Shown here: positions 1 through 64,000 of the stretch, in pieces
Numbering within the stretch: position 1 is the first letter of the stretch
Layout: every line of letters begins with the position of its first letter
DNA from: Moritella viscosa
GTDB taxonomy: Bacteria; Pseudomonadota; Gammaproteobacteria; Enterobacterales; Moritellaceae
Reading direction: 5' to 3'
Assembly (NCBI GenBank): GCA_000953735.1
Contig: LN554852.1
Coordinates: 620,001 to 684,000, forward strand
Length of the DNA stretch: 64,000 nt
Made by a program: the position numbers and the translations under genes
Notes under the pieces: model-generated
Seen by the model: only the letters and a program-made list of their open reading frames with translations
Database searches by the model: none
Told to the model about the DNA's origin: nothing

Positions 1-33
1 TAATCCCAACTGTTTTGAGTTCAAGTTTCATTA

Positions 34-420
34 TTAACTGTCGTCATTACTGCGGTTTAAAGGATTTACATTGATCGCATCGCCATAACACACATAACTG
101 CTAAGGCAGGCCTTAGATGCGGGTGGTGCGATACATGAACGAATAATAATACCATTGGCATGAAGCGCGGCGGCTTTACGCTTGGCGGCAATTTTCGCTT
201 GTTTTTCTTCTGCTGGTGGCAGGTTATCGGCTGTTTGACAGCTTTCGCCTTCCACTAAACCCAGTTGTTCAACCTGATAATTTTGTAGGGTGTCAGCAGC
301 GTAATATTCAACACCCGAAATAGAGAAGTATTCAGTGAAGTTATCTTTGTCTAAATTCGTCTGTAACGGGTATTTGCTGCAACCGCTCAGTAGTATGGTT
401 AGTAATATTAAATATTTCAT
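34..420 (-). CDS. rcsF: RcsF-type outer-membrane lipoprotein, Rcs stress sensor
   Basis: 128-residue lipoprotein with a short hydrophobic leader ending in a lipobox (LLSGC, Cys14). RcsF is the surface lipoprotein that senses envelope or LPS damage and relieves IgaA inhibition of the Rcs phosphorelay. The mature part has four further cysteines, C61, C96, C105 and C111, spaced 35, 9 and 6 residues apart. These spacings match the two nonconsecutive disulfides known in E. coli RcsF (C74, C109, C118, C124), and the flanking GESC and YGDAINV segments also resemble the family. Its length is close to the E. coli protein. It stands alone on the minus strand, divergent from the next gene. The ribosome binding site is weak. 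The call rests on the cysteine spacing plus the lipobox. Confidence 0.85.
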   Translation of the reverse strand: MKYLILLTILLSGCSKYPLQTNLDKDNFTEYFSISGVEYYAADTLQNYQVEQLGLVEGESCQTADNLPPAEEKQAKIAAKRKAAALHANGIIIRSCIAPPASKACLSSYVCYGDAINVNPLNRSNDDS

Positions 421-627
421 GGTGTTTTAATCGAGTGATATTTGGGGTTAATTATAATTCTATCACTGGCTTAAAGACATTTATTTTTAGGGTGATTACG
501 TATTTTTACTAATTTATCGGGATAAAAATTAGCGATTAACGTGACTAATTATGGTTATTTACTAGATAGCTAGACGATTATAGTCTTAACTTATATTGGA
601 TAGACGCCATACGAGGTAAGCAAGACG

Positions 628-1431
628 ATGACAAAAACGAGCTGTATTATCACTGTATTATATTCACTAAGTTTAGCCAGTATTAGTCTTTCTGCCCATG
701 CTGGCATTGATAAAATACGTCTTACTGCAGAAGAGCGTACCTATATTTCTGCTCGCGCACCAATCAAATTATGTATTGATCCTAACTGGATGCCTTACGA
801 AGCGTGGGATCCTAAACTTGGTTACATTGGTATTGCTGCTGATTATATAGCTGTGTTCTCGGCGATGTTAGATGTCGAATTTCAAGTACGAGAAACAAAG
901 ACCTGGCAACAAAGTTTAGACGTTACTCGTAATGGGGGATGTGATGTATTATCTTTTCTCAACCAAACCCCAAGGCGCTCACAATGGCTAATTTTTACAG
1001 CTCCCTATGTTGAAGCTGTTGCTGCATTAGCAACTAAAAAAAATGTGCATGGTATTCGTAACTTAAAATCATTACGCGGTAAAACAGTGGCCGTGGTAGA
1101 AGGTTATGTGTATGAAGAATACCTACGTAATAACTACCCGCGCGTTATTGTTAGTCGTGTCGACAGTACAGATGATGCTCTGAGAAGAACGGCTAATGGT
1201 GAGATCGTTGCGACGATAGAATCACTTTTTGTATTGCGTTACAAAATTGCTAAACTTGGACTGAAAAATTTAACCGTATCAGGGCGAACTAAATACGTGA
1301 ATCGCTACCGTTTCGGCGTGCGTAAAGACCAAGCCATGTTACGTAAAATATTAGATAAGGCGATCATGCAAATTGAGCCGAAAGTCGAAAATAAAATTTT
1401 ACGTAAATGGAGTTTAGAGCATAACTATTAA
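628..1431 (+). CDS. Periplasmic family 3 solute-binding protein
   Basis: 267 residues with a Sec signal peptide (hydrophobic segment about residues 8-25, cleavage probably after AHA). It is a type II periplasmic binding fold of SBP_bac_3 type: the N-terminal lobe begins near IKLCIDPNWMPYEAW and the second lobe near LRGKTVAVVEGY. This close variant (LTAEER at the mature N-terminus, followed by the DPNWMPYE motif) is the one usually found as the sensor module of BvgS-like or diguanylate cyclase receptors, but here it is a free protein with no kinase, cyclase or transporter gene beside it. The ligand is probably an amino acid or similar small polar compound. ATG start preceded by GAGGTAA. The ligand and any partner are unknown. 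Confidence 0.75.
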   Translation: MTKTSCIITVLYSLSLASISLSAHAGIDKIRLTAEERTYISARAPIKLCIDPNWMPYEAWDPKLGYIGIAADYIAVFSAMLDVEFQVRETKTWQQSLDVTRNGGCDVLSFLNQTPRRSQWLIFTAPYVEAVAALATKKNVHGIRNLKSLRGKTVAVVEGYVYEEYLRNNYPRVIVSRVDSTDDALRRTANGEIVATIESLFVLRYKIAKLGLKNLTVSGRTKYVNRYRFGVRKDQAMLRKILDKAIMQIEPKVENKILRKWSLEHNY

Positions 1432-1454
1432 TGTATTGATTGGTCTTTTTAACC

Positions 1455-1943
1455 TTAGGTTAAGCTTTTTTGCCAGTAGCCTACATCGATCCATTGGTTA
1501 AATTTGTACCCAATTTTACTAAAGTGGGCACTTTTGTGCATACCGAGTTTTTCATGTAAAGCGATACTGGCGGGGTTAGGTAACGCGATACCGCCAATGA
1601 CTGTACGTACTTTGGTGTGTTGTAATTGTACAAATAAGGCTTGATATAATTGGCTTCCCCAGCCTTTTCTTGATGCATTCGGGTCGAGATAAACCGATGT
1701 TTCAACACTAAACTGATAGGCACTTCGACTTTTCCAAGGGGTTGCATACGCATAACCAAGCACAATATTGTCTTCTTCTGCAATTAGCCAAGGAAGACCT
1801 GCTGCAAGCGTTGTTTTGATTCGGTCGGCTATATCATCACTGCTTACTACTTCTTCTTCAAAAGTAATCACTGTAGTTGTGATGTAATGATTATAGATAT
1901 GGCTGATTGCCTCGGCATCCTGTTTGGTTGCTATTCTTATCAT
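1455..1943 (-). CDS. GNAT N-acetyltransferase, phosphinothricin acetyltransferase-like
   Basis: 162-residue cytosolic GNAT domain. The N-terminal MIRIATKQDAEAISHIYNHY and the following TTVITFEEE are typical of the Pat/YncA branch, which acetylates phosphinothricin, methionine sulfone or sulfoximine. Acetyl-CoA is expected to bind at the SRKGWGSQLY loop (about residues 90-100), and the late ALPNPASIALHEKLGMH segment is the usual GNAT motif B. It is convergent with the upstream binding protein and has no operon partner. The family is clear; the physiological substrate cannot be read from the sequence. Confidence 0.8.
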   Translation of the reverse strand: MIRIATKQDAEAISHIYNHYITTTVITFEEEVVSSDDIADRIKTTLAAGLPWLIAEEDNIVLGYAYATPWKSRSAYQFSVETSVYLDPNASRKGWGSQLYQALFVQLQHTKVRTVIGGIALPNPASIALHEKLGMHKSAHFSKIGYKFNQWIDVGYWQKSLT

Positions 1944-2073
1944 TTTCTCTCATTTCCTTGAGTTATTATGCCTATCTCATTTTTAACTGAAATTTATTTG
2001 CAAGACAAGGTAAACTAACCAATTAGCCCAATATTTGGGTATTCACCTTGATATTCAACGAAGAGAATTTAGC

Positions 2074-2424
2074 ATGATTGAACGTATGGAAACTAAACCA
2101 AGAATGAGCCGTATTGTAAAGCACAACGGTACTATCTACTTATGTGGCCAAGTATGCGCAGATGCAACGTATGGAATCAAAGAGCAAACTGAAACCATGT
2201 TAGCAAAAGTAACTGATTTATTAGCTCAAGCGGGCAGTGATAAAGAACACATGTTATCAGCAACTATTTATATTAAAGAGATGACAGACTTTGCTGAGAT
2301 GAATGCCGTTTGGGATGCGTGGGTACCTGCTGGTCATGCTCCTGCTCGTGCATGTGTACAAGCGAGTATGGCGCGTGAAGCGCTATTAGTTGAAATTTCA
2401 GTGGTTGCAGCTGAGATCGTATAA
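2074..2424 (+). CDS. RidA/YjgF family protein (enamine/imine deaminase-like)
   Basis: 116 residues from the ATG at 2074, which has an AAGAGA ribosome binding site eight bases upstream. A longer reading from a TTG at 2035 adds a 13-residue tail with no family resemblance and is less likely. The protein has the Rid fold: the N-terminal strand with YLCGQVCAD, the central helix [18 protein letters not shown], and the segment [12 protein letters not shown]. That segment carries the conserved arginine of the family, which in RidA contacts the carboxylate of 2-aminoacrylate-type imines. Near-C-terminal [10 protein letters not shown] is typical. It is probably a trimeric cytosolic protein. It may belong to an Rid subgroup other than RidA proper, so no symbol is given. 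Confidence 0.82.
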
Positions 2425-2642
2425 GCGATAGTTCAGCAGGTAATAGAGCAGGGATGTATTGATAGCCATCAGTATTAACTGCTTTTTTATTTATTATGTT
2501 TAACGAACCCTACCTTTATAGCTGTTATTCATGTCATTTTATCCTCTAACTTAAGCGTGAAAATAGCGACGCCTGCGTTATTAGGCTTAATGCTTATTTT
2601 AGATTATGTACTTGTTTGTTCGATGTTTTGGTCAGAATAATA

Positions 2643-2673
2643 ACCACCCACTATAATAGTAAAAGAGGGTGGT
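2643..2673 (-). terminator. Weak hairpin downstream of the TPR gene
   Basis: ACCACCC (2643-2649) pairs with GGGTGGT (2667-2673) around a 17-base loop, 13 bases past the stop of the minus-strand TPR gene. On that strand it is followed by ATTATT rather than a clean T run, so termination is plausible but weak. The rest of the 2425-2640 gap shows no convincing ORF. Confidence 0.35.
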
Positions 2674-2685
2674 AGAATTATTCTT

Positions 2686-3114
2686 TTATTGAGCTTTGGC
2701 AAAGGCTAAATATTTTGGGTCATCATCACCAAAGATGTCTTCACCTTCAGCTTCAAATGCTTTTTCTAGTTGCTCTTTCGCTGGCCCCATGTTGCCAAGT
2801 TCAAAGTGTGCTTGACCTAAACGTAGGTGTAAATAAGGATTTACCGCACCTTCAGGGCATAACATAGCAAAACCCGTTGCTTCTTCTAATGACGGCCAAT
2901 CGCCTAACATGAAGTGTGCATCACCTAGTGCTGTTAGGATCCATGTAGATACATTCCAGTGGATCTTAGGTTCAGGAACAAGATCATAAGCTTGCATAAA
3001 GGTATCGATCGCAGTTTTGTATTCTTCAGCTTCGAGCTGCTCTTCACCTTTTTCACAAATGATTTCGATTTTTTTAAATAGCTTAGGGTCAAGTGCTGTC
3101 TTGGTTGCAGTCAT
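2686..3114 (-). CDS. Small tetratricopeptide-repeat protein
   Basis: 142 residues, no signal peptide, predicted cytosolic. At least two TPR-like helical hairpins are visible: GEEQLEAEEYKTAIDTFMQA around residues 23-42 and LRLGQAHFELGNMGPAKEQL around residues 98-117, with a third weaker repeat between them. The TPR fold suggests a scaffold for protein contacts. There is no enzymatic domain, and the neighbours (a RidA protein and a PhoH ATPase, both on the other strand) give no functional hint. Similar short TPR proteins occur in Vibrio and Shewanella relatives, but no specific function is recognised. Confidence 0.65.
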   Translation of the reverse strand: MTATKTALDPKLFKKIEIICEKGEEQLEAEEYKTAIDTFMQAYDLVPEPKIHWNVSTWILTALGDAHFMLGDWPSLEEATGFAMLCPEGAVNPYLHLRLGQAHFELGNMGPAKEQLEKAFEAEGEDIFGDDDPKYLAFAKAQ

Positions 3115-3274
3115 TCTTATTTCCGTAATAAAAGCCTGATAGGGTCATCAGAGGTATGTATTTTGTAAGTATATCGTATTGCAGCACAGATATTGTAAAA
3201 AAATGGCTAAAAATGAAATCAACAAAGTCGACGGCTAAGCGTTAAGGGTTAGCCGAACTAAAAGAGGTGTTTCT

Positions 3275-4669
3275 ATGGAAAGTACCAATAACAAAGTTTT
3301 CATTCTCGATACCAACGTGTTGTTACATGCTCCTTTATCTATCTTCACCTTTCAAGAGCACGATGTCATGATTCCCATGACTGTTTTAGAAGAGCTCGAT
3401 AATATCAAGGATAGAAAAAGGGATGTCAGTCGGGATGCACGTGTCGCGATTCGTGCGTTGGAGGATATTTTTTCAAATGCTACCCCTGAAGAAATCAGCC
3501 AAGGTGTGCCATTGCAAAAAATAGAAAGTAAAAATAAATTGGGTAAGATCTCTATTTTTGCTGATCATAGCGTGATGAAGCAAGATGTCTTTTTTACTGA
3601 AAATGAACCCGATAATCGTATTATCAATGCCGCGTTATTCTTGCAGAACCAATCTGATCGCGAAATTGTACTGGTCACTAAAGACATTAACATGCGTTTG
3701 AAAGCAAAGGGCGCAGGGCTAAATCGGGTAGAGGATTATCGTTCCGATCAATTGATTGATGACATTAAATTTTTAGCGACTGGCTTTCATAAATTTACTG
3801 GCGACTTTTGGCAAGAGATAAACGAATGCCACAGTGAAAGTATGAAAAGTGAAACCATGGGCTCAAAGACTATTCATACTGTTGAAACGGGATTACTTAA
3901 AGACACTTTTATTAACCAATACTTGATTGATGAAACTGATCACTTTGCCGCGCGTGTTGTCGGAAAGGATAAGGGAGAAATTAGTTTTGTTGATTTAGGT
4001 CGCGAACGCCTGATGTCAAAAAAAGCTTGGGGTATACATCCTAAGAATATTTACCAAGGCATGGCACTGGAAGCTTTACTTAATCCGCATATTGATTTGG
4101 TCATTTTGACCGGACCTGCTGGGAGTGGTAAGACTATTTTGGCGATGGCAGCGGCGTTAGAACAAGTCGTTGAGCGAAAAATGTATGACAAGGTAATTGT
4201 TACGCGTAACACGCCGGAAATTGCCGAAAGCATTGGTTTCTTACCTGGTACGGAAGAAGAAAAAATGTTGCCTTGGTTGGCCGCGATTACAGATACCTTA
4301 GAAGTTTTGCATAAATACGATGAATGTAAAGATGGCTCAGTTGAGTACATTAAACAGAAAGCGAATTTACAGTTTAAGTCGGTAAACTTTATGCGTGGTC
4401 GTTCGATTCAAAATGCGTTTGTATTATTAGATGAGTGTCAAAACCTTACTGCTGCGCAGCTTAAGACCATTATTACGCGTTGTGGCGAAGGCACTAAAAT
4501 TGTGTGTTCGGGTAACTTATCACAAATTGATAGTAGTTACTTAACCGCTGTAACCTCGGGTCTTACTTATGTAGTGGAACGTTTTAAAGATTTTGACGGT
4601 AGTGCGAATGTGTTCTTAAAAGGAGTGCAACGTAGTCGTTTAGCCTCTTTTGCTGAGCATAATATGTAA
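3275..4669 (+). CDS. PIN domain-PhoH ATPase fusion (PhoH2-like)
   Basis: 464 residues. The N-terminus is a PIN-type ribonuclease domain: KVFILDTNVLLH with Asp12, further acidic residues around DNRIINAAL and VTKDINMRLKAKG. The C-terminal half is a PhoH-type P-loop ATPase with Walker A GPAGSGKT near residue 280 and Walker B VLLDECQN. The family is PhoH2/YlaK, which is described as a sequence-specific RNA helicase plus RNase. No antitoxin-like partner lies immediately upstream, so this looks like the stand-alone chromosomal form. Start ATG has AAGAGGTG upstream. It is monocistronic and followed by a strong intrinsic terminator at 4698. Confidence 0.88.
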   Translation: MESTNNKVFILDTNVLLHAPLSIFTFQEHDVMIPMTVLEELDNIKDRKRDVSRDARVAIRALEDIFSNATPEEISQGVPLQKIESKNKLGKISIFADHSVMKQDVFFTENEPDNRIINAALFLQNQSDREIVLVTKDINMRLKAKGAGLNRVEDYRSDQLIDDIKFLATGFHKFTGDFWQEINECHSESMKSETMGSKTIHTVETGLLKDTFINQYLIDETDHFAARVVGKDKGEISFVDLGRERLMSKKAWGIHPKNIYQGMALEALLNPHIDLVILTGPAGSGKTILAMAAALEQVVERKMYDKVIVTRNTPEIAESIGFLPGTEEEKMLPWLAAITDTLEVLHKYDECKDGSVEYIKQKANLQFKSVNFMRGRSIQNAFVLLDECQNLTAAQLKTIITRCGEGTKIVCSGNLSQIDSSYLTAVTSGLTYVVERFKDFDGSANVFLKGVQRSRLASFAEHNM

Positions 4670-4697
4670 TTTACAATCAGGTTTTTATGATACCGAT

Positions 4698-4722
4698 AAC
4701 GGGCTTTTAAGCCCGTTTTTTT
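4698..4722 (+). terminator. Intrinsic terminator of the PIN-PhoH gene
   Basis: AACGGGCTT (4698-4706) pairs perfectly with AAGCCCGTT (4709-4717), and the stem runs into a tract of seven T residues ending at 4722. It lies 28 bases after the stop codon at 4669. Confidence 0.9.
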
Positions 4723-4946
4723 ATGGTTTTTTTTAATTTTAGAATGCAAAATAAAAATTGTAGCACTACAGTTAATATGTATGAAACCAGTTATATATCA
4801 ATGGTTATGCTTTGTTGTTTTGTAGCTATACTCTTAGCTGTTGGCGTAATATTTACCTTAATATCGTAATTGGCTGTGAGTTTTTGCTGTCTATATATAT
4901 CAGCAAAAAAATAATCGTAGATTCATGATCATGGATGGTCTAAAAG

Positions 4947-5330
4947 ATGAAAAAACAAGCTGGAGTTACGTTAGTTGAATTAAGTGCTGTTGTCGTTATA
5001 TCAGGCATATTAGGTGCGATGGCTGTACCTCGATTTATTGATCTTGCTGATGCCGCATTAGATGTCAGTGTGATTAATATTGCCCGCAGTATTGAAAGTG
5101 CAAATACGTTTAATTACGCTGCCAAGATGATCTCAAAATCGGGATTATCGACGGTAGAGGCCGTACACATTGATAATTGTGATGATGCTGGAAGCCTACT
5201 CAGTGGTTCATCATTACCTTTAGGTTACACTGTTACGCCAATGAGCATCGCTGAAAGTACCACTGCGACTTGCATCTTAACCCATACTGATTCTGCTAAA
5301 AGTGCGACTTTTATTATGCAGGGATACTAA
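4947..5330 (+). CDS. Orphan type IV pilin/pseudopilin-like protein
   Basis: 127 residues with a class III prepilin leader: MKKQAG followed by VTLVEL, so cleavage by a prepilin peptidase after Gly6 leaves the conserved Glu5. The hydrophobic N-terminal helix spans roughly residues 7-28. The globular part is short and has two cysteines (C78, C109) that could form the usual C-terminal disulfide loop. It resembles MSHA-type or minor pilins in size. No assembly ATPase, platform protein or other pilin gene is nearby, so it must use machinery encoded elsewhere. Start ATG is chosen by the leader. Whether it is a structural pilin or a minor pseudopilin is open. Confidence 0.75.
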   Translation: MKKQAGVTLVELSAVVVISGILGAMAVPRFIDLADAALDVSVINIARSIESANTFNYAAKMISKSGLSTVEAVHIDNCDDAGSLLSGSSLPLGYTVTPMSIAESTTATCILTHTDSAKSATFIMQGY

Positions 5331-5371
5331 CTATGAACCAGAATTGTTTTATATAGTATCAGGAACACACT

Positions 5372-5614
5372 ATGCATTTAAAATATAGTTTATTCACCTT
5401 GTTAGTATTAAGTATTACAGCCTGTAGTAATTCTGACCCAGAGTTTAAGCCTATCGGCGGTGATCGTGACGAATATGGTTGCTTGCCTTCCGCGGGTTAT
5501 TTGTGGTGCGAACGAACTCAACACTGTGAGCGTTCGTGGGAGCTTGCTGATGCAGCAGGCATTCCTCATACTGAAGCTGAAGTTAAGGCTTATTGTAATA
5601 TAATTGGTTTATAA
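5372..5614 (+). CDS. Small Cys-rich putative lipoprotein
   Basis: 80 residues. A hydrophobic leader ends in a lipobox (SITAC, Cys18), so it should be exported and lipidated. The mature part carries GCLPSAGYLWCERTQHCERSWE, here with three cysteines, and a fourth near the C-terminus (AYCNIIGL). This GYxWCxxxxxCxRxWE pattern recurs in small secreted bacterial proteins of unknown function, sometimes as a stand-alone domain. It lies 41 bases after the pilin gene on the same strand and may be co-transcribed, but no functional tie is evident. Confidence 0.6.
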   Translation: MHLKYSLFTLLVLSITACSNSDPEFKPIGGDRDEYGCLPSAGYLWCERTQHCERSWELADAAGIPHTEAEVKAYCNIIGL

Positions 5615-5632
5615 CTTACTCATTTTTAATAA

Positions 5633-5666
5633 CGGCATTTAGCTTATTCCTTTAATCTAAATGCCG
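5633..5666. terminator. Bidirectional hairpin between lipoprotein gene and norB
   Basis: CGGCATTTAG (5633-5642) pairs perfectly with CTAAATGCCG (5657-5666) around a 14-base loop. It sits between the converging stops at 5614 (plus) and 5673 (minus). The flanks are A/T rich on both sides but lack a long T run, so it likely serves both genes with moderate strength. Confidence 0.55.
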
Positions 5667-5672
5667 ATTTAG

Positions 5673-7943
5673 TTAAGACACGACAGATGGAGCGCGTTTA
5701 GTACTATTTTTTATTTCCCCTATTATTAATCGAGCAAAGAACGCTGCTAAGAACAGCCCTCCCATACCGAATAAAATATCACCGGGGACACGTAACCAAA
5801 CAAACATTTCCACTAATTCACTATGAATTATTTCTGAGGATCTTGCATACCAATAACTATGCTCTACAGAAGCAATAAATTGTATTATACCAACAGGGAG
5901 CAGTGACATGAATACCATGCCTATCAAACCTAGATTTAAAGACCAGAAACACCACTTAAGTAATTTATCATCCCATATTGATAATTGATTTGTTAAACCA
6001 CGTAAGCAAGTTAGCATCAAACCAATGCCTAGCATTCCATATACGCCCATGAATGCAGCGTGAGCATGAGTTGCTGTTGTATTTAAACCTTGAATATAAT
6101 AAAGCGCTATTGGTGGGTTGATAAGAAAACCAAGCACACCAGCGCCAACCAAATTCCAAAATGCTGTTGCAACAAAGAACATAAATGCCCATTTATAACG
6201 AACCATCCAGCTTGTCGCTTTACGCATTCTATAAGTTTCAACAGCTTCAAAACCAATTAATGCGAGTGGTACAACTTCCAATGCTGAAAACATTGCACCC
6301 CATGCAACTACGGATGTTGGCGTACCTGTAAAATATACGTGGTGAAGCGTCCCAAGTAGACCACCAGTTAGGAATACAACGGTAGCAAATAAAACAGCAC
6401 TGTTAGCTGATTGAGCTCGAATAAGTCCTAAACGTACAAACACTAATGCAATGACTGATGTTGCAAATGTTTCGAAGAACCCTTCAACCCACAAATGAAC
6501 TACCCACCAACGCCAGTATTCAGCAATCGCTAAATTAGTATGTTTACCTTGTAAAAATCCAACACCATAAAATAATCCAATCGCTACACAGGATGCATAG
6601 AGAACCCAAATAACAGATTTCATTTCACTGTCTTTGGTTAGGGCGGGCTTAATTGCAGCCGTCACCAATGTTAGCCAAATTAATAAACCTGAAAACAGCA
6701 GGATTTGCCAGATACGACCAAGGTCTATATATTCTTGTCCTTGGTGTCCGACCCAGTAACTTAAGTCAAGATCAAAGTATTGTTGAATAGCAAGCCATTC
6801 TCCGGCCATAGAGCCAAGAACAACGAAAACTAAAGCAACCCAGAGTATATTCACACCTAGTTTTTGATATTTAGGCTCATGCCCAGATAAAGCTGGCGCA
6901 ATATATAGTCCAGTGCCTAACCAAGCCGTAGCAATCCAAAATACTGCAAGTTGAGTATGCCAGGTACGAGTTAGTGAATATGGTAAAATCTCTGCTAGTG
7001 GGTAACCATAAAAAGTCTGACCTTCAACTGCATAATGCGCAGTAATACCACCTAATAAAATCTGTAGGAGAAATAATCCGACAGCGGTTGCAAAATACTT
7101 GACTAAAGCTTTTTGCGAAGGCGTTGCTTTAACATCAAATAATGGATCTTTAGTGGGTACCTCTGGTAGTGGATGCTCTTTAAGACTGGCGTGATACCAA
7201 GCAAGCGCCCCTATAGCAGCAATAAGCAGAACCATACTTAATATTGACCAAAAAATATTATTTGATGTCGGTGTATTACCGATTACGGGATCGTGTGGCC
7301 AGTTATTCGTGTAAGTGTAGTTCTCACCGGGGCGCTCTGTCACTGCAGCCCACGCTCCCCAGAAGAAAAATGCAGATAATTTTTGACGATTTTCAGCGGT
7401 TGAAATTGTGTTTTCTTTCATCGCGTAGTCTTCACGAATAGGCTGGAAATCAGGATTATCACCAAATGAATTTGAATAGTAATGCTGCAGCGTACTAATT
7501 ACTTCTGCACGACGTGTTGAGATTACTAATATATTGTTATTAGCATCAAAGCGATTAGATCGTATATCTTCACGCAGAAGGCTTTCTAATGCAGCTTGTT
7601 GATAACTAGCTAACTGTTCAAATTGAACTGAGAATTGTTCTATTGCTGCTTTATCAAGCCAAAGTGTTGATTCTCGATGAAGCCAATCCGCAGTCCAGTC
7701 TGGCGCAACATATGAACCATGGCCCCAAATAGAGCCTAATTGATGTCCCCCCATAGAGCGCCAAACAAGCTGACCATTCTGGATGTCTTCTTTGGTAAAT
7801 ATCACTTCACCTGTTGACGTTACAACTTTCTCGGGGATTGGTGGTGCTTCACGATAAATTTCACTTCCTAAGCTCAAAAGTATACTAAATGATGTCACAC
7901 ATACAATAATGAGAGCAATTAGGGAGAATTTTTGTTTAGTCAT
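5673..7943 (-). CDS. norB: Quinol-dependent nitric oxide reductase (qNOR)
   Basis: 756-residue inner-membrane enzyme that reduces 2 NO to N2O using quinol. The long periplasmic N-terminal region (about residues 30-230) is the cytochrome c-like extension typical of qNOR and has no CxxCH heme motif. The membrane domain keeps the heme-copper oxidase ligands: H329 (RTWHTQLAVFW) and H628 for the low-spin heme, H626 for the catalytic heme (THAHAAF), and H483, H534, H535 with E487 (HLWVEGFFE, LHHVYFTG) for the non-heme iron. A lone norB of this type generally detoxifies NO. It is monocistronic and has a sigma-54-type promoter with three NorR-like sites directly upstream (7990-8092). Confidence 0.95.
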   Translation of the reverse strand: MTKQKFSLIALIIVCVTSFSILLSLGSEIYREAPPIPEKVVTSTGEVIFTKEDIQNGQLVWRSMGGHQLGSIWGHGSYVAPDWTADWLHRESTLWLDKAAIEQFSVQFEQLASYQQAALESLLREDIRSNRFDANNNILVISTRRAEVISTLQHYYSNSFGDNPDFQPIREDYAMKENTISTAENRQKLSAFFFWGAWAAVTERPGENYTYTNNWPHDPVIGNTPTSNNIFWSILSMVLLIAAIGALAWYHASLKEHPLPEVPTKDPLFDVKATPSQKALVKYFATAVGLFLLQILLGGITAHYAVEGQTFYGYPLAEILPYSLTRTWHTQLAVFWIATAWLGTGLYIAPALSGHEPKYQKLGVNILWVALVFVVLGSMAGEWLAIQQYFDLDLSYWVGHQGQEYIDLGRIWQILLFSGLLIWLTLVTAAIKPALTKDSEMKSVIWVLYASCVAIGLFYGVGFLQGKHTNLAIAEYWRWWVVHLWVEGFFETFATSVIALVFVRLGLIRAQSANSAVLFATVVFLTGGLLGTLHHVYFTGTPTSVVAWGAMFSALEVVPLALIGFEAVETYRMRKATSWMVRYKWAFMFFVATAFWNLVGAGVLGFLINPPIALYYIQGLNTTATHAHAAFMGVYGMLGIGLMLTCLRGLTNQLSIWDDKLLKWCFWSLNLGLIGMVFMSLLPVGIIQFIASVEHSYWYARSSEIIHSELVEMFVWLRVPGDILFGMGGLFLAAFFARLIIGEIKNSTKRAPSVVS

Positions 7944-7989
7944 TTTGACTCCTCAATAATTAATTAACAATCTCATTAGTCAATTTTTA

Positions 7990-8005
7990 TGCCAAAGTTT
8001 AACCA
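7990..8005 (-). promoter_or_regulatory. Sigma-54-type promoter of norB
   Basis: Read on the minus strand the sequence is TGGTTAAACTTTGGCA, giving the obligatory GG-N10-GC spacing of -24/-12 promoters (GG at 8003-8004, GC at 7991-7992). Initiation would fall near 7979, about 36 bases before the norB ATG. The other bases of the consensus are only partly matched. The three NorR-like sites immediately upstream make the call credible. Confidence 0.65.
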
Positions 8006-8037
8006 GTTGTTTATATTCAACTTATTTACTTTTGGCT

Positions 8038-8092
8038 GTCATATTGACTGTGCCTGTCAATGTCAATATGACAGCGCTATTGTCTTTATGAC
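8038..8092 (-). promoter_or_regulatory. Three NorR-type enhancer sites upstream of norB
   Basis: Three copies of the NO-sensor NorR pattern GTCA-N3-TGAC: GTCATATTGAC at 8038-8048, GTCAATATGAC at 8062-8072, and GTCTTTATGAC at 8082-8092 (one base off). Start-to-start spacings are 24 and 20 bases. E. coli NorR needs exactly three such sites upstream of norVW, so the arrangement is diagnostic. No norR gene is present in the window; the regulator must be encoded elsewhere. The remaining bases of the 7944-8284 gap hold the promoter and a hairpin at 8200. Confidence 0.8.
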
Positions 8093-8199
8093 AAAGACTT
8101 AATGTTGAACCTTTTTATTGCTGAGAGAGAAGGGTAATCACCTATATGGTGGTTTGGAGGAGGTTTTGGGGGTCATAGACAGTAGACAAATTAGTTTAC

Positions 8200-8240
8200 C
8201 ACCGAACCTAAACTTATTTGATAAATGTTGAGGTTCGGTG
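8200..8240. repeat. Inverted repeat downstream of fpr
   Basis: CACCGAACCT (8200-8209) is perfectly complementary to AGGTTCGGTG (8231-8240) with a 21-base loop. It lies 45 bases past the fpr stop codon on the minus strand and could be its terminator, but no T run follows on either strand. Confidence 0.45.
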
Positions 8241-8284
8241 TTATTTAAATACTGACTGTCACCCCTGAGTGGATCGACTATAAA

Positions 8285-9067
8285 TCAACTTACTTTCCAG
8301 TAATTTTCTGAACTGAATTGTCCTGATTTAGCTTGTAGATGTTTACTAAACCCTAATGATCTTAGCGTATCACTCGTGTCTTTAACCATTTTAGGATTAC
8401 CACACATATACAAGAAACTTGATTTTTGACATAGCGATACTTTACATTCTCTCTCGAGTTCTCCCGTTCTAAGTAGTTCCGGAATTCTTCCTGATAAATT
8501 TCTGGGTGTCTGTTCTCTAGAAATAATTCGCACATATTTTAGTTTTCCTTGATATTTTGATTCAAGCTGCTTTATTTTATCTTTATACGTGAGCTCTGAT
8601 TTTTTTCTCACCGCATGAACCAAAAATATATTGTTAAAACGCTCATTTTCATCTTCTTCTTCGAGCATTGAAATAAAAGGGCCAATTGCAGTACCTGTCG
8701 ATAAAAGCCATAGATCTTTGGAGTTAGTTGGAACGGCATCAAGGGTCATGAAGCCTGCACCTTCTGTACCAACGTATATATAATCATTAACTTTCAACTG
8801 ATGGATTAAAGGAGAAAGATTACCCTTCGGGTCGGTAATAATTAGAAACTCCAGTTCACCTGTCTGTTTATGGTTTTCTGGACTATTTACTATAGAATAT
8901 GCTCTTCTATGGAATTCTTTGTTTTTATCGTAAAGAGCTAGTTTGGTAAATTGTCCTGAGATATAAGGGATACTTCCAGATCGAATTCGAATTGTAAATA
9001 ATGATTTGGTCCAATCTATGCGACTAACAACTTTGCCTAAATTGAAGTTCATATTCTTATATGGCAT
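8285..9067 (-). CDS. fpr: Ferredoxin/flavodoxin-NADP(+) reductase, Fpr-like
   Basis: 260-residue cytosolic flavoprotein that would exchange electrons between NADPH and ferredoxin or flavodoxin. FAD-binding motif RRAYSIVNSPE (about residues 54-64), GxGxG-like NADP loop STGTAIGPFISML (about 127-140) and CGNPKMVKDT near the C-terminus align well with E. coli Fpr, ending in the equivalent of the EHYW tail (SENYWKVS), a little longer than the 248-residue E. coli protein. Start ATG has AGGAGG 12 bases upstream. It has its own NO-type promoter (9118-9238), unlike E. coli fpr, which is under SoxRS. It may therefore be an NO-responsive paralogue, feeding electrons to Fe-S repair or another NO-defence enzyme; this role is inference. 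Confidence 0.88.
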   Translation of the reverse strand: MPYKNMNFNLGKVVSRIDWTKSLFTIRIRSGSIPYISGQFTKLALYDKNKEFHRRAYSIVNSPENHKQTGELEFLIITDPKGNLSPLIHQLKVNDYIYVGTEGAGFMTLDAVPTNSKDLWLLSTGTAIGPFISMLEEEDENERFNNIFLVHAVRKKSELTYKDKIKQLESKYQGKLKYVRIISREQTPRNLSGRIPELLRTGELERECKVSLCQKSSFLYMCGNPKMVKDTSDTLRSLGFSKHLQAKSGQFSSENYWKVS

Positions 9068-9117
9068 GATTATTCATATCCTCCTCGTTTCTATTTCTAT
9101 TATTTTTCTATCTTAAT

Positions 9118-9133
9118 TGCATTATTCGAACCA
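9118..9133 (-). promoter_or_regulatory. Sigma-54-type promoter of fpr
   Basis: On the minus strand the sequence is TGGTTCGAATAATGCA: GG-N10-GC spacing with matches at TGG, CG and TGCA of the -24/-12 consensus. Initiation near 9107 would leave a leader of about 40 bases before the fpr ATG. It is a slightly better consensus match than the norB promoter. Confidence 0.65.
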
Positions 9134-9185
9134 ATATTTTTTATTTTTAAAAACAACAGCTTAAATTTTAGTGAATAGATTCAGT

Positions 9186-9238
9186 GTCATTGTGACAACA
9201 ATTTGTATTGTCATAATGATAATCACTGTCAATATGAC
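9186..9238 (-). promoter_or_regulatory. Three NorR-type enhancer sites upstream of fpr
   Basis: GTCATTGTGAC at 9186-9196, GTCATAATGAT at 9210-9220 (one base off) and GTCAATATGAC at 9228-9238. Spacings are 24 and 18 bases, nearly the same layout as upstream of norB. The third copy is identical to the middle norB copy. The arrangement points to NorR-sigma-54 control of fpr. Confidence 0.75.
9211..9225 (+). promoter_or_regulatory. Fur-box-like site 1
   Basis: TCATAATGATAATCA matches 12 of 14 defined positions of the 7-1-7 Fur motif TGATAATnATTATCA. Extended to the classical 19-mer (9212-9230) it matches 16 of 19. It overlaps the second NorR-like site and touches the third, about 190 bases upstream of the plus-strand metal operon and about 145 bases from fpr. 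Confidence 0.5.
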
Positions 9239-9347
9239 TGCTGACTTTATAACGGTCAGAGAGCATATAAGGAGGAATAAAATGACCTAATGATTATGCT
9301 TACAGTATTGGCATGAGTTAACGTAAATAATGTAAATTCAATGCCAA

Positions 9348-9362
9348 TGAAAACAATTATCA
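9348..9362 (+). promoter_or_regulatory. Fur-box-like site 2, upstream of the metal operon
   Basis: TGAAAACAATTATCA matches 12 of 14 defined positions of the 7-1-7 Fur motif. It lies 50 bases before the first ATG of the plus-strand operon, where a repressor site would cover the promoter. With site 1 it suggests iron-responsive control of genes 9413-16214. Confidence 0.55.
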
Positions 9363-9412
9363 ATTACATTGCCTGTACTTAAATCCCATAATCAAGCAGT
9401 GTTATTACGATC

Positions 9413-10117
9413 ATGCCTTCTCTCAGTCAGCCTCTCACCCAGACATCTACAAGATCGAAAAACAAAGTGGCTAATTCAAAGAACAAAACACTCTTAAAAA
9501 ACAAACAAGTGCAATTATGGGCGCGTCGCTTACATATCTATATTTCTATGGCGCTACTCTTGGTCGTATTATTTTTCTCTGTTACGGGTATTACTTTAAA
9601 CCGCCCAAGTCTGTTTGTGAGTAGTCAGCCTGATATTCAAGAAACCATTCTTACTTTACCGCAAAGCTTATTTAGCAATGCCGATGGTGCCGTTGCTGTG
9701 GATAAAGTCGGTATCGTTAATTACCTTACCGAACACGCGAAGCTTTCTGGTCAACCTTCTGCATTAGATGTATTTACCGAAGTTGAAGACGGTGAATTAA
9801 TTGAAGGTGAGATCGCGATGGACTACAAAGGTCCGGGTTATAACGTCGCGGTATTTATTGACATGACCAGTGCTGAAGCTGTGATTGAAAAGACCCATTA
9901 CGGTGTTATTGCGGTATTAAATGACTTACATAAAGGCCGAAATAGTGGCGGCGTATGGAAGCTGTTTATCGATATTGTCGCATTACTTATGGTGTTCTTT
10001 GTATTAACCGGTGTGTGTTTATTAGTGCCGAAAAAGAAAACCTTCGCAACCTCATTGAAATGGACCTTGTTTGGTTCCCTCGTTACCTTGGCTATTTTTG
10101 TGGTGGCCGTTCCTTAA
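9413..10117 (+). CDS. PepSY-associated transmembrane protein
   Basis: 234 residues with PepSY_TM architecture: a basic cytosolic N-terminus, first membrane helix about residues 42-62 after the typical WARRLHIYISM motif, a periplasmic loop with a PepSY-like segment (about 95-165), DLHKGRNSGGVWKLFIDIVALLMVFFVLTG-type second helix, and a third C-terminal helix. The membrane histidines in RRLHIY and LNDLHKG are conserved in the family and may bind heme or metal. Proteins of this type sit beside siderophore, heme or metal-uptake genes. First gene of the operon, behind two Fur-like sites; the following gene starts 11 bases after its stop. Confidence 0.75.
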   Translation: MPSLSQPLTQTSTRSKNKVANSKNKTLLKNKQVQLWARRLHIYISMALLLVVLFFSVTGITLNRPSLFVSSQPDIQETILTLPQSLFSNADGAVAVDKVGIVNYLTEHAKLSGQPSALDVFTEVEDGELIEGEIAMDYKGPGYNVAVFIDMTSAEAVIEKTHYGVIAVLNDLHKGRNSGGVWKLFIDIVALLMVFFVLTGVCLLVPKKKTFATSLKWTLFGSLVTLAIFVVAVP

Positions 10118-10127
10118 AGGATCTTGT

Positions 10128-10661
10128 ATGACTTTGTTATTTAAGCGTCTTAGTCAGTGCGTTGCACTATTAAGTTGTCTGTTATTACCGGCTTATTTTG
10201 CCTCGGCCGCGCCAATTCCGGCCACTGCCACACTCGATGTTGAATTTAGTCTGCCTAAGATTGATACCACTATGTATGCCCGCCCTTATGTGGCGATATG
10301 GATCGAAAACTCAAAGCGTAAATCAGTGCGTACTGTTGAGCTATGGGTGGGTAAAGATGAATGGTTAAAAGATTTACGCAGCTGGTGGCGAAAAGTCGGA
10401 CGTTATGATCGTGCTTTAGTTGACGGCGTAACATCAGCAACACGTCCTGCTGGTGATTATCGTTTCACTTGGGATGGCTTAGATAGTGATGGTAACCGCG
10501 TTGAAGCGGGCAATTATACATTTTATGTTGAAGTAGTGCGTGAGCACGGTGGTCGTAATTATATCCGCCAAAAAATGACTTTAGGTGACAAACCGTTTAG
10601 TCACACTATTGATCCGACAGAAGAAACCGGTGATATCCGTATCAACTACCTAATTAAATAA
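10128..10661 (+). CDS. DUF2271 periplasmic protein
   Basis: 177 residues from the ATG at 10128 (AAAGGA seven bases upstream); the reading frame is open further back but inside the previous gene. Signal peptide with hydrophobic core about residues 9-24, ending near ASAAP. The body contains YVAIWIENSKRKSVRTVELW and GDYRFTWDGLDSDGNRVEAGNY, the latter like the FlgD/Ig-type beta fold seen in DUF2271. The combination PepSY protein-DUF2271-DUF4198 recurs in iron-regulated loci of other proteobacteria (from memory). Biochemical function is unknown; a periplasmic accessory role in metal uptake is inferred from context. Confidence 0.72.
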   Translation: MTLLFKRLSQCVALLSCLLLPAYFASAAPIPATATLDVEFSLPKIDTTMYARPYVAIWIENSKRKSVRTVELWVGKDEWLKDLRSWWRKVGRYDRALVDGVTSATRPAGDYRFTWDGLDSDGNRVEAGNYTFYVEVVREHGGRNYIRQKMTLGDKPFSHTIDPTEETGDIRINYLIK

Positions 10662-10679
10662 TAGAGCGAGTAAAGATTA

Positions 10680-11516
10680 ATGACTACAGTAAAAAAATTG
10701 AAAGCGTTAGGTCTAGCCTGTGCGGTTATTGCGGGACTAGCGGCAACAACAACGGCAAACGCACATCCACGTTGGCTATTACCATCACACTTCACTGTAT
10801 CGAAAGAAGGTGGCGATTGGTTAACATTTGATGTAACGGCATCACACGGTACTTTTGTATTTGATAAACCTGCGGGCAGTGAATTTGCACAAGTGATCAT
10901 GCCTGACGGTCGTAAAGAGCGCCCTAACTTTGTGATCCGCGGTAAACGACGTTCTATCTTTGACTTCTACTTTGAAGAAGAAGGCACGCACAAGGTAGCG
11001 ATTAACAATGTACCGTCTTACTACACCTATTATAAAGCGGGCCGTCGCGATACAGTTAAATATGCTAAAGCAAATAAAGCAGAACGCGCGAATATAATCC
11101 CTGAAAAAGCACGCAATGTAAGTACACAATTAAGTTATACCCGCGCAGAAAGCTATGTAACGGTTGGAATGCCAACAGAAAAGGCATTAGAAATCGAAGG
11201 TAAATACCTAGAAATGCGTCCACTGACTCATCCATCAGACATTGTTGAAGGTGAAGAAGTAAGCTTCCAATTCTTCTTTAACGGTGAACCTCAAGCTGGT
11301 GTTGTTGCTGATATTACTCGTGAAGGTACGTTATATCGTAACCATCAAGAGCAGATTAATGTAGTAAGTGACAAGGACGGTAACGTAACGTTCACGCCAA
11401 ATGCTGCGGGTCGTTATCTGATGAAAGCTAACTACAAAGGTGAATTGAAAAATGATCCTATGGCGGACAAAGCAAGTGTGAACGTGCACTTAACGTTTGA
11501 AGCTTTATTACAATAG
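10680..11516 (+). CDS. DUF4198 periplasmic protein
   Basis: 278 residues with a signal peptide ending near TANAHPRWLLP, so the mature protein begins with a histidine as is usual for DUF4198 (the start resembles AHxxWLxP). The C-terminal half carries GEEVSFQFFFNGEPQAGVVADITREG and FTPNAAGRYLMKANY, a carboxypeptidase-regulatory-like beta sandwich. Family members are associated with nickel, cobalt, iron or copper uptake loci. It begins 18 bases after the DUF2271 gene and is probably co-transcribed with it. It is followed by a terminator-like hairpin at 11569. The metal handled is not evident. Confidence 0.75.
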   Translation: MTTVKKLKALGLACAVIAGLAATTTANAHPRWLLPSHFTVSKEGGDWLTFDVTASHGTFVFDKPAGSEFAQVIMPDGRKERPNFVIRGKRRSIFDFYFEEEGTHKVAINNVPSYYTYYKAGRRDTVKYAKANKAERANIIPEKARNVSTQLSYTRAESYVTVGMPTEKALEIEGKYLEMRPLTHPSDIVEGEEVSFQFFFNGEPQAGVVADITREGTLYRNHQEQINVVSDKDGNVTFTPNAAGRYLMKANYKGELKNDPMADKASVNVHLTFEALLQ

Positions 11517-11568
11517 TTTTTAGCGACAACTAAGCCAGTCCTTGTGGCACTGAATTATTTATATTATG

Positions 11569-11605
11569 GCCTGTAATTAGACGCAATCTGATTACAGGCT
11601 TTGCT
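11569..11605 (+). terminator. Intergenic terminator or attenuator inside the metal locus
   Basis: GCCTGTAAT (11569-11577) pairs with ATTACAGGC (11591-11599) over a 13-base loop and runs into TTTGCTTCTT. It lies 53 bases after the DUF4198 stop and just before the heptamer repeat, so it may separate two transcription units or attenuate read-through. Confidence 0.6.
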
Positions 11606-11633
11606 TCTTACTTAGTTATTACTTAGTTATTTA

Positions 11634-11689
11634 TTCATAGTTCATAGTTCATAGTTCATAGTTCATAGTTCATAGTTCATAGTTCATAG
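11634..11689 (+). repeat. Heptanucleotide tandem repeat, (TTCATAG)8
   Basis: Eight perfect head-to-tail copies of TTCATAG fill 56 bases. The tract ends ten bases before the GAGG ribosome binding site (11699-11702) of the gene at 11708 and starts after the terminator at 11569-11599, so it occupies the place where a promoter or leader of the downstream genes would lie. Upstream are two looser copies of an ACTTAGTTATT unit. Pure short tandem repeats like this are prone to slippage. Confidence 0.95.
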
Positions 11690-11707
11690 TTAATTGTTGA
11701 GGTCTTC

Positions 11708-12040
11708 ATGACAAAAATGCCAATCAAATCGACGTTGTTAGCGCTTTCATTTGTGATAACGGGTTTATTTTCAGGGGCGGTAAGTGCTCATTTTCCATTA
11801 ATGAATTGTTGGTTAGAGTCTGACACAGTGGTTTGTGAAGCGGGTTACAGTGATGCCAGTACTGCTGTTGATTACGCTGTAAATATGTATGACTACGATG
11901 ACAACCTGATTGCTAAAGCTGTAACAGATAAGCGTTCAATTGCAGAATTTAGCAAACCGGATACGGACTTCTATCTAGTATTCGATGCCGGTCATGAAAA
12001 CCCGGTTGAAGTCGATGTTGTTGAGATAAGCGCAAAATGA
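11708..12040 (+). CDS. Small periplasmic protein of the metal locus
   Basis: 110 residues. Signal peptide with hydrophobic core about residues 8-25, cleaved near AVSAHFPLMNCW, so like its DUF4198 neighbour the mature protein starts with a histidine followed by an aromatic/proline segment. Two cysteines (C34, C43, in MNCWLESDTVVCEAG) could form a disulfide. The rest looks like one small beta domain. No family is recognised with certainty; it could be a shortened relative of DUF4198. It ends in ATGA overlap with the next gene, so the two are translationally coupled. GAGG ribosome binding site six bases before the ATG. Confidence 0.6.
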   Translation: MTKMPIKSTLLALSFVITGLFSGAVSAHFPLMNCWLESDTVVCEAGYSDASTAVDYAVNMYDYDDNLIAKAVTDKRSIAEFSKPDTDFYLVFDAGHENPVEVDVVEISAK

Positions 12041-12648
12041 TCAGTCAATCAGTCCATGCAGACGATGGTGGTCGTGAAGGGAAATGGGTGGCGTTATTAA
12101 TTGTTCTAATCTTAGCGATCGCGGCATTACTTTTACCTTATCACCAAGCGATATCGAACAAGAAAGTACTCGCGAATCATCAGATCTCGATTAAAGATTT
12201 ACGGTCTGTTGAATTGGCGATGATCGCGGAACTGCGCTTAGCACATGAAGAGATCCGCAATATTCATCAAGACAGTCTTGAGCTAGAAAGTGTCGAATTT
12301 GAAGGTGTCGATATTTGGCCTGATATGGCTGAACTAAAAGAGCTATGGTTAGCGCCATTTATTATAGATAAAAGCTGGGAACGTAAAGGTAAGCATGACT
12401 GGCGTAAAGTCGCGCCAGCTTTATATCAAGGCATTCCTGCGCTGACAACGGGCAGTGTTGCGGTGTTATTAAATAGCCAAGATACACGACCAGAAGTGTG
12501 GCTAGCATTAGATATACCCATTCCTGCACCGATGACAGCAAACGCGATTAATGCAGACGATCTTATTAATGCAGGCTGGAAACAAGTGGTGTTTACTGAT
12601 GATCACGATTCAGGCAATACAGAGCATACAGATAAAGACCGCCACTAA
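12037..12648 (+). CDS. Membrane-anchored accessory protein of metal ABC locus
   Basis: 203 residues. A single N-terminal membrane helix (about residues 17-34, WVALLIVLILAIAALLLPY) anchors a periplasmic domain; there is no cleavage site. The C-terminal tail is rich in Asp and His (DDHDSGNTEHTDKDRH), a likely metal-collecting segment. It overlaps the preceding gene by four bases and precedes the binding-protein gene by ten. From memory it resembles DUF6162 proteins found next to TroA-type transporters, but this should be verified. Function is unknown; delivery of metal to the transporter is a guess from its tail and position. Confidence 0.6.
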   Translation: MISQSVHADDGGREGKWVALLIVLILAIAALLLPYHQAISNKKVLANHQISIKDLRSVELAMIAELRLAHEEIRNIHQDSLELESVEFEGVDIWPDMAELKELWLAPFIIDKSWERKGKHDWRKVAPALYQGIPALTTGSVAVLLNSQDTRPEVWLALDIPIPAPMTANAINADDLINAGWKQVVFTDDHDSGNTEHTDKDRH

Positions 12649-12658
12649 GATGTGACGC

Positions 12659-13693
12659 GTGTCGACAATGAGAATAGCCATGATGAAAAAAAGCATAATG
12701 AAAAATAGCATCAATACAAGCCTGAAAAATCTAATCACAGCCGTCGCTACTACAGCGGTATTGCTCATATGCGGGTCATTACAAGCAGCAGAAAAATTAA
12801 CAATCGGTATTACCTTACAGCCTTATTACAGCTACGTAAAAGCGGTTGTTGGCGATAAAGCGGAAGTATTACCTTTGGTTGACGAAGGTTTTAATCCCCA
12901 CAATTACCAACCACAACCAAATGATTTACGTCGTCTAAAGCAGATGGACGTGATTGTGGTGAATGGGATTGGCCATGATGACTTTGCCTTAAAAGTCATT
13001 AAAGCCGCAAACCGTGATGATCTGATTGTGATTGAAGCCAATAAAGACGTGCCGTTATTACCTGCTATTGGTCAATCTGTCGGTGACGGTGCAGTAAATC
13101 CACATACATTCGTTGGTTTATCAACGACGATTCAGAAGGTTTACACCATAGCAACGGAGCTGTCTAAGATCGACCCTGATAACGCACGTACTTACCGTAA
13201 AAATGCGCGTAAATACGCAACCGAATTTCGCAAAATGAAACGTCAAGCTATGCTCACGCTGGGTGACTTAGATACATCCGGTATGCTGGTGGCGACTACG
13301 CACAATGCTTATGGTTATATTCTGCAAGAATTCGGTGTTGACGTCGCGGCGGTGATAGAACCTGCACACGGTGTTGAGCCGAGTGCGAGTCAGTTGCAAG
13401 AAACTATCGAAAAGATCCGTGCGTCGAAGATCGATGTGTTGTTCTACGAATTAAATATGCCAAGCCGCTATGTTGAAACTATTGAGGCGGCCACTGGTGT
13501 GCAACTTTACCGTTTCTCACACATGACACATGGTGCGTACGAAGAGAGCAAAGTGGCTGTTGAAATGAAAAGTAACTTAGATACCTTAGTTGAAGCAATG
13601 AAGTTTGCAGCAAAGCATTCACTTGCTGATACAGCAGTAACCGCTCCTTCAACAACTCATCATGCCTCTATCAACAAGCAGCAAGGAAGTTAA
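12659..13693 (+). CDS. TroA/ZnuA-type metal-binding protein of ABC transporter
   Basis: Up to 344 residues from a GTG at 12659; better signal peptides begin at ATG 12698 (MKNSINTSLKNLITAV, cleaved near LQAAEK), so the annotated N-terminus may be too long. It is a cluster A-I periplasmic metal receptor. Candidate ligands are H81 (GFNPHNYQPQP), H149 (VNPHTF), H215 (TTHNAYGY) and a late acidic residue in YELNMPSRY. The histidine-rich loop typical of many zinc receptors is absent. Followed after two bases by the ATPase gene. The metal could be Zn, Mn or Fe; Fur-like sites upstream of the locus favour Fe or Mn over Zn. Confidence 0.85.
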   Translation: MSTMRIAMMKKSIMKNSINTSLKNLITAVATTAVLLICGSLQAAEKLTIGITLQPYYSYVKAVVGDKAEVLPLVDEGFNPHNYQPQPNDLRRLKQMDVIVVNGIGHDDFALKVIKAANRDDLIVIEANKDVPLLPAIGQSVGDGAVNPHTFVGLSTTIQKVYTIATELSKIDPDNARTYRKNARKYATEFRKMKRQAMLTLGDLDTSGMLVATTHNAYGYILQEFGVDVAAVIEPAHGVEPSASQLQETIEKIRASKIDVLFYELNMPSRYVETIEAATGVQLYRFSHMTHGAYEESKVAVEMKSNLDTLVEAMKFAAKHSLADTAVTAPSTTHHASINKQQGS

Positions 13694-13695
13694 TT

Positions 13696-14448
13696 GTGGG
13701 ACCTGCAATTCGTTTACAAAATGTCGGTTTGAAATACGGTGATCATGTCATTTTAGAAGACATTTCACATTATTTAGAAGCGGGTCAATGCCATGTGATC
13801 ATGGGGCCAAATGGTGGTGGTAAAACATCATTGTTACGCTCTATTTTAGGGTTAACCCCTTTCGCTGGGAATATTGATATTCAGTGGCCTGAGCATAAAG
13901 GCAATATTGGTTATGTGCCGCAAAAGGCTACGTTTGAGTCTAGTTTACCCTTTACGGTGATGGATTTTATTTTGTTAAATAAAAGTCGTAATCCACTGTT
14001 TTGGCGTAAGTGTAAAAAAGATCAGGATGATGCACTGGCACAACTCGATCGTGTGGGTATGGCTAACCGTACCGACCGTCGTATGGGACAGTTATCGGGT
14101 GGAGAACAGCAGCGTGTGCTATTTGCGCAGTCACTATTGGATAACCCTGATCTACTGGTACTTGATGAACCAACAACGGGGATGGATGAACAAGGCGTAC
14201 GTTACCTTGAGTCATTAATTCATGAATTAGTTCGTGAAAATAAAACTATCTTAGCAGTGCATCATGATGTCAGTGCTGTGCGCCGTTTAGATGGTCAAGT
14301 GCATGTGGTTAATCGTCAGTTAGTTGATTCTGGCTCCGTGTCTGATGTGTTACGATCAGATAAAATTGAACGATTATTCAATCATTACACAGGTGGTAAT
14401 GTTACTGATAGTCGTTCAGTAATAGACTGCGCTCAAGGAGTTAAATAA
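13696..14448 (+). CDS. Metal ABC transporter ATPase (ZnuC/TroB family)
   Basis: 250 residues, GTG start with AAGGAAG six bases upstream. Complete nucleotide-binding domain: Walker A GPNGGGKT (residues 37-44), Q-loop VPQKATF, signature LSGGEQQRV, Walker B LLVLDEPTTG and H-loop AVHHDVSAV. It energises uptake through the adjacent permease and is specific to the manganese/zinc/iron chelate family by similarity and context. Its stop overlaps the permease start (TAATG), so translation is coupled. Confidence 0.93.
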   Translation: MGPAIRLQNVGLKYGDHVILEDISHYLEAGQCHVIMGPNGGGKTSLLRSILGLTPFAGNIDIQWPEHKGNIGYVPQKATFESSLPFTVMDFILLNKSRNPLFWRKCKKDQDDALAQLDRVGMANRTDRRMGQLSGGEQQRVLFAQSLLDNPDLLVLDEPTTGMDEQGVRYLESLIHELVRENKTILAVHHDVSAVRRLDGQVHVVNRQLVDSGSVSDVLRSDKIERLFNHYTGGNVTDSRSVIDCAQGVK

Positions 14449-15323
14449 TGGATACGATCCGTCATTGGGCCCAACTGGGTGTGGATGCTGGTTGGTTGAG
14501 TGAGAGCTTCTCTTATTCGTTTATGGTGAATGCGGTGGTTGCCGCGTTATTACTGGGGCCACTACTCGGTGGTTTAGGTACGTTAGTGATCGCCAAACGC
14601 TTAGCTTTCTTTTCAGAAGCGGTTGGGCATGCTGCGTTAACAGGTATTGCCTTAGGCGTATTATTAGGTGAGCCCGCTGAGAATCCGATCATCGGCTTAT
14701 TTAGTTTTTGTATGATCTTCGCCTTGCTACTGCACTTTGTGCGTAACCGTACTAATGTGCCATACGATACCTTGGTTGGGGTGTTTCTGGCATTTGCATT
14801 AGCAGTTGGTGCGGCATTACTGATGTATGTGGCACGTAAGATTAATATCCATATGTTAGAAAATGTGTTGTTTGGTTCGGTCTTAACGATCACTGATTAT
14901 GACTTGCTTATCTTAGCGGTAACCTGCGGTGTTATTTTATTGGTATTGATACCGACTTTTAACCGTATTTTATTAACCTGTATCAGCCCTGATATTGCTA
15001 AAGTACGTGGTTATGCGACTAATTTTTACGACTATTTATTTGTCATGATGATCACCCTCGTTACGATTGCTTCGGTAAAAATTGTTGGCGCTGTATTAGT
15101 GGGGGCACTGCTATTAATCCCAGGTGCAACAGCACGGTTATTAACGAAAAACATGGGTAGCTTTGTGCTTATGTCTGCATTTCTAGCGACGATCAGCTGC
15201 CTACTAGGCACGATCTTACCAATGGAATTAAAACTACCCATTCCTTCTGGCGCGGCGATCATTATTGTATCGACGAGCTTCTTCTTAACTGCCACTTGTT
15301 ACCGCATTGTTCGTAAGGGATAA
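14448..15323 (+). CDS. Metal ABC transporter permease (ABC-3 family)
   Basis: 291 residues with about eight hydrophobic segments. The family signature near AKRLAFFSEAVGHAALTGIALG (about residues 47-68) and later ASVKIVGAVLVGALLLIPGATA are those of ZnuB/TroC/MntB permeases. It forms a homodimeric channel in the inner membrane fed by the binding protein at 12659. Overlaps the ATPase gene by one base and precedes the next gene by six bases. Metal specificity cannot be assigned from sequence alone. Confidence 0.92.
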   Translation: MDTIRHWAQLGVDAGWLSESFSYSFMVNAVVAALLLGPLLGGLGTLVIAKRLAFFSEAVGHAALTGIALGVLLGEPAENPIIGLFSFCMIFALLLHFVRNRTNVPYDTLVGVFLAFALAVGAALLMYVARKINIHMLENVLFGSVLTITDYDLLILAVTCGVILLVLIPTFNRILLTCISPDIAKVRGYATNFYDYLFVMMITLVTIASVKIVGAVLVGALLLIPGATARLLTKNMGSFVLMSAFLATISCLLGTILPMELKLPIPSGAAIIIVSTSFFLTATCYRIVRKG

Positions 15324-15329
15324 CCGATT

Positions 15330-16214
15330 ATGACTTCTTCATTATTCACCATCAGTGCGGCTGTGCTACTGCTGACTTCAGCGCTTAGTTTTAGTCAAAA
15401 GGTGAGTGCCGCAGATATTCTTACCGCGACACCTGTGACTTATATGTTAGCGACAGAGCTAACGAAAGGCACGGGTATTTCCACACAATATTTACCACCA
15501 AAACGTTATGGTATATCGCGTTTACCTAACTGGTTTAGCTCGAAAGGTGCGACGTTAACAGAGAAAGCAGCCATTGATGCACAAGTGAGTATCACCCTTG
15601 GTGCTGTATGGCCGCAAGATCCATTATTCGTACACGCACGTAAAGGCAACATTCGTATGATTGAAGTGGATGCATCACAAGCTATTTCTCCTCGTGCGCA
15701 AGGTGTTGCGGCGCTGCGTTTAGAAGACGGTAGTATTTCGCCTTATACTTGGCTTAACCCGACTAATTTAACCCGTATGACGGCGATTGTGAGTCAAGAT
15801 CTACAACAAGTATGGCCACAGCAAGCTGCGACGATTGCGAGTAACCAGCAAGCCTTGATGATGTCGGTGCGTCACTTAATTAACCAGCAACAGACCATGT
15901 TATTAGACAATGAAATTGATTCTGTTGTGTTGCTGTCGAGTGAGTTAGAAGACTTTGCGTCGGGCAATCAATTGTTTGTGGTTGAACGTTTAACTAAACC
16001 AGAATTGGAATGGTCGGCAGCAAATAAGCAGCAACTTGTTAAGCTATTAACTGAGGATAATAGCTTATGGGTACTGACCTCGAAAAGAGCGAGCAAGCAG
16101 TTAAAAACCTTAGTGCCTAATCCGGCTCGTATCTTAACGATTGACAGTATAGATCGTTGGGGCCGTGGTATTAACGCTGATAAACCATTACAACGCTGGC
16201 AGTTAGCGCTTTAA
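15330..16214 (+). CDS. Divergent TroA-like periplasmic protein without metal histidines
   Basis: 294 residues with a signal peptide (cleavage near KVSAADI). The layout follows a metal receptor: ADILTATPVTYMLATELTKG as first strand and helix, a loop where the first histidine is expected (LPPKRYGISRLP), and SPYTWLNPTNLTRM where canonical proteins have DPHxWLDPxN. Both expected histidines are replaced. It is the last gene of the locus, six bases after the permease. It may be a scaffold, a chaperone that hands metal to the real receptor, or bind a non-metal ligand. The relationship to TroA is a motif-level judgement. Confidence 0.6.
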   Translation: MTSSLFTISAAVLLLTSALSFSQKVSAADILTATPVTYMLATELTKGTGISTQYLPPKRYGISRLPNWFSSKGATLTEKAAIDAQVSITLGAVWPQDPLFVHARKGNIRMIEVDASQAISPRAQGVAALRLEDGSISPYTWLNPTNLTRMTAIVSQDLQQVWPQQAATIASNQQALMMSVRHLINQQQTMLLDNEIDSVVLLSSELEDFASGNQLFVVERLTKPELEWSAANKQQLVKLLTEDNSLWVLTSKRASKQLKTLVPNPARILTIDSIDRWGRGINADKPLQRWQLAL

Positions 16215-16289
16215 GTTTCGTCTCTGTGTTTTTCTTAACATGTGCCTATAAGTGGGTATAATGGACAAGGTTAAAATAAGGATTATAAA

Positions 16290-16553
16290 ATGAAATATCA
16301 TCGCTTAAATGAGATCATCGAACTGTTACAGCCTGAATGGCAGAAAACACCGGATGTGAATCTGTTACAGTTTTTATCTACCTTAGCGCAAGAGATGAAA
16401 TTTGAAGGGCAATTAGCTGAGCTGAGTGATGATGCGCTTATTTATCACCTTAAAATGCGCAATGCAGCAAAGAATGACATGATCCCTGGCTTGGCGAAAG
16501 ATCATGAAGATGATTTTAAAACTGCATTGCTCAAAGCTCGCGGCTTTATGTAG
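16290..16553 (+). CDS. yihD: YihD family protein
   Basis: 87 residues, cytosolic. It aligns along its whole length with E. coli YihD (89 residues): [15 protein letters not shown]-like start, [11 protein letters not shown] in the middle, [20 protein letters not shown], and [11 protein letters not shown] at the end. The function of YihD is not established; it is a small conserved helical protein in enterobacteria and relatives. AAGGATTATAAA precedes the ATG. It is convergent with thiQ, with only four bases between the stops. Confidence 0.92.
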
Positions 16554-16557
16554 ACGA

Positions 16558-17319
16558 TTACTTATTCAGTGTCCCCAGATAGCGTTTCAACATATCGGGT
16601 GCATTGTGGTCAGCTAAAATAGCCACCGGTGCATGTAATGCTACTTTTCCATTATCGATAAAAGCGATGTTATCGGCGATCTGCAGGGCATCATCCGGAT
16701 TATGAGTGACCATTAAAACGGTAATACCATGTTCTTTATTCAGCTTGGTAATCAAGCGTAACATCTCTTGACGTAATGCGGGGTCGAGGGCACTAAAGGG
16801 TTCATCTAACAGCAATAGCGGCTGTTTTCGCGCAAGACAACGAGCAATACCAACACGCTGACGTTGCCCTCCACTCAAGTCTGGGGGTAAGCGATTCAGT
16901 AGCTCGGTTATTTCTACTTGCTGCGCCGCTGTTGCAAGTGCTGTTTTTTGCTCGGCATTTAACTTCATGCTTGGTGCTAAACCAATGGCAATATTTTGTT
17001 TAACGGTTAAGTGGTTAAACAGATTATATTCTTGAAATAGAGTCGTGATCGGTCGTTGTGCAGGCGCTTTCGTTAAGATTGAATCTTGTTGAAAGCGAAT
17101 ATCACCCGATAAGGGTTGATTAAAACCTGCAATCAAATTAAGCAGGGTTGATTTACCTGAACCACTTGCGCCGAGTATTGCTAAGGTTTCGCCACAATTG
17201 ACCACCAAATCAAACTGCATCTGCATTTGTTCATAAGCAAAGGCAATGTTATCGACCTGTAATAATGCATTGCTATTACTTAGGGAGTTAGTATTGTTTA
17301 AGGGAAGACTATTCGGCAT
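16558..17319 (-). CDS. thiQ: Thiamine ABC transporter ATPase
   Basis: 253 residues from the ATG at 17319 with GGAGG just upstream; a longer frame to 17361 lies inside thiP and is rejected. Walker A GASGSGKS, signature LSGGQRQRVGIARCL and Walker B LLLLDEPFSALDP are intact. It powers import of thiamine and its phosphates with ThiB and ThiP. It overlaps thiP by 11 bases, and the whole operon thiBPQ is under the TPP riboswitch at 20005-20101. Confidence 0.94.
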   Translation of the reverse strand: MPNSLPLNNTNSLSNSNALLQVDNIAFAYEQMQMQFDLVVNCGETLAILGASGSGKSTLLNLIAGFNQPLSGDIRFQQDSILTKAPAQRPITTLFQEYNLFNHLTVKQNIAIGLAPSMKLNAEQKTALATAAQQVEITELLNRLPPDLSGGQRQRVGIARCLARKQPLLLLDEPFSALDPALRQEMLRLITKLNKEHGITVLMVTHNPDDALQIADNIAFIDNGKVALHAPVAILADHNAPDMLKRYLGTLNK

Positions 17320-18916
17320 TTTTGCCTCCAATAATACGTTCGAACAAATAGAAAATAACACCGCAAAGGGTTAATAAGAAAATAGCGGTAACAGCGGCGG
17401 CATCAAGTTGATAGCTATCTAGTTGACGATAGAGCACCAAAGGTAAGGTTTGCATATCTTGGCTGCCAAATAATGCAATCACACTTAAATCACCCAGAGA
17501 TAATACACTGGCCAGTCCTAACCCCATTGCGACCGGCTTACGTAATAATGGCCATTCGATAATACGCAAACGTTGTAGGCGTGATAAACCTAAGCTAACG
17601 GCTAGTTTGTCATAAGCAGCAAAGCTGTCTTGGATCGGTTGGCTTAATACCCGAAGTAAGTAAGGTAATGACATTAGGGCATTGATTAAAATAACTAACC
17701 ACGCGGCAATACTAAATACATCAACATAAGGGCGTAATAATAAAAACAACCCGGTACCGAGAACCAGAGCCGGCACCACTAAAATAATAGCACCAATATT
17801 TTCAATGCCATAAGACAATGCTATTAGCTTAAAGCGCACTTTCAATATGCGTGTCGAAAATAAAATTGAGCAAGCAAGTAACAAGCTTAATAAGCCCGAA
17901 CTTAGCGCTATTTGTAGTGAGAGTCTTGTGGCTTGCCATAACATAGGATCACTAAGAACTGTAAGGGTGTTGCTATTGATACCACTGCTAAAAATGGCCA
18001 ACATTGGTGGCGCTAACAGACAACTGGCTAAGAGAAAACTGATAGCATCACCAATTTTACTGCTTAACGTGTGGCAATCGGGGCGACGAAAATAATTACC
18101 TGATGGTGCTGACATAGGCTGTGACTTTAAAAATATCGCACTAAAGATCATTAATGCCACGGTGATCGTAACTTGAATAACCGCCAAGGCTACTGCTTGT
18201 TCGATATCAAACTCAAATTTTAACGCTTGATAGATAGCGACTTCTAGCGTGGCATAGTTAGGACCACCACCGAGCGACATCACAATTGCGAAACTCGTAA
18301 AGCACAGCATGAAAATAAGACTGATTAACGAAGGCAATTGTTGTTTTATCTTCGGCCACTCTAAGGTGATAAATATGTGTCGAGATTGTAAGTTAAGTTG
18401 ACTGGCTAAGCGCCAAGATTCACTGGGGATCGAGTCTAACGTTTGCAGTAAAATACGTGTAGCTAAAGGGACATTAAAAAATAAATGGGCAATAAGAATG
18501 CCGGTTAAGCCATAAATATAATGGCCTGTTTCTATGTTGAAAAGCCCTAATAATTGATTAATCCAACCACTTTTACCGTGCACAGCAATAATACCAAAGA
18601 TGGCAATGATAATGGGTAGTACCAGTGATAAGTTAAACAGTTTGATAATCATTTGTTTACCCGCGAATTCTCGACGCGAGAACGCGCGTGCTAAGGGGAT
18701 CGCTAAACCAATACTCAAGCCAGTTGATAAGGCCGCTTGGTATAAACTAAAACTAATAACATGCTGGGTATATGAGTCAGCAAGGACGCTGCGAAAGTCT
18801 AATTCCGCTTGTGAAAAATTAAGTAGGGCAGTAAAACTGCCACCCACAAGGATTAAAATGATGCTGATGGCGAGCACTGCGCTACACCACCAGTATTTAT
18901 GCGAATTAGCGATCAT
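17309..18916 (-). CDS. thiP: Thiamine ABC transporter permease
   Basis: 535 residues with around twelve membrane segments in two homologous halves, each with a binding-protein-dependent transport motif of the EAA type (WRLASQLNLQSRHIFITLEWP in the first half; KLAVSLGLSRLQRLRIIEWP in the second). This is the fused two-domain permease of the thiamine/TPP transporter. Starts 21 bases after the thiB stop and overlaps thiQ. Confidence 0.94.
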   Translation of the reverse strand: MIANSHKYWWCSAVLAISIILILVGGSFTALLNFSQAELDFRSVLADSYTQHVISFSLYQAALSTGLSIGLAIPLARAFSRREFAGKQMIIKLFNLSLVLPIIIAIFGIIAVHGKSGWINQLLGLFNIETGHYIYGLTGILIAHLFFNVPLATRILLQTLDSIPSESWRLASQLNLQSRHIFITLEWPKIKQQLPSLISLIFMLCFTSFAIVMSLGGGPNYATLEVAIYQALKFEFDIEQAVALAVIQVTITVALMIFSAIFLKSQPMSAPSGNYFRRPDCHTLSSKIGDAISFLLASCLLAPPMLAIFSSGINSNTLTVLSDPMLWQATRLSLQIALSSGLLSLLLACSILFSTRILKVRFKLIALSYGIENIGAIILVVPALVLGTGLFLLLRPYVDVFSIAAWLVILINALMSLPYLLRVLSQPIQDSFAAYDKLAVSLGLSRLQRLRIIEWPLLRKPVAMGLGLASVLSLGDLSVIALFGSQDMQTLPLVLYRQLDSYQLDAAAVTAIFLLTLCGVIFYLFERIIGGKNAE

Positions 18917-18937
18917 AATTTTTGATTAATTGTTTAC

Positions 18938-19954
18938 TCATTTTTGAGTAACAGCGTTACGCCATTCCTTGACCCAAGATTTACGTGATTGAGCAACTTC
19001 TTCTGGTGTGAACTCTAAGGTCTTTGTCGGTGTAATTAATTTGTCGAACTCACTTGGTAGTGCCGCTGCTTGTTTAGCTGGTAGCATCCAGTTACCCGTT
19101 GCAATCACATCTTGGAACGCTGGAGTGAGTACGAATGCCATGAACTGCTTCGCTAACTCAGGGTTTGCCGCATCTTTTAGACGGGCAACCACTTCGGTCT
19201 GTTGGTAATGACCTTCACTGAATTCAGCTGCTTTATATTTGAATTCTTTTTCTGCGACCATGTGGTATGCCGGTGATGTGGTATAGCTTAATACCATATC
19301 TGCTTCACCTTTTAAGAACATGCCGTAAGCTTGGCTCCAACCCTTCGTAATGGTGACCGTTTTAGCTGCGATTTGTTGCCATGCTTGTGGTGCTTTATCA
19401 CCATAAACAGCTTTTACCCATAACATAAACCCAAGACCTGGTGTGCTGGTACGTGGATCTTGATAGATAATGCTGAGATCTTTACGCTCGATAAGTTCGG
19501 CTAAACTTGCTGGTGGGTTGGCCAATTTTTCACTGTCGTAGATAAATGCAAAATGACCATAATCGAATGGAATAAAGTACTTATTAGTCCATGCGTTTGG
19601 CAGTGATAATGTACTGATATCTTGTTGGTGTGGTGCAAGCAATTTGGTTTTTACTGCTTCAGCCATTAGGTTATTGTCTAAGCCTAATAATACATCAGCC
19701 TTGGTGTATTTACCTTCCAGTTTTACACGATTAAGAATGCTAACACCGTCTTCTAATGCTACAAAGTTTAGCTGGCAATTGCATTCAGCTTCAAATGCTG
19801 TTTTTACTTTTGGGCCTGGGCCCCAGTCGGATGCAAATGAATCGTAAGTATAAACATTTAATACTGGCTTGTCAGCCGCGTTAGCGACTTGTAGTGATAG
19901 AGAAGGTAATAGTATGGCAGTGAAAAGTGCTAGTTTTTTGATCGTGTGCTTCAC
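18938..19954 (-). CDS. thiB: Thiamine/TPP periplasmic binding protein
   Basis: 338 residues from a GTG at 19954 with AGGAG five bases upstream; the ATG at 19978 has no ribosome binding site and would put the binding site inside the gene. Signal peptide MKHTIKKLALFTAILLPSLS with cleavage near ANAA. The mature protein follows E. coli TbpA closely: LNVYTYDSFASDWGPGP, ALEDGVSILNR, IYQDPRTSTPGLGFMLW, TKGWSQAYGMFLKGEADMVLSYTTSPAYH, and TLEFTPEEVAQSR near the end. Delivers thiamine, TMP and TPP to ThiPQ. The start codon is in the stem of a hairpin (19948-19976), and a TPP riboswitch lies just upstream. Confidence 0.95.
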   Translation of the reverse strand: MKHTIKKLALFTAILLPSLSLQVANAADKPVLNVYTYDSFASDWGPGPKVKTAFEAECNCQLNFVALEDGVSILNRVKLEGKYTKADVLLGLDNNLMAEAVKTKLLAPHQQDISTLSLPNAWTNKYFIPFDYGHFAFIYDSEKLANPPASLAELIERKDLSIIYQDPRTSTPGLGFMLWVKAVYGDKAPQAWQQIAAKTVTITKGWSQAYGMFLKGEADMVLSYTTSPAYHMVAEKEFKYKAAEFSEGHYQQTEVVARLKDAANPELAKQFMAFVLTPAFQDVIATGNWMLPAKQAAALPSEFDKLITPTKTLEFTPEEVAQSRKSWVKEWRNAVTQK

Positions 19955-19976
19955 GGGTACTCCTAGAATGTGAAGC
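19948..19976 (-). promoter_or_regulatory. Hairpin enclosing thiB ribosome binding site and start
   Basis: On the minus strand GCTTCAC (19976-19970) pairs perfectly with GTGAAGC (19954-19948). The second arm begins with the GTG start codon of thiB, and the AGGAG ribosome binding site lies in the 15-base loop. It starts 28 bases after the riboswitch aptamer and is a good candidate for its translational expression platform. Confidence 0.6.
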
Positions 19977-20004
19977 ATAGAACTTATGACTCAGTTGGTC
20001 GAAT

Positions 20005-20101
20005 CTCATTCCTATGCCAGCATTATCTGGTTCAAGTTATTACGGGTGTTATCTCAGCCACTATGACTCTCTAATGAAAAGTCTGGTAGCACCCCGATGA
20101 G
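20005..20101 (-). promoter_or_regulatory. TPP riboswitch (THI element)
   Basis: On the minus strand, in order: CTCAT (P1 5' arm), CGGGGTGC, a variable hairpin, GGCTGAGATAACACCC, GAACCAGATAATGCTGGCAT, AGGAATGAG with the ATGAG P1 3' arm (5-bp P1, 20005-20009 with 20097-20101). The CTGAGA and ACC/GAACC-x-GAT core bases that contact the pyrimidine and pyrophosphate of TPP are present. Lies directly upstream of thiBPQ and should repress the importer when TPP is abundant. Confidence 0.95.
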
Positions 20102-20356
20102 TGAAGGCACATTGTATTTCGATTTGCGTCAAAGAGCCAGTGGCAATAATTATATTGACTACCTAATCAACTACCTAATTGACGTTACATTTGCTTACGT
20201 TACTATTTTTAACAATATGATATAAGTGGTTGTTTATGTTTTTCATATCATTAAAAAATAAGTGAATAAAATGAAAAGTATAGTGTTTACTCCATTACGG
20301 AGTGAAGTTGTCATTATAACCTCATCTCAGGTGTTTACACCTTCTGGTAAACCGCT

Positions 20357-21694
20357 ATGAATTTTAAAAGACGTGATTTTATTAAGACTGGGTTATTGGG
20401 TGGGTCGGGGATATTTCTTAGTTCACCTCTTTCTGCTTTACCTCAATTTTCATTATCTGAACAAACTGGTGTTATGACTGTTTCGTTCTCGGGCACTGCT
20501 TGTACTCGAGATGAAGGTGAGGTGTCTCGGGAGGGGAGTGACAAAGATATATATTTGCCTTCAACTGGATATATTCCAGTCAGAATTATTAATGAATTAG
20601 GCGGTGTCGGAAAGACGGTAAGAGGGGCTGGTGAGAATGACTGGGCTCATACAAGAAATACAAGCGAACCGTTATTAATAAGCGGTCCCCTTAAGGCTCC
20701 TGATGATTTACTCGATGATATTCGTGGTTATACCAGTGGCGATCAGCGCTCAAGCTATAAAGAATCGATACTGGGCTGGACAATGCCGGCTTTAGCATTA
20801 CATGGTGCAAATGTTGCGGCGGCTAGTAAAGCGGATACATTTAATTTTATTGGTCATAGCCGAGGCGCTTGTGAATGTATTATGGCAGCTTGGTTTCTCT
20901 ACGCTTACGGTGATGAAAAGACGAGAAATACACCAGTCAACATCCTCGCTATTGACCCTGTTCCAGGACCTGGAACCTGGTGGAGTATTTTGACGCAATT
21001 ACCTCCAAATGTTGTTAACTATGTGGGTATCTACTCATGGGATCAGTCGTACAATTTAAATGTTCAAGACCATGCTTTTCAGGCTCTAGTTCCTCGACCA
21101 AATGGACGAATGAGAGACGAGGACAATAATATAACGATCCATGAGCAATCGTGGTGGGATTGGATTAAAAGATATCCTGGATGGGGGGTTATGGCGAACA
21201 ACGTTCAGCAGGCTGATCCTTTATTACCTGATGATAAACGGCCTCAGCCTAAAGGTTATGAACTCTATGCTTGCCGCGGTCGACATGGCACCATTGCCGG
21301 TAATACAACGGCTGATGGTAACTATGATCCAAAAAATACGAGTAAGAATGTCGCACCTGTACCTGAGCTGATATACAAAATAGCTAGGGGTTATTTGACG
21401 GAGTGGGGGTCGAAATTTTCAACTCCCTGTGCAGTTGCAAAAAGTGTATTAGAGTTACGACAGGAAATTCATACCTTCCATCGTGAGTTTGACGTAATGG
21501 GTGGCGGGGCAACTCGAAACAGCAATAGTTTTTCAAAAAGACCTTATGTTCGACGAATTTCATCTCTTTGGGGACGAAATCCAAATGATACTTATTACAT
21601 GGAAGATGTCGTTGGTGATCCACCTTATAAGCTTGCATACCCTGTCACTAAAGAAAGGAAAGGCAAGGGCTGGGTTGATTGGAAATTCTTATAA
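20357..21694 (+). CDS. Tat-exported lipase-like alpha/beta hydrolase (DUF2235-like)
   Basis: 445 residues. The N-terminus is a clear twin-arginine signal (KRRDFIKTG, hydrophobic core about 11-25). A nucleophile elbow GHSRG (Ser168) follows a hydrophobic strand FNFI; DPVPGPG places a candidate catalytic Asp at 200; RGRHGTIAG supplies a candidate His at 310. Together they resemble the GxSxG-D-H triad of DUF2235/Tle-type lipases, many of which are type VI secretion effectors. No VgrG, PAAR or immunity-like gene is adjacent, and a Tat signal argues for periplasmic or type II export. Followed by a phospholipase D gene, so the pair may attack lipids together. Substrate is unknown. Confidence 0.65.
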   Translation: MNFKRRDFIKTGLLGGSGIFLSSPLSALPQFSLSEQTGVMTVSFSGTACTRDEGEVSREGSDKDIYLPSTGYIPVRIINELGGVGKTVRGAGENDWAHTRNTSEPLLISGPLKAPDDLLDDIRGYTSGDQRSSYKESILGWTMPALALHGANVAAASKADTFNFIGHSRGACECIMAAWFLYAYGDEKTRNTPVNILAIDPVPGPGTWWSILTQLPPNVVNYVGIYSWDQSYNLNVQDHAFQALVPRPNGRMRDEDNNITIHEQSWWDWIKRYPGWGVMANNVQQADPLLPDDKRPQPKGYELYACRGRHGTIAGNTTADGNYDPKNTSKNVAPVPELIYKIARGYLTEWGSKFSTPCAVAKSVLELRQEIHTFHREFDVMGGGATRNSNSFSKRPYVRRISSLWGRNPNDTYYMEDVVGDPPYKLAYPVTKERKGKGWVDWKFL

Positions 21695-21763
21695 TTGAAC
21701 TTCAATTAATTTAAGTGGTTATGTTTTTAGTTTTTAGAATAACGTCAATAGATGAGAATAAAT

Positions 21764-23605
21764 ATGAGTAAAATAGACGATATTAAGAGAGAGTTGTCCC
21801 AAAACAAGCTTTTTTATCATGATAGCGAAAACAATTATGTGAGATTACTGGATACTCCAAATATTTGGGGAATGTCATTTGGACCTGAGATAATGCCGAG
21901 GGCGATTGCACGTCAAGGTGAGTTTGAACGAGCAATTGTTGAAATTGTTCAAAAAACACGTTACCGGTGTGATGTGTCCTCTCTAAATAGTCCTGATCCT
22001 GACTGGGCCAGAGCTATTTTAGGTGCAATTGATACGTCATTAACAAAGCGTATGGGCAGAAGTGAATCGACGCAATTTAGATTTTTATTTGGACAAACCC
22101 CCTTATACCCGATCAATGAACCTGAGAATCTAACTGATTTTAAAGCGGCATTAATTCGCCTTGTTAGGCTCCGCTCTAAGTATTGGGAAGTAATGCCTGA
22201 ATTTGTGATTGGCCGCTTTTTCGAGCGTGTTTCAGGATCTTGGATATCGGCACAAAAGAAGTTTTTACCTGCTGCATTAATATCTGATTCTGATACAAAA
22301 ATGACTTGGAATCATACTAAGATTATCGCCTGTGATGGCGTTGAGTCTTTAGTTGGTGGTCATAATCTAAATATGGATTTATTTAGAAGTTATCCGCCAG
22401 TTCATGATGTATCAGTGGTGGTTCATGGTGATGCAAGCCATGGATCTCAGTTATTTTTAAATGAGATGTGGAAAGCTGATACTTTTCTGCTAACCAAAGA
22501 ATCATTAGGTATTGATACACTTAGTTGGAATAACAGAGATGCTGAACCTGACTATCCAAGTGATCCATTAGCACTAAGCTATGTTCAGGATTATATAAAA
22601 GAAAAACAAGGTAATATTTTAACAATCCATGAGACGGGTGTTCAATCTGGATCCGATCCGGTAAGACCAGACTTAGCACCATTGCCTCCAACCAGTAATA
22701 TTAGAGAGTTTGATTTACGCTCAATAGCTGATTTAAAGGCCAAGGTATTCGAAGAACGTAGCGTATACAATTCTTATGCTCAGTTAGATCAATATAAAAA
22801 GGCCAGTCGAATTTTAACGGTAGGTAAATACTGGACTGGCCCTAACCGAGACACTGATTTTAAAATAGGTTCTGAAATTATGAAGAAAAGCCTTATTTTA
22901 AATGCAAAAAGCAGTATTCGCATGTCACAGCAGGATGTCATTAGTGCTTGGAAAAAGAACTGGAAAGATCATGTAGTGTGTCATTGGATCATTGAAGCAT
23001 TATTAAAAAATGAAAATTTGGATGTTCAGATTGTTGTTTCTCCATTAGATGCAGGAGCGGGTGCAGCTGGTGATCAATATTCATTTGGTTCGGGTGCCGT
23101 TCGCACATTTGAATTAATTAAATATTACATCACCCACGATGTAGATACTGACACCCTACTTGATGATAGTGATGGAAAACGTGCCGATACATTATCGCGA
23201 TTATTTGTTGCGCCATTTTTTTATACGGATCAAGTACCGTTCGATAAGCAAGACGAAGGGGAAACATATAAGTGGCCAGAATTACCAATCGAAGGTCGAA
23301 CGGCGACTTTAAAAGGCAAATCGTTATCGGAAGAACCGCCTAAAAATGGGATTATTGGGCATCCATTCTGGACGACTATTAGTGCCAGTGGTTATTTTTA
23401 TGGCCGCGTGGATGCAGCACCTGGGAATCATGCCAAGATTATGATTGTTGATGATGAAGTATGTATTGTTGGGTCTGACAATATGTACCCAGGTAATCTT
23501 TCTGAAGTTAATTATCTTATTGAAGGTGAGGCGGTCGGCGAGTTACTTAAATCGTATTGGACACCGTTATGGAAATATTCTAGTCCGCATGCGCACACTG
23601 GTTAA
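21764..23605 (+). CDS. Phospholipase D family protein
   Basis: 613 residues from the ATG at 21764 (an in-frame ATG at 21752 has no ribosome binding site). Two HxKxxxxD catalytic motifs are intact: HTKIIACD (H184, K186, D191) followed by GGHNLNMD, and HAKIMIVD (H556, K558, D563) followed by GSDNMYP. They give the two halves of a PLD active site. About 360 residues separate them, more than in compact PLDs and similar to larger secreted or Tle5-type enzymes. No signal peptide is seen. The gene follows the Tat lipase by 69 bases and is probably in the same operon; a terminator follows at 23629. The role (toxin, effector or lipid turnover) is unresolved. Confidence 0.8.
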   Translation: MSKIDDIKRELSQNKLFYHDSENNYVRLLDTPNIWGMSFGPEIMPRAIARQGEFERAIVEIVQKTRYRCDVSSLNSPDPDWARAILGAIDTSLTKRMGRSESTQFRFLFGQTPLYPINEPENLTDFKAALIRLVRLRSKYWEVMPEFVIGRFFERVSGSWISAQKKFLPAALISDSDTKMTWNHTKIIACDGVESLVGGHNLNMDLFRSYPPVHDVSVVVHGDASHGSQLFLNEMWKADTFLLTKESLGIDTLSWNNRDAEPDYPSDPLALSYVQDYIKEKQGNILTIHETGVQSGSDPVRPDLAPLPPTSNIREFDLRSIADLKAKVFEERSVYNSYAQLDQYKKASRILTVGKYWTGPNRDTDFKIGSEIMKKSLILNAKSSIRMSQQDVISAWKKNWKDHVVCHWIIEALLKNENLDVQIVVSPLDAGAGAAGDQYSFGSGAVRTFELIKYYITHDVDTDTLLDDSDGKRADTLSRLFVAPFFYTDQVPFDKQDEGETYKWPELPIEGRTATLKGKSLSEEPPKNGIIGHPFWTTISASGYFYGRVDAAPGNHAKIMIVDDEVCIVGSDNMYPGNLSEVNYLIEGEAVGELLKSYWTPLWKYSSPHAHTG

Positions 23606-23628
23606 CTGAGACACTTTTTCCATTTAGG

Positions 23629-23670
23629 TTTGCGGCAGATCCATAAAGTTTGGATTTGTCGCAAAATTTA
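23629..23670 (+). terminator. Terminator of the lipase-phospholipase D unit
   Basis: The 14-base arm 23629-23642 (TTTGCGGCAGATCC) pairs with 23652-23665 (GGATTTGTCGCAAA), with two G-U pairs and a 9-base loop, then ATTTATT. It lies 24 bases after the phospholipase D stop. Confidence 0.75.
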
Positions 23671-24064
23671 TTCTGACTTTCACGAATCTAGATTTAATTA
23701 TCCTTTGAGTGGTGCATATAAATATGTATTTGCACCAATAATACCCATATTTATTATACACACCTTATTTGTTGACTACAAAGTCAGGTTTAACCAATTG
23801 TTTTTAATTACTTTATTGTTTTCATATGTCTATCTAAAGATTACTGGCATAACACTTGCCTATTTAGACATAGGTTAGTAGCTTGATGCCGTTGTACTTG
23901 ATCTAGCATCGAATAGTAAGATAGAAATGTTAACGGATGATTTAATTAAAGAATATCTCACTGTGTAAATAACATGTTGGATTGGTAACATCTATGTCAA
24001 AATAGTGTAAACAATCTAAAATATAAAAACGCATTGGCGATCTAATACTTAAACGGAGATGTAA
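23671..24064 (+). other. Gap between phospholipase D and ureA, possible gene debris
   Basis: Nearly 400 bases without a convincing gene. A frame open from 23630 to 23878 encodes two hydrophobic stretches but begins inside the terminator and has only a TTG start. A second frame, 23882-23968, reads LDAVVLDLASNSKIEMLTD and on to a stop (28 residues) with no start codon, like the tail of a lost gene. The last part (about 23970-24060) should hold the urease promoter; an AACGGAGATG ribosome binding site leads into ureA. Confidence 0.35.
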
Positions 24065-24367
24065 ATGGAATTAACGCCGAGAGAGAAAGATAAATTATTG
24101 TTGTTTACGGCGGCTTTAGTGGCTGAGCGTCGATTGGCGCGAGGTGTAAAGTTGAATTATCCAGAATCTGTTGCCCTTATTAGTGCTGCGATTATGGAGG
24201 GGGCTCGTGATGGCCGAACTGTGGCGGAATTAATGACATTTGGTCGGACAGTGTTAACAGCTGAACAAGTCATGGAAGGTGTGCCAGAGATGATCTCTGA
24301 TGTGCAAGTCGAAGCTATGTTTCCTGACGGAACCAAACTTGTCACTGTTCACGAACCGATAATTTAG
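24065..24367 (+). CDS. ureA: Urease gamma subunit
   Basis: 100 residues, the normal size of a separate gamma subunit. [32 protein letters not shown] at the N-terminus and [16 protein letters not shown] at the C-terminus are family hallmarks. It forms the (alpha-beta-gamma)3 urease with UreB and UreC in the cytosol, hydrolysing urea to ammonia and carbamate. First gene of the cluster, start ATG with GGAGATG upstream. Followed by ureB after eight bases. Confidence 0.97.
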
Positions 24368-24375
24368 GGGTTGTC

Positions 24376-24759
24376 ATGGCAAATAAAACACAGACAGGAT
24401 CAGGCATGATCCCGGGTGAAATGAAAGTCGGTAGTGGCCATATAACTTTAAATCCTGATATGCCTACGATTTCGGTTTCGGTATCGAATGTTGGCGATCG
24501 CCCTATTCAGATCGGTTCGCATTACCATTTCTATGAAGCGAATGATGCGCTGATCTTTGAACGTGAACTTACCTTAGGTTTTCGGCTTAATATTGCTGCG
24601 GGTACTGCGATTCGTTTTGAACCGGGACAAAGTCGCACTGTTGAATTAGTCGCCTTTGGTGGCAATCGCATGATTTACGGTTTTCAGGGTAAGATCATGG
24701 GCAGCATTGATGAGCAGCAACGTAAGGATGGTTCGACGAGCAAGGATGAGGATAAATAG
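24376..24759 (+). CDS. ureB: Urease beta subunit
   Basis: 127 residues. The family core starts at [18 protein letters not shown] after an 11-residue extension, continues with [21 protein letters not shown] (buttressing the active site) and [18 protein letters not shown]. The C-terminal tail is Lys/Asp/Ser rich. It overlaps no neighbour but ureC starts immediately after its stop. If translation instead began at the internal ATG the protein would match the canonical start; the first ATG has a reasonable AGGGG site. Confidence 0.97.
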
Positions 24760-26463
24760 ATGGCAAAGCTTTCAAGACAAGCATACGGTGAAATGTTTGG
24801 GCCAACAACAGGTGATAGGCTGAGATTAGCAGATACAGAACTGTGGTTAGAAGTAGAGCATGACTATACCCGCTATGGTGATGAAGTTAAGTTTGGCGGT
24901 GGCAAGGTCATTCGTGATGGGCAGGGGCAGAGTCAGCTTTCTTCGAAATATACGCCAGATTTAGTGATAACGAATGCCGTTATTCTCGATCATTGGGGTA
25001 TCGTTAAGGCGGATATTGGCGTTAAAAATGGGCGTATTATCGCGATAGGTAAAGCCGGTAATCCAGACGTACAGTCTGGCGTTGATATTATTATTGGTCC
25101 AGGTACTGAGATTATCGCAGCTGAGGGGTCGATTATTACAGCTGGTGGCGTTGATTCTCACATTCATTTTATCTGCCCACAGCAAATAGATGAAGCGTTA
25201 ACCTCGGGTATTACAACCATGATTGGTGGCGGAACAGGGCCTGCTACGGGGACTAACGCTACAACCTGTACGCCCGGGCCCTGGAATATTCATCGTATGC
25301 TGGAGTCTCTCGATCACTTTCCAATGAATTTTGGTTTGTTAGGTAAAGGTAATGCGAGTGTACCTGCGCCTTTGCATGAACAAGTTTCGGCGGGGGCGAT
25401 AGGCCTAAAGTTGCATGAGGATTGGGGCACAACCCCGGCCTCTATTGATAATTGCTTAACCGTTGCTGATGAAACCGATGTGCAAGTCGCTATCCACACC
25501 GATACCCTGAATGAATCTGGTTTTGTTGAATCCACTTTAGATGCCATTGGCGATCGCGTTATTCATACTTACCATACCGAAGGCGCTGGTGGCGGTCATG
25601 CTCCAGATATTATTCGTGCTTGCGGTGAGTCCAACATATTGCCGTCATCGACCAACCCAACGCGTCCTTATACGGTTAACACAATCGACGAACATCTAGA
25701 TATGTTAATGGTATGCCACCATTTATCACCGTCAATTGCTGAAGATGTGGCTTTTGCTGAATCACGCATTCGCCGTGAAACGATTGCAGCAGAAGACATT
25801 TTGCATGATCTGGGTGCTTTTTCGATGATCGCGTCGGATTCGCAAGCAATGGGACGCGTAGGTGAAGTGATTTCACGTACTTGGCAAACAGCCCATAAAA
25901 TGAAAGTACAGCGTGGCAGTTTGCCGCAAGACCCTCCGCACCATGATAACTTCCGTATTAAACGTTATGTGGCTAAATACACCATTAACCCTGCTATCAC
26001 ACACGGCATGAGTCATGAAGTAGGTTCTGTTGAAGTGGGGAAATTGGCGGATCTGGTGTTGTGGAAACCGGCATTTTTTGGTGTTAAACCAAGTTTAATT
26101 ATCAAAGGTGGCATGATTGCGTCTGCCCCAATGGGCGATCCGAATGCTTCAATCCCAACGCCACAACCAGTTCATTACCGCCCTATGTTTGGTAGTTTTG
26201 GCCGAGCTTCACAGAATACATCCATGTTGTTTATTTCTCAGCAAGCTAAACAGGACGGCATTGCCGAGCAATTACAGCTTAATAGTTTGATTGGTGTGGT
26301 TAAGGATTGTCGCCAGTTGCGTAAATCTGACATGATATTAAATGATTGGTTACCGACCATTGAAGTGGACTCACAGACCTATCAAGTACGCGCTAATGGC
26401 GAGTTGTTAGTGTGTGAACCTGCCACTGTACTACCAATGGCGCAGCGATACTTTATGTTTTAA
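24760..26463 (+). CDS. ureC: Urease alpha subunit, catalytic
   Basis: 567 residues, the exact length class of bacterial UreC. All nickel ligands are present and in register with the Klebsiella enzyme: H134 and H136 (HIHF), carbamylated K217 (GLKLHED), H246, H272 and D360 ([12 protein letters not shown]), and the flap His320 (VCHHLSP). It is therefore predicted to be fully active once nickel is inserted by UreDEFG. Coupled directly to ureB. Confidence 0.98.
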
Positions 26464-26527
26464 CGCGTCGATATTATCAATATTCATCAGTATAAATTTT
26501 GTTATAAATTATTTTAAGGAAAAAGTA

Positions 26528-27160
26528 ATGTTTAAATCTCTATTTTCAAAACAAGCAGTTTCAGAGCAAGATGCCTCAAAAAAAGTCATTTCTTTAGCTG
26601 CGCGATTAACTGCAATATCAACAGCGGTATTTTCTGGTTCAGTACTGGCACATACTGGTCCTGAAACTTTCATGGCAAGTACATTTACCGATGGTTTATT
26701 GCATCCATTAATGGGATTAGACCATTTTGTTATGCTATTAGGTGTGGGTTTTTTAGCGGCACAAATGAAAGGTAAGCAAGTGAGTATTATTCTTGGTGCG
26801 TTAGTTACTATGTTAATCGGTACTGGTTTTGGTGCGTTAACAGGTTTGATTACAGGAATGGAAAGCTTAATTTTAGCGTCTGTATTTATTGTTGCGGTAG
26901 CAGTTTGGAAGCAAAGCCAGCAAGTCGCTGCAAAGGTTAACTTATTATCGAGTGCAGCAGTAGTCATGGTGTTGTTCCATGGTTGGGCACACGGTGTTGA
27001 AGCACCTGCTGCGCAGTTAGTGCTATTTGTGCCGGGTATGTTAATCAGTGCCGCTGCTTTATTAACGCTTGGTGCTGTGATTGGCCGACAAATAAGTGCT
27101 AAATGGCTAAGCCCATGGCTGGGTTTAAGTGGAGTATTAGTTGCCTTTTTAGGGGCTTAA
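26528..27160 (+). CDS. ureJ: HupE/UreJ family nickel permease-like protein
   Basis: 210 residues from the ATG at 26528 with AAGGA seven bases upstream; the open frame extends into the end of ureC but without support. The HupE/UreJ signature [16 protein letters not shown] and a second motif [10 protein letters not shown], both with metal-binding histidines, are present, with six membrane segments. The N-terminus carries an unusually long cytosolic or signal-like stretch before VLAHTGPE. Family members are proposed to import Ni2+ for urease or hydrogenase. Its place between ureC and ureD supports nickel supply to urease. Confidence 0.88.
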
Positions 27161-27164
27161 ATTG

Positions 27165-28034
27165 ATGAGTTTTCCATCGACTATTCGGTTCTCTCGCCCT
27201 GATAGTGAGCAAGGTTGGCGCGCCGAGATCCGACTTAAATATGGTGTGAAAGGTGGTAAAACACGGTTGCTTGAGCGCCAGCAAGTCGGTCCTTTAGCTG
27301 TGCAGAAAACCTTTTACCCTGAAGGGGGAACGTGTCATACCTATCTGTTACATCCTCCTGGTGGTGTCGTTGGTGGTGATCAGCTTAGTTTTGATATTAA
27401 TGTCAATTCAGCGTCGCATGCGTTACTCACTACGCCGGGAGCGACAAAATTTTATCGCAGTAATGGCGATACAGCGTGGCAATCTCAGGAATTAACTGCC
27501 GCTGACGGTGCTTTTTTAGAGTGGCTACCGATGGAAAATATCTTCTTTACTGGTGCAGAGGTAAGGTTGACTACCGATGTTAAGTTGGAAGGAAATGCCC
27601 GTTTTATCGGCTGGGAAATGCAGTGTTTTGGTCGTCCTGTATTAGATGAAGACTTTACCCATGGAAAAATTATCGGACAAACACATATTTTTCGTGATGG
27701 TAAATTATTACTTGCCGAAAATTTACGACTGCAGAATAAAACCCAGCTGGACTATGCTGCTTCGTTACGGGGTTACCCGATGATGGGCTGTTTGTATATT
27801 AGCCCAGTGGATGACGCACTTGTCAGTCGTATTAACCTGGTCATCAATGAACAGCAAGCACGTTTCGGAGATAGGGTATTGCTTGGTGCCAGTGAATTAG
27901 AGGGATTATTAGTCGTTAGGGCGCTGGGGCAACATACAGAACCTATGATGGCGAGTTTCGTTCAGATCTGGTCTGCAGTTAGAGAAGCGTGGCTTGGTTA
28001 TATGCCTGACGCACCGCGGATCTGGTCTACGTAA
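27165..28034 (+). CDS. ureD: Urease accessory protein UreD
   Basis: 289 residues from the ATG at 27165 (an in-frame TTG lies one codon before); AGGGGC lies upstream, overlapping the end of ureJ. Core motifs [35 protein letters not shown] and [14 protein letters not shown] are those of UreD/UreH. It binds apo-urease and, with UreF and UreG, forms the activation complex through which nickel reaches the active site. Confidence 0.95.
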
Positions 28035-28054
28035 TTTTATAATAAGGAATATGA

Positions 28055-28537
28055 ATGATCAAATTAACGCAAATATTAACTGTAGCAGCTAATTATGTTG
28101 ATGCTTATGTGTGTTTGACCATGTTACAGCGCACTAAGAGTCGTCTTAAGGTTCAGTTAGAAGATGGCCGTGATGCGGGATTGTTTTTACCTCGTGGTCA
28201 GCTATTAGAGCATGGTACACAATTAACCACGGACGATGACTTTATTGTCGAAGTTATTGCCGCAAAAGAGCTGGTTTCAACGGCGCGTTGTGATGATCCT
28301 ACCTTGTTTGCTCGAGGCTGTTATCACTTAGGTAACCGCCATGTACCATTGCAAGTTGAAGCCGGATGGTGTCGTTTTCAACATGATCATGTATTAGATG
28401 ACATGTTGATAGGTTTAGGTTTGGGAGTCACTGTTGAGGAGGCGGCCTTCCAACCTGAACGGGGGGCTTATGGTGGCACCACAGGTGGTCATTCACATAG
28501 TAATGAGGAAGAATACGTACATCCTCATGAACATTAA
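28055..28537 (+). CDS. ureE: Urease accessory protein UreE, nickel metallochaperone
   Basis: 160 residues. N-terminal peptide-binding domain and C-terminal nickel-binding domain with the conserved CYHLGNRHVPLQ and DHVLDDMLIGLGL segments; the central His in RHVPL is the dimer-interface Ni ligand. The C-terminus ends in a histidine-bearing tail (GGHSHSNEEEYVHPHEH), a moderate version of the Klebsiella His-rich tail. AAGGAA precedes the ATG at 28055. Confidence 0.95.
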   Translation: MIKLTQILTVAANYVDAYVCLTMLQRTKSRLKVQLEDGRDAGLFLPRGQLLEHGTQLTTDDDFIVEVIAAKELVSTARCDDPTLFARGCYHLGNRHVPLQVEAGWCRFQHDHVLDDMLIGLGLGVTVEEAAFQPERGAYGGTTGGHSHSNEEEYVHPHEH

Positions 28538-28564
28538 TTATCAGCAACACGGGTGGAAGTCGCT

Positions 28565-29242
28565 ATGGATAATATGTTAGCTGAATTACGGCTTTATCAG
28601 TTGATTAGTCCTTCGCTACCTGTGGGTGGCTTTACTTACTCACAAGGGCTTGAATGGGCAATTGAGAAAGGTTGGGTGACAAATGTTGCTACGTTAGAAG
28701 ATTGGCTATCTGGACAAATGTTCGAAAGTTTAGCGAGTCTAGAGCTACCCATTCTTATCCGTTTGCAGAGCTGTTTAGCCAACAAGGATCATCAGCAGGC
28801 GAAGACTTGGTGTGATTATTTAGTGGCTAGCAGAGAAACCAAAGAAATGCGTTTAGAAGAGCGACAGCGTGGTTTAGCTTTTGTCCGTCTATTACCAAGG
28901 TTAGGCATATCATTGGACGATAGTGAACTGGCTAACATCGTTGAAACGACACTGCTGGCCGCGTTTGCATTGGCTATTAATCAGTGGGCCATTCCATTAG
29001 AAAAAGCGTTGGGTGGTTATCTCTGGAGTTGGTTAGAAAATACTATTGTTGTTGGCATTAAATTAGTGCCATTGGGGCAAAGTGATGGCCAGCAATTATT
29101 AATGAAATTAGCAGGGATGATCCCTGCCGCTGTGCAACAGGCATTGGCGATAGACGATCAAGATATTGGTAGTTTCACGCCCGCTCAGGTGATGGCGAGC
29201 TGCCGACATGAACAGCAATATACGCGATTATTTCGCTCATAA
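28565..29242 (+). CDS. ureF: Urease accessory protein UreF
   Basis: 225 residues from the ATG at 28565 with GGAAG five bases upstream; the open frame begins with a GTG at 28553 that is itself part of the ribosome binding site. Family motifs [20 protein letters not shown] near the N-terminus, [15 protein letters not shown] in the middle and late [13 protein letters not shown] are intact. UreF bridges UreD and UreG in the activation complex. Confidence 0.95.
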
Positions 29243-29251
29243 GGATTTGCA

Positions 29252-29869
29252 ATGATAGAATTTAAACAACCATTACGTATTGGTGTTGGTGGTCCGGTAG
29301 GCTCAGGTAAAACGGCATTATTAGAAGTATTATGTAAAAGCATTCGCGATACTTATAATATCGCAGTAGTAACGAATGATATTTACACCCAAGAAGACGC
29401 GAAGATCTTAACCCGTGCGGGGGCGTTGGAAGCTGATCGTATTATCGGAGTTGAAACTGGTGGTTGTCCACATACGGCGATCCGTGAAGACGCATCAATG
29501 AATCTAGCGGCGGTTGAAGAGTTAGCTAAGCTACACAAAACGCTCGATGTGGTATTTGTCGAAAGTGGTGGTGATAATTTAAGTGCAACCTTTAGTCCTG
29601 AATTAGCCGACTTAACGATTTATGTGATTGACGTTGCTGAAGGTGAAAAAATTCCACGTAAAGGTGGCCCTGGTATTACTCGTTCTGATCTATTAATCAT
29701 TAATAAAATTGACTTAGCTCCTTATGTTGGCGCGTCGTTGGAAGTGATGGAACAGGATACTAAGCGTATGCGCGGTGATAAGCCGTATGTATTTACTAAT
29801 ATGAAAAAGGAAATTGGCTTGCAGCAGATCATCGACTTTATTGTCGATAAAGGCATGTTGGACTGCTAG
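29252..29869 (+). CDS. ureG: Urease accessory GTPase UreG
   Basis: 205 residues. P-loop [13 protein letters not shown] (residues 10-22), the CPH metal motif in [14 protein letters not shown], GTPase Switch II ESGGDNL and NKIDLAPY (guanine specificity) are complete. Its GTP hydrolysis drives nickel delivery to urease. It is the last gene of the ureABCJDEFG cluster, nine bases after ureF. Confidence 0.97.
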
Positions 29870-30034
29870 CTGACTTTTATAATCAAATAGTTATTTGGAT
29901 CTCATTATTGTTGTTATACAACGCCGAGTTAATAAATGATGACTATACTCAAAACAAGATAAAACAATTCATAGTTTTAGATTATTTATAACTTGATAAC
30001 ATTTATAAACTATAGCAATAAGAGGGATATTGAT

Positions 30035-30325
30035 GTGCTAAAAGCTAACTTAGAACGACGTAGTTATCATCGGATGTTAATCGACTCACCGGTTCAGGTA
30101 ACGGATAAAGAAAAGAATGTTACCGCTATCTGTCGTGATTTAAGCGCCAGTGGAATGTCGTTAGATGTACCTGAAAGCTATTTTTCATTGAATGATAGCG
30201 TCAGTATTTTTCTACCGACTGGCGATTCACGTGTTCCGCCTCTACAGGCTGAAGCGAAGGTAACACGGGTTGATAGTGACGGAGATATTTATCAAATAGG
30301 TGTTGAATTTACCAGTTTGACTTAG
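30035..30325 (+). CDS. PilZ domain protein, putative c-di-GMP receptor
   Basis: 96 residues if started at the GTG at 30035, which has AGAGGGA upstream; the frame is open from a TTG at 29993 but that start lacks a binding site. Motif ERRSYHRM supplies the paired arginines of the RxxxR c-di-GMP motif and DLSASGMSLD matches (D/N)xSxxG. It is almost only a PilZ domain, so it likely acts by docking onto a partner. No motility or polysaccharide gene is adjacent, though a GGDEF-EAL protein is encoded 5.5 kb downstream. Confidence 0.82.
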   Translation: MLKANLERRSYHRMLIDSPVQVTDKEKNVTAICRDLSASGMSLDVPESYFSLNDSVSIFLPTGDSRVPPLQAEAKVTRVDSDGDIYQIGVEFTSLT

Positions 30326-30379
30326 TCATCTTTATTTATATTTGAGTTATAAATAAAGCCAGATAACATGATAATCCAA

Positions 30380-30414
30380 TAAAAAGGCCGATGGTGACTA
30401 TCACTATCGGCCTT
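30380..30414 (-). terminator. Terminator of leuAB
   Basis: AAGGCCGAT (30384-30392) pairs with ATCGGCCTT (30406-30414), and a further four base pairs close inside. On the minus strand the stem is followed by TTTTTATT, so it ends the leuAB transcript about 70 bases past the leuB stop. On the plus strand it lies 58 bases after the PilZ stop but has no T run. Confidence 0.85.
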
Positions 30415-30485
30415 GTTCGTTATAACCATTTACCTTATTAAAAAAGTATAATGTTCATGACTAATTTGAGTTACTATATTAAATA

Positions 30486-31598
<1,113 letters not shown>

Positions 31599-31603
31599 CT
31601 ATA

Positions 31604-33169
31604 TTATTGATTTTGTTTTTTTAGTTTTTGTTGTTCTACCGCGTTTGAGCGATGGATATTATTCATTACGTGGATATAAGCCAGTGCCGAAGATTCAATG
31701 ATATCTGTGGCTAAGCCGATGCCGTGGAATTTACGGCCTTCATACGTCGCGACTATATCGACTTGACCCAGAGCGTCTTTACCTTCCCCTTTTGCTGTAA
31801 TGTGGTATTTGGCGATATCGATATCGAAACCTGAAATACGACTTAAACATTTATAAACAGCATCAACCGGACCGTTACCAATCGCAGCTTCAGTATTTGT
31901 GCAAGACTTATCTGTTGTTTCTAGTTGTGAGATCAAGCTAATAGTAGCGGTTGATTTCACACCAGAACCGGACTGAACACTGAGATAATCTAATTTAAAG
32001 TGTTCTTCATCTTCGTGCAAATTATTAAAGAAGATTAACGCTTCAAGATCATAATCGAATACTTGGCCTTTTTTATCGGCCAATTGCAAAAAGCTTTCGT
32101 ACAGTTCATCAAGATTATAATCTTGGTCGGTATAGCCAAGATCTGCCATACGATGTTTGATCACATGACGACCTGAACGTGAGGTTAGGTTTAATTTGTT
32201 TTGCGTTAGACCAATGCTTTCTGGGGTAATAATTTCATAGGTATTTTTTGCTTTTAACACACCATCTTGGTGAATACCTGAGGAATGTGAAAATGCATTA
32301 GCACCAACAATTGCTTTATTAGCCTGTACTGGCATGTTGCAGAGTTGACTGACTAATTGGCTGGTACGGTAAATTTCTTGCGGGTTAATATTGGTGGTCT
32401 TACCTAATAAATCTTGGCGTGTTTGCAAGATCATTGCAATTTCTTCTAATGAACAGTTACCTGCTCGTTCACCAATACCATTGACCGTGCACTCGATTTG
32501 ACGTGCGCCTTGTTCAACTGCTGCAATTGAGTTAGCTACAGAGAGACCCAAATCATCGTGACAATGTACCGAGATCACAGCTTGATCAATATTCGGGACT
32601 CGATTGAATAAATTAGTGATGATGCCGCCGAATTGCGATGGCACAGTATAACCAACTGTATCGGGGATATTAATCGTCGTTGCACCAGCTTTAATCGCTT
32701 CTTCAACCATTCGACATAGGTTATCTATAGGGGTACGGCCTGCATCTTCGCAAGAAAACTCTACGTCATCGGTGTAGCGACGCGCATGCTTAATGGCGTG
32801 GCGACCCATTTCTAGAACATCATCAAAACTACGTTTTAGTTTGCTTTTTACATGAATGTCAGATGTTGAAATGAAGGTATGAATACGGAAGTCTTTCGCA
32901 ACAGAAAGCGCTTGTCCTGCAGCATCAATGTCTTTTTCTAATGCACGAGATAGGGCACAAACACGGCTGTTTTTAATATTACGTGCGATCGTCTGCACGG
33001 ACTCAAAATCACCAGGTGATGAAATTGGAAAACCAACTTCCATTACATCAACACCTAAACGTTCAAGTGCAAAGGCTATTTGTAACTTTTCTTTTACGGT
33101 TAAGCTCGCTGATAATGCTTGCTCTCCATCCCTCAAGGTCGTATCAAAAATAATAACCTGGTTTGACAT
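31604..33169 (-). CDS. leuA: 2-isopropylmalate synthase
   Basis: 521 residues from the ATG at 33169, preceded by AAGGATT; the frame extends 26 codons upstream but without family resemblance. DRE-TIM barrel with [12 protein letters not shown] (catalytic Arg/Asp, metal ligand) at residues 8-19, [13 protein letters not shown] with metal-binding histidines around 202, and the HMR regulatory C-terminal domain for leucine feedback. Transfers acetyl-CoA to 2-oxoisovalerate. First gene of the leuAB pair with a candidate sigma-70 promoter at 33278-33306. No leucine-rich leader peptide was seen, so classical attenuation is not supported. Confidence 0.95.
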
Positions 33170-33277
33170 TATGAATCCTTCAATTGCCGTTACATATAAA
33201 AGTATCTCTGCGCCGCGTATTATTCTTAGCTTGCGATAAATAGCCATCTATATGTATAAATTAATCTTATGTCTTAA

Positions 33278-33306
33278 TCTTTACAGGCTTGGTCGTTTTT
33301 TGTCAA
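33278..33306 (-). promoter_or_regulatory. Candidate sigma-70 promoter of leuAB
   Basis: On the minus strand a perfect -35 TTGACA (33306-33301) is 17 bases from TAAAGA (33283-33278). The -10 match is weak. A start near 33270 would give a leader of about 100 bases. The remainder of the 33170-33494 gap shows no other recognisable element. Confidence 0.45.
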
Positions 33307-33494
33307 TTAATTTATATACAGGGCCGCCTCTGAGGCTGCACCTTGGCGTCGATTGACTATATAACTGATTCGTGGAGGAGGGGAAGTTCCTTGTATTATA
33401 GGATAAATAGAGCTTCACCTTATGAAGTAGGAATATTAGACCTTTTCTTGATCTATGCCACACTTAAAATAGGTTTTTGATCATGAGGTGGGAT

Positions 33495-33644
33495 ATGTTA
33501 TTTAAAAATGAACAAGGTGAGATGGTTGAGCTTGCAGATGACCTGACACTAAAAGAGCTAACGGATATGGGGATCGATATTTCCTTAGTTGAAAGAGCCT
33601 GTGATGAGCCATTAGATAGTTGGTCACATCTAGCCAGTCATTAG
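33495..33644 (+). CDS. Small uncharacterised protein, 49 residues
   Basis: Short ORF with ATG at 33495 preceded by GAGGTGGG; an earlier in-frame ATG at 33483 is possible (53 residues). The protein begins MLFKNEQGEMVELADD and continues with a negatively charged helical body (LTLKELTDMGIDISLVERACDEP). Its codon pattern and the stem-loop terminator 144 bases downstream support a real transcript. No family is recognised. It is divergent from leuA. Confidence 0.5.
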   Translation: MLFKNEQGEMVELADDLTLKELTDMGIDISLVERACDEPLDSWSHLASH

Positions 33645-33787
33645 ATATATTTGTGACCGAATATGTTATAAATTTCGGCGATATGATCCGATTTTTAATT
33701 AAAGTAACGGTATTATTAGCTTTTTGAGTGTTAAATAGGTTATAAAATATTCATTTATTTTACAAATGAAATTTTACAAGCTACCCT

Positions 33788-33820
33788 CTCAGGCTTACAA
33801 GTGTAAGCCTGAGTTTGTTT
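33788..33820 (+). terminator. Perfect 12-bp hairpin with T-rich tail
   Basis: CTCAGGCTTACA (33788-33799) pairs perfectly with TGTAAGCCTGAG (33802-33813), then TTTGTTT. It most likely ends the small ORF transcript, and lies 28 bases before the acyl-CoA synthetase ATG, so it could also attenuate read-through into that gene. Confidence 0.75.
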
Positions 33821-33847
33821 GCGCCCGAATTAACATGAGAAATAGAC

Positions 33848-35656
33848 ATGAGTCAGCATTTCGTAAACCAGATCCTTGCAAGGATTGAGAAATATCAAGA
33901 TAAAACAGCCCTGAAAAGTAAAACGAAAACAGGCTGGGATCGCATTAGCTGGAAACAGATGGGCGAGCGTATTGAAGGACTTGCAAATAATTTGCTTAAC
34001 CGTGGACTTAAAGTTCAGGATAAAGTTGGTATTTGGTCAAATAATTTACCTGAATGGACGATTGCCGATCTGGCTTTACAGCAGTGCCGTGCTGTTTCTG
34101 TGCCGCTTTATCCAAGTAGTACGGCATCACAAGCAGAGTACATTATTAACGATGCTAAGATTACCTGTATGTTTATTGGTGATAAAGCTGAATTAAAACT
34201 TGCACTGCCATTACTTGATAAGTGTGAATCACTGCGGTTGCTTATTGTTTTTTCTTCAACTGTCACTTTACCCGATGATCCCCGCGTGGTTGCCTATGCC
34301 GATATGCTGGTGTTCACCCCTGGTAGTTCATCATCGATAGCATTAGAACACCGTATTGATAATGCAAAAACCGATGATCTCGTTACGTTAATATATACCT
34401 CTGGTACGACAGGTGAGCCGAAAGGTGTGATGCTTGATTATGCGAACATTCAAGCTGCATTGGCTGTGAATGAGCCGGAAACACGTTTAGAAGAACATGA
34501 TATTTCATTAGCATTTTTACCGTTAAGTCATGTATTTGAACGTATTTGGACGTTTAATACATTATTTTGGGGAGCTGAAAATACGTATCTTAAAGATCCG
34601 GCAAGAATCCAAAAAGGTTTAACTGATACCCAGCCTACAGTGATGTGCGCAGTACCTCGTTTGTATGAAAAAATTCATACTACGATGATGAATAAAGTTG
34701 AGAATTCTCCCACGGCACGTAAAAAATTATTTCATTGGGCTGTCGCTATTGGTAAGAAACGTTTTGAAGCACAACAAGCGGGTACGCTTGTATCACCGCT
34801 ATTGAAATTACAACATGCAATTGCCGATAAATTAGTATTCACCAAATTACGCGCAGTATTTGGTGGTAAGGTACGTTTCTTCCCTTGTTCTGGTGCAAAG
34901 CTTGATGATGAAGTTAATTTATTCTTTCAAGCAATCGGCATCCATCTTAAATACGGTTATGGGATGACAGAAACTGTTGCTACAGTAAGCTGTTATTCTA
35001 AAGATTTTAAATTAGGCTCTATCGGGTCGGTTCTACCTGGCATTGAAGTGAAATTGGGTCATGAAAATGAAATTTTGATAAAAAGTCCGACGGTCATGCG
35101 CGGTTACTTTAATAAACCAGAAGAAACAGCAAAAACATTTGATGGTGAATGGTTAAAAACAGGTGATGCTGGCGCGATTGATGAAAATGGCTACTTATAT
35201 ATTACAGACCGTTTGAAAGACTTAATGAAAACTGAATGCGGTAAATATATCGCCCCTCAGTTAATTGAAGGTACGTTAGGTCGTGATCGCTTCATTGAGC
35301 AAGTCGCCGTATTTGCTGATGCAAGAAAATATGCTTCTGCGTTGATTGTTCCTGCCCAAGAAGCGATTGAAGAGCACGCTAAAATGCTTAATCTAAAATA
35401 TGAATCCTATGTTGAATTACTTAAACATACCAAGATTGTTGAGTTACTCGATGAGCGTGTTAAAGAGATGCAGAAAGAGCTGGCTAAGTTTGAGCAAGTG
35501 AAAAAATTTAAGTTGATGGCGTCACCTTTTACCAATGAAAAAGGTGAGTTAACACCAACACTTAAATTAAAGCGTAAAGTTATTCAGGAACGTTATAGTA
35601 GCTTGATCGAAAGTATGTATAGCACTGTAAAAAAAGGAAAAAATGCAAAGTCTTAA
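33848..35656 (+). CDS. AMP-forming long-chain acyl-CoA synthetase
   Basis: 602 residues of the ANL superfamily. ATP/AMP signature YTSGTTGEPKGVM (about residues 180-192), YGMTE near 375, and the hinge DRLKDLMKT where most family members have GRxKDxIKT. It activates fatty acids by adenylation and thioesterification with CoA. Its length and layout follow the long-form (FAA1/ACSBG-like) synthetases of proteobacteria rather than E. coli FadD. Not in an operon. Chain-length preference is not readable. Confidence 0.88.
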   Translation: MSQHFVNQILARIEKYQDKTALKSKTKTGWDRISWKQMGERIEGLANNLLNRGLKVQDKVGIWSNNLPEWTIADLALQQCRAVSVPLYPSSTASQAEYIINDAKITCMFIGDKAELKLALPLLDKCESLRLLIVFSSTVTLPDDPRVVAYADMLVFTPGSSSSIALEHRIDNAKTDDLVTLIYTSGTTGEPKGVMLDYANIQAALAVNEPETRLEEHDISLAFLPLSHVFERIWTFNTLFWGAENTYLKDPARIQKGLTDTQPTVMCAVPRLYEKIHTTMMNKVENSPTARKKLFHWAVAIGKKRFEAQQAGTLVSPLLKLQHAIADKLVFTKLRAVFGGKVRFFPCSGAKLDDEVNLFFQAIGIHLKYGYGMTETVATVSCYSKDFKLGSIGSVLPGIEVKLGHENEILIKSPTVMRGYFNKPEETAKTFDGEWLKTGDAGAIDENGYLYITDRLKDLMKTECGKYIAPQLIEGTLGRDRFIEQVAVFADARKYASALIVPAQEAIEEHAKMLNLKYESYVELLKHTKIVELLDERVKEMQKELAKFEQVKKFKLMASPFTNEKGELTPTLKLKRKVIQERYSSLIESMYSTVKKGKNAKS

Positions 35657-35862
35657 GTCTTTACACTTCTCATGATTAATCCCGTTGTACATTTTTTTGT
35701 TGCTCACAGCGGGAGTACTATTTCTTGATCATATTTATTACTTAGTAATATTTATTGCTCTAACACTTTCGACTATTTCTTACTAAGCGTCGTAAATTAT
35801 TCACGCCATTGTTATTTATCTAGACTAATCTTAACTCAATATGGGTAAGCAGATTGGTAACA

Positions 35863-37518
35863 ATGGATAGTGCTAATATGAACAGGCTTAATACCAAAAA
35901 TTATTCGCGTCAATGGCGTAAAGTAATATTCACCTCAATTGTATTAGGTGGCTTACTTGCGTTATTTTCTTGTTTTTATATTTTAATGTTTTCCAGTGAT
36001 ATTGCCTGGTTCTTTTTATTAGAACTGTACCATGTAAGTATGAGTATTCAGAGTTCACCAATTATTACCGTGCTTGCTAGTGTCATGGGGGTGGTGTGTG
36101 CCTATAAGGCGTATCGTTATAAGCGGACTTTGCGGAAAATAAATTTGGAACTACATAACCTGCAAGGGCAACTTGTAGAGCTGGACCTATCGGCTTATTT
36201 AGATAGTGGCACTGGGTTAGCTAATCGCTTTAAATTTTTAGAGAAACTTGATGCGAGTATGGGAAAAGGTAAGGTTGCGTTATGTATTCTGGATTTAGAC
36301 GACCTTAAAAATATCAATGATACATTAGGTCATAAAGTGGGCGATCAAGTTATCGCAATCATAGCGCAACGTATTAAATTATCGTTAGATAACACACCAC
36401 AACCGAATTTGTATAAGACAAATATTTTCCGTATTGGTGGCGATGAGTTTGCTATTCTCATTATGGGTATTTCAGAAGTCAACGATATCGCGCCTATCTT
36501 GCACAAACTGCTGAAAAACGTTCGCCGAAAAATTGAGTTGTCTGGTGAGAGTATATCTATTGGTGTCAGTATTGGTGTCAGTATCAGTCCTGAACATGGT
36601 ACTTGTAGCGATGCATTACTGAGAAAAGCAGACATGGCAATGTACAAAGTAAAGGCGTCTGGAAAGCATGGCGTTGCCTTTTTCAAACCAGAATACATGC
36701 GAGAATTAGAGTATCGAGTAAACCTAGAACAAGAGATTAATACGGCGATTAGTAAGGGAGAGTTTGAAATTTATTATCAACCCGTTATTGATATCGCCAC
36801 AGAAAAGGAACTGGGATTTGAAGCGTTAATTCGTTGGAATCATCCGGTTCGAGGCTTGGTACCACCCGATGACTTTATTCCTGTTGCAGAGAAAACCGGT
36901 CTTATTGTGCCTATGGGACAGTGGATTATTAAGCAGGTTTGTAGTGATTTGTCTTTGTTGCAGGTGAGTAATCCTGATTACTTTATTGCCATTAATATTG
37001 CGCCACAGCAACTTGCTGATCGTGCTTTTGTACATAATGTTAGAAGTATTTTGGCTTGTTATTCGTTATTACCGAGTCAGATCCATTTTGAGATCACTGA
37101 AACAACATTAATGAATGCAGACAGTCATAATTTACGTGTCTTACGTGAATTAAATAATTTAGGTATTAAATTATGGATTGATGATTTTGGTACCGGTTAT
37201 TCTTCATTTAGCTACCTACACAAATTTCAATTTCATGGCATTAAGCTCGATCGTAGTTTTATTGAAGGTGTCGTTGATTCAGAGCGTAGTCAGAATATTG
37301 TCAAAGGTATTTGTGCGATGGGTGACGCTTTAAAACTAGAATTACTCGGTGAAGGTATTGAACAGATCGAGCAAGCTGAATTTTTGTTAAAGCAAGGTTG
37401 CTCTAAGGTACAGGGATATTGGTACGCAAAACCGATGTCATTATCAACATTAAATATGTGGTTGGCGAACCGAAATGAAAATATGGTCATTGAAATGATT
37501 GAGCAACCATTGGCATAA
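35863..37518 (+). CDS. GGDEF-EAL c-di-GMP turnover protein
   Basis: 551 residues from ATG 35863. Two membrane helices near the N-terminus (about residues 25-50 and 65-85) with little between them, so no periplasmic sensor domain. GGDEF domain has the intact motif RIGGDEFAIL, with no RxxD inhibitory site five residues upstream. The EAL domain keeps GFEALIRW, the DDFGTG loop, KLDRSF and EGIEQIEQ, all needed for phosphodiesterase activity. It could therefore make and degrade c-di-GMP; EAL activity often dominates in such hybrids. Monocistronic. Signal not visible. Confidence 0.9.
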   Translation: MDSANMNRLNTKNYSRQWRKVIFTSIVLGGLLALFSCFYILMFSSDIAWFFLLELYHVSMSIQSSPIITVLASVMGVVCAYKAYRYKRTLRKINLELHNLQGQLVELDLSAYLDSGTGLANRFKFLEKLDASMGKGKVALCILDLDDLKNINDTLGHKVGDQVIAIIAQRIKLSLDNTPQPNLYKTNIFRIGGDEFAILIMGISEVNDIAPILHKLLKNVRRKIELSGESISIGVSIGVSISPEHGTCSDALLRKADMAMYKVKASGKHGVAFFKPEYMRELEYRVNLEQEINTAISKGEFEIYYQPVIDIATEKELGFEALIRWNHPVRGLVPPDDFIPVAEKTGLIVPMGQWIIKQVCSDLSLLQVSNPDYFIAINIAPQQLADRAFVHNVRSILACYSLLPSQIHFEITETTLMNADSHNLRVLRELNNLGIKLWIDDFGTGYSSFSYLHKFQFHGIKLDRSFIEGVVDSERSQNIVKGICAMGDALKLELLGEGIEQIEQAEFLLKQGCSKVQGYWYAKPMSLSTLNMWLANRNENMVIEMIEQPLA

Positions 37519-37810
37519 TTAAATATCTTTCATTAATTTAGTTATTTTTTAAGTGGGTTGTTTTTACGTTGAGCTATGCTATTACATGACTAATATCTTA
37601 ATATGTATATTTTATTATTTTAAATCAGTTACTTGATAATTAAACCTTCTTTGTTCCCTCCTAATTTCAGACCGAAATATATCGTTATTAGAGATGATGA
37701 TGAATTTTTTTGATATTTAATTTCTCATATCACTTTTAAAGATGATTTTATTTTGTTAATTTCAATAAATAAACCAATAAAAATAAAGTTAAATCTAATT
37801 CAATGGGAAG
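37519..37810 (+). other. A/T-rich intergenic region before ilvIH
   Basis: About 290 bases between the GGDEF-EAL stop and the ilvI operator, very A/T rich, with no ORF of note. The T-rich run TTTAAGTGGGTTGTTTTTACG near 37549 could end the upstream transcript, but I see no strong stem. The sequence composition would suit Lrp or H-NS binding, which is speculative. Confidence 0.4.
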
Positions 37811-37817
37811 TTTAAAC

Positions 37818-37837
37818 TTGTAACCAATTTGTTACAA
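37818..37837 (+). promoter_or_regulatory. Palindromic operator over the ilvIH promoter
   Basis: TTGTAAC (37818-37824) N6 GTTACAA (37831-37837) is a perfect 7-base dyad with half-site centres 13 bases apart. It overlaps a good -10 hexamer TACAAT (37833-37838), with a poor -35 TTTAAA 16 bases upstream. The position is that of a repressor site controlling ilvIH. The binding protein is not identified; the motif is not an Lrp consensus. Confidence 0.6.
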
Positions 37838-37888
37838 TGTGGACAGTTGTCAAACTAGAATTAGGATATGGGCCGGGAGGGCCTGCTT

Positions 37889-39616
37889 ATGGAAATGTTG
37901 TCTGGTGCCGAAATGGTAATCCGCTCACTGGAAGATGAAGGTATTGAGCATATCTTCGGTTATCCTGGTGGCTCTGTTCTTGATATTTATGATGCGTTAT
38001 TCGAATCAAGTCAAATTGAACATTTTTTAGTGCGTCATGAGCAAGCAGCAGTACATGCTGCAGATGGTTATGCACGTTCAACAGGGAAAGTTGGTACGGT
38101 CCTTGTTACATCTGGACCAGGTGCAACAAACTGTATTACAGGTATTGCAACAGCATATATGGACTCGATTCCTCTTGTTGTTTTATCAGGTCAGGTTCCT
38201 ACCTCAATGATAGGTAACGATGCATTCCAGGAAACGGACATGATGGGCGTTTCTCGTCCTGTCGTGAAGCACAGCTTTTTATGTAAAACTGCTGCTGATA
38301 TTCCTGATGCAATCAAAAAAGCGTATTATATCGCATCAACAGGTCGTCCTGGGCCTGTAGTGATTGATTTACCAAAAGATACGCAAAATCCATTATTGAA
38401 ATTTCCGTACAAATACCCTGAAAACGTCTCTATGCGTTCATATAATCCTGTTAAATCGGGTCATAAAGGACAAATACGTAAAGCGGTTAAAGCGATTGCC
38501 ACTGCGAAAAAACCAGTGTTGTATGTTGGTGGCGGTGCAGTTATTGCAAATGCTGAAGCGCAAGTACTGAAATTTGCTGAACAGCTAAACCTACCGGTAA
38601 CGAATACTTTGATGGGACTGGGTATATTCCCAGGCACACACCCACAAAATATCGGCATGTTAGGCATGCATGGTACGTTTGAAGCGAATAAGACGATGCA
38701 CAACTCGGATCTTATTATTTGCCTTGGTGCACGTTTTGATGATCGTGTAACGAATGCGATTGATAAATTTTGTCCAGACGCCAAAATCATTCATGTAGAT
38801 ATCGATCCAACGTCAATTTCGAAAACAGTCCATGCAGATATTCCAATTGTTGGTTCTATCGAAGTGGTTGTTGAGCAGATGCTAGAGATTATTGATGAAC
38901 TGCAAGTTACGGCCAATAAGGAAGAGCGTGGTACGTGGTGGAAAGAAATTGATGGCTGGCGTACTAAGCAATGCTTAAGTTATGAAACAGGTTCGTCAAT
39001 TAAACCGCAAGCCGTTATCGAAGGCTTATATAAACATACAGAGGGTAAAGCGATTATTGCCTCGGATGTAGGTCAGCATCAAATGTTTGGTGCCTTGTAC
39101 TATCCGTATGATAAACCGCGTCAATGGATCAACTCTGGTGGTCTCGGCACGATGGGCTTTGGTTTCCCAGCAGCTATGGGTGCTAAAATTGCACACCCAG
39201 AAAAAGTTGTATGTTGTATCTCGGGCGATGGTTCAATTCAAATGAACATTCAAGAGCTATCTACATGCCTACAGTATGGTATTGCGGTGAAGATTATTAC
39301 CCTGAATAACGGTGCGCTAGGCATGGTTAAGCAGTGGCAGAAAATGTTCTATGATGGTCGTCATTCTCATTCTTATATGGAGTCTATGCCTGATTTTGTT
39401 AAATTAGCAGAAGCTTATCATCACGTTGGTATTCAGGTAAGTAAACCTGAAGATCTTGATAATGCGTTTGCTGAGTGCTTCTCGGAAGAAAATAAAAATC
39501 GTGTTGTATTTATGGATATTATTATTGATCCAGAAGAACATGTATATCCGATGCAAATTAAATATGGTGCAATGGACGATATGTATTTAAGTAAGACGGA
39601 GAAAACCACATCATGA
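37889..39616 (+). CDS. ilvI: Acetolactate synthase III large subunit
   Basis: 575 residues from the ATG at 37889 ([10 protein letters not shown]), with GGGAGGG upstream, as in E. coli IlvI (574 residues). An ATG at 37868 in the same frame is less likely. TPP- and FAD-dependent: [29 protein letters not shown] (with the catalytic Glu) and the TPP-Mg motif [16 protein letters not shown] are intact. Catalyses the first common step in valine, leucine and isoleucine synthesis. Coupled to ilvH by a four-base overlap. Confidence 0.96.
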
Positions 39617-40107
39617 GACGTATAATTTCAATATTAACAGAAAATGAATCGGGTGCTTTGTCACGTATCGTTGGCCTGTTCTCACAACGTGGTTATAACA
39701 TTGAATCTTTGACTGTATCAACGACAGATGATGAAACATTATCACGTTTGACGTTAGTCACGAACGGTGACCGTGCTGTGATTGAACAAATCATGAAGCA
39801 ATTAAATAAGCTGATTGATGTATTAAAAGTAAGTGATCTGACTGAAGGTGCGCATATTGAGCGTGAGCTATTACTTATTAAAGTAAAAGCTGCAGGTTTT
39901 GTACGCGCAGAAGTGAAACGTACATCAGATATTTTCCGTGGGCAAATTGTTGATATCACGGATTCTTTATATACCGTACAACTGGCGGGTGACAGCGACA
40001 AGCTTGATGCTTTCATCGAAACATTAGCATCACATACTGAGATTGTTGAAGTGGTTCGAAGTGGTGTTTGTGGTATCGCACGTGGCGAACGCTGTTTAAA
40101 AGCATAA
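39613..40107 (+). CDS. ilvH: Acetolactate synthase III regulatory subunit
   Basis: 164 residues. N-terminal ACT domain ([34 protein letters not shown]) with the glycine and asparagine that bind valine in IlvH, and a C-terminal ACT-like domain. Confers valine feedback inhibition and full activity on IlvI. ATGA overlap with ilvI. Followed by a strong terminator. Confidence 0.97.
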
Positions 40108-40127
40108 TATAGCGTTATCATAACTAT

Positions 40128-40164
40128 AAAAGCCAGCGCATATAATATGAGCTGGCTTTTTATT
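40128..40164 (+). terminator. Terminator of ilvIH
   Basis: AAAAGCCAGC (40128-40137) pairs perfectly with GCTGGCTTTT (40151-40160), 13-base loop, then TATT. It begins 20 bases after the ilvH stop. Confidence 0.88.
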
Positions 40165-40190
40165 AAGCTTAATTTGCTACGTTAGGACAC

Positions 40191-40541
40191 TTATACTAAT
40201 TTAGATATTTCACTATCAAATAGATTCTTCATTAAACCTACAAACTCTTCGATAAATGCCATTTGTTCATTACTTGGCGGTACATCCCAAGCACTTGATA
40301 ATACTTCTTCTAAATCACCGACAATCGCGTCTATTTCACGGATAATCACAAAGCGGTGCTTTTCAGTAAGCTGCTGATGTTGATTACAAACAGTCATAGT
40401 ATTACTGGCGATATGTTCAGAAAAAATATCCCCAATTGTATCTGTTGTTGAAGCGTTCTGTTGGCTATGGTTTTCAAAAATAGCTAAGTTGTCAGCTAAA
40501 AAATGGATAAGCTGAATATAACCATCACTGTTTGTTATCAT
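40191..40541 (-). CDS. DUF3802-like small acidic protein
   Basis: 116 residues, predicted cytosolic and helical, rich in Asp and Glu. ITNSDGYIQLIHFLADNLAIF at the N-terminus and REIDAIVGDLEEVLSSAWD and NEQMAFIEEFVGLMKNLFD near the end resemble DUF3802 proteins of Vibrio and Shewanella (recognised from memory). Function is not known. Single gene converging on ilvIH. Confidence 0.6.
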   Translation of the reverse strand: MITNSDGYIQLIHFLADNLAIFENHSQQNASTTDTIGDIFSEHIASNTMTVCNQHQQLTEKHRFVIIREIDAIVGDLEEVLSSAWDVPPSNEQMAFIEEFVGLMKNLFDSEISKLV

Positions 40542-40704
40542 AATTATTTACCGCGTTAAATATAAGAATGACATGTTATTACACCGTATATATGCCGCGA
40601 AAAGCGGGGGGTATAATTAACAACTCAAGATAGGTTGTTAATATTCATTGGAATATAAACATGTATAAGGCTTAATTATGCGCTGACCATCTAGAGAGGT
40701 AAAG

Positions 40705-40738
40705 TAGAACAGAAAACAAAGCGTAATTTTCTGTTCTA
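40705..40738. terminator. 12-bp hairpin between hydratase and DUF3802 genes
   Basis: TAGAACAGAAAA (40705-40716) pairs perfectly with TTTTCTGTTCTA (40727-40738). It lies 92 bases past the enoyl-CoA hydratase stop on the minus strand and is probably its terminator, although the T content comes from within the stem. A TTTGTG run follows on the plus strand. Confidence 0.5.
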
Positions 40739-40829
40739 TTTGTGTCTTATTCATAACTGTATTTGTTAGTAGCTAAGCAGGTACCTATAAATAGGTATCA
40801 ACTTGGGCTGTTAGTACAAATCTGATCTG

Positions 40830-41603
40830 TTAATTGAATCGTGAGAAATCTGGTTTACGTTTTTGCATAAATGCGCTCACTGCTTCTTTTGATTCTTCGC
40901 TTTCAAGTGCTGTCGAGAAATGCGCTAGCTCAATATGGATCACTTTTTCTATCTGGCTAATTAACTCAGCTTTCATTAATTTTTTGGTGTTACGTAATGA
41001 AGCAGGGGCTTTAGCTGCGAGCTTTAAGGCGCTTTTTTCTGCCATCGCAAATAATTCATCCGCAGGTAATACTTTATTAGCAAGACCAATTTCTAATGCT
41101 GTTTGTGCATCAAATTTGTCGGCAAGCAACATCATTTCAGATGCTCGCTGATGGCCCGCCATTCGGGGTAATATCAGACTTGCGGCATATTCAGGCACAG
41201 CTGCAAGATCTGTAAATGGTAAGCGAAGTACAGTGTTCTCGGCAAGGTAAACTAGGTCACAGTGCATTAACATTGTCGTACCAATACCAACAGCTGGGCC
41301 AGCTGCAGCCGCAATCACTGGTTTGGTGAAATGTAATAAGGTAAGCATGTATTGTACTAATGGCTGGTCTTTAGAAAAGTCCATCCCGTTCATGAAGTCG
41401 GCCATATCATTACCCGCACAAAAACAATTCTCTGAACCTCTAAGTATCACTACGCGCACTGCAGGGTTAGTATCGGCCTGGCTAAAAGCCTCTGTTAGCT
41501 CAGTATAAAATGTACTATTAAATGCATTGAGCTTATTTAATCGGTTAAGGGTTAAGGTTAATACGCCTTGTTCATTTAACTGTGTTAGTAAATAAGTTGC
41601 CAT
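40830..41603 (-). CDS. Enoyl-CoA hydratase/isomerase family protein
   Basis: 257-residue crotonase-fold protein. Oxyanion-hole region SENCFCAGNDMADF (about residues 55-68) and AGPAVGIGTTMLMHCDLV (about 103-120) are typical. At the catalytic position TDLAAVPEYAASLILPR carries one acidic residue, as in the enoyl-CoA isomerase (Eci/PaaG) branch more than in two-glutamate hydratases. The reaction is on acyl-CoA intermediates of fatty-acid or aromatic degradation, but which is unclear. It is alone on its strand. Confidence 0.8.
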   Translation of the reverse strand: MATYLLTQLNEQGVLTLTLNRLNKLNAFNSTFYTELTEAFSQADTNPAVRVVILRGSENCFCAGNDMADFMNGMDFSKDQPLVQYMLTLLHFTKPVIAAAAGPAVGIGTTMLMHCDLVYLAENTVLRLPFTDLAAVPEYAASLILPRMAGHQRASEMMLLADKFDAQTALEIGLANKVLPADELFAMAEKSALKLAAKAPASLRNTKKLMKAELISQIEKVIHIELAHFSTALESEESKEAVSAFMQKRKPDFSRFN

Positions 41604-41846
41604 TTGTTCATCCTGCTAATGGTGTTTATAAACCACTATTTTGCCATGTAAACAGCTTTAATTGAACTGCTAATGTTAAGGCTAGGTAGGCGGTATGTTA
41701 ATAATGTTTGTGGTTTATTTGTTATATATACTCAAGCCAAGTAGTTTGCATATAACAAAAAGGAATAAAAAATCATTATTTATTCTTTGTGGTTATCCTT
41801 AACAGTCGTTAACCTTTAATTAATTCAGCACAGTGGAAGCCGTAAT

Positions 41847-43643
41847 ATGCTATTAAAGGAACTATCATCATTGACGAGTCCGTTGAGTGAACTGCAGTTA
41901 TCGAAATTGCAATTAGCACTTAATGATTTGTCTCCGACGCAAACCGCGTGGGTCAGTGGGTATTTGGCAGGGATAAGTCAAGCATCTGGAGGTCAAGTAC
42001 AAGCGCAAGGAGCGGTTTCTCAACCTGCTCAACGTGTGACTATTTTATTTGGTTCACAAACCGGTAATGCTAAAGGCGTAGCGGAAGAACTTTATGAACA
42101 GGCACAAGCGCAAGGTATTCCAGCCCGACTTGTTAATATGGCAGATTATAAAGCCAAAGAATTGAAAACAGAATCGCACTTGCTGATTGTTGCGAGTACG
42201 AATGGTGAGGGCGAAGCCCCTGATGATGCTATTACCTTTCATGAGTTCTTGGCCTCTAAGAAAGCGCCCAAAGTACCTGAACTTAAATATAGTGTTTGTG
42301 CATTAGGTGATTCAAGTTATGAATTTTATTGCCAAACGGGATTAGAGTTTGATGAACGCTTAGCAGCCCTTGGTGCTGAAGCTGTCGTTGCTCGTGCAGA
42401 CTGCGATGTTGATTATGATGACGCGGTTGCAATATGGAGTGAATTGGCGCTTACAGCTGTTAAAACAACGTTAAAAGAAGCGACCACTGATACTGCTCCT
42501 ATTGCCGCTGTAGCGACGAATCATGTCGCGAATTCTTATTCTAAAAAGAAGCCATATAAAACCGAATTATTAGTGAATCAAAAGATTACTGGACGTTTCT
42601 CAGGTAAAGACATTCGTCATGTTGAGATTGCGTTAGAAGATTCCGGGATAAGCTATCAGGCTGGTGATGCATTAGGGATCTGGTTTAAGAATGATCCAAT
42701 CCTTGTCGATGCTATTTTAGAACAACTGGAATTAGATGGAACACAAACCGTTACCGTGGCGAATGAAACTGAAAGTTTACGTGATGCTCTGATTAATCGT
42801 TTCGAATTAACCCAGAGTTATCCAAGCTTCATTCAGGCTTATGCTGAAATATCGGGTTCGAAAAAATTAGCAAAATTACTCGATGATAAAACAGCGTTAC
42901 GTCACTATTGTTATGGTCGCCAAATCTTAGATGTGATTGACGAAAAGAAAGCAAAATTAACAGCAGAGCAATTGCTTAGTGGTTTACGCAAGTTAACACC
43001 ACGTCTTTATTCAATCGCCTCAAGTCCTAATGAAGCAGAAGGCGAAGTTCATTTAACGGTTGCAGTAGTTGATTATCAGCAAAGTGGTGAGCAACGCATT
43101 GGTGGTGCTTCTGGTTTCCTTCAACGTCTTGAAGAAGGGGCTGAGGTTGAAGTCTTTGTTGAGCATAACGATAACTTCCGTTTACCAAATAATGATGATA
43201 CACCTGTGATCATGATTGGTCCTGGTACTGGAATTGCACCATTCCGTGCCTTTGTACAAGAACGTGATGTACGTGAAGCTGCAGGAAATAACTGGTTATT
43301 TTTTGGTAACCAACACTTTACTGATGACTTCTTGTATCAAACTGAATGGCAGGACTACTTGAAATCGGGTCTATTGACTAAGATGGATGTAGCGTTCTCA
43401 CGCGACCAAGCCGAGAAGATTTATGTACAAGACCGTTTACGTGAAAATGCCGCAGAACTGTATACTTGGTTAGAACAAGGTGCACATGTTTATGTTTGCG
43501 GTGATGGCGATAGAATGGCGAAAGATGTGAATGAAGCATTGATCGAGATTGTAGCAGAACAAGGTAAATTAGTGCGTAGTGAAGCAGAAGAGTATGTCGC
43601 TGAACTACGTCGAAATAAACGTTATCAGAGGGATGTTTACTGA
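41847..43643 (+). CDS. cysJ: Sulfite reductase flavoprotein alpha subunit
   Basis: 598 residues (E. coli 599). Flavodoxin-like FMN domain with [17 protein letters not shown] around residues 73-89, then FAD-binding RLYSIASSP and NADP-binding [14 protein letters not shown], ending in the family tail [16 protein letters not shown]. Passes electrons from NADPH through FAD and FMN to CysI. First gene of cysJIH; its stop overlaps cysI start by one base. Confidence 0.97.
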
Positions 43644-45331
43644 TGAGCGACAAGAAATTAGCGGTTAACGAACGCATTAAAACGGAAAGTAACCTTTTAC
43701 GTGGCACCATTGCTGAAGGTCTTGCGAATCAAATCACTGGCGGGCTGTCAGATGATGATATGCAATTAACGAAATTCCATGGCTTCTATCAACAAGATGA
43801 TCGTGATATTCGTGCCGAACGTCAGAAACAAAAATTAGAACCTCGTCATAGCTTTATGTTACGAGCACGTGTTCCTGGTGGTATTTGTAGCCCTGAACAA
43901 TGGCTCGAGATCGATCGTATTGCCAGTGATTTAACTATTTATGGCAGCATCCGCTTAACGACGCGTCAAACGTTTCAGTATCACGGTATTTTAAAGCCAC
44001 AAGTGAAACCACTTATCCAAGCGTTGGGGTCGGTTAACTTAGATTCGATTGCGGCATGTGGTGATGTGAACCGTAATGTAATGTGTACGCCAAATCCAGT
44101 TGAATCAGCATTACATCAAGAAGCTTATGCGTGGGCAATTCGTTTAAGTGATGACTTATTACCAAACACCAATGCGTATGCAGAACTCTGGTTAGACGGT
44201 GAAAAAGTGCATAGTAATGAGGTTGAGTCTATGTATGGACCAACTTATTTACCGCGTAAATTTAAGATTGCAGTTGCTATCCCGCCACACAATGATGTAG
44301 ATATTCACGCTAATGACTTAAACTTTGTAGCGGTTGGTGATAACGGTAAATTAGCAGGCTTCAATGTATTAGTTGGTGGAGGCATGGGAACAACGCATGG
44401 TGATGTGAATACTTTCCCGCGTTTGGCCGATGATTTTGGTTTTGTAAAACCAGAAGATGCAGTTGAAATCGCGAAAGCGGTATTAACAGTACAACGTGAT
44501 TGGGGTTGCCGTACTGATCGTAAACGTGCTCGCTTGAAATATACACTTGAAGATAACGGTGTGGATAAATTCCGCGCAGAAGTCGAACTACGCTCAGGTA
44601 TTAAGTTCGAAGCACCAAAAGCAATTGAATTTACCACTCGTGGAGATCGTTTTGGCTGGATCAAAGGCGTTGATAATAAATGGCATTTAACTCTATTTAT
44701 TGAAAATGGCCGTATTGTTGATACCGAAACACATCCAATTAAAACAGGGTTAGTTGAAATTGCTAAGATCCACCAAGGTGATTTTAGAATGACAGCCAAC
44801 CAAAATTTAATCATTGCCGGTGTAGCAGAGCAAGATAAAGAACAAATCGAACGTCTCGCACGTTTATATGGTCTGTACTCCGACGAATTAAGTCAGCAAC
44901 GCTTGAACTCAATGGCGTGTGTTGCACTGCCGACATGTGCGTTAGCAATGGCTGAAGCAGAACGTTATTTACCATCATTGGTGACTAAAGTTGAGGGTTT
45001 GCTAACAAAACACGGTATTCCTGACGAGCACTTTGTGATGCGTATGACAGGTTGTCCCAATGGTTGTGGTCGTCCATTTTTAGCGGAAGTTGGCTTTGTT
45101 GGTAAAGGTCCGGGCAAATACAATATGTATTTGGGCGCGAAGAATAACGGCATGCGTTTAAACAAGATGTATCGTGAGAATATTGGTGAAACTGAGATCT
45201 TAACGATTCTTGATGAATTAATTGCTGAATGGGCAACCAATGCATTACCAGACGAACGTTTCGGTGATTTCGTGGTACGTCGTGAAGTGATTAAACCTGT
45301 AATTATAGCGTCGAGAGATTTCCATGGCTAG
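43643..45331 (+). CDS. cysI: Sulfite reductase hemoprotein beta subunit
   Basis: 562 residues. Siroheme-[4Fe-4S] centre ligated by CVALPTC and CPNGC near residues 430 and 470; the siroheme-binding basic residues around [15 protein letters not shown] and [10 protein letters not shown] are present. Six-electron reduction of sulfite to sulfide. Coupled upstream to cysJ and overlaps cysH start by eight bases. Confidence 0.97.
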
Positions 45332-46085
45332 ATTGAACCTAGATGAATTATTAACGTTAGATAAGGCGAGCCAGAAAGCAGCTTTAGCTGTGGTTAATGC
45401 TCAGCTAGAGGAGATGACCGCAGAGCAACGTGTCGACTGGGCTGCCACTGAGTTGGGTGACAAGTTAGTATTGTCATCGAGCTTTGGTATTCAAGCCGCT
45501 GTATGTTTACATTTGTTAACACAGTTTAAGCCTGATATTCCGGTTATTTTAACCGATACAGGATATTTATTTCCTGAAACCTATCAGTTTATTGATGAGT
45601 TAACTCAGCAGCTAAGCCTTAATTTACAAATATATACTGCGCCACAGTCACCTGCTTGGCAGGAGTCGCGTTATGGTAAGTTATGGGAGCAGGGTGTTGA
45701 AGGGATCACGCAATATAATGTGCTTAATAAAGTAGAACCAATGAAACGCGCACTTAAAGAATTAGGTGCGCAAGTATGGTTTTCTGGATTACGCCGTAGT
45801 CAGTCATCAAGTCGCGAAGCATTACCGGTATTGTCTATTCAAAATGGCTGTTTTAAATTTTTGCCTATTATTGATTGGACCAATAAAGAAATTCATTATT
45901 ATCTGAAAAATAATGGGTTGAATTATCATCCGTTGTGGGAGCAGAATTATGTCTCGGTCGGTGATGTGCATACGTCACAACCGCTGCAACCTGGGATGAC
46001 GGAAGAAGAAACACGCTTCTTTGGTTTGAAGCGTGAGTGTGGTCTACATGAAGAAAATGATGAAGTGGGTGGTAGCGGAATTTAA
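45324..46085 (+). CDS. cysH: PAPS reductase
   Basis: 253 residues. Nucleotide-binding loop SSFGIQAAV near 52-60, [10 protein letters not shown], and the C-terminal catalytic cysteine in KRECGLHEE. The cysteine pairs CC...CxxC that mark APS reductases are absent, so this is the thioredoxin-dependent PAPS type. Reduces PAPS to sulfite for CysJI. Last gene of the operon, followed by a strong terminator. Confidence 0.96.
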
Positions 46086-46123
46086 GTTCAAGCTGCCACT
46101 AATATCGCTTGGTTGTTAATAAG

Positions 46124-46156
46124 GCTTAGTTCTGACTCGTTAGAACTAAGCTTTTT
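46124..46156 (+). terminator. Terminator of cysJIH
   Basis: GCTTAGTTCT (46124-46133) pairs perfectly with AGAACTAAGC (46142-46151), loop of eight, then TTTTT. It overlaps the last codons of the convergent gene at 46146. Confidence 0.9.
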
Positions 46157-46553
46157 GCCATTCAGGCGTTGTGTTATCAACCGGCGCTGCTTCTGGTGTT
46201 GATTGTGTCTCTTTTTCTTCATTTTCTTCTGATGCTGATTTTTTGGCTTCATCTAATTCTTTTTGCAACTCTTCTATTTTTTGCTTAGTTTTATCCCAGC
46301 CTGACTCTGCACCTTGTTTTAAGGATTCGAACCACTCATCGCTGTTATCCGTACTATTCTCTAATAGTTCTTCCGTTTTACTTTTCGCGGCTTCCATTGC
46401 TTTATTGGTTGCTTCTCTTGTTTTATCCCATGCTTCTCCCATGGCCTCTTTAGAAGCATCCCATGCGTCATCTGCGTTATTTGCTTGAACTGCGAATGTC
46501 GAAAAGCAACTTGCTAGGCTGATTATTAAAATGGGTATTTTTTTCATCATCAC
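46146..46553 (-). CDS. Periplasmic acidic helical protein with DK-repeat
   Basis: 135 residues. A Sec signal (hydrophobic core about residues 6-20) ends near AVQANNADD. The mature part is a nearly continuous amphipathic helix rich in Ala, Lys, Glu and Asp with repeated W-D-x-S/T-K/R units (DAWDASKEAM, EAWDKTREAT, GWDKTKQKI), a pattern like LEA or YgaU-type stress proteins. A low-complexity Glu/Thr/Pro tail follows. Several starts are possible (MMMKK). No enzyme domain and no partner; it could be an envelope stabiliser, which is a guess. Confidence 0.6.
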   Translation of the reverse strand: MMMKKIPILIISLASCFSTFAVQANNADDAWDASKEAMGEAWDKTREATNKAMEAAKSKTEELLENSTDNSDEWFESLKQGAESGWDKTKQKIEELQKELDEAKKSASEENEEKETQSTPEAAPVDNTTPEWQKA

Positions 46554-46850
46554 TCGCTTTTTCTTTCAATCGGATCGGTTTTATAACTAAATTGTAGCAA
46601 ATATTGCTTAGCCGCGTCATCCCTCAATAGATATACGAGTAGTAACTATTAGCTGTGAAGTAATTGGGTTATTGTATCAATTTTGTATTTCACAATGGTC
46701 GCGGCTTTAATACTTAAATGCATGTCTATATACAAGGCAACAACAAATAACAAGGAGGTCAGGGTAAACATAAGTAGGGTCATGGAACTATAAATGCTTT
46801 TTCGGTGGCTATGTACAATCGGAAGTTAATTGGTTTTATATTACTATTCT
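46554..46850. other. Gap upstream of the acidic helical protein
   Basis: About 300 bases holding the promoter of the minus-strand gene at 46553 by position. A perfect AAGGAGGT sequence at 46752-46759 is not followed by a usable ORF. No RNA gene or repeat was seen. Confidence 0.4.
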
Positions 46851-46854
46851 AGCT

Positions 46855-46884
46855 ATAAAAAAGCCAAGTGGTTAACTTGGCTTT
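46855..46884 (-). terminator. Terminator of pepD
   Basis: AAAGCCAAG (46860-46868) pairs with CTTGGCTTT (46876-46884), and on the minus strand the stem runs into TTTTTTATAG. It lies about 60 bases after the pepD stop. Confidence 0.88.
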
Positions 46885-46943
46885 GTTGTCATTGACCGCA
46901 TGTTATCAACAATGTGAGAAGTGCGGTTTATAAAGGGGGGTCG

Positions 46944-48401
46944 TTATTTCGTCGGGATCGCTTTTAGGATCGCCAGTAAGTATTTCCAGAACATGCCTAC
47001 AGTTTTGATGTTCACTTTCTCATCTGGAGAATGTGGGAAACAGATCGTTGGGCCAAATGACGCCATGTCCATCGTTGGGTATGATGTCTTGAATAAACCG
47101 CACTCTAGGCCTGCATGGATAACCATGATTTTTGGTACAGAACCAAACTCTTTTTCATATACGTCACGCATAATCTGCATCACTGGTGAACTGGTATCTG
47201 GTTTCCAACCTGGGTAAGCACCGTCAAACTTCACGTCTGCACCCGCAAGTTCAAATACCGATGCGATCATTTCTTGTGCATCAAGACGGCAAGAGTCGGC
47301 TAAAGAGCGGATCAAGCATTGAATATGCACAGCTTTACCGCGTGATTGAATTACACCGAGGTTAGATGATGTTTCAACGACCCCTTCAATCTCATCACTC
47401 ATGCGCAGTACACCATTGAATACACCGTTAAGTGCAGTAATAAGGCGAGTCTGGCAATCTTGAGTCATCACTGTCGGTTCATTTGGAACTGGGAACAGTG
47501 AGATTGAAAAATCAGGTTCTGTCGCTGTAAGCTCTTTTTTAATTGTTTTAGCAAAGAATTCTAAACACGCTTTAAACTCTTCTCGTTGTGTTGGCGCAAC
47601 AGTAATAACTGCAAAAGCTTCACGTGGAATTGCGTTTCGTAGTGAACCGCCGTTAATCTCAACAAGGCGAACCCCCATATCACGGCCAGCTTCTTTTAAA
47701 AGACGAGCCAATAATTTGTTGGCATTACCGCGACCAAGGTGAATATCAACACCTGAGTGACCACCTCTTAGGCCTGAAATAGATACTTCAAATGTTTGGT
47801 GATCCGTCGGAGTGTCTTCACGTTCGATAGGGAAAGACACTGTTGTATCGATGCCGCCAGCACAACCCATGTAAACTTCGCCTTCGTCTTCTGAATCTGT
47901 GTTCAGTAAGATTTCACCTTCTAACCAGCCCGCTTCAAGACCAAACGCACCAGTCATGCCTGCTTCTTCGTCGATAGTAACGAGAACTTCGAGAGGGCCA
48001 TGTTCAATATCGTCTGAACAAATAACCGCAAGACTTGCTGCTAGACCAATACCATTATCAGCACCTAATGTTGTACCACGGGCTGTCACCCACTCGCCGT
48101 CAACATAAGCATCGATAGGGTCAGTAATAAAGTCATGCTCGGTATCTGAATTTTTTTGCGGAACCATGTCCATGTGCGCTTGTAGAACTACACCTTTACG
48201 ATCTTCCATGCCTGCCGTAGCTGATTTACGTAAGATAAGATTACCAACGCTATCTTCTTTACATTCAACATTATGATCTTTAGCTAATTGTTGGATCCAC
48301 GCAGACACCTTTTCTTCATGTTTTGATGGGCGTGGATGCGCGCACATTTGCTCAAAAATATTCCAGACAATTTGCGGTTCTAAATTACTTAAATTTGCCA
48401 C
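46944..48401 (-). CDS. pepD: Aminoacyl-histidine dipeptidase (peptidase D)
   Basis: 485 residues, M20 metallopeptidase. Zinc-ligand segments QAHMDMVPQ (about residues 75-83), LGADNGIGLA, and IDEEAGMTGAFGL with catalytic glutamates are present; the dimerisation or lid domain is inserted as in E. coli PepD (485 residues). Cleaves Xaa-His and related dipeptides in the cytosol. Monocistronic and divergent from gpt. Confidence 0.96.
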   Translation of the reverse strand: MANLSNLEPQIVWNIFEQMCAHPRPSKHEEKVSAWIQQLAKDHNVECKEDSVGNLILRKSATAGMEDRKGVVLQAHMDMVPQKNSDTEHDFITDPIDAYVDGEWVTARGTTLGADNGIGLAASLAVICSDDIEHGPLEVLVTIDEEAGMTGAFGLEAGWLEGEILLNTDSEDEGEVYMGCAGGIDTTVSFPIEREDTPTDHQTFEVSISGLRGGHSGVDIHLGRGNANKLLARLLKEAGRDMGVRLVEINGGSLRNAIPREAFAVITVAPTQREEFKACLEFFAKTIKKELTATEPDFSISLFPVPNEPTVMTQDCQTRLITALNGVFNGVLRMSDEIEGVVETSSNLGVIQSRGKAVHIQCLIRSLADSCRLDAQEMIASVFELAGADVKFDGAYPGWKPDTSSPVMQIMRDVYEKEFGSVPKIMVIHAGLECGLFKTSYPTMDMASFGPTICFPHSPDEKVNIKTVGMFWKYLLAILKAIPTK

Positions 48402-48726
48402 TAGGGTAGCTCCTTAATTAGAATGAATCATTATATTTAGCATGGCACAAAGGATGTTCCAGTTTATTGAGATAGTAAAGGGGAATATTCCAAATGCACT
48501 GTGTTAATCTATGGTTCTGCGATACCGTAAACAAGTTGTCGTTTTATCATGCTCAAAAAGGGGTAATTAGCAGCTGGTAACTTGTCCTTCGGGTCAAGTG
48601 CTGGTATCTTTACGGGTTGCAAATTGAGTGTACAAATCAGGGATTTTTTGTACATAAACCCTTCGTTGATGATTTTATATAGTTACACGTTAGTTCGTTC
48701 GCTAAGTGTATATAGAGGTTGGTTAA
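48402..48726. other. Divergent regulatory region between pepD and gpt
   Basis: 325 bases without ORF. It contains a short stem CTTG-T-CC-TTCG-GG-T-CAAG near 48580-48597 with a stable TTCG loop, and the dyad at 48629-48654. Both promoters should lie here. Confidence 0.5.
48629..48654. promoter_or_regulatory. Dyad upstream of gpt
   Basis: TGTACAAA (48629-48636) N10 TTTGTACA (48647-48654) is a perfect 8-base inverted repeat, 72 bases before the gpt ATG. It resembles the geometry of TyrR-type boxes (TGTAAA-N6-TTTACA) but the spacer is longer. A regulator cannot be named. Confidence 0.45.
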
Positions 48727-49188
48727 ATGAGTGATAAATTTATAGTATCTTGGGATGATTTACAGCGTGATACGCGTAAACTTGCTCGTAAGCTGCTTCC
48801 TGCAACACAGTGGAAAGGTATTATTGCGGTTAGTCGTGGTGGGTTAGTGCCTTCAGCTATTCTTGCGCGTGAATTAGACTTACGTCATGTTGATACTGTA
48901 TGTATTTCAAGTTATGACCACGATCATCAGCGTGATATGACAGTATTAAAATCTGCACCAGGTGATGGTGAAGGTTTTATTATTATTGATGATTTAGTTG
49001 ATAGTGGCGAAACAGCGAAAACAATTCGTAAAATGTATCCTAAAGCTAAATTCGTGACTGTTTATGCGAAACCACTTGGTGAGCATTTAGTTGACGACTT
49101 TGTTACTGCTATTAGTCAGAATACTTGGATTGAGTTACCTTGGGATATGGCGATTGAATTTGTAGAACCAATCTGCAAACAAGATTAA
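48727..49188 (+). CDS. gpt: Xanthine-guanine phosphoribosyltransferase
   Basis: 153 residues (E. coli 152). Salvage of guanine, xanthine and hypoxanthine with PRPP. PRPP loop [15 protein letters not shown] (about residues 86-100) and [15 protein letters not shown] are diagnostic, and the C-terminal [13 protein letters not shown] matches the family. gpt is followed by crl and proBA as in enterobacteria. Own terminator at 49232. Confidence 0.97.
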
Positions 49189-49231
49189 TTAAACTACCTA
49201 GGATATAGGTCAGTCTGTATTATCGTTATTA

Positions 49232-49266
49232 AACAGCGTTGTAAATTGCGACGCTGTTATCTTTTA
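49232..49266 (+). terminator. Terminator of gpt
   Basis: AACAGCGT (49232-49239) pairs with ACGCTGTT (49251-49258), 11-base loop, followed by ATCTTTT. It starts 44 bases after the stop. Confidence 0.7.
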
Positions 49267-49414
49267 ATATTATATTCTGAAAAATGACTTAATTTTAGTT
49301 TTATTATTTGACCACTATTGATTATTAGCTATGCTTAACAGTTCTTCCTGACATTTAGAGAGACTCCTTTATCGCTCTTCATTCATCACGATAAGCAAAT
49401 AAGAGATAATCATT

Positions 49415-49825
49415 ATGCCAATACTGAATGACCCCGATCTGATCTATTTCCGTAAACGTATTCGTATTTTAAATGCACTTGGTCCTTATTTAAGAGAGCA
49501 TCACTGCCAACCAACCTCTTTTTATTTTGATTGTTTTAGCATTTGCATTGATGCTGAGATTGAGCCTGAATTTCGTGAGTTTTATGGATGGTGGCTAGAG
49601 ATGGAGTTAGTTAGTGATACGTTTGAATATCATTATCAATTTGGTATTTATAACAAGCTTGGTGAGTGGATTGCAGCGCCGATACCTGACACTTATCAAC
49701 ATGACGTTACTCAGTCGTTAAATCAATTCTATGAAAAATTATCTGTTTGTTTAACCGGTCAATTAACTTTGAACCTAAAACCTTCGTTAATTTTGGCTAA
49801 GACCCTTATTTTATCAGCGGCCTAA
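49415..49825 (+). CDS. crl: Sigma factor-binding protein Crl
   Basis: 136 residues. Strong match to E. coli Crl: ALGPYLREHHC near the N-terminus, FYFDCFSICI, the EFREFYGWWLEMEL segment (REFWGWW in E. coli) and YHYQFGIYNKLGEW. Crl binds RpoS and favours its assembly with RNA polymerase core, boosting the stationary-phase and stress regulon. It is adjacent to proB as in E. coli (there with phoE between). The last 20 residues diverge from the enterobacterial protein. Confidence 0.92.
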   Translation: MPILNDPDLIYFRKRIRILNALGPYLREHHCQPTSFYFDCFSICIDAEIEPEFREFYGWWLEMELVSDTFEYHYQFGIYNKLGEWIAAPIPDTYQHDVTQSLNQFYEKLSVCLTGQLTLNLKPSLILAKTLILSAA

Positions 49826-49903
49826 CGGGTTGTTTAGATCTTTATTGTTGCTAATAGTACTTGATCCTTCTGTTTGATAATAAATGCCACGTTGGATCTT
49901 ATA

Positions 49904-49928
49904 AAAGTACAGTGTTTCGCTGTACTTT
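49904..49928 (+). terminator. Hairpin between crl and proB
   Basis: AAAGTACAG (49904-49912) pairs perfectly with CTGTACTTT (49920-49928), seven-base loop. It has no T run beyond the stem, so it may be a weak terminator of crl. Confidence 0.45.
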
Positions 49929-50011
49929 CCCCACCTATAAAGTTTTCCCTATTGTATAAATTCAGTTCTCAGGTCAAAATACTTGTTAAGTGAGTAACGA
50001 GAATGAGTTAA

Positions 50012-51115
50012 ATGGCTAAGAAAACCATAGTGGTGAAATTAGGAACCAGTGTATTAACCAGTGGCACGGCGAAAATAGATCGTGCACACATGGTTGAATT
50101 GGTTCGTCAATGTGCGCAATTGTACAAACAAGGGCATGATATTATTGTTGTAACGTCAGGAGCAATTGCTGCCGGACGTGAACACTTAGGTGCTCCTGAA
50201 TTGCCCCCCACCATGGCAAATAAGCAGATGTTGGCCGCTGTAGGTCAAAGCCAGCTTATTTTTATTTGGCAAAGCCTGTTTAATATCTACGGTTTAAATG
50301 TCGGCCAGATGTTGCTAACACGTGCTGATCTGGATGATCGTGAACGATTTTTAAATGCGCGCGATACTATGCGAGCATTGCTAGATAATCGAATTGTGCC
50401 GATTATTAATGAAAATGATGCGGTCGCTATAGCTGAAATTAAAGTGGGTGATAATGACAATTTATCGGCACTTGCGGCTATTTTAGCGAATGCAGATACG
50501 CTAATGCTGTTAACTGATCAAGAAGGCTTGTTTACAGCTGATCCCCGTAACAACCCCGATGCTAAGCTGATTGAAGTTGTTGATGTTATCGACGATGAAT
50601 TACGTCAGTTAGCAGGCGGTACTGTCGGCGGTTTAGGCACTGGTGGTATGGCTACTAAGTTACAAGCGGCTGAAATTGCTTGCCGATCAGGTATTGATGT
50701 TGTTATTGCAGCTGGTGTTGCTGAAGATGTTGTGCTGCGTGTTGCTGAAGGCAAACGAGTAGGCACTTTATTTCCTTCGCATATCAGTCCATTAGAAAGT
50801 CGTAAGCAATGGATCCTTGCTGGCCCTCCTCCGTCGGGAGTCATTATTATTGATGACGGTGCGGTAAATGCGGTGACACAAAAAGGCAGTAGCTTATTAC
50901 CGAAAGGTATTTCCGAAGTATCAGCAATATTTAAACGTGGTGATATTGTTCAGCTGCAAACATTACAAGGAAAATTACTTGGTCGTGGGATCTGTCGCTA
51001 TACCAGCGATGAGTTAACCGCGATTGCGGGTTGTCATTCGTGTGATATCGAAAGTAAGTTAGGCTACGGTTACGGTGCTGTTGCCATACATCGCGATGAT
51101 TTAGTTTTATTTTAA
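50012..51115 (+). CDS. proB: Glutamate 5-kinase
   Basis: 367 residues (E. coli 367). N-terminal amino-acid kinase domain with [24 protein letters not shown], and the feedback-site segment [23 protein letters not shown]-terminal PUA domain from about residue 280. First step of proline synthesis, inhibited by proline. Ten bases upstream of proA, and probably co-transcribed. Confidence 0.97.
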
Positions 51116-51125
51116 GGAAGATAAA

Positions 51126-52382
51126 GTGTTACAAGAATTAGGAAAGAAAGCCAAACTTGCGAGTTATGAATTAGCAACGTTAACTACGGCACAAAAGAAT
51201 AACGCATTAGAATGTATCGCGTGTGAATTAGAAAATAATCAAGCTGAGATTTTAATTGCTAATAGTAAAGATATTGATGCAGCTAAGAAAAATGGCATAA
51301 CCGATGCGTTACTTGATCGTCTATTATTAACAGAAGCAAGACTTACTGCAATCATTGCTGACGTACGCGGTGTGATTGCCTTACCTGATCCCGTTGGCGC
51401 TGAGTCAGAAGGAAAGGTACTCGAAAATGGCCTGCGTTTATCAAAACGTCGCATACCATTAGGTGTGATGGGTGTTATTTATGAAGCGCGCCCGAATGTG
51501 ACCATTGATATTGCGGCGCTAAGCTTGAAAACAGGTAACGCAGCGATCTTACGTGGTGGTAAAGAAACCGTTCATTCTAATTTGATTTTAGTGAATGTGA
51601 TCCAAACAGCGTTAGAAAAAGCACAATTACCAAAAGATTCAATTCAAGTGATTGCTGATCCTAATCGTGATTTGGTGACGGCTTTATTGAAAATGGATAA
51701 ATATGTCGACATGATCATCCCACGTGGTGGTCCAGGTTTACACCGTTTATGCCAAGAACAAAGTACGATCCCAGTTATCACTGGTGGCATGGGTATTTGT
51801 CATGCATTTGTTGATGCGTCTGCAAATGTTGAAGATGCGCTGGCGATCATTGAAAATGCCAAGGTTCAACGCCCTTCAGCTTGTAATGCCTTAGATACGG
51901 TATTAGTACACAAAGACATTGCTGAAAGCTTCTTGCCATTATTAGCTGAGCGTTTAGCAGTAAATGGAGTGGAATTACGTGCTGAGCCAAAAGCACATAT
52001 TGCATTATCAAACGTCAATGCCAAGAATTTGCATGTGGCAACTGCGGATTGTTTTGATCAAGAATGGCTCGCGCTGATTTTGGGCGTTAAAATTGTTAAA
52101 GATGTAGAAGAAGCGATTATACATATCCGTGAACATTCGACAGAGCATTCTGACGCGATCTTAACGGATAATTTAACCAATGCGACACGTTTCTTGAATG
52201 CAGTTAACTCGGCGGCGGTTTATGTTAATGCAAGTACGCGTTTTACTGATGGCAGCCAGTTTGGTTTAGGCGCTGAAGTTGCGGTATCAACACAAAAATT
52301 ACATGCTCGTGGGCCTATGGGATTAGAAGAGCTAACAACGTATAAATGGATTGCGATTGGTGATGGCTTAATTCGTCCGTAA
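51126..52382 (+). CDS. proA: Glutamate-5-semialdehyde dehydrogenase
   Basis: 418 residues, GTG start with TAAGGAAG upstream. NADPH-dependent reduction of glutamyl phosphate. Catalytic cysteine in [27 protein letters not shown] and [35 protein letters not shown] complete the family pattern. Forms the ProBA pair that channels unstable glutamyl phosphate. Followed by a long dyad at 52460-52506. Confidence 0.97.
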
Positions 52383-52459
52383 ATATTTCAGTATTTTGTT
52401 AATTTGATTAAGTGCTAAGGCAGTCCGTTATGTGTGACGGTCTTGCCACTGATAAGTGC

Positions 52460-52506
52460 AAATCAAAGCTAACAGTGAGAGTATATTTCAGTGTTAGCTT
52501 TGATTT
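52460..52506. terminator. 15-bp perfect hairpin between converging proA and lipA
   Basis: AAATCAAAGCTAACA (52460-52474) pairs perfectly with TGTTAGCTTTGATTT (52492-52506), 17-base loop. It lies 77 bases after proA and 14 bases after the lipA stop, so it probably acts in both directions. T runs are short. Confidence 0.7.
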
Positions 52507-52520
52507 AGCAGAGGCTAAGG

Positions 52521-53486
52521 TTAAGTAACCTCTTTACCTTGTGCTTGTAAGTCTGCATGGTATGAAGAACGTACAAATGGGCCACAAGCTGCATGCTCAA
52601 AGCCAACTTCTTTTGCGAGTGCACCAAGTGCATCAAAGTCGTCTGGATGAACGTAGCGTTTCACTGGTAAGTGATGACGGCTTGGTTGTAAGTATTGACC
52701 TAACGTCAGCATCGTTACACCATGTTGTGCAAGGTCTTTAATTACTTCAGCAATTTCTTCGTTGGTTTCACCTAAGCCCATCATAAGACCTGACTTAGTT
52801 GGAACATTCGGGTGCATTTCTTTAAAGCGTTTTAATAAACGTAAAGACCACTGATAATCAGAACCCGGACGCGCCATTTTATAATGTTGTGGTGCTGTTT
52901 CTAAGTTGTGATTAAATACATCTGGTGGTGTATCTTTAAAGATTTCTAGCGCTTTATCCATACGGCCTTTGAAATCTGGAACTAAAATCTCGATTTTAAT
53001 CTCAGGATTCAGTAAGCGGATTTCACGGATACAATCGACAAAATGCTGTGCGCCACCATCACGTAAATCATCACGATCTACTGATGTGATAACAACATAT
53101 TTCAGCTTCATTTTCGCAATTGTCTGCGCAAGTTTTAGCGGTTCTTCAGCCACAAGCGGTAATGGCTTACCATGGGCAACATCACAGAATGGGCAACGGC
53201 GTGTACAGATTGCACCCATGATCATAAAAGTTGCTGTACCGTGGTTAAAGCATTCTGAAAGGTTTGGACAAGATGCTTCTTCACAAACTGAATGTAGGTT
53301 GTTTTCACGCATCACCGTTTTAATTTCTTGAATACGAGCAGAGCTTTTCGGTAGACGGATCTTCATCCACGATGGTTTACGCAGGATCTCATCATTCTCA
53401 GTAGAAATAATTCTTACTGGAATTTTAGCCATTTTATCTGCGTCGCGAAGTTTAACGCCTGGCTCTAATCGAACGGTTTTACTCAT
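52521..53486 (-). CDS. lipA: Lipoyl synthase
   Basis: 321 residues (E. coli 321). Radical SAM enzyme that inserts two sulfurs into octanoyl-protein. Radical SAM cluster CTRRCPFC; the auxiliary cluster motif [12 protein letters not shown] supplies three cysteines, and the conserved C-terminal Ser is in [10 protein letters not shown]. It overlaps lipB by eight bases. Confidence 0.98.
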
Positions 53487-54135
53487 GCTCTGTTAATCCA
53501 TCTTTGAAAGTTAATTGGGTGTATTCTAGCAGGGAACATAGGTGTTCGACTAGCTTAGGTTGTATCTCACCTAGGCTGGTAGCACCACCAAGATCACTCG
53601 TTTGGGTCATTTCCATACCCGCATAACCACAAGGGTTAATACGTAGGAAAGGTGATAAGTCCATGTTTATATTAAGTGCTAATCCATGGAATGAACGGCC
53701 TTTCCTGATCCTTAAACCTAATGAAGCAACTTTTTTATCAGCAACATAAACACCGGGTGCGTCTGCGCGTGGGTAGGCTTCAATACCTGTTTCTGCCAGT
53801 GTGGCAATAATACCATTCTCAATATGGCTGACAAGATCTCGAACGCCAAGTTTACGACGTTTAATATCGAGTAAGAAGTATACCACTTGCTGACCAGGGC
53901 CGTGATAAGTCACTTGACCACCGCGATCGGCTTGGACGACAGGAATGTCGCCTGTGGCGAGTATATGTTCAGCTTTACCAGCTTGACCTTGTGTAAATAC
54001 GGGATCGTGCTCAACAAACCAAAGTTCATCTTCTGTGTTGTCGTCTCTGTTATCAGTAAACGACTTCATCGCGTCAAATACCGTCGTGTAAGATTGGCGA
54101 TTAAGTTGACGAATTATAATGCTATGTTCTGACAA
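53479..54135 (-). CDS. lipB: Octanoyl-ACP:protein octanoyltransferase
   Basis: 218 residues. [17 protein letters not shown] is the family signature; the active-site cysteine sits in [12 protein letters not shown] and the Lys partner in [12 protein letters not shown]. Transfers octanoyl from ACP to lipoyl domains, the substrate for LipA. Translation couples to lipA through the overlap. Confidence 0.97.
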
Positions 54136-54218
54136 AATATGCTCTTCTATATGATTAACACCAACGAAAAAAATCTAATTAGCAATACTAATTAGATTTT
54201 TGATATGGATATTATTTA

Positions 54219-54488
54219 TTATAAAACGCGGATCACACCAGGGATCGCACCGAAAGCCACGTATAAGCCTTCTATTTGATCTTTGTCTTGGACTTTAACT
54301 TTGATGGTTACAGAGTTGTAAGTGCCTTTGCTGCTCTTTTTAGAGCTAGGAGTATAGTTACCAGGAACATGTTTTTGTGCCACAGCAACAATGCTATCTT
54401 CGAGTTTAGGATCCGTAGTACCGATAACTTTAAAGTTAAGTTGACAAGGAAAATCAAGCAGTTCGTCGAATTTAGTATTTAAAGACAT
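54219..54488 (-). CDS. ybeD: YbeD family (DUF493) protein
   Basis: 89 residues from the ATG at 54488; a frame open to 54551 would cross the hairpin at 54518 and makes the protein far longer than E. coli YbeD (87). LLDFPCQLNFKVIG, VAQKHVPGNYTPSSKKSSKGTYNSVTI and the ferredoxin-like fold are those of DUF493. E. coli YbeD lies between dacA and lipB, as here. Molecular function unknown. Confidence 0.93.
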   Translation of the reverse strand: MSLNTKFDELLDFPCQLNFKVIGTTDPKLEDSIVAVAQKHVPGNYTPSSKKSSKGTYNSVTIKVKVQDKDQIEGLYVAFGAIPGVIRVL

Positions 54489-54517
54489 TAGTTTTTCTCG
54501 TACCTTAGAAATAATGG

Positions 54518-54541
54518 CAAAGGAGGCTGTTGCCTCCTTTG
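54518..54541 (-). terminator. Hairpin between dacA and ybeD
   Basis: CAAAGGAGGC (54518-54527) pairs perfectly with GCCTCCTTTG (54532-54541) around a TGTT loop. It is 41 bases past the dacA stop on the minus strand, then ATTATTT, so it likely terminates or attenuates dacA transcription before ybeD. Confidence 0.7.
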
Positions 54542-54581
54542 TATTCGTCATTATAATCGGGTAACGGTGTCAGGGAAAGGA

Positions 54582-55748
54582 TTAACCAAACCAACCGGTA
54601 AATAATAATTTGAAATAATCAATTAATCGGCTAAACCAGCTGCCTAATTCTACGTCTTCTAGCGCAATTAAGTCAGCTTGTGCAATCTCTTCATCGTTCA
54701 GATTATAAAATACTTTACCAACGACATCGCCTTTAGCGATAGGCGCACTTAGTTCTTTTTGGATTTCAAAAGCAGCCGTTAGATTTTTTGCTTGGCCGCG
54801 GGGTACCGTCAGTGTTAATTTGTTTGCTAGACCGAGTTCAACTTGTTCTTGCTCGCCCATCCACACTCGTTCTGACACTATGCGACTGTTCGCTTCATGC
54901 AGTGTCACTGTTTCATAAAAACGGAAACCAAAGTTAAGTAATTTTTTACTTTCCGCTTTACGTGCATCACCACTTTTAGTTCCCAGTACGACTGCAACTA
55001 GACGCATGTTGTCTTTGGTCGCTGAAGAAACTAAGTTAAAACCTGCTCCTGAGGTGTGGCCGGTTTTAATGCCGTCAACGTTCATGCTTTTATCCCACAA
55101 CAGACCATTACGGTTGTATTGGGTAATGCCGTTATAGGTAAATTTCTTTTGTGAGTAAATACGGTATTCTTCAGGAACATCACGGATAAGTGCTTGTCCT
55201 AATGTCGCCATATCACGCGCTGTTGTATATTGTTCTTTGCTATCTAAACCGTGGCTATTAGCAAAGTGCGTTGCATCCATCCCCAGTTGTTTGCTCCACG
55301 AGTTCATCAACTGAGCAAATGCGCTTTCTGTTCCTGCGATATGCTCTGCCATTGCTACACAAGCATCATTACCCGATTGTACGATAATACCTTGGTTTAA
55401 TCTTTCGACAGTGACTGTTTTACCTACTTCGATAAACATTTTTGATGAGTCAGGAAAGTTTCTCGCCCATGCATTTTTACTGATGGTAACTTCGTCATCT
55501 AGATTGATGTTACCGGCTTTTATTTCTTGACCAATAACGTAACTGGTCATCATTTTAGTTAAGCTGGCAGGTTTTAGTGAATCATCTGCATTTTGTTCTG
55601 CGATTACTTTGCCCGAATCAAAATCAACTAATATGAATGCTTTTGCTGCTACTACGGGTGTATCGGGAATAACACTCGGTGCTGCACTTAATGAGAAACT
55701 CGCCACTGCGAGGCTCGTTAGGATAAGTCTTTTAAATTGATTGGCCAC
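54582..55748 (-). CDS. dacA: D-alanyl-D-alanine carboxypeptidase (PBP5/6 family)
   Basis: 388 residues with a signal peptide (core about residues 8-22). Active-site SLTK (S62, K65), SGN (S125-N127) and KTG (K228-G230) are intact. A C-terminal domain and an amphipathic membrane anchor (SWFSRLIDYFKLLFTGW) match PBP5. Removes the terminal D-Ala from peptidoglycan pentapeptides in the periplasm. A 142-base gap with strong hairpins separates it from rlpA. Confidence 0.96.
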   Translation of the reverse strand: MANQFKRLILTSLAVASFSLSAAPSVIPDTPVVAAKAFILVDFDSGKVIAEQNADDSLKPASLTKMMTSYVIGQEIKAGNINLDDEVTISKNAWARNFPDSSKMFIEVGKTVTVERLNQGIIVQSGNDACVAMAEHIAGTESAFAQLMNSWSKQLGMDATHFANSHGLDSKEQYTTARDMATLGQALIRDVPEEYRIYSQKKFTYNGITQYNRNGLLWDKSMNVDGIKTGHTSGAGFNLVSSATKDNMRLVAVVLGTKSGDARKAESKKLLNFGFRFYETVTLHEANSRIVSERVWMGEQEQVELGLANKLTLTVPRGQAKNLTAAFEIQKELSAPIAKGDVVGKVFYNLNDEEIAQADLIALEDVELGSWFSRLIDYFKLLFTGWFG

Positions 55749-55796
55749 GTTTCACTTCGCTTTAATTAAAATTGGATTTAAGTATTTGATAACTTA

Positions 55797-55866
55797 AATA
55801 AATTTGATTAAACGGTTTTTAATCAAATTTATTCGATAGATAGCAGCTAGTCTATCAAACTAGCTG
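55797..55866 (-). repeat. Two hairpins between rlpA and dacA
   Basis: A perfect 16-bp stem, AATAAATTTGATTAAA (55797-55812) with 55818-55833, loop CGGTT. Beside it CAGCTAGT (55844-55851) pairs with ACTAGCTG (55859-55866), and an alternative GATAGA (55835-55840)/TCTATC (55851-55856) pairing would compete with it. Transcripts running from rlpA into dacA cross both. Confidence 0.8.
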
Positions 55867-55890
55867 AATGGTTGTCTTACTATTTAAAGT

Positions 55891-56682
55891 TTATTTATTA
55901 GATACTACTTTGCTGGAAAGTTCCTTCAAAATATAAGCATTCGTATATTCTTGTTGAACTTTCGCCAATAAATCCTGTGCTTGCTCAGTTTCTGAGATAG
56001 GCCCAAGTTGTACTCGATGGAACTTACCGCTGATGACTAAGCGATTATTGGTATTGTATTTTTCCCCTAAACCGTTGGCAATCTGTTGTGCTTTAGCTTC
56101 ATTACTTGACGCTAACACTTGAATAAACCATTGTGGTTTCGGGGTAAACAAGGTGCTGTTATCGGCAATCGGAATAATTAATTCAACGCGTACATCAGCC
56201 GTACCAGATTGCAGCATATCGAGTTTATAAGCCGCAGCATAAGATAGATCAATAATACGTCCTGAATGGAATGGGCCACGATCATTTACACGCACCACCA
56301 CGGTTTTATCATTACCTAGGTTTGTTACTTTCACAAAGCTTGGTAGGGGTAAATTTTTGTGTGCTGCCGACATAGAAAACATGTCATAGATTTCACCGTT
56401 TGAGGTTTTATGGCCATGGAATTTATTGCCATACCAAGACGCCTTACCTTCTTGGGTTAGAGTTTTAATATCTCGCCATACTTCATAATCAACACCACGC
56501 ACTTGATAGTTGCGATTCGCATATCGACTGTAAGTTTGGGGTATTGGCACTGCGTCGGCAATATCTTCAAGTTGGGGGATGTTCTCTGGTGCGTGATCAT
56601 CACTGTACTGATAACGAGAAGAAGAACATGCGGCCAAAAGACCGCAGATACAAAGTAGGGTTAAACGTTGTTTATTGCGCAT
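55891..56682 (-). CDS. rlpA: Rare lipoprotein A, septal ring lytic transglycosylase-like
   Basis: 263 residues from the ATG at 56682; a GTG at 56706 in the same frame is possible but lies within mltB. Lipobox LLAAC near residue 18. Double-psi beta-barrel with GKASWYGNKFHGHKTSNGEIYDM and VRVNDRGPFHSGRIIDLS (active Asp in the RVNDRGPF loop), then a C-terminal SPOR domain (WFIQVLASSNEAKAQQIA) that binds denuded septal glycan. Cleaves naked glycan strands during division. Overlaps the mltB stop by 11 bases. Confidence 0.93.
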   Translation of the reverse strand: MRNKQRLTLLCICGLLAACSSSRYQYSDDHAPENIPQLEDIADAVPIPQTYSRYANRNYQVRGVDYEVWRDIKTLTQEGKASWYGNKFHGHKTSNGEIYDMFSMSAAHKNLPLPSFVKVTNLGNDKTVVVRVNDRGPFHSGRIIDLSYAAAYKLDMLQSGTADVRVELIIPIADNSTLFTPKPQWFIQVLASSNEAKAQQIANGLGEKYNTNNRLVISGKFHRVQLGPISETEQAQDLLAKVQQEYTNAYILKELSSKVVSNK

Positions 56683-57667
56683 GTTTAGCTTGTTTAATCT
56701 TTTCACTTAATTGGAATACAGCCATTGCGTACAAAGGACTGTGGTTGTAACGCGTAATACTATAGAAGTTATCAAGGTAAACCCAATATTCATCACTATC
56801 AAGCTGCTGTAGTTTGAGTAATTTCGCTGGGGTTGAGTCTTCGATTATTATTGCTGGCACCCGTTCATCAGACTCTTTTAGTACCACTCCGGCGGTTTTT
56901 AAATCTGCCCACGTATACTTGATCTTCAATGATTTATTCAGTAATGCTGCTACTTTTTCACTGTCGGCTTTAACAGGGTAAGCGACTGACTCATCGGCTT
57001 TCCAGTTATGCTTGTTAAAGTAATTAGCAATGCTACCGATTGCATCGATAGGATCGTTGATCATATCAACTTTACCGTCACCAGAAAAATCAACGCCGTA
57101 ATGGCTATAACTTGATGAGATGAATTGACCTAAGCCCATCGCGCCTGCATATGAACCCTGTGTGTCAGTCAGATTCCAGCCTTGTTGTTCACTTAATTTA
57201 ATATATTGTGCAAATTCTTGACGGAAAAATTTACCACGGGATGGATAGTTAAAACCGAGGGTATAAAGTGAATCTAGTACTGAAATATTACCTTTGTATT
57301 TACCATAAAAGGTTTCAACACCCATAATGGCGACGATAACTTGTGCGGGGACACCATATTCAGCTTCGGCTTTAGCAAAGGTCTCTTCGTACTGTTTCCA
57401 GTACTCGACACCTTTGTTAATGCGACTTTCTGTAATAAATATTGGTGCGTATTTATACCAAGGCTTTTTTTCCCAGGGTGTTTGGATCTTGGTTAATACG
57501 TTTTCATCGAACTTTGCTTTCCCTATGGCATCGGTAAGTACTTGTTTTGATATATCATATTTAGTACTTAACTCTTCAACCCAAGTTTTGTGCTCACTAC
57601 TTAACTCAGCACTGTTAGCTTGAAACGCTGCTAAACCTAGCAGAAATAATACTTTTTTACCTAGCAT
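56672..57667 (-). CDS. mltB: Membrane-bound lytic murein transglycosylase B
   Basis: 331 residues with a signal peptide (core about residues 6-18); no lipobox cysteine is seen, so it may be soluble rather than lipidated as in E. coli. Catalytic glutamate E118 in IMGVETFYGKYKGN; GAMGLGQFISSSY and the DGKVDMINDPIDAIGSIANYF calcium-like loop are typical. Cleaves the MurNAc-GlcNAc bond with 1,6-anhydro product. Between mrdB and rlpA in the same transcription direction. Confidence 0.94.
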   Translation of the reverse strand: MLGKKVLFLLGLAAFQANSAELSSEHKTWVEELSTKYDISKQVLTDAIGKAKFDENVLTKIQTPWEKKPWYKYAPIFITESRINKGVEYWKQYEETFAKAEAEYGVPAQVIVAIMGVETFYGKYKGNISVLDSLYTLGFNYPSRGKFFRQEFAQYIKLSEQQGWNLTDTQGSYAGAMGLGQFISSSYSHYGVDFSGDGKVDMINDPIDAIGSIANYFNKHNWKADESVAYPVKADSEKVAALLNKSLKIKYTWADLKTAGVVLKESDERVPAIIIEDSTPAKLLKLQQLDSDEYWVYLDNFYSITRYNHSPLYAMAVFQLSEKIKQAKHAQ

Positions 57668-57676
57668 CTAGATTCC

Positions 57677-58777
57677 TCAACTTAAGCGACGATGTGTTCT
57701 TACAGACATTAGAATGCCAAAACCAGCCATCAATGTCACCATCGAAGTGCCGCCATAACTAATTAAAGGCAGTGGTACGCCTACTACTGGTAATAATCCG
57801 CTTACCATACCGATATTTACGAATAAATAAATGAAGAATGTCATGGTAATACTACCTGCAATGAGGCGTTCAAATACACGTTGACCCTGCATTGCAATCA
57901 CTAAACCGCGGCAGATCACGAATAAATAAAGTGACAGTAGTAAGATTACACCAAATAAACCAAACTCTTCACTAAATACTGCAAAAATAAAATCGGTGTG
58001 ACGTTCTGGTAAAAAATCCAGCTGTGACTGGGTACCAGATAGCCAACCTTTACCCCAAAATCCACCTGAACCAATGGCAATTTTAGACTGAATAATATGA
58101 TAACCAGAGCCCAATGGATCGGTTTCTGGATTGAGGAAGGTTAATACCCGTTGTTTTTGATACGGACGCATTAAGAAGAACCACAGAATAGGCGCAAAGC
58201 CTGAAACCAGTCCAAAAGCAATCATTACTAATCGCCATGACATACCCGCTAAGAAAATAACAAATATACCTGAAATCGCGACCAGTAACGAGGTGCCAAG
58301 ATCGGGCTGTTTTGCGATCAATAATGTTGGGATCAAGACCATGATTAACGCGGTTATAATGGTTCTAAAATCGGGTGGGATCGGTTGGTTACTCATGTAG
58401 CGAGCAACGGCTAATGGCATGACTACTTTCATTATTTCTGATGGTTGGAACTTGGTAAAACCAAGATCAATCCAGCGCTGAGCACCTTTGCCTACATGGC
58501 CAAACAGTAATACTGCAATTAATAAAATGGTACCAATGATAAAGATGGGAAATGCCCAACGTCGATAAGTTGAAGGTGGTATTTGTGCTAGCGCAATTAT
58601 CACCCCTAATGCAAAAAGCATGCGAACGACTTGTCTTTCCATCAGCGCGATATCCGCGCCACCTGCGCTATAAAGTACCACAAGGCTGACACCCATTAGA
58701 CTTAATAGACCAAATAATAAGGGGAAATCGATATGTAATTTATACCAAATACTTTGATTATGACGACGATCTGGCAT
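57677..58777 (-). CDS. mrdB: Rod shape-determining glycosyltransferase RodA
   Basis: 366 residues, ten membrane segments, SEDS family. Conserved GKGAQRWIDLGFTKFQPSEIMK, KQPDLGTSLL and the C-terminal LPLISYGGTSMVTLM motifs. It polymerises lipid II glycan during elongation with its transpeptidase partner MrdA, with which it overlaps by one base. Confidence 0.97.
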   Translation of the reverse strand: MPDRRHNQSIWYKLHIDFPLLFGLLSLMGVSLVVLYSAGGADIALMERQVVRMLFALGVIIALAQIPPSTYRRWAFPIFIIGTILLIAVLLFGHVGKGAQRWIDLGFTKFQPSEIMKVVMPLAVARYMSNQPIPPDFRTIITALIMVLIPTLLIAKQPDLGTSLLVAISGIFVIFLAGMSWRLVMIAFGLVSGFAPILWFFLMRPYQKQRVLTFLNPETDPLGSGYHIIQSKIAIGSGGFWGKGWLSGTQSQLDFLPERHTDFIFAVFSEEFGLFGVILLLSLYLFVICRGLVIAMQGQRVFERLIAGSITMTFFIYLFVNIGMVSGLLPVVGVPLPLISYGGTSMVTLMAGFGILMSVRTHRRLS

Positions 58778-60636
58778 TAATTTTCCTTTTTATTTTCAAA
58801 GTAGACATCAAATAAACGGCGTGCTGATGGAGCCGCTTGTGAGCTACCTCCTCCGGCATTTTCTAGAATGATTGTCGCTGATATTTCTGGTTCCTCAAAC
58901 GGTGCATAAGCCACAAACATGGCATTATCGCGTAATCGTTCGCGGATTTTACTGGCATCGTATTTTTCTTCACCGAGCTTGTATAGCTGTGCAGTACCTG
59001 ACTTACCTGCTGCAGTGTAGCTTGTTTTAGAAAATGCACGATGCGCAGTACCTTTTATGGTTACAACACCGCGCATACCATCTTTTGCTACCTGCCAGTT
59101 AGCGGGGTTTTTTAATTTAAGTGGTGGCAATTCCACAACCGGTTTATAAATGTCACCATTGGTATATTTAATGTCTTTGATGAGTTGCGGAACTGGACGT
59201 AATCCTCGGCTTGCCACAATACCAGTTGCTTTTGCAAGTTGGATTGGTGTCGCAGACCAGTAACCCTGACCAATACCCACTGAAATAGTATCACCCTGAT
59301 ACCAAGGTTGGTTGTAACGTGCACGTTTCCATTCTCGTGAAGGTAAGATAGCATTGGTTTCTTCTTTAACATCAATACCGGTATATTGACCAAAGCCAAA
59401 CTCGGCCATAAAATTGTTAATTTTATCGATGCCGACGTTATAAGCGAGATTATAAAAGAAGGTATCTGACGATCGTGCTATGGCGGTATAAACATCAATC
59501 TTACCGCGCCCCCAGCGATTCCAGTCTCGGAAGCGGCGTTTAGTATTTGGGATCTGGAACCAACCACGATCATTGATAATGGTACTTGGGGTGATTGCGC
59601 CGTCTTCTAAGCCCAAGATAGCTAATTGTGGTTTTACTGTTGATGCGGGCGGATAGCGTCCTTGTGTTGCTCTATTGATCAAGGGGTGATCTTTTGACTG
59701 TAATAGGCGATTATAATCTTTGCTACTAATACCGTGTACAAATAAGTTAGGATCATAACTCGGGCTAGAAACCATTGCTAATATCTCACCTGTTTTGGGT
59801 GCTAGTAAAACTATCGCTCCACGGCGACCAGCCAATTCCTTTTGTGCTTTAAGCTGTAATCGTATATCGATATTTAGATATAAATCATTTCCAGGTACTG
59901 GTTGTGTAATTTTGAGTGTACGGATGATCTTACCGCGATTATTGACTTCAACTTCTTTAAAGCCTGGTTTTCCGTGTAACGTTTTTTCGTAATAACGTTC
60001 GATACCTTGTTTACCAATATCATGGGTTGCCGCGTAGGTTGCACGTAGGCCATTTTTTTCTAATCGGCTAAGGTCATTATTGTTAATTCGTGCTACATAA
60101 CCGAGCGCATGTGTGAGTGCATCACCAAATGGATAATAACGTTTTAATCGTGCATTGACGGAAACACCAGGATATTTATGTTGCTGAACGGAGAATAGGG
60201 CAACTTGAGATTCGGATAAATTGGTTAATATTGAGACTTGCTTAAAGCGACGCTGGCGTTTTAAGCGAGTATGAAAATCGTCAATATTATCTTCAGTTAG
60301 GCTTAATAAGCTTGTTAATTTGACGATTGTAGCGTCAATGTCGGTGATTTTTTCCGGTACCATATCTAAGCTGAAAACGGGTTTATTTTCCGCTAAAAGT
60401 ATACCGTTACGATCATAGATAAGCCCACGGTTGGGTGCTATAGGCACTAATTTGACGCGGTTTTCGTTAGAACGAGTTTTGTAAGCCTGATATGAATCGA
60501 CTTGTAAGTAATAAAGATTACTTAATAACAAGCCAAGTATGCAGAGAACAAAAATAAATGAGACCATGATGCGACGGCTAAATAATGCTGTTTCCGCAGA
60601 ATGGTCTCGTAAGGTTATACGCTTCCTTGCCACCAA
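58777..60636 (-). CDS. mrdA: Penicillin-binding protein 2, elongation transpeptidase
   Basis: 619 residues. Cytosolic tail, one N-terminal membrane helix (about residues 24-45), dimerisation domain with NRGLIYDRNGILLAENKP, then the transpeptidase. STVK active-site serine S332 and K335, SSD (RSSDTFFYN) and KSG (AAGKSGTAQ) are intact. Crosslinks peptidoglycan during lateral growth with RodA; start is ATG/GTG next to rlmH (two bases from its stop). Confidence 0.97.
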   Translation of the reverse strand: MVARKRITLRDHSAETALFSRRIMVSFIFVLCILGLLLSNLYYLQVDSYQAYKTRSNENRVKLVPIAPNRGLIYDRNGILLAENKPVFSLDMVPEKITDIDATIVKLTSLLSLTEDNIDDFHTRLKRQRRFKQVSILTNLSESQVALFSVQQHKYPGVSVNARLKRYYPFGDALTHALGYVARINNNDLSRLEKNGLRATYAATHDIGKQGIERYYEKTLHGKPGFKEVEVNNRGKIIRTLKITQPVPGNDLYLNIDIRLQLKAQKELAGRRGAIVLLAPKTGEILAMVSSPSYDPNLFVHGISSKDYNRLLQSKDHPLINRATQGRYPPASTVKPQLAILGLEDGAITPSTIINDRGWFQIPNTKRRFRDWNRWGRGKIDVYTAIARSSDTFFYNLAYNVGIDKINNFMAEFGFGQYTGIDVKEETNAILPSREWKRARYNQPWYQGDTISVGIGQGYWSATPIQLAKATGIVASRGLRPVPQLIKDIKYTNGDIYKPVVELPPLKLKNPANWQVAKDGMRGVVTIKGTAHRAFSKTSYTAAGKSGTAQLYKLGEEKYDASKIRERLRDNAMFVAYAPFEEPEISATIILENAGGGSSQAAPSARRLFDVYFENKKEN

Positions 60637-60638
60637 TA

Positions 60639-61109
60639 TTACTCTCTATGATAAGGATGGTTTGTTGTAACACTCCAAGCGCGATATAACGCTTCGGCTA
60701 CCACTACACGTACCATCGGATGTGGTAAGGTTAGCGGTGACAACGACCAGCGTTGTTCTGATGCCGCGATACATTCAGGTGCAAGTCCTTCTGGGCCGCC
60801 AATTAATAGGCTAACGTCACGACCGTCATGCTTCCACTTATCTAGTTCAACGGCTAGTTGTTCTGTAGTCCAAGGTTTGCCGGTAACTTCCAGAGTCACG
60901 ATACGATTACCTTTCGGGATCGCTTGCATCGTTTTTACACCTTCGAGTTCTAAGATCCGTTTGATGTCCGCGTTTTTGCCACGCTTACCAGCATTAATCT
61001 CAAGTAATTCAAAAGGCATATCTTTAGGGAAGCGACGTGCATATTCTTTATACCCGGTTTCTACCCATGCTGGCATCTTAGTGCCAACTGCAACTAGCTG
61101 AATTTTCAT
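60639..61109 (-). CDS. rlmH: 23S rRNA (pseudouridine1915-N3)-methyltransferase
   Basis: 156 residues (E. coli 155). SPOUT-fold methyltransferase with the trefoil-knot AdoMet site: [12 protein letters not shown] and the C-terminal [31 protein letters not shown]. Modifies helix 69 of the large ribosomal subunit. Four bases after rsfS. Confidence 0.97.
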
Positions 61110-61113
61110 TTGA

Positions 61114-61443
61114 CTATGCCCCTACAGACTGCCAAAGTTGTTCTAGTTGGTAAAGATCACGTGTTTGTTGTTGCATGATGTGGACTACTACGTCACCCAT
61201 ATCAACTAAAACCCATTCACTATCTTCTGTACCTTCAATACCCATAACGAATACTTCGTTACGTTTAGCTTCAAGGTAAAGGTGATTAGAAATCGACTTA
61301 ACGTGAGTTTTTGATGTGCCAGTACATACGATCATTAAATCTGTCACTGGTGATTTACCTTTAACATCAACAACTTGGATGTCGCGGGCTTTCATGTCTT
61401 CAATTTTATCTAGTACAAATGCTTGCAGGTCTGAAATTTGCAA
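61114..61443 (-). CDS. rsfS: Ribosome silencing factor RsfS
   Basis: 109 residues. DUF143 fold with [24 protein letters not shown] at the N-terminal half and [21 protein letters not shown] near the end. Binds ribosomal protein L14 and blocks subunit joining in slow growth. Usual neighbour of rlmH. CAAGGGTCC-type leader with GAGG lies upstream. Confidence 0.97.
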
Positions 61444-61544
61444 GGGTCCTCCAGAGGAACTTTATCGAGTTAACCGCGAATTATAACAGTGAATAATGCC
61501 TAAATATATACCTAGCTTGTTTCTGGGCTAGTATCTCTTGTAGT

Positions 61545-62195
61545 TTACTTATACAAGTTATTTTTGTGTATATAGGACAGCACATTATCAGGTAGTAGAT
61601 ATTGGGGGCTTTGCTGATGTTTAATCAACTGACGGATCCGTGTCGCCGAGATTTCTAATTGCGTACTTGGCCAGAGTAAAATACGACCCTGCTTTTGCTG
61701 CTGTAGAACTTTGACATCCGTTGTTCGTACTTGTTCAAATAATTTTTGTACTTCTGGCGCGAGTTGTAATACGTAGTTAGGACGATAACTCACGACCAGA
61801 TGACAATAATCGAGCAATTCTTGCCAACGGTACCAAGTATGTAAACTATTTAGTGAATCAAGACCAATTAAAAAGCACACGGGTATTGTTGGGTTCTCAG
61901 CCGCGAGTTCGATTAATGTATCAATAGTATAAGAAGGCGTTGTTCGATTTAACTCGCGCGTATCAACACTTAACTCATCACAGTCTTCTACCGCTAATGT
62001 CGCCATCGCTAGTCGGTGTTCAGCACTAGAACCTGGCGTAGCACGGTGTGGTGGGATGTGATTTGGCATCAATCTGACTTCAGCTAAATTAAGTTGCTGT
62101 AATAAGTCTAAGCAAGGACGAAGATGACCATAATGAATCGGATCAAATGTACCGCCTAAAATACCGATGGCGCGAGTAGGTGTAAAATCAGTCAT
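61545..62195 (-). CDS. nadD: Nicotinate-nucleotide adenylyltransferase
   Basis: 216 residues. HxGH motif IHYGHL with GILGGTFDP at residues 11-19, and SATRIRQLI (ISSTxIR) near the C-terminus bind ATP. Converts nicotinate mononucleotide to deamido-NAD. Sits between rsfS and holA as in enterobacteria. Confidence 0.97.
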   Translation of the reverse strand: MTDFTPTRAIGILGGTFDPIHYGHLRPCLDLLQQLNLAEVRLMPNHIPPHRATPGSSAEHRLAMATLAVEDCDELSVDTRELNRTTPSYTIDTLIELAAENPTIPVCFLIGLDSLNSLHTWYRWQELLDYCHLVVSYRPNYVLQLAPEVQKLFEQVRTTDVKVLQQQKQGRILLWPSTQLEISATRIRQLIKHQQSPQYLLPDNVLSYIHKNNLYK

Positions 62196-62230
62196 AAACA
62201 GCCGTTAGTTATTAATAAAGACACAAATCT

Positions 62231-62306
62231 TTTAATTTCAGCATGATAAAAGTTATTCAATCTCTGCATGATGAAAACTATCTAATTTCGGAATGATGAA
62301 AATTGG
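62231..62306 (-). repeat. Three degenerate 25-bp repeats at the 3' end of holA
   Basis: Three tandem units around TTTYATCATGCNGARATT (minus strand), at about 62282-62306, 62257-62281 and 62231-62256. The first encodes the last residues of HolA (NFHHSEIR); the stop lies at the junction with the second, which together with the third is untranslated. Confidence 0.55.
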
Positions 62307-63315
62307 GTAACAAAGTTGAATCTGTAAAGCTGATACTCAACATTTGTAGTGATAACCAAGGATCAATACTGGTACTGGTTTTGATTGCACTATCAACGCT
62401 AGAGCACAGGACGAGCATTTGTTCAATTTTACTCAATGACAAGCGGCTTAAGCAGGCATTTATAATCTGCTGTCGGCCAGCCCATAAGCGTTGTTTTTTC
62501 ATTTCGTCAATCACAGACAAGCCTTGCTGCTGCATTAAACTGTAATGATAAAGTTGATTTATTTCTTTGTTTAGCGCCCAGTTAATGACAATCGGGTCAA
62601 CACCTTCTGCTTGTAATTGCTGGAGGATCCGTTGACCACGATTTACTTTACCGGCAAGCAGGGCATCAACAAGTTGGAAACTGCTAAAGTGTGAATGCTG
62701 AGTTATTGATTGTTGTAACTGCGCTAAGTTCAATGTCTGACCAGGGTAGAGCAGAGATAACTTATCAATTTCTTGTTTTGCTGCCAGTAAGTTACCTTCA
62801 AAGCTACGACACAGTAGGGTGATCACATCCGCTGGAGCTTCTAAGTTTGCACGTTTAAGACGGTGGCGCATCCAATTGGCAAAAAAGCGACCCTCGGGAT
62901 GACCAACTGGAATGTAGAGTGCGTTTTTAAAGTACTGCGTAAACCATTTTGCATTTTGCTGTGCTTTGGTTAGATACGGGCCACTGAGAATTAAAATAAG
63001 GTCAGGGTTTAGCAGCTTAAACAAATCATTAAGTTGGCTAATGTATTCTTTCGATGGTCGTTTATCAAAGATGAGCTCGACAGTTTGACGACTAGAGAAC
63101 AGTGACATCGATTGGCAAGTATTAAAAGCCGCAGGCCAATCCATTGTTGGTTCGGCGTGGAACTTATAGTGTTCATCAAAGCCGACTTTTTTAGCGGCGG
63201 CTTTAATCTGCTCAATTGCTTCCATTTTTAATAATGGCTCTTCGCCGAATATTAAATAACAGGGCTTGAGCTCAGTTTTTAGGTACTGATCGAGTTGTTC
63301 TGGATAGACGCGCAT
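62278..63315 (-). CDS. holA: DNA polymerase III delta subunit
   Basis: 345 residues (E. coli 343). Clamp-loader wrench: begins MRVYPEQLDQYLKTELKPCYLIFGEEPLLKMEAIE, the AAA+ domain with no functional P-loop as expected for delta. The C-terminal region has LSKIEQMLVLCSSVDSAIKTSTSIDPWLSLQMLSI, typical of HolA. Opens the beta clamp. Its C-terminus is extended by the unusual NFHHSEIR tail (see repeat). Overlaps lptE by one base. Confidence 0.95.
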   Translation of the reverse strand: MRVYPEQLDQYLKTELKPCYLIFGEEPLLKMEAIEQIKAAAKKVGFDEHYKFHAEPTMDWPAAFNTCQSMSLFSSRQTVELIFDKRPSKEYISQLNDLFKLLNPDLILILSGPYLTKAQQNAKWFTQYFKNALYIPVGHPEGRFFANWMRHRLKRANLEAPADVITLLCRSFEGNLLAAKQEIDKLSLLYPGQTLNLAQLQQSITQHSHFSSFQLVDALLAGKVNRGQRILQQLQAEGVDPIVINWALNKEINQLYHYSLMQQQGLSVIDEMKKQRLWAGRQQIINACLSRLSLSKIEQMLVLCSSVDSAIKTSTSIDPWLSLQMLSISFTDSTLLPNFHHSEIR

Positions 63316-64000
63316 TAGTTCGCTTCAAACTCTGTATTTAATTCTGTATTTAGTTCGGTTTCACTTAACTCCGTATCATTATCACCAATGGTTTTTGGTT
63401 CGATGATTACTTGGCTTAAGGTACGAACAACTTGTTGTGCAGCTGCTTCGCGTAACTCTTTTCTGAGTAATTCAGCTTCACGTGAACGGGCCAGTGCTTC
63501 TTGAGAGTTGTTTAGCTGATCACGTTGTAAGGCAACCGTAAAGTACTGGGGCTCTTGATTGGGTAAGCGTACTTCCATCTGGATAACATAGCTAAGTTCA
63601 TGCTCCGCTGCAGATGCATCTGAATAGAGTGAAACGGTACGTGAAGTTGTACTTTCTGACATAATTCTTAGTACAGGCGTCTGTGAATTCAACAATGATG
63701 GATCCATTGCTGTCGTTTTAGTTTGGGTTGAATCTTCACCCATTATTTCAGAAGAATCATTGGTTTCTGTTGTCTGAGACTCATCGCTAGTTGTTGATTC
63801 CACGGTCGGAACAACAAGATTAATTTGGTTGTAGCGTAACTCTTGTTTGATGAGGCGTGTTAAATCGGAATATTTACTCGATACTAACGTTAAATTGCGT
63901 AATTCATCGGGAATACCACTGCCATTTTTTAAATGAAAGCCACAGCCGCCAAGAATAGCAGTAAAGAGGAAGATGCAAATTAGTCGAATAAAACCTGGTT
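63315..64000 (-). CDS. lptE: LPS-assembly lipoprotein LptE (5' end beyond window)
   Basis: At least 228 residues; the start codon lies outside the window. The readable N-terminal part includes a lipobox LGGCGFHLKN, then ELRNLTLVSSKYSDLTRLIKQELRYNQI, as in LptE. An insertion of about 30 Ser/Thr/Asp/Glu-rich residues (ESTTSDESQTTETNDSSEIM onward) precedes the LRI strand. The rest, SLYSDASAAEHELSYVIQMEV and QALARSREAELLRKELREAAAQQVVRTLS, matches the family. It forms the plug of the outer-membrane LPS translocon LptD. It ends with an acidic TELNTE-repeat tail. Confidence 0.92.
   Translation of the reverse strand, partial: PGFIRLICIFLFTAILGGCGFHLKNGSGIPDELRNLTLVSSKYSDLTRLIKQELRYNQINLVVPTVESTTSDESQTTETNDSSEIMGEDSTQTKTTAMDPSLLNSQTPVLRIMSESTTSRTVSLYSDASAAEHELSYVIQMEVRLPNQEPQYFTVALQRDQLNNSQEALARSREAELLRKELREAAAQQVVRTLSQVIIEPKTIGDNDTELSETELNTELNTEFEAN

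Follow-up and report, generated by a model that had tools for sequence, protein, structure and literature searches.

The nine same-strand genes at 9413-16214 of the window (the whole stretch of Moritella viscosa DNA analysed, 64,000 nucleotides) probably constitute a Fur-controlled operon for the reductive release of iron in the periplasm and its import, a reading given a probability of roughly three in four. By homology, the operon joins other reductase and helper genes to a known core, fpvJKCDEF, which belongs to the Pseudomonas system that strips pyoverdine of its iron in the periplasm and takes the metal up. An earlier note had proposed a metal-uptake system with accessory envelope proteins that was not of the Znu, Mnt or Fec kind, which is supported here, and the gene row and families it named were borne out by the ORF list and Pfam (Table 1). 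Its further claim of a novel system with wholly unknown carriers was not upheld, since the last six genes are fpvJKCDEF homologues and the first three form a PepSY-DUF2271-DUF4198 module for which iron reduction had been proposed before. Neighboring genes overlap or are separated by at most 18 bp, with the exception of a 191-bp gap between the DUF4198 gene and that of the 110-aa protein, which in this window contains a stem-loop and a 7-bp tandem repeat.

Table 1. Features of the cassette and its upstream region (window coordinates).
Feature	Position	Strand	Evidence
Fur-like box, two overlapping 7-1-7 15-mers	9211..9231	+	12/14 each; overlaps promoter-like site 9190-9217
Second Fur-like box, TGAAAACAATTATCA	9348..9362	+	12/14 matches
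PepSY_TM_like_2 membrane protein, 234 aa	9413..10117	+	PF16357 7.9e-55; PF03929 5.4e-13 (Pfam)
DUF2271 periplasmic protein	10128..10661	+	PF10029 1.1e-45 (Pfam)
DUF4198 (NikK-like) periplasmic protein	10680..11516	+	PF10670 5.8e-48 (Pfam)
FpvJ homologue, 110 aa, remote NikL homologue	11708..12040	+	31-33% to Pseudomonas-like FpvJ; NikL profile
FpvK homologue, DUF6162	12037..12648	+	PF19659 6.4e-13 (Pfam)
SBP1, FpvC-type periplasmic metal-binding protein	12659..13693	+	ZnuA Pfam 5.4e-52; PDB 6r3z, 6ru4
FpvD-type ABC ATPase	13696..14448	+	PF00005 ABC_tran 3.1e-27; 39-41% to Pseudomonas-like FpvD
FpvE-type ABC-3 permease	14448..15323	+	PF00950 4.8e-54; 53-55% to Pseudomonas-like FpvE
SBP2, FpvF-type second periplasmic binding protein	15330..16214	+	FpvF of Pseudomonas-like loci: 26-29%, E 3e-27 to 3e-29

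The cassette was compared across the 80 best related loci, representing seven genera and one record named to order level only. All nine genes were contiguous and on the same strand in 79 loci and the 80th ended at a contig end, so the arrangement is not a product of chance. The laboratory isolate Moritella sp. PE36 is among the carriers of the cassette (locus L040). TonB-dependent receptor and/or TonB genes occurred upstream of the cassette in 55/79 loci, and many relatives carry a receptor or a TonB/ExbB set next to it. No adjoining receptor was present in the ORF list of this window, nor did any of the four named Moritella loci that were scored have one; one of these four extends only 3.4 kb upstream. 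The genome itself encodes 17 TonB-dependent receptors and two IucA/IucC siderophore synthetases. One genome of the genus (G003) is without a close SBP1, indicating that the system is dispensable.

Upstream of the PepSY gene, a 7-1-7 Fur box of at least 11/14 was found in 71 of 80 sequences, compared to 83 of 1600 shuffles and 62 of 574 control genes. In most relatives the best site was a 15-mer identical or similar to TGAAAACAATTATCA. Scores of at least 12/14 were reached in only 24 of the 80 sequences, and several sites in Psychromonas, Ferrimonas and Motilimonas were weak. When the entire window was scanned with the Fur 19-mer allowing up to three mismatches, position 9212 gave the single site (0.05 expected). 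As a control, a scrambled Fur string scored slightly higher in the A+T-rich upstream stretches than in their shuffles (mean 12.29 versus 11.74), with at least 13/19 in 25/80 sequences and 69/400 shuffles. Upstream of the cassette, the consensus sequences of Zur, MntR and NikR scored at the level of shuffles. By sequence, the Fur box at the promoter-like site makes the operon a candidate member of the Fur regulon, and control would presumably be exerted by Fur itself.

Genes four to nine are homologous, in the same order, to fpvJ-K-C-D-E-F of six Pseudomonas-like loci. A match to FpvK was present in all six and one to FpvJ in five (the map of L136 is without one), while SBP1 was 48-52% identical to its counterparts. 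FpvK of these loci matches the DUF6162 model as well (7e-45). The window's FpvK homologue has a single N-terminal membrane anchor, judged by eye, and a His/Asp-rich tail (...DDHDSGNTEHTDKDRH); this anchored protein and the small protein starting with histidine are as originally described. Among PDB sequences, SBP1 matched 6r3z (1.5e-89) and 6ru4 (2e-89), compared to 6e-27 or weaker for the 49 other sequences listed, which are Mn, Zn and Fe binders. The FpvC of locus L137, encoded next to a 400-aa PepSY_TM and PepSY gene (PF03929 and PF03413), had the same FpvC-type chains as its top PDB matches (approximately 4e-157), and both 6r3z and 6ru4 are presumably FpvC. Seven histidines of SBP1 are conserved in 81/81 sequences; the six that correspond to glycine in chain 6r6k are present in all 81. 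Conserved histidines were absent from SBP2, with histidine in at most 26 of 81 sequences at any column, and its match to Pfam ZnuA (1.2e-6) was slightly below the cut-off (28.6 versus 29 bits); SBP2 is a candidate siderophore binder. For Pseudomonas, PMC6954188 describes FpvG as the reductase, FpvC as the holder of ferrous iron, FpvF as the protein that binds pyoverdine and FpvDE as a putative importer.

The first three genes occupy the position of FpvG-FpvH in Pseudomonas, and a membrane protein matching PepSY_TM (PF03929) heads both operons. Pseudomonas carries FpvG (approximately 400 aa, PepSY_TM and PepSY, PiuB type) and FpvH, whereas PepSY_TM_like_2, DUF2271 and DUF4198 are found here, and FpvG and FpvH of L137 had no blastp match among the cassette proteins at E 0.01. 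A pyoverdine context is known there and none is known here. With H41 and H173 in 80/80 sequences, the PepSY protein is predicted to be a haem-dependent (b-haem) ferric reductase, with DUF2271 as its predicted partner. The three families and the Fur link are shared with flavinylation-associated clusters that PMC8238504 proposes to be iron reductases and describes as repressed by Fur in Shewanella and Caulobacter. Insertions in a Caulobacter locus of this type reportedly reduce fitness in EDTA. In contrast to those clusters, the module here is joined to a dedicated FpvCDEF-type importer, the cassette contains no ApbE gene (two are located elsewhere in the genome) and the canonical flavinylation motif is missing in 77/80 sequences. 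The DUF2271 motif is altered to TSAT in this window; [ST]GA[ST] is present in 3/80 sequences and serine replaces glycine in the remaining 77. The canonical site was found in only one of six other DUF2271 genes of the class.

The histidine start noted earlier proved to be conserved in two accessory proteins. In DUF4198, predicted cleavage between ANA and HPRW leaves a mature N-terminal histidine, which follows an A-x-A-like site in 80/80 sequences; H56 and H37 are conserved in 80/80 and 77/80, respectively. Predicted cleavage of the FpvJ homologue between VSA and HFPLM yields a mature protein starting HFPLMNC (A-x-A-like site 80/80). Besides this first histidine the protein has one in DAGH; H28 and H96 are present in 80/80 sequences. 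No Pfam family exceeded its cut-off for this 110-aa protein, and its structure model (pLDDT 94) is a macroglobulin-like beta-sandwich. FpvJ is remotely homologous to NikL (profile E 3.7e-16), and 8/8 family members match the NikL model, the window protein with 36.5 bits against a model cut-off of 100. A NikK-like DUF4198 and a NikL-like protein, each with an N-terminal histidine after predicted cleavage, are common to the cassette and the NikKMLQO nickel ECF importer; here, however, the transporter is a TroA-type ABC system (permease PF00950), not NikMQO, and the FpvJ homologue is without the NikL C-terminal segment resembling a membrane span. The conserved histidine suggests that FpvJ and DUF4198 are histidine-first metal chaperones. 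It is conceivable, though doubtful, that as NikL and NikK kin they use the N-terminal amine, His1 and another histidine to hold Fe(II) released by the PepSY protein and pass it to FpvC. If true, this would account for Pseudomonas FpvJ, add iron to the metals bound at N-terminal-histidine sites, and reveal one accessory module shared between ECF importers of nickel and importers that release iron from siderophores.

The metal is expected to be iron, probably Fe(II). Of the iron or manganese originally suggested, iron is favored and manganese disfavored because of the reductase module, the FpvC homology, the Fur boxes, and the presence in the same genome of another TroA-type protein with a His-His-Glu-Asp set. 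Chelated Fe(III), most likely as a ferric siderophore, would cross into the periplasm via a TonB-dependent receptor encoded elsewhere in the genome, and the chelate would be docked by SBP2 together with SBP1. The PepSY protein would carry electrons to the periplasmic side, where with its DUF2271 partner Fe(III) would be reduced to Fe(II), so that the chelator would release the iron. Fe(II) could then be held by DUF4198 and the FpvJ homologue and/or by SBP1 directly before import by the ATPase/permease pair. Points that weigh against this model are the lack of a receptor next to the cassette in Moritella, the altered flavinylation site and missing ApbE, the absence of FpvG and FpvH, and the sequences with weaker Fur boxes.

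In archetypal siderophore pathways the whole ferric chelate is carried to the cytoplasm. To our knowledge, pyoverdine is the main case for which periplasmic reductive release coupled to a dedicated importer with two binding proteins has been worked out. If the present reading holds, marine Vibrionaceae, Moritella and Psychromonas commonly carry this core with a different reductase, the PepSY-DUF2271-DUF4198 module gains a named iron importer, and the role of FpvJ becomes testable through a single residue, its mature N-terminal histidine.

The kinship with NikL and NikK could alternatively reflect a nickel/cobalt importer, in which DUF4198 and the 110-aa protein would serve a TroA-type ABC transporter as its NikK/NikL pair and the PepSY module would be incidental. 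An Ideonella DUF4198 protein binds nickel with a Kd of 18 nM (PDB 9GCB), the tightest of four metals tested, so a metal other than iron is possible. This reading is nevertheless unlikely: NikR sites are at chance level and Fur boxes are present, NikM, NikQ and NikO are absent from the cassette (the sole CbiM-like match of the genome is far off, at 1096318), FpvJ belongs to an iron system in Pseudomonas, and Ni(II) would give a haem reductase no evident role. Furthermore, orphan NikK/NikL may serve nickel-independent pathways, according to PMC2667541. A decorated Mnt/Znu-type importer of manganese or zinc is very unlikely, although SBP1 falls within Pfam ZnuA, its best NCBIfam matches are AztC, EfaA and MntC (every one far under cut-off), and the ATPase and permease belong to the same superfamilies as those of Mnt/Znu. 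ZnuABC, MntABC and SitABCD share the TroA-type binding protein, ATPase and permease, but here a second binding protein, all-histidine ligand positions, a reductase module, and boxes resembling Fur sites, not those of Zur or MntR, are found, and neither the Zur box nor the Zn-type ligand set of ZnuABC was detected in the operon and SBP1. His288 of SBP1 is aspartate in two of the three other TroA-type proteins of the genome and leucine in the third, and conserved His106 and His237 are absent from all three. The two with aspartate, one with a His-rich loop and one with the His-His-Glu-Asp set, are read as separate Zn-type and Mn-type or Mn/Fe (SitA-like) systems, respectively.

Copper reduction and uptake, with histidine-brace proteins carrying the metal, is suggested by the copper-linked PepSY_TM protein CrpH of Bordetella and by the frequency of copper sites in N-terminal-histidine proteins. 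The Fur boxes and FpvC homology make it highly improbable; the Ideonella DUF4198 was stabilized by Ni, Zn and Co but not Cu, and the CrpH authors place CrpH in a sequence cluster separate from FpvG and others. An operon for iron release and import is also preferred to two independent iron systems that are merely adjacent. The gap with its stem-loop and repeat separates the halves in this window, and the trio occurs in 6/6 other DUF2271 loci of the class (3.4-kb loci, too short to reach an Fpv core downstream). Such independence is scarcely credible, however, given the contiguity of the nine genes and the fpvGH-like position of the first three; moreover, the gap at this joint has a median of 53 bp and exceeds 100 bp in 10 of 79 loci.

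The earlier note's reading of a run of nine genes on the same strand was borne out by the ORF list and a Pfam scan, with intergenic gaps of at most 191 bp. Genes 1-5 matched PepSY_TM_like_2, DUF2271, DUF4198, no family (a 110-aa protein) and DUF6162, while genes 6-9 matched ZnuA, ABC_tran, ABC-3 and, at borderline level, a second ZnuA. The host genome comprises 5.09 Mb in three contigs. Sequences of the first periplasmic binding protein (SBP1) from six genomes were aligned, and the alignment was used to search named genomes. Among the 596 matching stretches listed, 563 encoded a relative; the best 80 of these were kept, a biased sample of relatives. The genomic search for a recurring neighborhood proposed in the earlier note found one, as the nine genes were contiguous, on one strand and in one order in 79 of these 80 loci; the sequence of the remaining locus (L097) begins within the cassette. 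The best 80 represented Moritella, Photobacterium, Vibrio, Aliivibrio, Psychromonas, Ferrimonas, Motilimonas and one record assigned only to Vibrionales, and the closest SBP1 among the matches listed came from four Moritella records (90-94% identity). In whole-genome samples, DUF6162 was present in 14 of 59 relatives, in 14 of the 397 genomes sampled from the phylum (13 above the cut-off) and, counting the host itself, in 10 of 11 genomes of the genus; the search of the eleventh, G003, returned neither DUF6162 nor a close SBP1. The 13 regions examined around DUF6162 matches of relatives all held the nine genes in the same order.

Features of the cassette and its surroundings (window positions unless a locus is named)
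Feature	Position	Strand	Description
Nine-gene cassette	9413-16214	+	
Upstream gene pair	5673-9067	-	756-aa gene that looks like quinol nitric oxide reductase; gene whose product has oxidoreductase domains binding FAD and NAD
Stem-loop	11568-11600		arms GGCCTGTAAT / ATTACAGGCT; between DUF4198 and FpvJ-homologue genes
Tandem repeat	11634-11691		perfect 7-bp TTCATAG, 8.3 copies; immediately before FpvJ-homologue start
DUF3450-to-TPR set	984-5915 of related locus L070		directly upstream of cassette

The stem-loop may partition the transcript, and a change in length of the TTCATAG run could alter the spacing before the FpvJ homologue. In most other loci of the genus the genes upstream of the cassette differ from the pair found here.

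The last six genes were compared with six Pseudomonas-like loci (L133-L138), whose gene set is the fpvGHJKCDEF set described in PMC6954188. These loci begin with a gene of 397-434 aa (PepSY_TM and PepSY by Pfam in L137) and a second gene of 178-180 aa, observed in L136 and L137, that matches no Pfam family. Homologues of the 110-aa protein (31-33% identity, listed in five of the six) are followed by DUF6162, SBP1 (48-52%), ATPase (39-41%), permease (53-55%) and the second binding protein, SBP2 (26-29%). The best PDB matches of SBP1 were 6r3z (1.5e-89) and 6ru4 (2e-89), along with 6r6k, and FpvC of L137 matched the same chains at about 4e-157; this match, together with the PAO1 name, suggests that these structures are FpvC. 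Six histidines that read Gly in 6r6k are all His in SBP1. A second locus of one Pseudomonas-like genome (L139, in G278) encodes FpvK-, FpvC-, FpvD-, FpvF- and FpvJ-like proteins alongside DUF4198 and a pair of DUF6644/CopD-like membrane proteins. A gene resembling FpvG or FpvH was not identified in this locus, where the Fpv core may be combined with a third kind of reductase module. In L141 (G675), core genes diverge from a TonB-dependent receptor and a double-length FecCD permease.

The first three genes resemble a reductase module. PMC8238504 describes PepSY-like clusters with DUF2271 (n=2833) or DUF4198 (n=1500), ties them to iron reduction and reports Fur repression in two species. Published work also reports enrichment of DUF2271/DUF4198 genes under iron limitation in Alteromonas, and insertions that reduce fitness in EDTA in Caulobacter. 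His41 and His173 of the PepSY protein are kept in 80/80 sequences, a pattern as expected for haem ligands, and haem binding is predicted. The DUF2271 flavinylation motif reads TSAT in the window protein, is canonical in 3/80 sequences and is missing in canonical form from 5/6 other DUF2271 genes of the class, suggesting that electrons may pass without covalent FMN or that the published motif is too strict. The C-terminal part of DUF4198 matched the PDB 9mhi/9mhk group at about 1e-3; the name of these chains, phosphoribosylglycinamide formyltransferase, looks wrong. Both the PepSY-DUF2271-DUF4198 module and the Fpv core are already known separately, and no paper joining them was found among the open-licence papers searched.

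DUF4198 and the 110-aa protein share a predicted N-terminal histidine. In 80/80 sequences of each, it directly follows a signal-peptidase site of the A-x-A-like type, with Ala at -1 and A/V/S/T/L at -3. Where a crude rule called a signal peptide, His occupied +1 in 79/79 DUF4198 and 71/76 small proteins versus 3/323 other genes in the loci. Five Pseudomonas-like FpvJ proteins (HNPMCEC following ALA) and the FpvJ-like proteins of L139 and L141 are also His-first, as is DUF4198 in six further loci from the class.

This pair bears on the choice of metal: the kinship of the accessory proteins with the nickel-importer subunits NikK and NikL makes nickel the strongest alternative. The NikL model matched the small protein in 8/8 members (best 1.8e-11; the single score shown, 36.5 bits, is under the cut-off of 100), and its matches to long unrelated frames in sampled genomes of the class start only at about 4e-5. 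With a profile from 12 of 15 NikL-model loci, hhalign gave a probability of 98.7 (E 3.7e-16) over 89 columns, which include the signal-peptide end. An A-x-A-H-like site ends the signal in all 15 NikL-model loci (14 above the model cut-off), and in each of the two families most proteins have a DAG(xG)H motif close to where the domain ends. A DUF4198 protein binds Ni via His1 and His18 (PMC12537917, in which a text search found no mention of FpvJ, iron or PepSY); no paper linking FpvJ to NikL was found among the open-licence papers searched. Iron is nevertheless the best choice, judged from the Fpv core, the putative reductase, Fur boxes and a histidine in SBP1, present likewise in FpvC, where three other TroA-type proteins of the same genome have Asp (two) or Leu (the third).

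Fur boxes were scanned as a 7-1-7 string in the 300 bp before PepSY (the window plus 79 loci), with assumed consensus strings here and below. Boxes of at least 11/14 occurred in 71/80 sequences versus 83/1600 shuffles and 62/574 control genes, and of at least 12/14 in 24/80 versus 11/1600 and 18/574, an excess that is partly composition since a scrambled Fur string also scored slightly higher than in shuffles (mean 12.29 vs 11.74). Zur, MntR and NikR consensus strings scored equal to or under shuffles upstream of PepSY, in agreement with the earlier proposal of Fur-like boxes instead of a Zur box.

The genes present, their conservation and homologies, and the box-like sites were observed; the following route for iron is proposed. 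A TonB receptor would bring a chelate through the outer membrane to dock on SBP2/SBP1, by analogy with FpvF/FpvC; the PepSY protein with DUF2271 would reduce it, judging from their families; the histidine-first proteins might capture Fe(II); and the ATPase and permease would import it, as in FpvDE.

TonB-dependent receptor and/or TonB genes lay within 7 kb upstream of the cassette in 55 of 79 loci (TonB with ExbB in 38, a receptor in 42, both in 29); in some loci the receptor call at the outermost edge comes from a partial frame. Of the other 24, six have less than 4 kb of upstream DNA and two, L118 and L119, carry a receptor downstream. Pfam families were checked for ten of these genes, and one, in L118, turned out to be an aconitase. 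The four scored Moritella loci had neither receptor nor TonB genes upstream; the host genome encodes 17 TonB-dependent receptors, one adjoined by two IucA/IucC genes. L070 and similar Vibrio, Photobacterium and Aliivibrio loci carry DUF3450, MotA/ExbB, 186- and 134-aa genes, TonB and a TPR gene, which suggests that a particular TonB set serves the cassette.
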